Notes: generated by a model from the letters alone, not told the origin. DNA of 27,916 nucleotides from a virus (IMGVR_UViG_3300023210_000166:1-27916); one strand, 5' to 3'; shown: positions 1-27,916, counted from the first letter of the stretch. Numbers and translations are program-made.

Positions 1-60
1 AGAAAGCGGAACCAAGGTCAATGGTGCCATACTCGCATTAAGCACGAGAGTATCACTCAT
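1..60 (-). CDS. HNH endonuclease-like protein, N-terminal fragment
   Basis: Only the first 20 codons lie in the window; the gene runs off the left edge. The peptide begins MSDTLVLNASMAPLTLVPLS. The pattern LVLNAS..PL..VPL is the usual N-terminus of a widespread bacterial and phage HNH endonuclease family. The start is supported by an AAGGA Shine-Dalgarno about 8 nt upstream on the minus strand. The HNH catalytic motif would lie outside the window, so the call rests on the N-terminal signature alone. The gene is divergent from the Usg-like gene and the terminase, a common place for free-standing endonucleases in T4-like phages. Confidence 0.55.
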   Translation of the reverse strand, partial: MSDTLVLNASMAPLTLVPLS

Positions 61-99
61 AATACTATCCTTACATAATATACTACTATAACTATAACA

Positions 100-106
100 T
101 ATTTAG
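100..106 (-). promoter_or_regulatory. possible late promoter for the HNH gene
   Basis: The minus strand reads CTAAATA, the same core as one arm of the island promoter near 11574. A start about 6 nt downstream would give a leader of roughly 35 nt before the HNH start codon at 60. Only one copy in AT-rich DNA, so weak. Confidence 0.25.
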
Positions 107-139
107 CCATGAAGTCAAGAGATTTTCCTAAATATCAGT

Positions 140-385
140 ATGATCATTGGTAAAACTACAAAAAGACTCACATTATTGCAAGTCTATTATTACATACCAG
201 ATTACACGTCGCTTTTAAACGAGTTCACGTGGCAATATTATGATCATCATCCGAAGTTTCCAAGAACTCATAAATTCTTGAACCACTGGCATGACAATAT
301 AGATGCTGTGATAGCGGAAATCCTGATGAGCCATTCTGGTATCGATGGAACCACCAGATCAGTTACAGAGATTTTTAAGGTATAA
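140..385 (+). CDS. Usg-like small protein
   Basis: 81 aa. Residues about 15-66 carry the pattern YIPDYTSLLNEFTWQYYD, then P.FP....FL..W...ID......SH. This matches my recollection of the Usg family (named from an ORF in the Caulobacter trp region), whose consensus is roughly LPDH..LLQ.F.WQDYD.AP.FP.L..FL.FW....I. Family function is unknown. The ORF cannot be extended with ATG because an in-frame stop lies at 110; an AAGAG about 19 nt upstream is too far to be a convincing ribosome site. It ends one base before the terminase start at 387, so the two are probably cotranscribed. A profile search against the Usg Pfam family would settle the call. Confidence 0.6.
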   Translation: MIIGKTTKRLTLLQVYYYIPDYTSLLNEFTWQYYDHHPKFPRTHKFLNHWHDNIDAVIAEILMSHSGIDGTTRSVTEIFKV

Positions 386-386
386 C

Positions 387-1985
387 ATGAGTGTTTCATT
401 AGACGGCGTTTTAATCAAGAAAGCGAACCAAAAACAACATTACGCAAGACAAGAGATGATGGAGTTTGCCAGATGCGCTGATCCTATCAATGGACCCCAT
501 TACTTCATGGATAACTATTTTCCTATTCAGCATCCGACCAAAGGTAAAATCCAATACAAACCGTTTGATTTCCAGAAACGACTAATCGATACATATCATG
601 CCAATCGTTTCAGTATCAGTATGCTACCCCGCCAGTGCGGTAAGACAACAACAGCGGCAGGATATCTGCTATGGTATGCGATGTTCAAACCGGACAGTCT
701 CATTATTGTAGCTGCACACAAATTCAGTGGCGCGTTGGAAATCATGCAGCGTATTCGATATGCATATGAATTGTGTCCCGATCATATTCGTGCTGGTGCA
801 TCATCGTATGCAAAAGGTTCTATTGAATTTGACAACGGCTCCCGTATCATGTCAGAAGCTACCACCGAAACCACAGCACGTGGTAAAGCGGTAACCCTGA
901 TCTATCTGGATGAGTTTGCGTACGTAAGACCGTCCGTGGCATCAGAATTCTGGACCAGTATTTCACCTACGCTGTCAACCGGTGGTTCTTGTATTATTAC
1001 ATCAACACCGAACAGTGACGAAGATCAATTTGCTATGATCTGGCGTGATGCGAACAAGACTATCAATGAGTATGGCGATCCCAACATGAAAGAGGATAAT
1101 TTCGGTAACGATACGTTATTGGGAAAGAATGATTTCAAACCGTGTACCGCAGCATGGAATGAGCATCCGGATCGCGATGAGAAATGGGCTAAAGAAGAAC
1201 AGGGCCGTATTGGCGAAGAACGTTTCCGTCGAGAATTCGGTTGTGAGTTCATCATCAATGATGAAACCCTGATCGATAGTCTGAAATTGACAAATCTCTA
1301 TGGGCTGGACCCGCTGTTTAAGCATGGCCAAGTCAGATGGTACAAAACCCCCGACAAAACAATGACCCACACTATCGCATTAGACCCAAGCTTGGGCACA
1401 GGTGGTGATCCAGCAGCAATCCAGATATTTGAGATGCCCAGCATGGAACAAGTCGGCGAATGGCAACATAATAAGACACCAATCCAGAAACAAGTTAAAA
1501 TTCTTGCTGAAATCACAAAATATCTTGTGGAGGACATCGGTGTCGAGAATGAGGACATATACTACAGCGTGGAGAACAACTCAGTGGGCGAAGCCGCATT
1601 GGTTGCAATCAGTGAGATCGGCGAAGAAAACATCCACGGTATATTTCTTAGTGAACCGAAGAAAAAAGGCCAAGTCAAGGCGCATCGTAAAGGGTTCACC
1701 ACCACCAACAAGAATAAGTTGGCTACGTGCGCTAAAATGAAGCAACTGATCGAAACAGATCGATTGACGATCAAATCCAAGAATTTAGTGAGTGAATTCA
1801 AGACGTTCGTCGCATTGGGCAACAGCTTTGAAGCAAAAATCGGTGAAACCGACGATTTGGTGATGTCCACGTTGCTGATTGTGCGCATGGCTAATGTATT
1901 GAAAGAGTACAAACCTGATGTGAACAGAGCGTACACCGATAGGACAGATGATTACGAAGCACCAATGCCATTCATTCTCGTGTAA
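387..1985 (+). CDS. 17: terminase large subunit (T4 gp17-type packaging ATPase/nuclease)
   Basis: 532 aa. The protein pumps DNA into the prohead and cuts the concatemer. N-terminal ATPase: Walker A-like RQCGKT at 82-87 (T4-type, with arginine replacing the usual first glycine), Walker B LIYLDE at 171-176 with catalytic glutamate, and coupling motif IITSTPN at 203-209. C-terminal RNase H-like nuclease: first aspartate in ALDPSLGTGGD (D333), glutamate in SVENNS (E396), and last acidic pair in GETDD (489-490). Length is somewhat below T4 gp17 (610 aa), mostly at the N-terminus. I chose ATG 387 over the in-frame ATG 345 because AAGG lies 8 nt upstream and residues before it have no counterpart; 345 would also overlap the Usg-like gene. 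Stop TAA. Confidence 0.95.
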   Translation: MSVSLDGVLIKKANQKQHYARQEMMEFARCADPINGPHYFMDNYFPIQHPTKGKIQYKPFDFQKRLIDTYHANRFSISMLPRQCGKTTTAAGYLLWYAMFKPDSLIIVAAHKFSGALEIMQRIRYAYELCPDHIRAGASSYAKGSIEFDNGSRIMSEATTETTARGKAVTLIYLDEFAYVRPSVASEFWTSISPTLSTGGSCIITSTPNSDEDQFAMIWRDANKTINEYGDPNMKEDNFGNDTLLGKNDFKPCTAAWNEHPDRDEKWAKEEQGRIGEERFRREFGCEFIINDETLIDSLKLTNLYGLDPLFKHGQVRWYKTPDKTMTHTIALDPSLGTGGDPAAIQIFEMPSMEQVGEWQHNKTPIQKQVKILAEITKYLVEDIGVENEDIYYSVENNSVGEAALVAISEIGEENIHGIFLSEPKKKGQVKAHRKGFTTTNKNKLATCAKMKQLIETDRLTIKSKNLVSEFKTFVALGNSFEAKIGETDDLVMSTLLIVRMANVLKEYKPDVNRAYTDRTDDYEAPMPFILV

Positions 1986-1996
1986 TGGTGTAATCA

Positions 1997-2005
1997 CATA
2001 AATAC
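1997..2005 (+). promoter_or_regulatory. late promoter-like octamer CATAAATAC
   Basis: CATAAATAC differs by one base from the T4 late element TATAAATA followed by C, as in the copies at 4404, 17911 and 20097. With T4 geometry (start 6 nt after the last A) transcription would begin at about 2010, on top of the ATG at 2009. There is no Shine-Dalgarno between them, so the transcript would be leaderless or would serve the internal start at 2402. Confidence 0.45.
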
Positions 2006-2008
2006 ATT

Positions 2009-3991
2009 ATGAACGAAATAGAACATATCTCAGAACGCCTGTATGAAAAGCTTCGTAATAGGTTTGAAAAGCTCACCATAGCTGACGAAAATGGCATGAT
2101 GATGGAAGAACCAGCAGAAGCCGTGTTCTTTACGTTTCAATACGATGTACCGGATAGCAATCTACAAGCTAACGTGAGCATCAGTATTGCTGAGAAGGAT
2201 TCCCTGAAGGTGTTTTACAACGACACCATCACAGATGAAGTCCACGGCGCGGATAAACGTAAATGGTACGATTTCCTGCGAGAATTGCGCCAGTTTGCCA
2301 AGCGCAACACAATGACTTTTGACCCACATAACATCACTAGACCTAACATGACAGTTAAGGATTTCCAACATTTAGTACATAACAATTCATCGGAGGACAC
2401 CATGTCTGCAGAGATTAACGAAGCCCAATTGGGCAAAGCTACCGGAAGCTCCAAGAGTAGCTACCAGAAATTAGGTGACGCACGAATAGTGGCCAGACAT
2501 AAAGGTAGAATTAACGCTGAAAGTCGCGGTGCACGTTCCCGTAACATTTCTTCGTTGTTTATCGAAAATTCTTCCGGCGAACGCTTCAAGCTTCCTTTCG
2601 AGAACATGACCGGCGCACGAGCAATGGTTCGTCACGTATCAAATGGTGGTATGATTTCCGATGATCTCGGTTCCCACATTTGTGAGATGGTCAAGGAGAT
2701 GAGCGAACTTCGTAATTTCATGAAATCTTGCCGTGGCACACAACACATGGACGAAGATGCAGAAAACATCATGGGGAATATCACCGACCGTTACGCTGGT
2801 GTAAAGCGTACTTTGGAATCACTCAAAGGGCAACGTGGATATTCTACGTTTGCAGAAACATATCAGCCAACCGAGCATCAAGAATTGGGCGAAGACGATG
2901 TTAACAATCTTCGTGAGAAATTCACACGTCACACTTTTGATGAGAATCTAGAAGGTATGCTGGAAACAATCGCAGGCAGCTTGGCCAAAATGGTCAAAGA
3001 AGCAGGCGCTGACCCAGAAGAAGATGAAGCCGAAGGTTTGCGTTTCGTTAAGAACCAACCCAAAGACATCGCGAAAAACAACCAGTCACGTCAATCAGGC
3101 CGTGCAGAACTAAAGCAACTCGCTGGTAACAGCGGACAAGAGCTTCAGCTTCGCCCTAATCCTGAAGAAGACGCAGACATCCGGTCACAAGTAGAATTCG
3201 CAAAATCCAAACAAGGCCCAGATGTAGTTCGCGGAGTGGTAGCAAGAATTATTGACTCAATCGCTAAACGCGCAACTGACGATGGTATCTCATTGGCTAT
3301 CTCCGATTTGGATGTAGACAATCCAGAAGATTATCGTATCGCATCCGCACTGTCTGCAAAATTCATGAAGAACCAAGTTCAACATGTTGGAGAACATAAA
3401 GAAGTTCGCGAACATGAAGTAACACAATTCGATCATTCATTGGATCATCTAGCAGAAGGCACATGGGAATTACCACGTAAGCCAATGCAAATGCATCTAC
3501 TGGCAGACCTGATGAGTGAAGAACTACCAGTTGGTCTGGACGCAACAAATGCAACAGGTGAGTTGAACGGTATCATCGGCGACGATGAGTTGTTTGATGA
3601 TCTAGGTGAATTATTCGATGACAAAGGCGCTGATGCAGATGCCCGTAATGTTATCTGGAAGCATTTACATCGTTTTGTATCTCACGAAGATATGGTCGCT
3701 CACGGAATCCCTGCAACAGCAGACGATGCCGAAACAGAGCGCGATGAAGCTTTCAACAAGCAAACTGATGATAGTTCACTTGAGCCAGAATTCGGTGATG
3801 ATACCTTTGGCGACGAAGATGAATTCTCCCAAATCGATCATGAATATGATGACGACACCGGAATGGACGCAGTAGATGATTTCGAACCAGAAAAAGAAGT
3901 GTTCGATGACATCGCATTCGATCTAGGCGAATCAACAGAAAGTACACAAGATGCCCCAATGGACCACTTACGAAAACTATCTGGACTCTAA
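2009..3991 (+). CDS. large acidic conserved phage protein, possibly virion-associated
   Basis: 660 aa, no enzymatic motif recognised. Residues 1-125 form one segment (for example KWYDFLRELRQFAKRN, about 85-100). A second begins at about 132 with a lysine/serine-rich stretch (GSSKSSYQKLGDARIVARH) and a later NMTGARAMVRHVSNGG. The last 170 residues are extremely rich in Asp/Glu. I recall similar two-part proteins next to the terminase in marine T4-like phages, annotated as hypothetical or structural, but cannot assign a role. No Shine-Dalgarno precedes ATG 2009; the start may be used from a leaderless late transcript. A much better ribosome site lies in frame at 2392-2402. It overlaps the next gene by 41 nt. 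Confidence 0.85.
   Translation: MNEIEHISERLYEKLRNRFEKLTIADENGMMMEEPAEAVFFTFQYDVPDSNLQANVSISIAEKDSLKVFYNDTITDEVHGADKRKWYDFLRELRQFAKRNTMTFDPHNITRPNMTVKDFQHLVHNNSSEDTMSAEINEAQLGKATGSSKSSYQKLGDARIVARHKGRINAESRGARSRNISSLFIENSSGERFKLPFENMTGARAMVRHVSNGGMISDDLGSHICEMVKEMSELRNFMKSCRGTQHMDEDAENIMGNITDRYAGVKRTLESLKGQRGYSTFAETYQPTEHQELGEDDVNNLREKFTRHTFDENLEGMLETIAGSLAKMVKEAGADPEEDEAEGLRFVKNQPKDIAKNNQSRQSGRAELKQLAGNSGQELQLRPNPEEDADIRSQVEFAKSKQGPDVVRGVVARIIDSIAKRATDDGISLAISDLDVDNPEDYRIASALSAKFMKNQVQHVGEHKEVREHEVTQFDHSLDHLAEGTWELPRKPMQMHLLADLMSEELPVGLDATNATGELNGIIGDDELFDDLGELFDDKGADADARNVIWKHLHRFVSHEDMVAHGIPATADDAETERDEAFNKQTDDSSLEPEFGDDTFGDEDEFSQIDHEYDDDTGMDAVDDFEPEKEVFDDIAFDLGESTESTQDAPMDHLRKLSGL
2392..2404 (+). 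promoter_or_regulatory. strong internal ribosome binding site and in-frame ATG
   Basis: GGAGG at 2392-2396, 5 nt, then ATG at 2402, in frame with the gene starting at 2009 (codon 132, MSAEINEAQLG). This is stronger than anything upstream of 2009, and would give a 529-aa product lacking the N-terminal segment. T4 genes such as 17 are known to produce shorter products from internal starts. Confidence 0.6.
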
Positions 3992-4298
3992 GAAAGATAA
4001 CCCTGATCATAAAGCATTTGATCCTTATGTTCCGTATGACCTCAACGACATCGCGCAGCCTGATGCCGATTCTGTCCCACGTCAACGGCCATCAAATACC
4101 ATTGAGCTTAATCCAAATTATATCGATGACAATGGCGATGCTGACCTTGCGTACCTTAAGCGCCAAGTAGCACAAATCCGCACCCAAGAAAGATGGGCGC
4201 AAACAGGCGCAACCGGATTTTGGCCGGGCGATATGGACATCAGAAACGCCCTAAACCCAAGGTCTTTGGCCGCACGGGAAGCCCGTAAAAATAGATGA
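3951..4298 (+). CDS. conserved hypothetical protein
   Basis: 115 aa, function not recognised. It is hydrophilic with a proline/aspartate-rich first half and an arginine-rich tail (RSLAAREARKNR). The start at 3951 overlaps the preceding gene by 41 nt with no clear Shine-Dalgarno, so translational coupling is likely. No ATG further downstream keeps the tyrosine-rich N-terminus (TTYENYLDSKK). It is followed 32 nt later by a strong terminator, so it closes the terminase transcription unit. Stop TGA. Confidence 0.75.
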   Translation: MPQWTTYENYLDSKKDNPDHKAFDPYVPYDLNDIAQPDADSVPRQRPSNTIELNPNYIDDNGDADLAYLKRQVAQIRTQERWAQTGATGFWPGDMDIRNALNPRSLAAREARKNR

Positions 4299-4329
4299 AT
4301 TAAAAACTTGACTTCGTTCTAGCAAAAGG

Positions 4330-4364
4330 CGCATACTTAATAAATTAGGTATGCGTTTTTGTTT
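4330..4364 (+). terminator. Rho-independent terminator after the terminase unit
   Basis: CGCATACTTA at 4330-4339 pairs with TAGGTATGCG at 4346-4355 (one G-U pair) across a 6-nt loop and is followed directly by TTTTTGTTTG. It separates the terminase unit from the gp32 leader. Confidence 0.88.
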
Positions 4365-4403
4365 GTAGCGGCCTCAGAAAAATAAAAGTTTTTGATGAGA
4401 AAG

Positions 4404-4411
4404 TATAAATA
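4404..4411 (+). promoter_or_regulatory. late promoter TATAAATA upstream of gp32
   Basis: Exact match to the T4 late promoter octamer, followed by C like other copies here. It predicts a start near 4417 and a leader of about 80 nt before the gp32 ATG. It lies in a true intergenic gap just after a terminator, which makes it one of the most convincing copies. Confidence 0.75.
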
Positions 4412-4445
4412 CATACAGCGGCACTTGAGGAATCGGGTGACGTTT

Positions 4446-4494
4446 TAGGCAAAACTAATAGGCAAAATAATAGGCACATTAACAAGGGAAAACT
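4446..4494 (+). promoter_or_regulatory. gp32 leader with three TAGGCA repeats (candidate autogenous operator)
   Basis: TAGGCA occurs at 4446, 4459 and 4471, a spacing of 13 and 12 nt, separated by A-rich unstructured sequence, and is followed by AAGGGA and the ATG at 4498. T4 gp32 represses its own translation by cooperative binding to an unstructured A/U-rich leader overlapping the ribosome site. The layout fits that mechanism; the operator role is inference. Confidence 0.45.
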
Positions 4495-4497
4495 AAA

Positions 4498-5514
4498 ATG
4501 GCAAAACTATCAGGCAAAGAGATACGAGCACGACTAAACGAAAAGAAGGCACAGCGCAATGGCGGTGGCTTCAAAAAGACCGCAAACGCAGTATACCCAT
4601 TCTGGGATATTGAAAACGGCGACCAAACCACATTACGACTACTACCAGATGGTAACAAAGACGCGGAAAACCCGTGGGCTGAACGCTTGATGATCAAGCT
4701 ACCATTCAAAGGTATCAAGGGTAAACCTGAAACCGCTGGTAAAGAAATCATCGTATCGGTCCCATGCATGCATATGTATGGCGAGAAATGTCCAATCATT
4801 GATGAAGTGAAGACATGGTATGACGACGAGACTATGACGGAAACCGCAAACGTCTATTGGAAGAAGCGTACTTACATCTTCCAAGGATTTGTTCGGGATG
4901 ATCCCATGAACCTTCCGGTTCCTGAGAATCCAATCCGTAGGTTCATCATGGGTCCACAAGTGTACCAAATGTTTGAGCAGGGTCTCTGCGACGAAGAGTA
5001 CTATCCAGATGATTCCGATCAACTACCATCTGACGAAAAAGGTGGCCGTGATTTCATCGTCAAGAAAACTCAAAAGCCGGGAAGCCAGTATGCAGATTAT
5101 ACCGGTTCACGTTTGGCAATCCGCGAATCTGATTTGACGGATGAAGAACTTGATGCGATTGAAACTCATGGATTGAGCAATCTGGAAGATTTCTTCCCTA
5201 AGATGCCAACACCAGAGGTTCAAAAGGTCATCTATCAAATGTTCGATGCATCAATCGATGGTGAAGAATATGATCCCGAGAAGTGGGCTACATATTATCG
5301 TCCATACGGAGTTGATAATCCAAACTACGCTACTAATACTGATGAATCTGCGCCAGAAGTGGTAAAGAAAACTCCAGCACCGACTCCAGAGCCAGAGGTT
5401 AAGGAAGAAGTTGCAGAAGTTGAAGTTGTTGAGGAAGAAAGTGCACCGGCGGGAACTAACTCCAACCGCGCACAATCACTACTTGACAAAATCAGAAGTC
5501 GTCCCGACGAATAG
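4498..5514 (+). CDS. 32: single-stranded DNA-binding protein (T4 gp32-like)
   Basis: 338 aa, close to T4 gp32 (301 aa) plus a longer acidic tail. It coats single-stranded DNA during replication, recombination and repair. The N-terminus is basic (KEIRARLNEKKAQRNGGG) as in the gp32 cooperativity domain. The core includes YPFWDIENGDQTTLRLLPDG (33-52), a pattern I associate with gp32 of T4-like phages. Zinc ligands are not arranged as in T4: only C90, H92 and C98 are nearby. A Pro/Glu/Val linker (about 287-320) leads to a C-terminal NRAQSLLDKIRSRPDE. ATG 4498 has AAGGGA about 8 nt upstream. It ends in TAG, in the same frame as UvsX (see findings). Confidence 0.9.
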   Translation: MAKLSGKEIRARLNEKKAQRNGGGFKKTANAVYPFWDIENGDQTTLRLLPDGNKDAENPWAERLMIKLPFKGIKGKPETAGKEIIVSVPCMHMYGEKCPIIDEVKTWYDDETMTETANVYWKKRTYIFQGFVRDDPMNLPVPENPIRRFIMGPQVYQMFEQGLCDEEYYPDDSDQLPSDEKGGRDFIVKKTQKPGSQYADYTGSRLAIRESDLTDEELDAIETHGLSNLEDFFPKMPTPEVQKVIYQMFDASIDGEEYDPEKWATYYRPYGVDNPNYATNTDESAPEVVKKTPAPTPEPEVKEEVAEVEVVEEESAPAGTNSNRAQSLLDKIRSRPDE

Positions 5515-5551
5515 ACGAACGACTTTAGAGCGATCTGGTCCAAACGGATAC

Positions 5552-5593
5552 TGGTGGGGAAACTGAAATATATGTAGCCAGCCCACCACTTTT
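5552..5593 (+). other. hairpin between gp32 and uvsX
   Basis: TGGTGGG at 5552-5558 pairs perfectly with CCCACCA at 5582-5588 across a 23-nt loop, followed by CTTTT. This could be a leaky terminator or processing site that lets gp32 be made in excess of UvsX. The long loop and short T run make it weak. Confidence 0.4.
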
Positions 5594-5613
5594 CAACTAT
5601 CAAGGAGTATAAT

Positions 5614-6756
5614 ATGGCGAAACCATACAACCCATCAAAACTAATCAAAGGAATGTCCAAGGGCATTAAAGAACTCAACAGCGGCTTCAATGATCCAACA
5701 GATTGGATTTCAACCGGCAACTATACATTAAATTATCTATTGAGTGCCGACTTCGATAAAGGCGTTCCAATGGGCAAAGTGACATGCTTTGCTGGAGCAT
5801 CCGGATCAGGCAAATCATACATTTGTTCTGGTAATCTAGTCAAAGCAGCACAGGACAAAGGGTACTTTGTCATCCTCGTTGACTCGGAAAATGCACTGGA
5901 CGAAAAATGGCTACAAGACGTTGGTGTTGATACAGACCCAAGCAGACTTGTTAAATTCTCAGACGATGAAATCAACAAGGTAACAAAACTTCTTGCGAAT
6001 TTCTTCAACGAATACAAAGATACCCCCGAAGCTGACCGACCAAAGATTCTCTTTGTAATCGATAGTCTCGGCAACCTCCAATCACAAGCACAAATTGACC
6101 AATTCGCAAAAGGCGAACTGAAGGGTGACTTTGGCCACAAAGCTAAAGCTCTGAAGTCTATGGTAATTGGTTCCGTGAACAAGATCGGTAACCTGAACGT
6201 AGGATTGGTCGTAACAAACCACTCGTATGAGTCTCAAAACATGTTCGATCCAGATGACAAGATTTCTGGCGGACAAGGTTTCATCTATGCATCTAGTATG
6301 GTTGTGGCTATGGGTAAAAACAAACTCAAAGAAGACGAAGAAGGTGAAAAGACCAAAACCGTACAAGGTATCAAGGCGGTTTGTAAGATCATGAAGACAC
6401 GGTATTCGAAGCCGTTCGAAGAAGTGAAAATCAGCATTCCATATGGTACGGGCATGGACCCATACAGTGGATTGTTCGAAATGCTTGAAGATCGCGACTT
6501 GGCACCAAGAACCGGCAACAGTTATATCTACACCTTGCTCGACGGTACAGAGTTAAAGTATACCAAAAAGAAGTACAAGGCGAATGCCGATGGTGTGCTC
6601 GACCTAGTGATGAAAGACATCATGGCTCGTGACAGTATCATTCCGGCATCTGCCACAACAGGCGAAAGAGATGAACACGTCGAATTGTCTGATGATGAAT
6701 TACGAGAACTAGAAGGTGAGATTGCAGAATTCAATGAGGAAGGCAATAATGAGTGA
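5614..6756 (+). CDS. uvsX: UvsX/RecA-like recombinase
   Basis: 380 aa (T4 UvsX is about 390). It forms filaments on single-stranded DNA and catalyses strand exchange for recombination-dependent replication. Walker A GASGSGKS at 61-68, Walker B KILFVID at 144-150, a VVTNHSYES strand-end motif near 200, and a DNA-binding loop region around KISGGQGF. The C-terminus is acidic (DELRELEGEIAEFNEEGNNE). AAGGAG sits 7 nt before the ATG. It overlaps the next gene by 8 nt and stands in the order gp32-uvsX-small acidic protein-UvsY-like, a coherent recombination operon. Stop TGA. Confidence 0.93.
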   Translation: MAKPYNPSKLIKGMSKGIKELNSGFNDPTDWISTGNYTLNYLLSADFDKGVPMGKVTCFAGASGSGKSYICSGNLVKAAQDKGYFVILVDSENALDEKWLQDVGVDTDPSRLVKFSDDEINKVTKLLANFFNEYKDTPEADRPKILFVIDSLGNLQSQAQIDQFAKGELKGDFGHKAKALKSMVIGSVNKIGNLNVGLVVTNHSYESQNMFDPDDKISGGQGFIYASSMVVAMGKNKLKEDEEGEKTKTVQGIKAVCKIMKTRYSKPFEEVKISIPYGTGMDPYSGLFEMLEDRDLAPRTGNSYIYTLLDGTELKYTKKKYKANADGVLDLVMKDIMARDSIIPASATTGERDEHVELSDDELRELEGEIAEFNEEGNNE

Positions 6757-6973
6757 TTATTTACCAGAAATGTGGAGCACAGTCAAAGAGTACGTGTCCA
6801 CCAAAGACCGTCAAACGGCAGCAGATCATATCGTTGCGCATCTAGTTGACATGGGCATTGACGACGAGGAACTAACTGATCTTCGTGAAGTCGATACATA
6901 CATGGAAAACGCAGTGTCGGAACATGTCGGCGAAGAAGAAGAATTCTTCGAAGAAGATGGTGAATACGAATAA
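6749..6973 (+). CDS. small acidic protein between uvsX and uvsY
   Basis: 74 aa: MSDYLPEMWSTVKEYVSTKD, then a helical middle with DDEELTDLREVD, and an extremely acidic tail (GEEEEFFEEDGEYE). I have an impression of similar short proteins next to uvsX in marine T4-like phages but no function. The start at 6749 is preceded by GAGGAAGG and overlaps the uvsX stop by 8 nt; the next gene starts on its stop (TAATG). Tight coupling suggests it acts with the recombination proteins, perhaps through its acidic tail. Confidence 0.8.
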   Translation: MSDYLPEMWSTVKEYVSTKDRQTAADHIVAHLVDMGIDDEELTDLREVDTYMENAVSEHVGEEEEFFEEDGEYE

Positions 6974-7443
6974 TGTCATCATCATGGTACCGTCAAGTTA
7001 CTCAGAATCTGGATTTACTTCCAGATTTCTTGGCTTTCTATGAAAAAGAAATCGAGGAATCAACTGACGAAACGGTAGCGAGAGGTATTCTGACACAGCA
7101 ATGTGCCATGATACCCGGAACATCGGAATACAGAATGGGGCAGCTTAAAGACATAGAAGCTGTCCTACAATTCCTCGAACTGAAGGTAAAGCAACTCCGC
7201 AGTGAGTGTTACGTCAAATTCAGTGAACACTACAACAAAGAATTAGCCAACCCAGCAATCCTGAAATACATCGATGGTGATGCTGATGTGGTTGCTCATG
7301 AACTTCTATGTATCGAAGTAGCCAGAGTTAGTGGATTATATCAGGCACGTCTGACAGGGTTAGAGCGCAAACACTATCAAGTAGGCAATGTTGCAAAACT
7401 GCAAACGGCAGGTATGCAAGATGTGTACATAGACATTGAGTGA
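6973..7443 (+). CDS. uvsY: UvsY-like recombination mediator
   Basis: 156 aa (T4 UvsY is 137). UvsY loads UvsX onto gp32-coated single-stranded DNA. The sequence resembles what I recall of cyanophage UvsY: SSWYRQVTQNL at the N-terminus, GTSEYRMGQLKDIEAVL in the middle, FSEHYNKEL, and a C-terminal VGNVAKLQTAGMQD comparable to the T4 GFAIKHIQDM tail. No catalytic motif is expected. Position directly after uvsX supports the call. The start overlaps the previous stop by one base (TAATG). A profile search against UvsY would be decisive. Confidence 0.65.
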   Translation: MSSSWYRQVTQNLDLLPDFLAFYEKEIEESTDETVARGILTQQCAMIPGTSEYRMGQLKDIEAVLQFLELKVKQLRSECYVKFSEHYNKELANPAILKYIDGDADVVAHELLCIEVARVSGLYQARLTGLERKHYQVGNVAKLQTAGMQDVYIDIE

Positions 7444-7732
7444 CATCAAACAAAAAACCCAAGACTTATTGATCAAGTGGGATGAAGATTGCAAACATCA
7501 TAACCTCAAGAATTTAACGACCAAGCCGATGGTAACTCTTAGTATGCTAAAAGGTACCGTCGCCAAACAAGTGATCGCATGTTTTAATGCGTATTGGGCA
7601 TATGACAAACGACCCACTCCCGATCACGAAAGCAAACTACTGATCGAATACGAAAAGACTTCAACCATCATAAACGAATTCGACCAGTATTTGACTATGG
7701 GCAGATTACACGGCCCACGAAAGCGAGATTAA
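7436..7732 (+). CDS. hypothetical protein with TTG start
   Basis: 98 aa, not recognised. TTG at 7436 gives MSDIKQKTQDLLIKWDEDCK and overlaps the UvsY-like stop by 8 nt, the same spacing as the uvsX/next-gene overlap. No Shine-Dalgarno is obvious, so coupling is assumed. The alternative first ATG (7529) would lose a plausible N-terminal helix. It is basic at the C-terminus (GRLHGPRKRD) and could be a small nucleic-acid-associated protein, but nothing proves it. It converges on the minus gene at 7745 with only 12 nt between, and I see no terminator there. Confidence 0.7.
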   Translation: MSDIKQKTQDLLIKWDEDCKHHNLKNLTTKPMVTLSMLKGTVAKQVIACFNAYWAYDKRPTPDHESKLLIEYEKTSTIINEFDQYLTMGRLHGPRKRD

Positions 7733-7744
7733 TCAGCTACTAGC

Positions 7745-8074
7745 TTATTGCGCATATTCCATTTCCAGTTTAGATTTCTTGTACTGGCGTTCTGCTTCTT
7801 TCTTAGCAGCCGCCCGTTGTTCCATCATTGAACTAGCAACGTCTCGTGCAAGCCCCAAGCTATATCCATCGAACCTAGGATCATAGTGGGGATTGCTCCC
7901 GAACTTGGTACGTTTCTGAGATGAATTATCACCCTTTTCACGATAAGTGTAATTGAACATCTTTCTGGTACCCTTGATCCGCCTGATCTCCGTGGAGAGT
8001 GAAGCGTACTTCTCTTTCCATTCTGCGGTCCATGCGAGGTATTCTTCTTTAGTGGTAAAGTTTAGTTTAGTCAT
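7745..8074 (-). CDS. conserved hypothetical protein, basic
   Basis: 109 aa. The N-terminus (FTTKEEYLAWTAEWKEKYASLSTEIRRIKGTRK) looks helical and resembles a common phage/plasmid hypothetical type beginning with F.t..eYl.w...WK..Y..Ls..IR..K. The C-terminal third is Ala/Lys/Glu-rich and probably coiled coil (SSMMEQRAAAKKEAERQYKK). The ATG has AAGGAG 8 nt upstream on the minus strand. The gene lies directly downstream of the tRNA terminator, so it needs its own promoter or readthrough; I could not identify that promoter. Confidence 0.8.
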   Translation of the reverse strand: MTKLNFTTKEEYLAWTAEWKEKYASLSTEIRRIKGTRKMFNYTYREKGDNSSQKRTKFGSNPHYDPRFDGYSLGLARDVASSMMEQRAAAKKEAERQYKKSKLEMEYAQ

Positions 8075-8099
8075 TGTCCGTCTCCTTTGTTTTGGACAT

Positions 8100-8135
8100 A
8101 AAAAAACGGACAGACTCCGAGTGGAGTCTATCCGT
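8100..8135 (-). terminator. Rho-independent terminator after the tRNA
   Basis: A 13-bp stem (8106-8118 with 8123-8135, one G-U pair, 4-nt loop) is followed on the minus strand by a run of seven T. It ends the tRNA transcript before the small minus gene. Confidence 0.88.
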
Positions 8136-8230
8136 TAACAATCCAGACGCATCATTGCCTCTGGAAATCTCTTGAAATGTGTATGTAGTAATCTACGTCA
8201 TTTGTTTTCTTTCGTGGCTTTCGCCGCTAT

Positions 8231-8305
8231 TGGCGCTTCGCACCGGATTTGAACCGGCAACCTAGGCTTTTAGAGGGCCTTGCTCGACCGTTGAGCTTCC
8301 GAAGC
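8231..8305 (-). tRNA. tRNA with CTA anticodon (amber suppressor-like), CCA encoded
   Basis: A 75-nt cloverleaf on the minus strand. Acceptor GCTTCGG/GCGAAGC, D arm GCTC-AACGGTC-GAGC, anticodon arm AGGCC-CTCTAAA-AGCCT, 5-nt variable loop, T arm GCCGG-TTCAAAT-CCGGT, discriminator G, encoded CCA. With standard numbering T33 is followed by CTA at 34-36 and AA at 37-38; the loop CTCTAAA is identical to that of the classic supF amber suppressor. Irregularities: 7-66 is G-G, 31-39 is C-A, 49-65 is G-U, position 8 is A instead of T, and the D loop is short. It may therefore be a poor substrate or decaying. Reading the anticodon as TCT (Arg) would require C33 and a displaced loop. Confidence 0.78.
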
Positions 8306-8329
8306 ATTAAATCTTCCTGTAGTATATGG

Positions 8330-8337
8330 TATTTATC
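8330..8337 (-). promoter_or_regulatory. late promoter GATAAATA upstream of the tRNA
   Basis: Minus strand GATAAATA followed by CC, one mismatch to the T4 late octamer. Predicted start near 8324, about 19 nt before the tRNA 5' end. If real, the suppressor tRNA is made late. Confidence 0.5.
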
Positions 8338-8374
8338 TCAGAGTGTCAACAACTAATTTCTTTTTGTAAAACAC

Positions 8375-8439
8375 TTGACGAATACCCGATTTGTGGTAAG
8401 ATCAAAGAGTAGAAAGAAACAAACAACAGGAGAGACCAG
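8375..8439 (+). promoter_or_regulatory. early promoter/leader module, copy 1
   Basis: TTGACG (8375-8380), 16-nt spacer ending in TGG (extended -10), TAAGAT (8397-8402), then a leader containing AGTAGAAAGAAAC and CAGGAG before ATG 8440. The same module recurs at 9249, 9660 and 25158. The spacer holds a TACC/GGTA inverted repeat. Confidence 0.85.
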
Positions 8440-8622
8440 ATGAACATCGAATTGAACACCGAACAGTTACAAGACGTTTTGGGCGCACTCATGGTTCGTG
8501 AAACCGACCTGTTTGGCCTTAACAGTCGCCAGTGGATGGACCCTGAATATCAGAAGGCCATTAAACTGGTTCAGTCCAGCATCGCAGTCGTCAGAACCGT
8601 CCTGAAAAATGAGGGGAAGTAA
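8440..8622 (+). CDS. small hypothetical protein
   Basis: 60 aa: MNIELNTEQLQDVLGALMVR at the N-terminus, predicted largely helical. Function not recognised. Strong AGGAGAG 8 nt upstream, and first gene after early promoter copy 1, so a small early-infection protein is the natural guess. The next gene begins 1 nt after its stop. Confidence 0.8.
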   Translation: MNIELNTEQLQDVLGALMVRETDLFGLNSRQWMDPEYQKAIKLVQSSIAVVRTVLKNEGK

Positions 8623-8623
8623 C

Positions 8624-8875
8624 ATGAAGCAATTTATTTGGGGTGAGCCGGGAATGGGTAAAGCTACCTTTCGCTCACAAAAGAACGAAGCCGAACTGAC
8701 CGCATACTTCGATGGCGAGACGGACGCCAATGAGGACAAGCCCTACGAGAACCCTTATTTCGATGTACCGGTACTCGCCGCAGAATACGAGCGCGGCTAT
8801 AACGAAGGCATGGAAGCAAACGCCGACTTTGCTGAACAGCAAGGCTCGGACAATGATGCAGGAGATTGGACATGA
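8624..8875 (+). CDS. small acidic hypothetical protein
   Basis: 83 aa, start ATG 8624 behind GAGGGGAAG. An N-terminal FIWGEPGMGKATFRS is followed by an acidic domain (YFDGETDANEDKPYENPYFD) and AAEYERGYNEGMEANADF. GEPGMGK looks like a P-loop but is at residue 7 with no preceding strand or Walker B, so I do not call an ATPase. It shares ATGA overlap with the membrane protein downstream. Confidence 0.75.
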   Translation: MKQFIWGEPGMGKATFRSQKNEAELTAYFDGETDANEDKPYENPYFDVPVLAAEYERGYNEGMEANADFAEQQGSDNDAGDWT

Positions 8876-9060
8876 TTGACATTGTTAACAGCCTCATATT
8901 TGTACTCGCTGCACTCTTGAGTGTCGTACTATTGATGGTGGGTATGGAAAGTCGCATAGCTGTATTGGTAGTTCCCTGCGCAAGCGCCATGATCGCCTTC
9001 TCTTTGTGGGGTGCATATCTCTCATTACCAACCAACATTTGGAGTCAAAAAAATGGATAA
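8872..9060 (+). CDS. small two-helix membrane protein
   Basis: 62 aa with two hydrophobic segments: about 7-25 (NSLIFVLAALLSVVLLMVG) and 30-50 (IAVLVVPCASAMIAFSLWGAY). Very likely an inner-membrane protein; role unknown. Small early phage membrane proteins often act in superinfection exclusion or lysis control, but nothing here decides. GGAGA sits 6 nt before ATG 8872, which overlaps the previous stop; the next gene starts inside its last codons (ATGGATAA). Confidence 0.75.
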   Translation: MIDIVNSLIFVLAALLSVVLLMVGMESRIAVLVVPCASAMIAFSLWGAYLSLPTNIWSQKNG

Positions 9061-9229
9061 TTTCACAGCGACTATGATTGCCGAAGGCGTCGAAGAAGCC
9101 GACGAAGAAACCCAAATCGAAGCTTGGCAGCATCTTATTGACACCGGTCTCTGCTGGCAGCTACAAGGCTGGTTTGGTCGTCAGGCAGCATCCTTGATCG
9201 ATCAGGGCATTTGTGAAGCAGCCGAATAA
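9053..9229 (+). CDS. small conserved phage protein
   Basis: 58 aa: MDNFTATMIAEGVEEADEET, then AWQHLIDTGLCWQLQGWFGRQAASLIDQGIC. The second half fits a pattern common in phage and plasmid short proteins, fq.LIdtGlaW.LqG.yGR.A..LIeaG.c, whose function is unknown to me. TTGGAG lies 8 nt upstream. Last gene of the unit headed by early promoter copy 1. Confidence 0.78.
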   Translation: MDNFTATMIAEGVEEADEETQIEAWQHLIDTGLCWQLQGWFGRQAASLIDQGICEAAE

Positions 9230-9248
9230 AATAAACCTCTCAAAACGG

Positions 9249-9312
9249 TTGACGTACCACCGATTCGTGGTACTCTCTAATAGTAGAAAGAAACCCCAAA
9301 CAGGAGATCACC
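9249..9312 (+). promoter_or_regulatory. early promoter/leader module, copy 2
   Basis: TTGACG (9249-9254), 16-nt spacer ending in TGG, TACTCT (9271-9276), leader with AGTAGAAAGAAAC and CAGGAG, ATG 9313. The spacer and -10 edge form a 6-bp inverted repeat TACCAC/GTGGTA with a 6-nt centre. Confidence 0.85.
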
Positions 9313-9654
9313 ATGAAAGTTTACACATGTCCCGACGAGTGCCAAGCACCAACAGTCGATTACCGCAATTACGACGGTGACAAAGAACGTGCCCGTGAAG
9401 CACAGCATCAAGTCGATCTCAAGGCATTCCTGATATCCGCTGGTTACACCGGCAAGCACACCGGCAAAATCTTCCGCGCTGGTGTTGCTGATGGTTACGC
9501 CGAATACATGATGGCTGATGGTCGCGGCTCTTGCCTGATCCACCTGCCGTACGGCGACGGTTACCAGTATCGTGACGTTCAGTTTCTCCCCAAGAAAGAG
9601 GTTCTGGCACGGATCGCCATCGATGCAAAATTAGCAAGTATCTTTTCTCGGTAA
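9313..9654 (+). CDS. hypothetical protein
   Basis: 113 aa, not recognised. N-terminal MKVYTCPDECQAPTVDYRN contains two cysteines; the middle (LKAFLISAGYTGKHTGKIFRA) and the end (QYRDVQFLPKKEVLARIAID) read as a small mixed alpha/beta fold. AGGAGA precedes ATG 9313. Sole gene between early promoter copies 2 and 3. Confidence 0.82.
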   Translation: MKVYTCPDECQAPTVDYRNYDGDKERAREAQHQVDLKAFLISAGYTGKHTGKIFRAGVADGYAEYMMADGRGSCLIHLPYGDGYQYRDVQFLPKKEVLARIAIDAKLASIFSR

Positions 9655-9659
9655 AATGG

Positions 9660-9724
9660 TTGACGCCACAGGGAATTGTGGTACTATCAAAGAGTAGAAA
9701 GAAACCCCAAACAGGAGAACACAA
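9660..9724 (+). promoter_or_regulatory. early promoter/leader module, copy 3
   Basis: TTGACG (9660-9665), 16-nt spacer ending in TGG, TACTAT (9682-9687), then AGTAGAAAGAAACCCC and CAGGAG, ATG 9725. Leader nearly identical to copy 2. Spacer carries a CCAC/GTGG inverted repeat. Confidence 0.85.
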
Positions 9725-9955
9725 ATGGCTAACATCATGATCAAGTGGGACGAAGACAAAATCCACGGCATCGCATACGACGCTTCTAGCTCGTATACGA
9801 CAAACGGTCGCCGCTGCGGTCTGCGTGAAGTCGCCAAGGTAAAGAAGCATCGCCGCCGCAAGAGCTATTACGCATCAATGAACGGCAACATCGGCCTCGG
9901 AGCAACTACGGTCACTGACCTGAAAGACTTAATATTCCGGCACAAAACTGTGTGA
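9725..9955 (+). CDS. small basic hypothetical protein
   Basis: 76 aa. N-terminal MANIMIKWDEDKIHGIAYDA, then a strongly basic stretch KVKKHRRRKSYY, then GNIGLGATTVTDLKDLIFRH. The basic patch suggests nucleic-acid contact (inference only). AGGAGA 7-8 nt upstream. The stop TGA overlaps a GTG that looks like the original start of the next, frameshifted, reading frame. Confidence 0.8.
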   Translation: MANIMIKWDEDKIHGIAYDASSSYTTNGRRCGLREVAKVKKHRRRKSYYASMNGNIGLGATTVTDLKDLIFRHKTV

Positions 9956-10061
9956 AACAGTCACAGTCAAAAGCCTGATGACCGGCAAGGATGTCGAAAT
10001 CATGCGCAGCGATGTTGGTGGCGCTTGTGACCCAAGCACCGAACGCTATCACTCAATGTAA
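9952..10061 (+). pseudogene. short conserved phage gene with one-base deletion at its start
   Basis: From 9954 the frame reads ETVTVKSLMTGKDVEIMRSD and ends CDPSTERYHSM at TAA 10059-10061. This matches a short phage protein type I recall, with k.VTVK.L.TG...ei and a CCDPS.E.YWSM end. No ATG, GTG or TTG opens this frame. GTG 9952 is followed by AAA CAG; one extra A would restore GTG AAA ACA GTC (MKTVTVK). It would also restore the GTGA overlap style seen elsewhere here. So it is probably a recent frameshift or a sequencing/assembly error; CTG 9948 or ATG 9975 are less likely starts. Confidence 0.55.
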
Positions 10062-10246
10062 TGAAAACGTTGAACTACACAAAACCCGGCGTATTTCACA
10101 TGATACGTCGGGAAGATTTGTTCTACATCACACTGTGGGTCTGGCGTTTCAGACTTCACCACAACAAAACAAGAAAGGATCAAAAATGTTTTTCGGAATG
10201 GGAATTTCAGTACCGTTCGCCTTCCTACCGGAATTTGTACCAGTAG
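10061..10246 (+). CDS. small basic, tryptophan-rich hypothetical protein
   Basis: 61 aa. MKTLNYTKPGVFHMIRREDL and ITLWVWRFRLHHNKTRK look like constrained protein sequence, not noise. The ATG overlaps the previous stop by one base (TAATG), a junction used repeatedly in this genome. There is no independent Shine-Dalgarno, and the end overlaps the next gene by 61 nt, where residues are less convincing. Function unknown. Confidence 0.5.
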   Translation: MKTLNYTKPGVFHMIRREDLFYITLWVWRFRLHHNKTRKDQKCFSEWEFQYRSPSYRNLYQ

Positions 10247-10431
10247 GTAATGGCGTGATTTTTCGGTGGTTGTTCATCGAAGTGAATGTGGTTTTTGGCA
10301 GCGCACTGGAATCGTCATCCGAAGCCGTTGCGGACTACATCCTTCATAAAATGAATTCCGGCGGCACAGGAGTCGCGGTGTACTATGACTCGAAACGATA
10401 CCCAAATGGGATCGAAGTGAAAGGAAAATAA
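10186..10431 (+). CDS. small hypothetical protein, partly hydrophobic
   Basis: 81 aa starting at ATG 10186 behind AAAGGA. The first half is hydrophobic (GISVPFAFLPEFVP, then VIFRWLFIEVNVVFGSAL) and may be membrane-associated or a beta-rich core; the second half is soluble (ADYILHKMNSGGTGVAVYYD). No family recognised. The longer reading frame from 9991 is rejected because it crosses two other coding frames and has no ribosome site. Confidence 0.7.
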   Translation: MFFGMGISVPFAFLPEFVPVGNGVIFRWLFIEVNVVFGSALESSSEAVADYILHKMNSGGTGVAVYYDSKRYPNGIEVKGK

Positions 10432-10432
10432 G

Positions 10433-10705
10433 ATGAAACAGGAAATGAAATACATTACGTTTATATCGGGGCACAGTGTGCAGTTTGTGATGTTCCCATT
10501 CACAATCCAGCACTCCAGCATGGCCCAAGATTTGATGTTGAAAAACAGCGATGTATTAGGTGCTGGTTTCGTGAACTTCAAATCTGTAATGGTCTTCGGT
10601 AAGAATACTGCCGTTCCGGATTGTAATGGTCAAAGTATCTCACTAGGCGTACGATCTCGGGAAGACGAAGACACCAAAGTAATCATGAAGTCGATGTTTG
10701 AATAA
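10433..10705 (+). CDS. small hypothetical protein
   Basis: 90 aa. N-terminal MKQEMKYITFISGHSVQFVM suggests a beta-rich fold; the end is charged (SREDEDTKVIMKSMFE). AAGGA lies about 8 nt before ATG 10433; ATG 10445 is a second option. Its 3' end overlaps the convergent island gene by 23 bp. Function not recognised. Confidence 0.75.
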   Translation: MKQEMKYITFISGHSVQFVMFPFTIQHSSMAQDLMLKNSDVLGAGFVNFKSVMVFGKNTAVPDCNGQSISLGVRSREDEDTKVIMKSMFE

Positions 10706-11564
10706 ACGACTTCAATCGATCCCACGGAATACCATCCTTGATCTCTTGAATCGTCCATTCACTGTACGCTATGTCGTTGCACCATTGAGTGCGATCAGGG
10801 CGTTCAGGATTCTCAATCGTTGATAGATCATTCACGTTGTTCCCAACATCCCAACACATACTATGTTCACTCACAAACACCGGCACACCGGCCAACACGG
10901 CCTCTGTAGCAGGGTTGGAGCTATAGCTGACTACTGCCCAAGCACCGCGCAAAGCATTGGTAAAATCGTAGTTATCGTACGTATCAGATATCTTCATAGG
11001 ATTGACTATCATGGTATTCATGAACTCTGCGATGTAATCGGGTTTCACCGGGAAACGTGGGTGTGGTCTGAACACAATGCGTCTTGAACTGCATTTTCTG
11101 ATATCTCTGGCAACATCAATCATCCATTCCTGAACCGGCTTGTTATGCTTCCATTGCTCACTCGCCCCATGCTGCCCACATATGATCACGGCACCATCGT
11201 CGCCACCGGTCTTCCATGGAGAAATCTTCAATCCCAAGGTATCCCATCGATCACTATCACTGTTTTGATTGCCGAAGTCACCATCACGGTTCATTCCATT
11301 GAGACCAATCTTCCATGTCTCATTGCGTTTAAGCCCACCGACTTCAAGGACAATCACTGGCTTATTCTGTGCCCTGTAATGATCCCATACCTGTTTATTG
11401 GGTAACATCCGTCCATTCCATAGGACCGACCAAATGACTGCAACATCAGCATCCATGCTGTTTTGTACAATCTCGTGGTTATCATTGATTAAAGAAGTTG
11501 TGAAAGCGTCCAGAACCTCTTTGCCATTCAATGCCACACTGTTCGGAAACGTAGCTATCTTCAT
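10683..11564 (-). CDS. RPHP-family putative glycosyltransferase, paralogue A
   Basis: 293 aa. First of five paralogues in the window. Family features: an N-terminal Rossmann-like half, a motif around ISPWKTGG (115-121), FRPHP at 165-169, AWAVVSYSS (about 208-216), LAGVPVF (224-230), and a C-terminal block LSTIENPERPDRTQW. The RPHP plus LAGVP layout resembles GT-B capsule-synthesis-type transferases (KpsC/KpsS-like, Capsule_synth), which is why I call it a glycosyltransferase; donor and acceptor are unknown. AGGAG lies just upstream of ATG 11564, preceded by a late promoter arm. Convergent overlap with the gene ending at 10705. Confidence 0.72.
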   Translation of the reverse strand: MKIATFPNSVALNGKEVLDAFTTSLINDNHEIVQNSMDADVAVIWSVLWNGRMLPNKQVWDHYRAQNKPVIVLEVGGLKRNETWKIGLNGMNRDGDFGNQNSDSDRWDTLGLKISPWKTGGDDGAVIICGQHGASEQWKHNKPVQEWMIDVARDIRKCSSRRIVFRPHPRFPVKPDYIAEFMNTMIVNPMKISDTYDNYDFTNALRGAWAVVSYSSNPATEAVLAGVPVFVSEHSMCWDVGNNVNDLSTIENPERPDRTQWCNDIAYSEWTIQEIKDGIPWDRLKSFIQTSTS

Positions 11565-11573
11565 ATGGCTCTC

Positions 11574-11592
11574 CTAAATACAAGGTATTTAT
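11574..11592. promoter_or_regulatory. bidirectional palindromic late promoter
   Basis: TAAATAC, AAG, GTATTTA is a perfect 7+7-bp inverted repeat (11575-11591). Minus strand reads CATAAATAC towards the gene at 11564; plus strand reads CTAAATAC towards the gene at 11605. It is the only intergenic space between the two divergent genes. Confidence 0.65.
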
Positions 11593-11604
11593 GACGGAAA
11601 AAAC

Positions 11605-12126
11605 ATGATCATAGGATTAGAATTTGGATGCGGCGAAGACCCACGAAAACCTGAGTTTGATGGCGTGGATGTTCGCGCTCTACCGACAGTCAAATACGTA
11701 TGTGATGCATGGGATATTCACCAACATGTTGATGCACAAACCGTGGATGAAATATACAGCCGCCACTTCTTTGAACACTTGACCTTCCATCAAGGAGATA
11801 TCACCCTGCAGTCGTGGCTGTCCGTATTAAAACCGGGCGGAATGGTCGAAATGATCGTACCAAATATGCTGCATCATATAGAACAATGGTTGCATATCGA
11901 TAGACAAACGACAGAAGTGAAACGATCAGGGGCATCGCCTTCCACCTATGAGTCAGAAGCAATCAAGGGATTTTGGGGTGGCCAACGCGGCGATTGGGAT
12001 TTCCATAAAAGCGGATATGATTTAGAACTATTAAAAAATACAGTAACGCGAATGGGATATGTAGATTACACAAGCATAAAATCCGCTCCTAAAAACCTGC
12101 ATGTTGTGTTCAGGAAGCCATTGTGA
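11605..12126 (+). CDS. SAM-dependent methyltransferase (type 11-like)
   Basis: 173 aa. SAM-binding motif I LEFGCGEDP at 5-13, acidic end of strand 2 in VDVRALP, SRHFFEHL (52-59) as the post-strand-4 motif, and LKPGGMVEMIVPN. Small class I methyltransferases of this type often act on sugars or lipids in polysaccharide loci; the substrate here is unknown. GGAA lies close to ATG 11605. Overlaps the next gene as GTGA, so the two are coupled. Confidence 0.85.
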   Translation: MIIGLEFGCGEDPRKPEFDGVDVRALPTVKYVCDAWDIHQHVDAQTVDEIYSRHFFEHLTFHQGDITLQSWLSVLKPGGMVEMIVPNMLHHIEQWLHIDRQTTEVKRSGASPSTYESEAIKGFWGGQRGDWDFHKSGYDLELLKNTVTRMGYVDYTSIKSAPKNLHVVFRKPL

Positions 12127-13025
12127 AAGTGGGCGTCTTCACCGTCACTTCGATGGAAAATGATCATTTTCAATATGTACTTGAGCAATTTTACAAAGGG
12201 ATGAAAACTGACGTTAATTGTTTTATCACGTCGTCACCAACGTTGGTCCCGTGTGACATTGCTATAGTCATGGGTTCGTTTAAGCCCAATAGAACACAGC
12301 CACATCATGTATTGAAACAAGAATTAATCGATAACAATATCCCTATCGTTTACATAGAGTCGCCATTGTTGGGAAGATCGCTAGACACCACATTTCCGTA
12401 TTTTCGCGTGGGTTTGAACGGAATTTTGCCAGATGAGCACTGCTTCGATTGGAAGAACAAACCTAGTGACCGATGGGAAAAAATTAAATCGGCAATGAAC
12501 TTGAACGTTCTCCCATGGCGAACAACTGGAGAATACATATCAGTGGTGCTCCAGTTGCCGAATGATTCATCATTGCGCGGAGCCAATATTACAAAATGGG
12601 CCGCACAAGCAGTTAATGAAATTCGACATCATAGTGATATGGACATCGTTATTCGACCTCATCCACTACGGGACCGGTATAACTTCAAGCACATAGATAA
12701 ATCAATAGCGACCAACAACAACGTGTATATAGAAGATGTGAATGTGCCGTTAAAACAACACTTGGAGAAATGCTGGTGTTCGGTTGCATACGTGTCTGGT
12801 ATGTCGGTAGACTCATTATTGGCCGGTGTGCCCACCATAGGATGCAACAGCGGAAGCTTTGTGTATGACTTATCGCATGATATATCGACGGTGACAAACC
12901 CTCCAAAACCGGATAGGGCACAATGGCTGAACGATCTGAGCTACGTACAATGGTCGATTCCTGAGATGGCGTCGGGGGAAGCATGGAACCATATAAGGAA
13001 TCATTATGATAAGCTATGTATATAG
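12123..13025 (+). CDS. RPHP-family putative glycosyltransferase, paralogue B
   Basis: 300 aa with a GTG start behind AGGAAG. Shares with paralogue A the LPWRTTGE motif (129-136), IRPHP at 177-181, CWCSVAYVSGMS, LLAGVPTIG and a C-terminal TNPPKPDRAQW...LSYVQW. All the family's proposed active-site elements are intact. The next gene starts 20 bp before its end with its own AGGA, giving a coupled methyltransferase, transferase, pyruvyl transferase, methyltransferase operon. Confidence 0.72.
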   Translation: MKVGVFTVTSMENDHFQYVLEQFYKGMKTDVNCFITSSPTLVPCDIAIVMGSFKPNRTQPHHVLKQELIDNNIPIVYIESPLLGRSLDTTFPYFRVGLNGILPDEHCFDWKNKPSDRWEKIKSAMNLNVLPWRTTGEYISVVLQLPNDSSLRGANITKWAAQAVNEIRHHSDMDIVIRPHPLRDRYNFKHIDKSIATNNNVYIEDVNVPLKQHLEKCWCSVAYVSGMSVDSLLAGVPTIGCNSGSFVYDLSHDISTVTNPPKPDRAQWLNDLSYVQWSIPEMASGEAWNHIRNHYDKLCI

Positions 13026-13797
13026 AATGGACGAAAACAACGTTGGTGATTGGAATTGCTCACCCCACACGTATTTTGATTTGGGACCAAAGAAGCTATT
13101 CACCATAGGCGACATAGGAGGAACTTTCGATCAGATATCAGATACTGTTGTATTTGGTGGTGGCGGAATGTTGATCCCGCCGCGAGGTAAAAATGCCGAA
13201 AAAATCCACGAAATACCAAGGCAAATGTTCGAACTTATGCAAACAAATAGAACTTATATTGGATGGGGTATAGGGCATAATGAAGGGGATAAACGAGGGC
13301 AAACCAAATGGGACGATGAATTCACTTACCCATCATTTGATCGTTTCAAGTTGTACGGCCTTCGGGATTATGATAAAGGCCACCGTTGGGTTCCTTGTGT
13401 TAGTTGTATGTATTCTGGATTAGACCGCAATTATGAAATCAATCACGATATCGTGGTGTATGAGCACCGACGAATTCCCATGTATTTGTCGGAGTTCCCG
13501 ACCTTGACCAATGAACATAACAACCTAGCGGAGATCATAGAATTCTTGGGTTCCGGCGAAACCGTCATCACCAATTCGTATCATGGTGCATATTGGGCAT
13601 CCATGCTTGGGCGAAAGGTTATCGCAATGCCATGGTCCTCTAAGTTTTGTGCAATGCGACACGCTCCAATGTTAGCACATCCGAGTGAATGGAAAGATGC
13701 AATCATCAAAGCACACACGTATCCAGATGCGTTGGAAGAATGCCGAGATGCAAATATTAAATTTTCGAATGAGGTCAGGGAGATAATCAATGCCTGA
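13006..13797 (+). CDS. polysaccharide pyruvyl transferase family protein
   Basis: 263 aa. N-terminal NNVGDWNCSPHTYF, glycine loop VVFGGGGML (48-56), IGWGIGHN (84-91) and C-terminal TNSYHGAYWASMLGRKVIAM (188-207), the order expected in the PS_pyruv_trans family. Members transfer pyruvyl ketals or act as GT-B-like glycan enzymes in exopolysaccharide pathways. AAGGA sits 6-7 nt before ATG 13006. The location among transferases and methyltransferases supports a glycan role. Confidence 0.87.
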   Translation: MISYVYRMDENNVGDWNCSPHTYFDLGPKKLFTIGDIGGTFDQISDTVVFGGGGMLIPPRGKNAEKIHEIPRQMFELMQTNRTYIGWGIGHNEGDKRGQTKWDDEFTYPSFDRFKLYGLRDYDKGHRWVPCVSCMYSGLDRNYEINHDIVVYEHRRIPMYLSEFPTLTNEHNNLAEIIEFLGSGETVITNSYHGAYWASMLGRKVIAMPWSSKFCAMRHAPMLAHPSEWKDAIIKAHTYPDALEECRDANIKFSNEVREIINA

Positions 13798-14299
13798 TCC
13801 GAACAGTGAGCTACATAGATGGAAAAAACTACCCGGAACCGTGCCGGTGTGGGATGAGAGAAATACATTCATTGCAAATCTAATACCAGATCATTCGACT
13901 GTGTTGGATATTGGGGCAGGATCGCAGACTCTCCGATTACATCTTCCATCATGTGAGTACACTGCGGTTGATATCATAACAATGATTCCCGAAACCATCC
14001 ATGCCGATTTCAACAATAATATTATCCCCGAATTACCGGCCACATATGACGTTGTTGTATGTAGCGGGGTACTAGAATACATAGTAGATTGTCGGTCATT
14101 CGTCAATCAAATATCAACATGGGGAAATTCATTGATCTGTTCGTATGCCAGCACAACACACAACCCTGCGGTGGACCGTGCCAAACACGGCTGGCAACAT
14201 TCAATGACTGAGGCCGAATTCATTAATTTATTTCACGATACCGACCATGTGGTATCGCATTGGAAAACTCATACTATTGTGATGACAAATACTGTTTGA
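13790..14299 (+). CDS. SAM-dependent methyltransferase
   Basis: 169 aa. Motif I TVLDIGAGSQ at 37-46, YTAVDI (57-62) as the acidic strand-2 end, YDVVVCSGVLEYIVD (86-100) as motif IV region. Class I fold. AGGGAG 7 nt upstream; overlaps the previous gene by 8 nt. The 3' end overlaps convergent paralogue C by 26 bp. Substrate unknown; sugar O-methylation fits the neighbourhood. Confidence 0.82.
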   Translation: MPDPNSELHRWKKLPGTVPVWDERNTFIANLIPDHSTVLDIGAGSQTLRLHLPSCEYTAVDIITMIPETIHADFNNNIIPELPATYDVVVCSGVLEYIVDCRSFVNQISTWGNSLICSYASTTHNPAVDRAKHGWQHSMTEAEFINLFHDTDHVVSHWKTHTIVMTNTV

Positions 14300-15251
14300 A
14301 TTTCCGCCAAGGAACGCCGCTTGAAAACTCATTGAGATTATACATCATGTTGCACAAATCGTGTGCCCATTGCTCACGCTCATAAAACGCTGGCTGTTCG
14401 ATTTTTGATAAATCGGTATCACATACCCCATCCCCGAATGTTTTGATTGGCGATAACATAAAGGTGGGAATACCCGCCGCAATAGTGTCAGTGCATGCCG
14501 ATGAGTTATAAGTTACCACGGCCCACGCATTCTCCAAGTCTTTGAAGATTGAATCTCCTTTGGAGAAATCTATGGACACCCGCACATTTTTGAATTCGCT
14601 GTAATCGTACTCATCGGGCAATAGCGACAACAATTCTTCGTATGATTCTGGCATGCCCAGCTTGCCCTTTTGTAAGACATATTTGGTGAACACACCGGGA
14701 TGTGGCCGAACAATAATTCTGCGATTGGTGTGTTCGCGAATTTCTCTTATCCATTGCTTACTCAGTTCAACCGAATCCACGCTGTTCATTGACCACCCTT
14801 TGCTCTGAGTGCATACGACAATGTGTTGTTTCGGAGAACCATCTCGCCACGGCTTGAGCTTGATATCAAAGGTACTGGAGAACGCATCCCATCTACTGGA
14901 ATCGGCGATTTGACCCAAAAATTCCCCCGTAGCCGTAGGGTTTCCAAGTGCAACTCTATAATGAACATTAGTGTCTGGAATAACATCGAGCGTTCCCCGA
15001 AAAAAACCACCATCCAAGCAAATGATCTGCTTGCTTTTGCCGTGCATGTTCATCAAAATGCGTCGAGGATTATCAACATCATCTTCACGAGAACCGCCGA
15101 AGATCACTGCTATTTTTGATTTTGAAAGATTGCTACTTACCATATGTGGGGTATCGCCCGAAGCTTTGATGCCTTCTGCAAACCGTCTAAGCAATTCATT
15201 GGTGATGAATTTTTTAGGCCCAGTAGAGTTCGTGATGATATCCACGTCCAT
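14274..15251 (-). CDS. RPHP-family putative glycosyltransferase, paralogue C
   Basis: 325 aa, the longest paralogue, with an insert after the RPHP site. Elements: KLKPWRDGS (131-139), VRPHP at 181-185, AWAVVTYNSSA, IAAGIPTFM, and the C-terminal LSKIEQP..YEREQW block. The start codon overlaps the stop of the upstream methyltransferase (TAATG). Ends in TAG, overlapping the convergent methyltransferase gene. Function by analogy with paralogue A. Confidence 0.72.
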   Translation of the reverse strand: MDVDIITNSTGPKKFITNELLRRFAEGIKASGDTPHMVSSNLSKSKIAVIFGGSREDDVDNPRRILMNMHGKSKQIICLDGGFFRGTLDVIPDTNVHYRVALGNPTATGEFLGQIADSSRWDAFSSTFDIKLKPWRDGSPKQHIVVCTQSKGWSMNSVDSVELSKQWIREIREHTNRRIIVRPHPGVFTKYVLQKGKLGMPESYEELLSLLPDEYDYSEFKNVRVSIDFSKGDSIFKDLENAWAVVTYNSSACTDTIAAGIPTFMLSPIKTFGDGVCDTDLSKIEQPAFYEREQWAHDLCNMMYNLNEFSSGVPWRKFKQYLSSQ

Positions 15252-15745
15252 TAGATGGTACCATAAATAGCGAAGCTGTACGCTAAGTCCCGTTCACTAC
15301 AAAAAACATTCTGAACACCCAACTCTTTAAACAGTTCAGTCATTATCATGGGGGTCAGTGTGTGCAAATGAAGTTTAGTCGGCATTTCATTGGGTTGCCA
15401 ATACAGACAATCTGGATGGGGAAGGTACAGAAAGATAGTGCCACCCTTTTTGATCTTGCTTACCCATCCTGCCAATGTCGCCTGATAGTCAGGCAAATGT
15501 TCCAAGCAGTGTGAACTGAAAATGTAATCAAACCCGCTATCGACTTCTGGTAAATTATATGCATCGTACTCGTCATCCAACTTGATATCGATAGGCACAC
15601 TGCCCGGCAACGCCCATTCTCGTTGACTGCATCCGATATCCAATCCTATTCCATTACATAGCTTGGTAGCATACGGGAATGCATACTGAGAGTGAAATCC
15701 CTCAGTGATAAATTTGGGAACTGTTTGGTGCTTAAATTTGATCAT
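15251..15745 (-). CDS. SAM-dependent methyltransferase
   Basis: 164 aa. GIGLDIGCSQREW (32-44) is motif I, PIDI (51-54) the strand-2 acidic end, FDYIFSSHCLEHLPDY (72-87) the post-motif region, and KKGGTIFLYLPHPD the usual strand 5. Part of a minus operon joined by TAATG junctions on both sides. Probably a glycan methylase. Confidence 0.85.
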   Translation of the reverse strand: MIKFKHQTVPKFITEGFHSQYAFPYATKLCNGIGLDIGCSQREWALPGSVPIDIKLDDEYDAYNLPEVDSGFDYIFSSHCLEHLPDYQATLAGWVSKIKKGGTIFLYLPHPDCLYWQPNEMPTKLHLHTLTPMIMTELFKELGVQNVFCSERDLAYSFAIYGTI

Positions 15746-16341
15746 TAGTGAATGACTTCAACAATATGAATAGCTCCACCCTTGAGATGAGCAAACTCGT
15801 CGCCATGCGGATGAATGATAACTTCAACGTCTTTCAGATTATCAACGACTTGATTACACCCGAAAACATCAGTGTCTGGGTAATTCATGTAGTAGTCATC
15901 CAACACGACAACCTTGCACCCGACGAGGTGGCTGTAATCGCTGCGGATGGTTTCTACGCTGTGGCCACCGTCGAGGAACACGAAATCGTCTGAGCGGTCT
16001 GTCAGCGTTTCTCGCGTATCTCCCATGATTAATTCAAAGGTGAACTTCATTGTGCCACTTGCTTGTAAAAACTTCTCATTAATGCGCTCAACTGTCGATG
16101 GCGGCTTGACCAGTCCATTGACCTTTTTGCTGCCCTCCAGCCAATTGAATTCACGCTTGTGTACCTCGATATCATCCACGCTGAACAGATCATAGCCCGT
16201 GTAGTGAACAGTTTCATGATGGTTCAACGCTGCCTTGATCATCTTGAGGGCGCGTTCGCCGTTCCAAGTACCGACTTCAACCAATGTCTTTGGCTTGTGC
16301 TCATTGATAATGTCGATGATTTTGTCATATCTATTCGTCAT
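15745..16341 (-). CDS. class I SAM methyltransferase (Methyltransf_24-like)
   Basis: 198 aa. LVEVGTWNGERALKM (20-34) is the SAM loop, YTGYDLFS (47-54) follows strand 2, and FVFLDGGHSVETIRSDY (120-136) then VVVLDDYY is typical of the Methyltransf_24/CmcI-like group, with a metal-type aspartate in LDGGH. Often found in sugar modification clusters. The ATG has AAAGGA about 8 nt upstream and overlaps the end of the GT9-like gene; a GTAAATAC just upstream falls inside that gene. Confidence 0.85.
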   Translation of the reverse strand: MTNRYDKIIDIINEHKPKTLVEVGTWNGERALKMIKAALNHHETVHYTGYDLFSVDDIEVHKREFNWLEGSKKVNGLVKPPSTVERINEKFLQASGTMKFTFELIMGDTRETLTDRSDDFVFLDGGHSVETIRSDYSHLVGCKVVVLDDYYMNYPDTDVFGCNQVVDNLKDVEVIIHPHGDEFAHLKGGAIHIVEVIH

Positions 16342-17092
16342 AATGTTTTTCCTTTAGTGTATTTACCGCCTCGATTACATCGTGGACTTTTATTTGATCC
16401 ATGCACCATTTACAATGATCGCATTCATAATGGCTACCACACGGAGATAATTCATGCTCTGTGTAAAAATTTATGTTGGTCTCGTACCCAGTGACGTTGG
16501 GTGCCGATAACCCGCCAAATATCGCGACTGATTGTTTACCTAATGCGGTTGCGGCATGTATTGTTCCTCCCTCAACACCGACGTGAAACTTGGCCAATGA
16601 CATCACCGCAAATGCCTCTCTTATATGACCGGTGTTGATCCGCACAACGCCTTTAAGTGTCGGGGTGTGCGCCAGCCCACATTGGACAAAACAAATATCT
16701 GGGAAAGCATCTACCACAGCCTGATAATTATGAAATCCCCATTCTTTGTTGACACTGTAGACAGACCGATCTTTCAGGTTTGGTTCAATGGTGACAAACT
16801 TGTCCGGTACCAATCCACGTGCTTTTATCATCTCATCGCCAGTGGGATATAGCTCTCCCGGCTTTGGATTCAATGGGACCAGTTTGGAATAACTACCTTT
16901 GTCATTTTGCCCTTTCCCAGTGGTATACGGCCTCGGTCTAATCTGAACCATAATACAAGACGGTGTGATCGCGTTACTCACATTTGGGTTATTGTCATAC
17001 ACAGAAGACCACTTCACTGTTGATCCATTAACCGGAACGATGTCTAGGGCGGGGTTTTCCAGTTTCAATCGCTTCAGCTTCGCAGTCAGCAT
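16331..17092 (-). CDS. GT9-like (heptosyltransferase-type) glycosyltransferase, second of a tandem pair
   Basis: About 253 aa from ATG 17092. Homologous to its upstream neighbour throughout: PALDIVPVNGSTVKW, SVYDNNPNVS, IRPRPYT, FVTIEPNLKDRSVYSVNKEW, FVGVEGGTIHAA-type glycine/histidine region, IFGGLSAPNVTGYETNINFY, and a Cys-rich end CGSHYECDHCKWC. The glycine loop GIGDDIM lies before ATG 17092, at 17107, where the neighbour has ATG but this gene has ATA. ATA 17107 or a non-standard start is therefore as plausible as ATG 17092 (which has AGGTG 8 nt upstream). Stop TAG. Confidence 0.8.
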   Translation of the reverse strand: MLTAKLKRLKLENPALDIVPVNGSTVKWSSVYDNNPNVSNAITPSCIMVQIRPRPYTTGKGQNDKGSYSKLVPLNPKPGELYPTGDEMIKARGLVPDKFVTIEPNLKDRSVYSVNKEWGFHNYQAVVDAFPDICFVQCGLAHTPTLKGVVRINTGHIREAFAVMSLAKFHVGVEGGTIHAATALGKQSVAIFGGLSAPNVTGYETNINFYTEHELSPCGSHYECDHCKWCMDQIKVHDVIEAVNTLKEKHYDE

Positions 17093-17103
17093 TATGTCAT
17101 CAC

Positions 17104-17886
17104 CTATTCCGATTGTATCAACTCTTTGACTTCTCGAATAACCTGATCCGCCGTGAGGGATTTCATTACCTCTTTGCAATGTGAACATTCATAATGACGA
17201 CCGCATGGCGATTCTGGATGTTCGCCATATACATTGATATGAAGATCATAACCAGTGGCACTGGGAGAACTCACTCCACCGAACAATACCACACCGCCCT
17301 TGCCCAGCGCAGCAGCCGCATGATGCATTCCGCCCTCGTACCCTATGAACATTGATGCTAATGATAAAACAGCAAATGCCTCTCGCACTCTTTTAGTATA
17401 GATCATAGTCACATTATCCAACACTACTGAATCGTCCGATTTACCATTACCGCATTGCACGAAGTTGCTATCCGGAAATGCGTCAACAACGCTTTGCCAT
17501 TTTTTCGCACTCCATTGTTTATTATCCGAGTATATGCCGGGTTTTTTGTAATTGGGTTCGATGTAAATAAAATCGGCAGCCGGTGCTACCTGCTTGGCGC
17601 GTTCGATTTCATCATCGGTTAGGTATATGTGTCCCGGTACCAGATGTTGATCATTGAATGCCGTATACGTTCCTGAACTATTTTCCCCGAAATATTTTAT
17701 GTATGGCCGTGGCTTCACCTCATAATACATCGTGTCTTTGGCTGGATCGTGATCAAATATTGGATTGTTACTATACGCTGCCGACACATCAAGTTTTTTC
17801 AACCCACCCGCCGGTACTATATTCATATGCGGATATTCTTGTTGCAAACGTGCCAGTTTGGCCGTCAACATTATATCATCACCCAT
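17104..17886 (-). CDS. GT9-like (heptosyltransferase-type) glycosyltransferase, first of a tandem pair
   Basis: 260 aa. MGDDIMLTAKLARLQQEYP begins at the glycine loop that in GT9 proteins follows the first strand, so the protein is N-terminally short. C-terminal donor-site features: FIGYEGGMHHAAAALGK, LFGGVSSPSATGYD, and CGRHYECSHCK. GT9 enzymes such as WaaC/WaaF move heptose from ADP-heptose in LPS synthesis; the donor here is not determinable. AAGGA is 12 nt before ATG 17886, rather far, and the residues KTIG upstream are conserved in the paralogue as TIG, so the true start may be upstream. Stop TAG. Confidence 0.82.
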   Translation of the reverse strand: MGDDIMLTAKLARLQQEYPHMNIVPAGGLKKLDVSAAYSNNPIFDHDPAKDTMYYEVKPRPYIKYFGENSSGTYTAFNDQHLVPGHIYLTDDEIERAKQVAPAADFIYIEPNYKKPGIYSDNKQWSAKKWQSVVDAFPDSNFVQCGNGKSDDSVVLDNVTMIYTKRVREAFAVLSLASMFIGYEGGMHHAAAALGKGGVVLFGGVSSPSATGYDLHINVYGEHPESPCGRHYECSHCKEVMKSLTADQVIREVKELIQSE

Positions 17887-17910
17887 TCCGATAGTCTTTC
17901 CTTATAACAG

Positions 17911-17950
17911 TATAAATACAATGTAGGCCGCGATCTGTAGTTCCGCCTAC
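17911..17950 (+). promoter_or_regulatory. late promoter TATAAATA plus 5' hairpin for the HNH gene
   Basis: Exact TATAAATA at 17911-17918, followed by C. The predicted start, about 17924, coincides with the 5' arm of a hairpin GTAGGC (17923-17928) / GCCTAC (17945-17950). The transcript would thus begin with a stem, which in phage mRNAs can protect the 5' end. Confidence 0.65.
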
Positions 17951-17974
17951 TCTAATGTCTTGGAGGACACCAGC

Positions 17975-18613
17975 ATGAACATATTTATCATCAATAAATA
18001 CACGAGAATCTATTGTAACATAATAGAACGCGCCAAATCAAGAAAACCATTGCCACGAAATAAAACAGAACTCCACCATATTTTACCCAAAGCGTTATAC
18101 CCATCGTGTGCCAATTTAACAAAGCATAAATGGAATGGGGTATATCTAACATTCAAAGAACATTTTGTATGTCATTTATTGCTGATAAAAATGCTGGAAG
18201 GTGAGAATAAGTCTAAAATGTCATTCGCCCTACACAGAATGAAAATGTCTAACATTGGTACCAATCGCATAACATCTCCGTATATGTACGAACTATTTCG
18301 ACAACGAGTGTGTTTTGGCCATTCAACTAAAACCAAAAACACAATGAGCATCAATCGTTCTGGAGACCGCAATAGTTTTTATGGAAAACGCCATACTAAT
18401 GAAAGCCGAGGTAGAATGGGAAAATCGAGGTATGGTTCGGATAATCCAAATTTTGGAAGAACCGTTTCCGACGAGAATAAAGATAAGATACGAAGAGCAA
18501 ATACTGGAAGAAAAGCGAATAGAGTGTGCTGTGTAATATGTCAAAAAGACTTACCAGTAAATATCTTTGCGGCATTTCATGGTGACAAATGTACGTCACC
18601 GAACCCCATTTAA
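17975..18613 (+). CDS. HNH homing endonuclease with NUMOD3 repeats
   Basis: 212 aa. Free-standing endonuclease that spreads its own gene by cutting cognate DNA. N-terminal YTRIYCNIIERAKSR, then the HNH core TELHHILPKAL (31-41), N47, and LTFKEHFVCHLL (58-69). Two NUMOD3-type DNA-binding repeats follow (GDRNSFYGKRHTNES about 129-143; GSDNPNFGRTVSDE about 153-166), then a Cys/His end (CCVICQ...H...C). ATG 17975 has GGAGG 8 nt upstream; ATG 17960 lacks one. It has its own late promoter and is more AT-rich than its neighbours, suggesting insertion between blocks of the island. Confidence 0.92.
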   Translation: MNIFIINKYTRIYCNIIERAKSRKPLPRNKTELHHILPKALYPSCANLTKHKWNGVYLTFKEHFVCHLLLIKMLEGENKSKMSFALHRMKMSNIGTNRITSPYMYELFRQRVCFGHSTKTKNTMSINRSGDRNSFYGKRHTNESRGRMGKSRYGSDNPNFGRTVSDENKDKIRRANTGRKANRVCCVICQKDLPVNIFAAFHGDKCTSPNPI

Positions 18614-19429
18614 TATTTCCCAAGCAAATCCCGATTTCATCTCATCTAAATTGAATTGGTTATACGACAAGTGCCGAAACCATTTCTCAACGTCATCACT
18701 ATAATGCGGCTTCTCGATGTTCGACAATTTTGTATTACCCAGCGTGAACGCAGCAGAGTGTTCCGACACAAACGCAGGAACACCATTCATCACTGCATCC
18801 CCAGCAACATTGCTTTGGTGTGTCACGACCGCCCAGCAGTCTTTTAAATCTTCGCTCAATGGAACCCGATTCTTGATCTTCCGTGATCGTTTTAACAATG
18901 TGGTCCCATGCACATCCGGTGTAAGATATCCAGCACTGTCCAGAATTGCCATCTCGGCAGGTTTCTCCCGAACAATAATAGGACGATCCGTATGTTTTCT
19001 AAGAGTTTGAATTGTTTGTTCAGTCCATTCATGGATGTTAAAGAATATACGGAATCCCTGAGTGGGTGGACATATCAAAATGTGACTGCCAGATCGTGTC
19101 CAATCTTTTACGGTGATATCGAATTCACGTAATCTGTCATCTGGGTAATCATTCAGTTCGGTGGTTTGTAGATTGTTTTTGGTGATACGGAAATAATCTC
19201 GCTTATTGCCAAGGTAGCAGTTGTCGCCGTAATAATACTCATGTCCTTGGTCCATACATGCTTGTAGAATCAAACTTGATCCACGTAGAATGCCCCAAAT
19301 AACCACAGGCTCTTTTGGTAATCCATTCATCAGGAAATACGACATCGGCTTGAACTCACCGTCACACCCTGTCATAAAACTCTTGAGTACTTCGTCTCCG
19401 TGTGTGGTTAATTGCTGATACGCTATCAT
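18596..19429 (-). CDS. variant RPHP-family protein (REKP), paralogue D
   Basis: 277 aa. Same layout as A-C: ITVKDWTRSGSHILICPP, IIVREKP (151-157), LKDCWAVVTHQSN, VMNGVPAFVS, and LSNIEKPHYSDDVEKW at the end. The RPHP motif is replaced by REKP, and LAGVP by MNGVP. It groups with paralogue E (RYKP), with which it shares DYPDDRLREF/RLPDDRWKAH before the tryptophan motif. It may have altered chemistry or be a non-catalytic partner. ATGA overlap with the TylF-like gene; GAGGTG precedes the start. Confidence 0.68.
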   Translation of the reverse strand: MIAYQQLTTHGDEVLKSFMTGCDGEFKPMSYFLMNGLPKEPVVIWGILRGSSLILQACMDQGHEYYYGDNCYLGNKRDYFRITKNNLQTTELNDYPDDRLREFDITVKDWTRSGSHILICPPTQGFRIFFNIHEWTEQTIQTLRKHTDRPIIVREKPAEMAILDSAGYLTPDVHGTTLLKRSRKIKNRVPLSEDLKDCWAVVTHQSNVAGDAVMNGVPAFVSEHSAAFTLGNTKLSNIEKPHYSDDVEKWFRHLSYNQFNLDEMKSGFAWEILNGVR

Positions 19430-20085
19430 GTAATCACCTCGAACGTAACCTTCTTTGTTCGTCCAGTTACGCAGATTGTTTTAAGTGTTCGGTTATATGT
19501 TTCCATCCACTCTTTCAATGCTTTCCATTCGTGCTCTTCCCATGTGAAATAGTGCTTCTCGCTTGCCACGTCTTTTGGTGGTTCCGAGAACAACTCATCA
19601 AACATCAAAAACATGCCGGGTTCAATTTTGTCGTTCATCAAATCTAACACGGTTTTGGTGCTACTATATAAATCACAGTCGATGTGTAAAATTCCAATAC
19701 GCTCTACTGCCTCTGGGGTAGTCAACCACACTGGCAACGAATCTTCGAACCATCCTTTTACCAAGGAAACGTTTGGTTCGGTGTGGGGCATTTCTTCGCC
19801 TTCATCCAGCGCAAAAGAACCTTTCGGGTGTCTTATATATGATGCGTCGGGATTCTGAACCCAATCTTCTGGCAATCCTTCGAATGAGTCAAAACCTGTG
19901 AAGTTTCTCTTGGGATCATGCTTCGCCATCATGTTGATGGATTTACACCGATGAACCCCGAATTCCAAGAATTGTCCCGGCCCTGTGTGAGCCATTACGT
20001 AATCGTAATATCTCGATCTACCTTGTATCTCAACGCCATCAGCCTTGATGGCGGCAACTGTGATGTTTGTGAAATCTAAAATCAT
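19426..20085 (-). CDS. TylF/macrocin O-methyltransferase-like protein
   Basis: 219 aa from ATG 20085. FLEFGVHRCKSINMMA (39-54) is the SAM loop, FTGFDSFEGLPEDW (62-75) is the strongly conserved TylF-family segment, and ILHIDCDLYSSTKTVLD (132-148) contains the metal-binding aspartates. TylF methylates a deoxysugar hydroxyl, so sugar O-methylation is a reasonable inference. The longer frame to 20226 is rejected: it crosses the promoter and the divergent gene. Only about 2 nt separate the predicted late transcript start from the ATG. Confidence 0.88.
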   Translation of the reverse strand: MILDFTNITVAAIKADGVEIQGRSRYYDYVMAHTGPGQFLEFGVHRCKSINMMAKHDPKRNFTGFDSFEGLPEDWVQNPDASYIRHPKGSFALDEGEEMPHTEPNVSLVKGWFEDSLPVWLTTPEAVERIGILHIDCDLYSSTKTVLDLMNDKIEPGMFLMFDELFSEPPKDVASEKHYFTWEEHEWKALKEWMETYNRTLKTICVTGRTKKVTFEVIT

Positions 20086-20092
20086 GATACCA

Positions 20093-20104
20093 TATTTATA
20101 AATA
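20093..20104. promoter_or_regulatory. bidirectional overlapping TATAAATA late promoters
   Basis: TATTTATAAATA is a perfect 12-bp palindrome that contains an exact TATAAATA on each strand (plus 20097-20104, minus 20093-20100). Predicted starts are near 20110 (plus) and 20087 (minus), at or beside the ATGs 20108/20111 and 20085. No Shine-Dalgarno is seen on either side, so both transcripts look leaderless. Confidence 0.7.
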
Positions 20105-20107
20105 CGA

Positions 20108-20992
20108 ATGATGTCACTTATTATATACGCACCCGACAACAAACCAGAATCAAAATGCTGGCAGGTATTCGATCCCGTCATGAATGGTGGCTGGCCAGAA
20201 TCCGACATTAACGTTATCTCAAACACATCAGCAGTTCGTTATCACGGAACCTGCATGATGTGGGGGTTTGTTGGTCAAAATGAATCAATATATAGACGAG
20301 CACTCGAAACTCACTCAATATTTAGTAGTGCTCCTACTTGTCATGTGTACTTCACTGACATGCCATACTTCGGTAGATATTCCGCCACCAACCCAGATGC
20401 CGAATGCTATTGGCGAATGATCCCAAATGCCTTGCACGTAAATCACCAAGACAGTAGATTGCCAGACGATAGATGGAAAGCTCACGGAATAGAGCTACAG
20501 GACTGGAAAACAAACGGAGATCATATATTACTATGCCCATCATCTGAGACGATGACACGACACGTATATGGATATGGGGTAGGAGATTGGATTCTCAGAA
20601 CCATGGCAACACTCAGCACACATACTGATCGACCAATTCATGTTAGATACAAACCAAGAGGAAACGGAACTTCAGGTCCGGACGCCGCAACTATCCCACT
20701 GGAAGATGATCTGAAAAATTGTCACGCTGTTGTCACCGGTATGAGTATCGCTGCAGTTCAGGCAGTGGTGGCGGGTGTGCCGGTGTTTTCTCACGACGAT
20801 GCCCCTACCGCGCCGGTAGGGTTAACTAATTTGAGTGGCATTGAAGCACCACGATATCCTGATCGACAGCCGTGGTTGAACACGTTATGTCATTATCAGT
20901 ATACCCCATCTGAAATAAAATCGGGCATGGCGTACGAATTTTTACAAAAATCTCTTGACAGGTCAACAAAATATGGTATTGTCCCATCATAA
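20108..20992 (+). CDS. variant RPHP-family protein (RYKP), paralogue E
   Basis: 294 aa (or 293 from ATG 20111). IELQDWKTNGDHILLCPSS (128-146), IHVRYKP (177-183), LKNCHAVVTGMS, VVAGVPVFS, LSGIEAPRYPDRQPW at the end. The family's RPHP is RYKP. No ribosome site precedes the double ATG; the late promoter ends 3 nt upstream, so translation may begin on a leaderless message. An early-type promoter for the next gene lies inside its 3' end. Confidence 0.68.
   Translation: MMSLIIYAPDNKPESKCWQVFDPVMNGGWPESDINVISNTSAVRYHGTCMMWGFVGQNESIYRRALETHSIFSSAPTCHVYFTDMPYFGRYSATNPDAECYWRMIPNALHVNHQDSRLPDDRWKAHGIELQDWKTNGDHILLCPSSETMTRHVYGYGVGDWILRTMATLSTHTDRPIHVRYKPRGNGTSGPDAATIPLEDDLKNCHAVVTGMSIAAVQAVVAGVPVFSHDDAPTAPVGLTNLSGIEAPRYPDRQPWLNTLCHYQYTPSEIKSGMAYEFLQKSLDRSTKYGIVPS
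20955..20982 (+). promoter_or_regulatory. sigma70-type promoter for the small gene at 21013
   Basis: TTGACA, 16-nt spacer ending in TGG, TATTGT. Same spacing and extended -10 as the early modules but with a different leader. TTGAC-AG-GTCAA forms a dyad over the -35 box. Confidence 0.75.
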
Positions 20993-21012
20993 CCAACAGG
21001 GAGATACCAAGA

Positions 21013-21225
21013 ATGTACACACTTTCAGCGAATATCGATGGCGATGCTCAGACGATTATGTCGAGTGACCTTGACGACCTTCATTGCAATATCGAAGGCA
21101 TGCTCGAAGCTGCCGAAGAATACGGCATGTCAATCGAAGACCTTAGTTTGGTCGATGAAAATGGCGATAGCGCCATGAATGACGAAATGGTAGAGTATGC
21201 CGCAACGATTATGGCAAACCTCTAA
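21013..21225 (+). CDS. small acidic hypothetical protein
   Basis: 70 aa, very acidic: MYTLSANIDGDAQTIMSSDL, then LEAAEEYGMSIEDLSLVDEN and MVEYAATIMANL. GGGAGA lies about 8 nt upstream. Driven by its own sigma70-type promoter inside the preceding gene, so it is probably early, unlike the late island genes around it. Its stop overlaps the convergent radical SAM stop by 4 bp. Function unknown. Confidence 0.78.
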   Translation: MYTLSANIDGDAQTIMSSDLDDLHCNIEGMLEAAEEYGMSIEDLSLVDENGDSAMNDEMVEYAATIMANL

Positions 21226-22151
21226 TAAATCACACACTTCTCACAGATAGTGCCGCTTACATCTAGTTTCAGATGTGCGGCACGAAGTTCTTGAAACTTC
21301 TCTGAATGCCAAGCGTCCATGAATGAAATCTCATTTAGGTCGCCCATGTTGAAACGATTGTCATGATCAAAACAACAAGCACTCAGGCGACCATCAAAGC
21401 TGATGTGGCCTTCTGTGAAAATACTCCAACAAGGTAGAGGATCACGTAACGCATCCAAGCGTCCGCGATTACCTTGTACGAATTCCCATTCATCGTTTTC
21501 AATTAAAGCAGCTTGATTGTACAGCGGCAATGCGTACAGTTCGTCTACGTATGGCTCAAGATCAGCGATGTATTCATTGATACGTTCGCCCTGCTCACCA
21601 TCGTATGCGATGTATGATCCGTATAAACCACATTCGTAACCGCCCTCTTCGCGGACAGCATGGGCAGCTTTCACGTTCTCGGCAATCTTACTGAACAATG
21701 AACCCTTTACTTGTGCGATCTCTTTGAACTGTTCTTCGTCCGCATAGTTCAGGCTGAACTTCAATGAGTCCAATCCAGCTTCCATGCATTCCTTCACTTT
21801 CTCTGGTGTGCTCAATGATCCATTGGTGGTCAAGAACACATAAGGATATCCACAATCTTCTTTTGCGTATCGAATAGCTTCTGGTAGCCATTTGCATAAA
21901 AATGATTCACCGAGATAAAATACACCAAGCTCTTCAACTCCAGCTTCACGCATCTCTTTAACGATACGCTTGAAATCCTCTTGTTTCATTTCATTGACTG
22001 TACGTAGACGATTGTTGTGTGCACAAAACGAACATGCGAAGTTGCAGCGTCCTGTAATCTCAATCTTCACACTCTTCGGTGCTGGCGGGGCAGGAACTCC
22101 GTATTCTTCTGTTAATCCTGTAATGGCGTCAATTCTGTCTGTAATTCCCAT
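21222..22151 (-). CDS. radical SAM protein with SPASM-type C-terminal cysteines
   Basis: 309 aa. GRCNFACSFCAHN gives the CxxxCxxC cluster motif (C36, C40, C43) that binds the SAM-cleaving 4Fe-4S cluster. Downstream VFYLGESFL and FLTTNGS fit the radical SAM barrel. The end holds PCWSIF, ACCFDHDNRFNMGDL and CEKC, the pattern of a SPASM auxiliary-cluster domain. SPASM proteins modify peptides, sugars or other substrates. In this island a sugar or glycopeptide is possible, but substrate is unknown. AGGAG overlaps the upstream gene's TAG stop; start ATG 22151. Confidence 0.92.
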   Translation of the reverse strand: MGITDRIDAITGLTEEYGVPAPPAPKSVKIEITGRCNFACSFCAHNNRLRTVNEMKQEDFKRIVKEMREAGVEELGVFYLGESFLCKWLPEAIRYAKEDCGYPYVFLTTNGSLSTPEKVKECMEAGLDSLKFSLNYADEEQFKEIAQVKGSLFSKIAENVKAAHAVREEGGYECGLYGSYIAYDGEQGERINEYIADLEPYVDELYALPLYNQAALIENDEWEFVQGNRGRLDALRDPLPCWSIFTEGHISFDGRLSACCFDHDNRFNMGDLNEISFMDAWHSEKFQELRAAHLKLDVSGTICEKCVIY

Positions 22152-22159
22152 GGTAACTC

Positions 22160-22918
22160 CTAGTTAATGATGTCGGTATCCTTGAACGCACGTCCAAAGG
22201 TGCTATTGAATTCTGCCTTCCAATGATCCGCGTAATCTACTTGTTGGCAATCCCTGAAAATGGGAGCACCAAGCGTATGATGGATATTGAATGGTAGGGT
22301 ATCTGGCATATCTTCTTCGCCCACCAAGAAATTATACTCCAGTGGAATACCACCGATCTCTTCTTCTTTGAGCCATTCGAATCTATGCAAGAATTTTGGT
22401 TCAGCATTCGTGACCACTTTTGGTGTCAATGCTTTGTTGCTTTCGTGTGCGCAATTGTAAATCACAACTGCGGACCATTGTTTCTTCGGGTATGAGGTTT
22501 GCGGCAAGCCGCCCATCTTGTCGGGTGTCTTCGGCACGTAATCATGTTTCGGAACTTGCACAGCAAAGCTCGGATCAGCTAAATCGAACATTTCCTTGAT
22601 ATCACGGGTTATTAGCATATCGCAATCAAAGAAGATGCCAGTTCCGCTGTAGTTCATCAGGAACGGTACCAAGAAGCGTGTAATGCTGAATTGAGTTGAC
22701 CCGTTCGGATCAATTGGCCGCATGAACCGGCTGTAAGCTAAAAGCTCGTCCCGAATGATTGGAATGATTTTAATGTCTTCTCGTGTGTTTTGGCGAATAC
22801 TGTTCGCAAGCATCTTTGCTGCAGCATCTTCAAGTGGATCGTATCCGATAAACACTACTCTATCGGCGTCTTTGGCGTGTTCTAATCTATCAAAAAATAC
22901 TGAATCCATTGGCTGCAT
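22160..22918 (-). CDS. GT8-like glycosyltransferase (DxD, GT-A fold)
   Basis: 252 aa. VVFIGYDPLEDAAAKMLANS at the N-terminus, FSITRFLVPFLMNY (77-90), and GTGIFFDCDMLITRDI (92-107), where D98 and D100 form the metal-binding DxD; later IYNCAHES and YNFLVGEED fit acceptor-side motifs. GT8-type transferases build LPS or glycoprotein glycans from nucleotide sugars. AGGA is about 8 nt before ATG 22918. It forms a short operon with the radical SAM gene and is divergent from the cupin. Stop TAG. Confidence 0.85.
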   Translation of the reverse strand: MQPMDSVFFDRLEHAKDADRVVFIGYDPLEDAAAKMLANSIRQNTREDIKIIPIIRDELLAYSRFMRPIDPNGSTQFSITRFLVPFLMNYSGTGIFFDCDMLITRDIKEMFDLADPSFAVQVPKHDYVPKTPDKMGGLPQTSYPKKQWSAVVIYNCAHESNKALTPKVVTNAEPKFLHRFEWLKEEEIGGIPLEYNFLVGEEDMPDTLPFNIHHTLGAPIFRDCQQVDYADHWKAEFNSTFGRAFKDTDIIN

Positions 22919-22940
22919 TATTGTTTCCTAGTTATATACG

Positions 22941-22962
22941 TGTTGATAAATATTTATCAACA
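22941..22962. promoter_or_regulatory. 22-bp perfect palindrome with back-to-back late promoters
   Basis: The palindrome is centred on ATAAATATTTAT and flanked by TGTTG/CAACA. It places GATAAATA on each strand. Predicted plus start about 22958, giving a short leader with AAGGAG before ATG 22978; predicted minus start about 22945, leader about 27 nt before ATG 22918. Could also be an operator for a dimeric repressor. Confidence 0.68.
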
Positions 22963-22977
22963 AGGAGTATCAACAAA

Positions 22978-23322
22978 ATGAAACAAGGCAAGATTTGGGG
23001 GAAAACAGAATGTTTATTACAGAATTCGTTCGTTGAGTTCCATAGAATTGACATAAATCAAGGAACACAATGTTCGATGCATAAGCATGAACACAAATGG
23101 AATGCCTTCTACGTGGTATCGGGCGAACTTGACATTGAAGTACGAAAGAACAACTACGACCTCACGGATACCACCAAACTTATGGATGGAGATTTCACTA
23201 CGGTAACACCGGGTGAGTATCATCGATTCGTGGCCCATACTGATGTCGTGGCGTTTGAAATTTATTATCCCGAAGGATTAACCGAAGACATCGTGAGGGA
23301 ATCAGTGGGTGGCCAAACATAA
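22978..23322 (+). CDS. cupin-domain protein
   Basis: 114 aa from ATG 22978 behind AAGGAG. The metal-site motif CSMHKHEHKWNAFYVVSGE (32-50) provides histidines and a glutamate; the second cupin motif is TVTPGEYHRF. Small cupins include sugar isomerases/epimerases and mannose-6-phosphate isomerase type proteins. A role in making or modifying a sugar donor is plausible; WxGKTE....SFVE at the N-terminus is not diagnostic. Overlaps the next gene by 14 nt. Confidence 0.87.
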   Translation: MKQGKIWGKTECLLQNSFVEFHRIDINQGTQCSMHKHEHKWNAFYVVSGELDIEVRKNNYDLTDTTKLMDGDFTTVTPGEYHRFVAHTDVVAFEIYYPEGLTEDIVRESVGGQT

Positions 23323-24136
23323 AGACGAATCCAAGCTGCACAAAACAGAACGTGCATTGAATAAAGAAGCCGCCAGACAAAAGAAGGGCATCAACATCGC
23401 GTGTGTGTGGGCGGGTGGTGCCTACCCGATAGAATACGTGTATAAACTGTACCATATGGTTCATCGGAATTCGAGATCATTTGCGTGGAACTTCAATATC
23501 TTTACCGACAACGAGGTAGACTTCTCTGGATTCGATTCTGGAATTATGGCAAAGCGTCCAATTAAAATACACAAGTTGGCTAAGTTACCAAGCCCACATA
23601 TGAGATTATGGTGGCATAAGATGCAACTGTTCAGTATGTCAAACGAATGGAAGTATGATACCACTCTGTATTTTGATCTCGATGTGGTAATCATAAGCAA
23701 GCTGTTACCATTCATCGAGCATCAACGATCCAACTTTTGCATCCTGCAAGATTTCAACCGCCAAGGTAATCCTACGTATAATAAATGCAACTCAAGCATC
23801 ATGCGTTGGAAAGTACAAGATCATTTTGATATGTATGCAAAATGGACGGATGAATGCAACAGAAACGTAATGCATCTCCACGGCGACCAAGACTGGATCA
23901 CCGATCATCTTGGTGACGACAGAGTGTGGTGGCCACGCGAATGGGCATTGAGTTACAAGTGGGAATTAAACCACGGCGGATTGAAGCACATGGGACCAAT
24001 GCCATTCACTCCGGACATGTATCATACATACGGAACAGGACTGAACCCGCCAAAGGAATGTAGCGTTATTGTATTCCATGGCAAGCCCGATCCACACGAT
24101 CTCACTGACAAGGTAATTCTCGATAACTGGAAATAG
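23309..24136 (+). CDS. DxD glycosyltransferase-like protein
   Basis: 275 aa with a GTG start inside the cupin 3' end, GAGGGA nearby. After a basic N-terminus (KHKDESKLHKTERALNKEAARQKKG) comes NIACVWAGGAYPIEYVYKL, then TTLYFDLDVVI (118-128) with D123 and D125, CNSSIMRWK, GDQDWITDHL and VIVFHGKPDPHDL. This order fits GT-A fold transferases where the final FHG.P..HD helps bind diphosphate. The donor is unknown. Stop TAG. Last gene of the island. Confidence 0.85.
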   Translation: MAKHKDESKLHKTERALNKEAARQKKGINIACVWAGGAYPIEYVYKLYHMVHRNSRSFAWNFNIFTDNEVDFSGFDSGIMAKRPIKIHKLAKLPSPHMRLWWHKMQLFSMSNEWKYDTTLYFDLDVVIISKLLPFIEHQRSNFCILQDFNRQGNPTYNKCNSSIMRWKVQDHFDMYAKWTDECNRNVMHLHGDQDWITDHLGDDRVWWPREWALSYKWELNHGGLKHMGPMPFTPDMYHTYGTGLNPPKECSVIVFHGKPDPHDLTDKVILDNWK

Positions 24137-24137
24137 C

Positions 24138-24165
24138 TTGACAATATCTATAAACATGGTAATGT
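24138..24165 (+). promoter_or_regulatory. sigma70-type promoter giving a leaderless transcript
   Basis: TTGACA (24138-24143), 16-nt spacer ending in TGG, TAATGT (24160-24165). The next six bases end at 24171, so the usual +1 coincides with the A of ATG 24172. No Shine-Dalgarno exists between promoter and ATG. Confidence 0.75.
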
Positions 24166-24171
24166 AGCAGC

Positions 24172-24900
24172 ATGATAGATTACATTGACCTTAAAGACAC
24201 ATGGGAGTACGTGCAAGATACCTTCAATGGTATGCGCGTAATCGGAGATGTGCACGGCGAAATCACTGCTTTCGAGAACGCGGTGGATGGCGCACTCATT
24301 GACAACAAGTTGATCATCGGCCTTGGTGATTATGTTGATCGTGGAGAAGATTCGGCACAAGTCATGGAACTGGTATTGGATTTGGTTGACGATCACAAAA
24401 TGATCGCGATTGTCGGAAACCACGATGACAAAACATGGCGTTACCTGAACGGAAACGATGTCAACATCACTCATGGAATTGAAACTACTATTCGTGATCT
24501 AGCTGATCACCCAAGTGGTGATGATATTGGTGCTGAATGGCATAAAGAAATGCCATCTTGGCCAATGTGGATAACTCTTGGGGATCGCACCTTTGTACAT
24601 GGCGGATATGCTGCCACCATGAATGCACGGTCAATTCCGTGGAGAGAGAAAAAAACATCCAAAAACCTCGCTTCTAGGGCATTGTTTGGTAAAACCACTA
24701 AAGAAGTTACCCCCGACGGCTATGCGGTACGTTCATATGAGTGGATTGCTCAAATCCCACGCGGCCACACGGTATACATTGGGCATGATGCTCGACCAGA
24801 GATCGAAACACGATCATATGCTGGCGGCGGCAATTTAGTAATGGTAGACACCGGCGCTGGCAAAGGCGGCAAGTTGTCTTGGGTAGATATCAACTTTTAA
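24172..24900 (+). CDS. PPP-family metallophosphatase (Ser/Thr phosphatase or Ap4A hydrolase type)
   Basis: 242 aa. All metallophosphoesterase signatures are present: GDVHGE (25-30), GDYVDRGED (52-60), GNHDDK (82-87), VHGG (142-145) and GHDAR (204-208). Lambda-type phage PPP phosphatases dephosphorylate proteins; relatives cut diadenosine tetraphosphate. It lies 1.1 kb upstream of a PrkA-type protein kinase, which makes protein phosphorylation an attractive but unproven substrate. The start at 24172 is the first ATG after the promoter and has no ribosome site. Confidence 0.93.
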   Translation: MIDYIDLKDTWEYVQDTFNGMRVIGDVHGEITAFENAVDGALIDNKLIIGLGDYVDRGEDSAQVMELVLDLVDDHKMIAIVGNHDDKTWRYLNGNDVNITHGIETTIRDLADHPSGDDIGAEWHKEMPSWPMWITLGDRTFVHGGYAATMNARSIPWREKKTSKNLASRALFGKTTKEVTPDGYAVRSYEWIAQIPRGHTVYIGHDARPEIETRSYAGGGNLVMVDTGAGKGGKLSWVDINF

Positions 24901-24912
24901 CAGGAGAATAAA

Positions 24913-25143
24913 ATGACTGCACTATTGAAACAAGTACTAATTTCTGGATTGTTCTTAATGTTAGGATTCAGCGTGTTCTCGATGGCTATTATCAATGGTG
25001 ACTCAACCGTCCTTGCTATAGGTGCTCTCTTAACAGCAGGGTGGGGATGGTCGTGCCTCAGTGCGGCCAAGTCGCTGGCCAATATACTCAAAGAAATTGA
25101 AAACTCAACAAACTATGATATGGAAGAAGAAACTCAAGAATAA
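24913..25143 (+). CDS. small two-helix membrane protein
   Basis: 76 aa. Hydrophobic segments at about 4-27 (LLKQVLISGLFLMLGFSVFS) and 33-53 (VLAIGALLTAGWGWSCLSAA), then a charged tail (KEIENSTNYDMEEETQE), probably cytoplasmic. AGGAG 7-8 nt upstream; cotranscribed with the phosphatase. No family recognised; it has a similar two-segment size to the protein at 8872 but no clear sequence match. Confidence 0.78.
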   Translation: MTALLKQVLISGLFLMLGFSVFSMAIINGDSTVLAIGALLTAGWGWSCLSAAKSLANILKEIENSTNYDMEEETQE

Positions 25144-25157
25144 ACTTCCCAAAAAGC

Positions 25158-25223
25158 TTGACGCCCCGTGGATACGTGGTATTCTTTAATAGTAGAAAGA
25201 AACAACCAAACAGGAGCGAAAAC
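25158..25223 (+). promoter_or_regulatory. early promoter/leader module, copy 4
   Basis: TTGACG (25158-25163), 16-nt spacer ending in TGG, TATTCT (25180-25185), leader with AGTAGAAAGAAAC and CAGGAG, ATG 25224. Same module as at 8375, 9249 and 9660, but 15 kb away. Spacer contains CGTGG twice as a direct repeat. Confidence 0.85.
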
Positions 25224-25514
25224 ATGTTGAACCGCAAATTGAAATTCGAAGGTCTTGAAGTTGGAACCAAAGTTCGTGCATTTGACTTCAAGCCGATGTC
25301 AGATCGTCCCGACAGCTTTGTAGATGGTTTCATCACCGAAGTACACCGTGATGTACTGGCCGGTGGACCCGGTTACGCTGCATACTTGATCGCAGTCACC
25401 GACGACTCGGTTTTCGAAAAGAACGCCCGTACCGAGATTTGGGCACCCATGGAAACATCTTTCATGGAGTACGACGAGCGGATCACAGTCCTCGAAGAAA
25501 GCAACATGGTATGA
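25224..25514 (+). CDS. small hypothetical protein
   Basis: 96 aa from ATG 25224. MLNRKLKFEGLEVGTKVRAF and DGFITEVHRDV suggest a small beta-barrel (SH3/Tudor-like spacing of strands), but this is only an impression. AGGAG 8 nt upstream. First gene of the unit from early promoter copy 4; ATGA overlap with the next gene. Confidence 0.8.
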   Translation: MLNRKLKFEGLEVGTKVRAFDFKPMSDRPDSFVDGFITEVHRDVLAGGPGYAAYLIAVTDDSVFEKNARTEIWAPMETSFMEYDERITVLEESNMV

Positions 25515-25678
25515 GCAACGTAAAAAACATAGTGTTGGATGCCGAAGAAACGGCATTCGACATGATGCGCGACGGTCTAACCCGTGATGAAATCGTACCA
25601 ATGATTTCGTCAGAGTACGGAGAAGACGTTGCAAACAAGGTCGCAGCCACATTCACAAAGATGGACGAAGATGTCTAA
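25511..25678 (+). CDS. small hypothetical protein
   Basis: 55 aa: MSNVKNIVLDAEETAFDMMR, then GLTRDEIVPMISSEYGEDVA. Helical with a helix-turn-helix-like spacing but no confirmed family. Start overlaps the previous stop (ATGA) without a strong ribosome site, so translation is likely coupled. Overlaps the next gene by 8 nt. Confidence 0.7.
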   Translation: MSNVKNIVLDAEETAFDMMRDGLTRDEIVPMISSEYGEDVANKVAATFTKMDEDV

Positions 25679-25985
25679 ATTCAAACTACATTTCATTGAT
25701 CACGACGGTGCTAACAACGCCGACGAAAATATGGCGATCCACGGAAGTGGACCAGTCATTGATTATCTAATGGCGTGTGGTGTTGATGTAAGTAATCCAA
25801 TCAAAATTGATGAACCAATCGTTCTGATCGACAGCAATCTGACAAATCTTGCAACAGATACAGTCGTTCATTTCGACATCCCTGATAACTTGGATAATGT
25901 GTTCATGTTGAAGTTCTCCAGCATGATGACGATGCCAGACAACTGGATGCTGTTCGATGATTATATAAACGGCATGGACAAATAA
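25671..25985 (+). CDS. hypothetical protein
   Basis: 104 aa from ATG 25671. MSKFKLHFIDHDGANNADEN, then IHGSGPVIDYLMACGVDVSN and a beta-rich acidic second half. Not recognised. Weak ribosome site (GGACGAAG); likely coupled to the previous gene. The earlier frame from 25629 is rejected as it reads through the other gene. Precedes the PrkA leader by 57 nt. Confidence 0.75.
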   Translation: MSKFKLHFIDHDGANNADENMAIHGSGPVIDYLMACGVDVSNPIKIDEPIVLIDSNLTNLATDTVVHFDIPDNLDNVFMLKFSSMMTMPDNWMLFDDYINGMDK

Positions 25986-25999
25986 AAAGGAAATTGTTG

Positions 26000-26036
26000 C
26001 TCCCAAAAGGGTAAATACCAGTAGTAATATTGGGAG
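26000..26036 (+). promoter_or_regulatory. hairpin that sequesters the prkA ribosome site, with late promoter in the loop
   Basis: CTCCCAA (26000-26006) is a perfect complement of TTGGGAG (26030-26036), which contains the GGGAG Shine-Dalgarno for ATG 26043. The 23-nt loop contains GGTAAATAC (26010-26018). A transcript begun at that late promoter (about 26023) lacks the 5' arm, leaving the site free. Genes e, soc and 49 of T4 use this arrangement to block early and allow late translation. Confidence 0.65.
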
Positions 26037-26042
26037 TAATAC

Positions 26043-27916
26043 ATGAACATTTTCGATAAGTTCAAAGAAGATCAAAAAAAGTCACAGGTTGAATATTTAA
26101 GTTTCGAAGATTATCTAAAACAATGCAAGAAAGACCCACTTACCTACGCCAGTGCGGCAGAGCGTATGGTAAAAGCAATCGGTGAACCAGAACTAGTTGA
26201 CACTAGCAAAGACCCCCGACTAAGCCGTATATTCCTTAACAGAACCCTCAAAATATATCCAGCATTCAAAGACTTCTATGGTATGGAAGACACCATTGAA
26301 CGCATCGTAGGGTACTTCAAGCATGCTGCACAGGGCCTAGAAGAGCGTAAACAGATTTTGTACCTCTTGGGTCCAGTTGGTGGTGGTAAGTCATCATTGG
26401 CCGAGCGTATCAAGGCATTGATCGAAGATCACCCAATTTACTGTTTAGCAGATGGCGAAGGCAACATTAGCCCTGTATTCGAATCCCCATTAGGTGTGTT
26501 TGATCCAGAGAAGTACGCAACGCAAATCCAAAAGGATTACAAAATAGACAAGCGTTACGTTACCGGCCTGATGAGTCCATGGGCAGTGAAACGCATGAAG
26601 GAATTCGATGGTGACATCAGTAAGTTCCAGATCGCTAAAATATACCCATCCCGCCTAGAGCAAATTGGTGTATGTAAAACCGAGCCGGGTGACGATAACA
26701 ACCAAGACATCAGTTCATTGGTCGGAAAAACCGATATCAGAATGCTCGAACACTTCTCACAAAGTGATCCGGATGCTTATGCATTCAGTGGCGCACTATG
26801 TCGTGCCAACCAAGGCATCATGGAATTCGTGGAAATGTTCAAGGCACCGATTAAAGTACTGCATCCTCTGCTTACAGCCACACAGGAAGGCAATTACATC
26901 GGAACCGAGGGCATCACAGCCATTCCGTTCAATGGTGTTGTATTGGCCCACAGTAACGAAGCTGAATGGCAATCCTTCAAGAACAACAAGAACAATGAAG
27001 CATTTATCGACCGTATTTGTGTCGTGAAGGTTCCATACTGCTTGCGCTTCGATGAAGAGATCAGCATTTACGATAAGATGCTGGAATCGTCTGGTTTAGG
27101 TGAGGCAAAATGCGCACCTGAGACCTTACGTATGCTGGCACAGTTCAGTACTCTTACACGTTTGAAAGAACATGAGAACAGTTCTCCGTATTCCAAAATG
27201 CGCGTATATAACGGCGACAACATCAAAGACACCGATCCAAAAGCGAAATCCGTTCAGGAATACCGTGACATCGGCGGTGTTGATGAAGGAATGAATGGCA
27301 TCAGTACTCGTTTCGCTTTCAAGGTGTTGTCAAAAACATTCAACTTTGATAATGATGAAGTTGCTGCTGATCCGGTCCACTTGATGTATGTTCTTGAAGA
27401 CAGCATCAAACGTGAACAGTTCCACAAGGACAAAGAGCAGGAATACCTCAATCACATCAAGACGAGCCTATCGGTTCGATATGCCGAATTTATCGGAAAC
27501 GAAATCCAGAAAGCGTACCTCGAATCATATGACGATTATGGACAGAACTTGTTCAACCGTTATCTCGATTATGCCGATCACTGGATTCAGGACATCGATT
27601 TCAAAGACCCCGACACGGGTAACTTGTTCGATATCCAAATTCTTGACCATGAGTTGGAAAAGATCGAGAAACCAGCCGGTATCAGTAACGCAAAAGACTT
27701 CCGTAACGAAGTAGTGAACTTTGTGATCCGTGCAGCCGCAAACAACGATGGCGTACGGCCAAGATGGACAAGTTACGAAAAGCTCCGTGAAGTGATCGAA
27801 AAGAAAATGTTCGCAAGTACCGAAGATTTGCTGCCAATCATCTCATTTGGTGCAAAAGGCACCTCCGAAGCACAAGCTGAACATGACGACTTCGTTAAGC
27901 GTATGCAAGATAAAGG
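26043..27916 (+). CDS. prkA: PrkA/YeaG-family serine protein kinase (3' end outside window)
   Basis: 624 codons are present with no stop before the window ends; E. coli YeaG has 644 aa, so about 20 residues are missing. From memory it is collinear with YeaG almost throughout: AAERMVKAIGEPELVDTSKD, HAAQGLEERKQILYLLGPVG, the P-loop GPVGGGKS (110-117), KTEPGDDNNQDISSLVGK, LCRANQGIMEFVEMFKAPIK (252-271), LLTATQEGNYIGTEG and FGAKGT near the end. The N-terminal half is an AAA-type domain and the C-terminal third the PrkA kinase domain. In bacteria it works with YeaH and YcgB/SpoVR in starvation and stress responses. Translation probably depends on the hairpin upstream. Confidence 0.95.
   Translation, partial: MNIFDKFKEDQKKSQVEYLSFEDYLKQCKKDPLTYASAAERMVKAIGEPELVDTSKDPRLSRIFLNRTLKIYPAFKDFYGMEDTIERIVGYFKHAAQGLEERKQILYLLGPVGGGKSSLAERIKALIEDHPIYCLADGEGNISPVFESPLGVFDPEKYATQIQKDYKIDKRYVTGLMSPWAVKRMKEFDGDISKFQIAKIYPSRLEQIGVCKTEPGDDNNQDISSLVGKTDIRMLEHFSQSDPDAYAFSGALCRANQGIMEFVEMFKAPIKVLHPLLTATQEGNYIGTEGITAIPFNGVVLAHSNEAEWQSFKNNKNNEAFIDRICVVKVPYCLRFDEEISIYDKMLESSGLGEAKCAPETLRMLAQFSTLTRLKEHENSSPYSKMRVYNGDNIKDTDPKAKSVQEYRDIGGVDEGMNGISTRFAFKVLSKTFNFDNDEVAADPVHLMYVLEDSIKREQFHKDKEQEYLNHIKTSLSVRYAEFIGNEIQKAYLESYDDYGQNLFNRYLDYADHWIQDIDFKDPDTGNLFDIQILDHELEKIEKPAGISNAKDFRNEVVNFVIRAAANNDGVRPRWTSYEKLREVIEKKMFASTEDLLPIISFGAKGTSEAQAEHDDFVKRMQDK

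Follow-up and report, generated by a model that had tools for sequence, protein, structure and literature searches.

Retaining Kdo transferases are the glycosyltransferases for which a double-displacement mechanism has been demonstrated, and their evolutionary origin has been called unclear (PMC9587256, PMC10148158). The nucleophile of these enzymes is held in a QxxxD motif (PMC10148158, PMC9587256), and sialyl- and Kdo-transferases bind CMP at a (K/R)xHP motif (PMC12887879). We compared these enzymes with five genes, A to E, in a 27.9 kb viral record (27,916 nucleotides; hereafter, the window). The window derives from a marine phage with a bacterial host, which was read as T4-like because positions 345-7443 contain terminase, gp32, UvsX and a UvsY-like gene. 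All five open reading frames were intact. Around them are genes for methyltransferases (four SAM methyltransferase-like and one TylF-like), glycosyltransferases (two GT9-like and one GT8-like), a pyruvyl transferase, a cupin and a radical SAM enzyme (Table 1). The gene map agrees with a first-pass annotation that had placed the family on both strands and in several operons. The start of the TylF-like gene was moved from 20226 to the ATG at 20085. Additionally, a NUMOD3-bearing, HNH-like homing endonuclease (17960-18613, plus strand) was found within the glycan island, adjoining gene D.

Table 1. Features of the glycan island and its surroundings (window positions).
Feature	Position	Strand	Description
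Gene A	10683-11564	-	293 aa, class A (E74, QxxxS, RPHP), predicted Kdo-transferase fold
NATAAATA late-promoter-like motif	11586-11593	-	21 nt before gene A
SAM methyltransferase-like	11605-12126	+	Methyltransf_23, E 4e-4, below cut-off; overlaps gene B start
Gene B	12123-13025	+	300 aa, class B; E, QLPND, RPHP, Ser (full retaining Kdo-transferase residue set)
Polysaccharide pyruvyl transferase-like	13006-13797	+	PF04230, 28.6 bits (cut-off 25.3); overlaps gene B end
SAM methyltransferase	13790-14299	+	PF13489, 39.7 bits
Gene C	14274-15251	-	325 aa, class C (D74, Q131 without catalytic Asp, RPHP)
SAM methyltransferase	15251-15745	-	PF13489; upstream of gene C
SAM methyltransferase	15745-16341	-	PF13578
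GT9 (heptosyltransferase)-like, tandem pair no. 1	16331-17188	-	PF01075, 23.0 bits (cut-off 22)
GT9 (heptosyltransferase)-like, tandem pair no. 2	17104-17886	-	PF01075, 27.8 bits
Gene D	18596-19429	-	277 aa, class K (D74, no QxxxD, REKP); 4-nt overlap with TylF gene end
TylF-like O-methyltransferase	19426-20085	-	PF05711, 57.5 bits; upstream of gene D
Divergent TATAAATA late-promoter motif pair	20093-20104	both	Minus towards TylF-D, plus towards gene E
Gene E	20108-20992	+	294 aa, class K (D74, no QxxxD, RYKP), second K subtype
Radical SAM/SPASM enzyme	21222-22151	-	PF04055, PF13186
GT8-like glycosyltransferase	22160-22918	-	PHROG 28018
Divergent GATAAATA late-promoter motif pair	22945-22958	both	Towards GT8-like gene and cupin
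Sugar-type cupin	22978-23322	+	PF07883
Glycosyltransferase	23309-24136	+	PHROG 1962

As evident from the all-against-all comparison, all ten pairs of the five proteins were related well beyond chance, with sequence identities of 22-34%, BLASTP E values of 1e-6 to 5e-34 and local alignment scores 19 to 57 SD above shuffles (200 shuffles per pair). The alignment of the five proteins contained 17 invariant columns; R166 and P169 (R-x-H/K-P), S216, G226-x-P228, W261, E274 and G278 were invariant, and W117 of the PW/DW motif was common to all five. Together with the single fold described below, these scores uphold the earlier description of five diverged paralogues of one family. The duplicates are old rather than recent, as had been proposed, given their low identity; a recent local duplication was rejected, since D and E each cluster with copies from other phages. 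The shared motifs listed in the first-pass annotation are real, although their wording needs small corrections: R-x-x-P occurs in all five as R-x-H-P in A to C and R-x-K-P in D and E, gene B departs from both the IE and the AWAVV wording, and gene D lacks the Arg before QW in the C-terminal R.QW block. Genes A to E are thus five lineages of one phage-borne family with common ancestry. The five proteins had no PHROG match, and their Pfam matches were all sub-threshold (Capsule_synth for B, 14.5 of 20 bits; DUF6716 for C and E). A profile of 252 relatives did not find a sixth copy in the window.

AlphaFold (AF2) models were made for gene A (input alignment of 66 members; pLDDT 95.1) and gene D (pLDDT 86, poor at residues 167-184). 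The top PDB matches of both models in Foldseek and VIA were the retaining β-Kdo transferases KpsC (GT107), WbbB (GT99) and KrkA (GT140). For the gene A model, VIA Z-scores ranged from 14.8 to 13.3 for KpsC, 12.7 to 12.3 for WbbB and 11.4 to 11.1 for KrkA; generic GT-B enzymes start at 10.8, and KrkA alone would not stand out. For the gene D model, which represents the most diverged class, the first 26 Foldseek matches were all KpsC, WbbB or KrkA, and the VIA Z-scores were 11.3-8.8, the lowest rows tying with generic GT-B enzymes. Identity between the family and KpsC in the structural alignments was 9-17%. A profile search of the PDB returned WbbB as the sole match, spanning the RxHP and Ser sites with a non-significant E of about 2, and pairwise hhalign against bacterial KpsC/KpsS gave probabilities of 88-95% (with pairwise E-values). 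The A and D models and the hhalign results bear out the earlier suggestion of a KpsC/KpsS-type fold: as modelled, the family carries the modified GT-B fold of the retaining β-Kdo transferases KpsC, WbbB and KrkA, with B, C and E assigned by homology to A and D. We also observed that several Tetraselmis virus 1 proteins in BFVD match the gene A model, two of which are named capsule polysaccharide biosynthesis protein; the fold is therefore also present in a giant algal virus.

Upon mapping of residues to KpsC by hhalign, E74 corresponded to the acid of EDGF, position 135 to the Asp of QxxxD and H168 to the His of HP; the Ser that binds phosphate also had its counterpart in KpsC. Among 153 non-redundant family members, R166 and S216 were unchanged in all 153, position 74, which aligns with the general base Glu66 in the EDGF of KpsC, was always an acid (E or D), and position 168 was His in 104 and Lys in 49. 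In contrast, the QxxxD Asp was missing from 137 of the 153 rows. Classes were assigned by active-site residues and afterwards checked on a tree with a KpsC/KpsS outgroup. In class A, Ser replaced the KpsC nucleophile (42/42), while classes B and X kept the catalytic Asp (16/16 rows). Class C had Gly, Asn or a gap at this position (46/46), and class K lacked QxxxD and had RxK (49/49), with the Gln absent in nearly all members and the RxHP His absent in all 49; the alignment of the QxxxD region is less certain for these two classes. Within the window, the nucleophile position is Asp in B (QLPND) and Ser in A; C has neither Asp nor Glu, and D and E have no such motif. The CMP-binding motif was found in A, B and C (RPHP) but not in D (REKP) or E (RYKP). 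In the tree, the family formed one clade against KpsC/KpsS with 100/100 support; A, C, K and X were each one clade, and B formed two neighbouring basal clades. As the Asp is present both in the outgroup and on the deep B and X branches, its loss appears to be the simpler reading, the deep branches being long. A more specific scenario is a natural series in marine phages, in which A and the C+K branch each gave up the nucleophile and became inverting or differently fuelled transferases, a canonical B or X enzyme sometimes stayed beside these forms, and the classes build a Kdo-type virion glycan in series; taken as a whole, this scenario is rather unlikely.

The four genes without the nucleophile might work by another mechanism, use another donor or have no catalytic activity. 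If classes A, C and K used other nucleotide sugars on the same fold instead of CMP-ulosonic acids, most of the set would work without Kdo chemistry; the missing Asp in the three classes, the additional loss of Gln and His in all or nearly all of K and the lack of KdsA and KdsB in the window agree with this idea, which we hold to be possible but somewhat doubtful, as RxHP is strictly kept in A and C together with the acid and the Ser, and the closest folds all use CMP-Kdo. It is improbable that some copies are non-catalytic partners of active ones. Although four of the five lost the nucleophile, R166, S216, the acid at position 74 and the class-specific residues are invariant or nearly so across 42-49 diverged sequences per class, and a dead domain would hardly keep them.

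The family was found widely in other phage genomes. A pattern scan of viral contigs gave 463 matching stretches, and the named carriers include Pelagibacter phage Mosig (two copies), Caulobacter phages (two copies in CcrColossus, directly after tail genes) and a podovirus from a spring. In a scan of loci anchored on uvsW, which was independent of the family, 46 of the 50 loci with enough sequence held it. After dereplication (n = 49), 28 loci were A+C+K and 10 were A+C+K+X; relatives usually carry one A, one C and one K, with B or X optional. Class content was non-redundant in 41 of 42 independent loci with at least three copies, while label shuffling expects 10.5; these dereplicated counts refer to the 49- and 42-locus sets, as the locus counts of the class-residue survey are redundant. 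Since the uvsW-anchored marine phage loci carry one gene per class, the set in the window is inherited and is not a local expansion. Of the earlier claim of a phage-specific expansion in one locus, the first half nearly holds, but the expansion is not specific to the locus, as related phages inherit the classes as a set. The A+B+C+K+K content of the window was the only one of its kind and the fullest set seen, and its genes lie on both strands, in contrast to the usual K-C-A order on one strand.

Single-protein scans of viral contigs gave two loci for gene C and none for gene B because the family is too diverged for exact peptide patterns, and a GTDB scan with gene A alone gave nothing. The class A alignment gave six GTDB matches; at least three of these (L123, L124 and L125/L126, the last two being from one genome) have uvs genes of the T4 type, and the matches therefore resemble binned phage contigs. 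Among 289 genomes drawn, there were two further real occurrences, a pair beside phage-like genes (L289) and a K-type gene (L290). In L289, the two adjacent members (627-2241; 6.3 Mb genome) are followed by methyltransferase- and GT9-like ORFs, an arrangement reminiscent of CcrColossus. In L290, the class K-like gene (1327-2103; 1.6 Mb bacterial genome) adjoins a purH-like ORF. We found no description of the family in phages in the open literature, which is weak evidence of novelty.

In many relatives, class K carries a GT8-like homologue at its N-terminus within a single fused ORF (564-601 aa), which links the family to the assembly of glycans. KdsA and KdsB were absent from the window contig. 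In loci L107 and L075, KdsA scores above the equivalog cut-off and the KdsB-like protein falls below its cut-off; in L107 these genes share an island with family members, and in L123 KdsB overlaps a K gene by 26 nt. KdsB was present in 10 of 23 family-positive and none of 3 family-negative loci (p = 0.26), a comparison confounded with shared lineage. KdsA and KdsB were thus rejected as proof of the donor: all 34 KdsB loci with uvsW and upstream sequence have the family, but so do 46 of the 50 uvsW loci overall. As a separate observation, L107 (1-20672) holds a carbamoyltransferase-like ORF, a methyltransferase-sulfotransferase-like fusion, KdsA, KdsB and three family members, the names other than KdsA and KdsB being read from sequence.

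The motif NATAAATA is known as the late promoter of T4-like cyanophages (PMC2984593). With the exact core ATAAATA, it occurred 12 times in the window against 5.15 expected, and 2 of 100 shuffles were as high. When distances were counted from hand-picked gene starts, 10 of the 12 sites lay at most 100 nt upstream of a right-strand start, where random placement expects 0.7; the share for all-AT 7-mers was 15%. The motif precedes A, the TylF-D pair, E, the GT8-like gene and the cupin, but the 100 nt directly upstream of B and of C contained no copy. For gene E and a structural gene at 2009, only 3-4 nt separate the motif from the ATG, and the true starts may be further down. One-mismatch forms of TATAAATA were not enriched, in contrast to the exact core, and a sigma-70 scan of the window found 34 sites against 35.8 expected, which is no excess. 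In relatives, the motif stands at operon heads: it precedes 42 of 83 cytidylyltransferase-cupin operon heads (10% expected) and none of uvsX, uvsY or uvsW, while genes A, C and K themselves are preceded no more often than by chance. As the motif stands before the transferase operons and not before uvsX, uvsY or uvsW, late expression with virion glycosylation is favoured over early host modification. A virion acceptor remains a presumption, as late-type motifs also precede non-structural genes in the window, namely gp32 and the HNH gene. We also noted a tRNA with a CUA anticodon and encoded CCA (8231-8305, minus strand; Pyl in ARAGORN, Rfam tRNA 48 bits) 24 nt behind a GATAAATA motif, which is possibly a late-expressed amber suppressor. 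TAG ends 8 of the 34 window genes. Recoding of TAG in genes B and C through a suppressor tRNA was unsupported, as both end in TAG with further stops soon after.

Glycosyltransferase islands of pelagimyophages and cyanophages are usually taken to modify host LPS or capsule (PMC7029224, PMC2984593), which would block superinfection by other phages, and genes of the Kdo, GT9, pyruvyl- and sulfotransferase types belong to envelope glycans. This function is a real possibility for the present set, but falls short of an even prospect: the operons have late rather than early promoter motifs, none of the window ORFs examined was recognisable as a flippase, polymerase or exporter, and the CcrColossus copies follow tail genes.

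Phage T4 glucosylates its DNA with its own transferases. A similar role in glycosylating phage DNA is highly improbable for this family, whose fold and neighbours point to acidic surface glycans, and T4-like cyanophages give no sign of DNA glycosylation (PMC2984593).

Overall, we give slightly better than even odds (about 0.5) to the reading that a Kdo-transferase-fold set acts late in infection to build an acidic, decorated oligosaccharide, with virion proteins as the most likely acceptor. Gene B would be a retaining enzyme that works through an Asp adduct and takes Kdo or a similar ulosonic acid from a CMP-sugar. CMP-activated sugars would also be bound by A and C, where a single-step transfer, in which the conserved acid would serve as base, makes inversion likely. 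In the K proteins D and E, Lys would take the place of His at the phosphate, and another nucleotide sugar may be used. The members of the non-redundant set would act one after another, together with the GT8, GT9, pyruvyl- and methyltransferases, and a multi-step glycan fits the class content of the set. The donor, acceptor, stereochemistry and order of action are as we infer them here; the product is probably an unusual sugar coat, more likely on the phage particle than on the host. The reading predicts glycosylated virions and offers an annotation for a family present in hundreds of viral contig stretches, for whose five window members PHROGs have no match.

Compared with the glycosyltransferase islands of pelagimyophages and cyanomyophages, the locus is similar in that T4-like marine phages carry envelope-type sugar genes; in the portions of those reports available, GT8 and LPS genes are named, but not the family of A to E or its catalytic classes (PMC7029224, PMC2984593). 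The C-terminal half of the family resembles KpsS/Capsule_synth (PF05159) with hhalign probabilities of 91-94%, although no window protein reached the cut-off of 20 bits (B, 14.5; others not listed). The WbbB GT99 and KrkA GT140 modules were the next-best folds; their solved modules are longer, at about 345-395 residues, and most of the phage family has not retained their Asp nucleophile. The KpsC modules (GT107), the retaining β-Kdo transferases of group 2 capsules, were the best fold match for A and D. Their acid, HP and Ser sites align with the family, and gene B also shares the QxxxD Asp; in contrast, the phage proteins are single modules of 277-325 aa, A, C, D and E lack the nucleophile, and the phage family is a separate clade. 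The family thus stands next to the retaining Kdo transferases with forms that have and forms that lack the nucleophile in one genome, and the step between the two mechanisms is therefore directly assayable.
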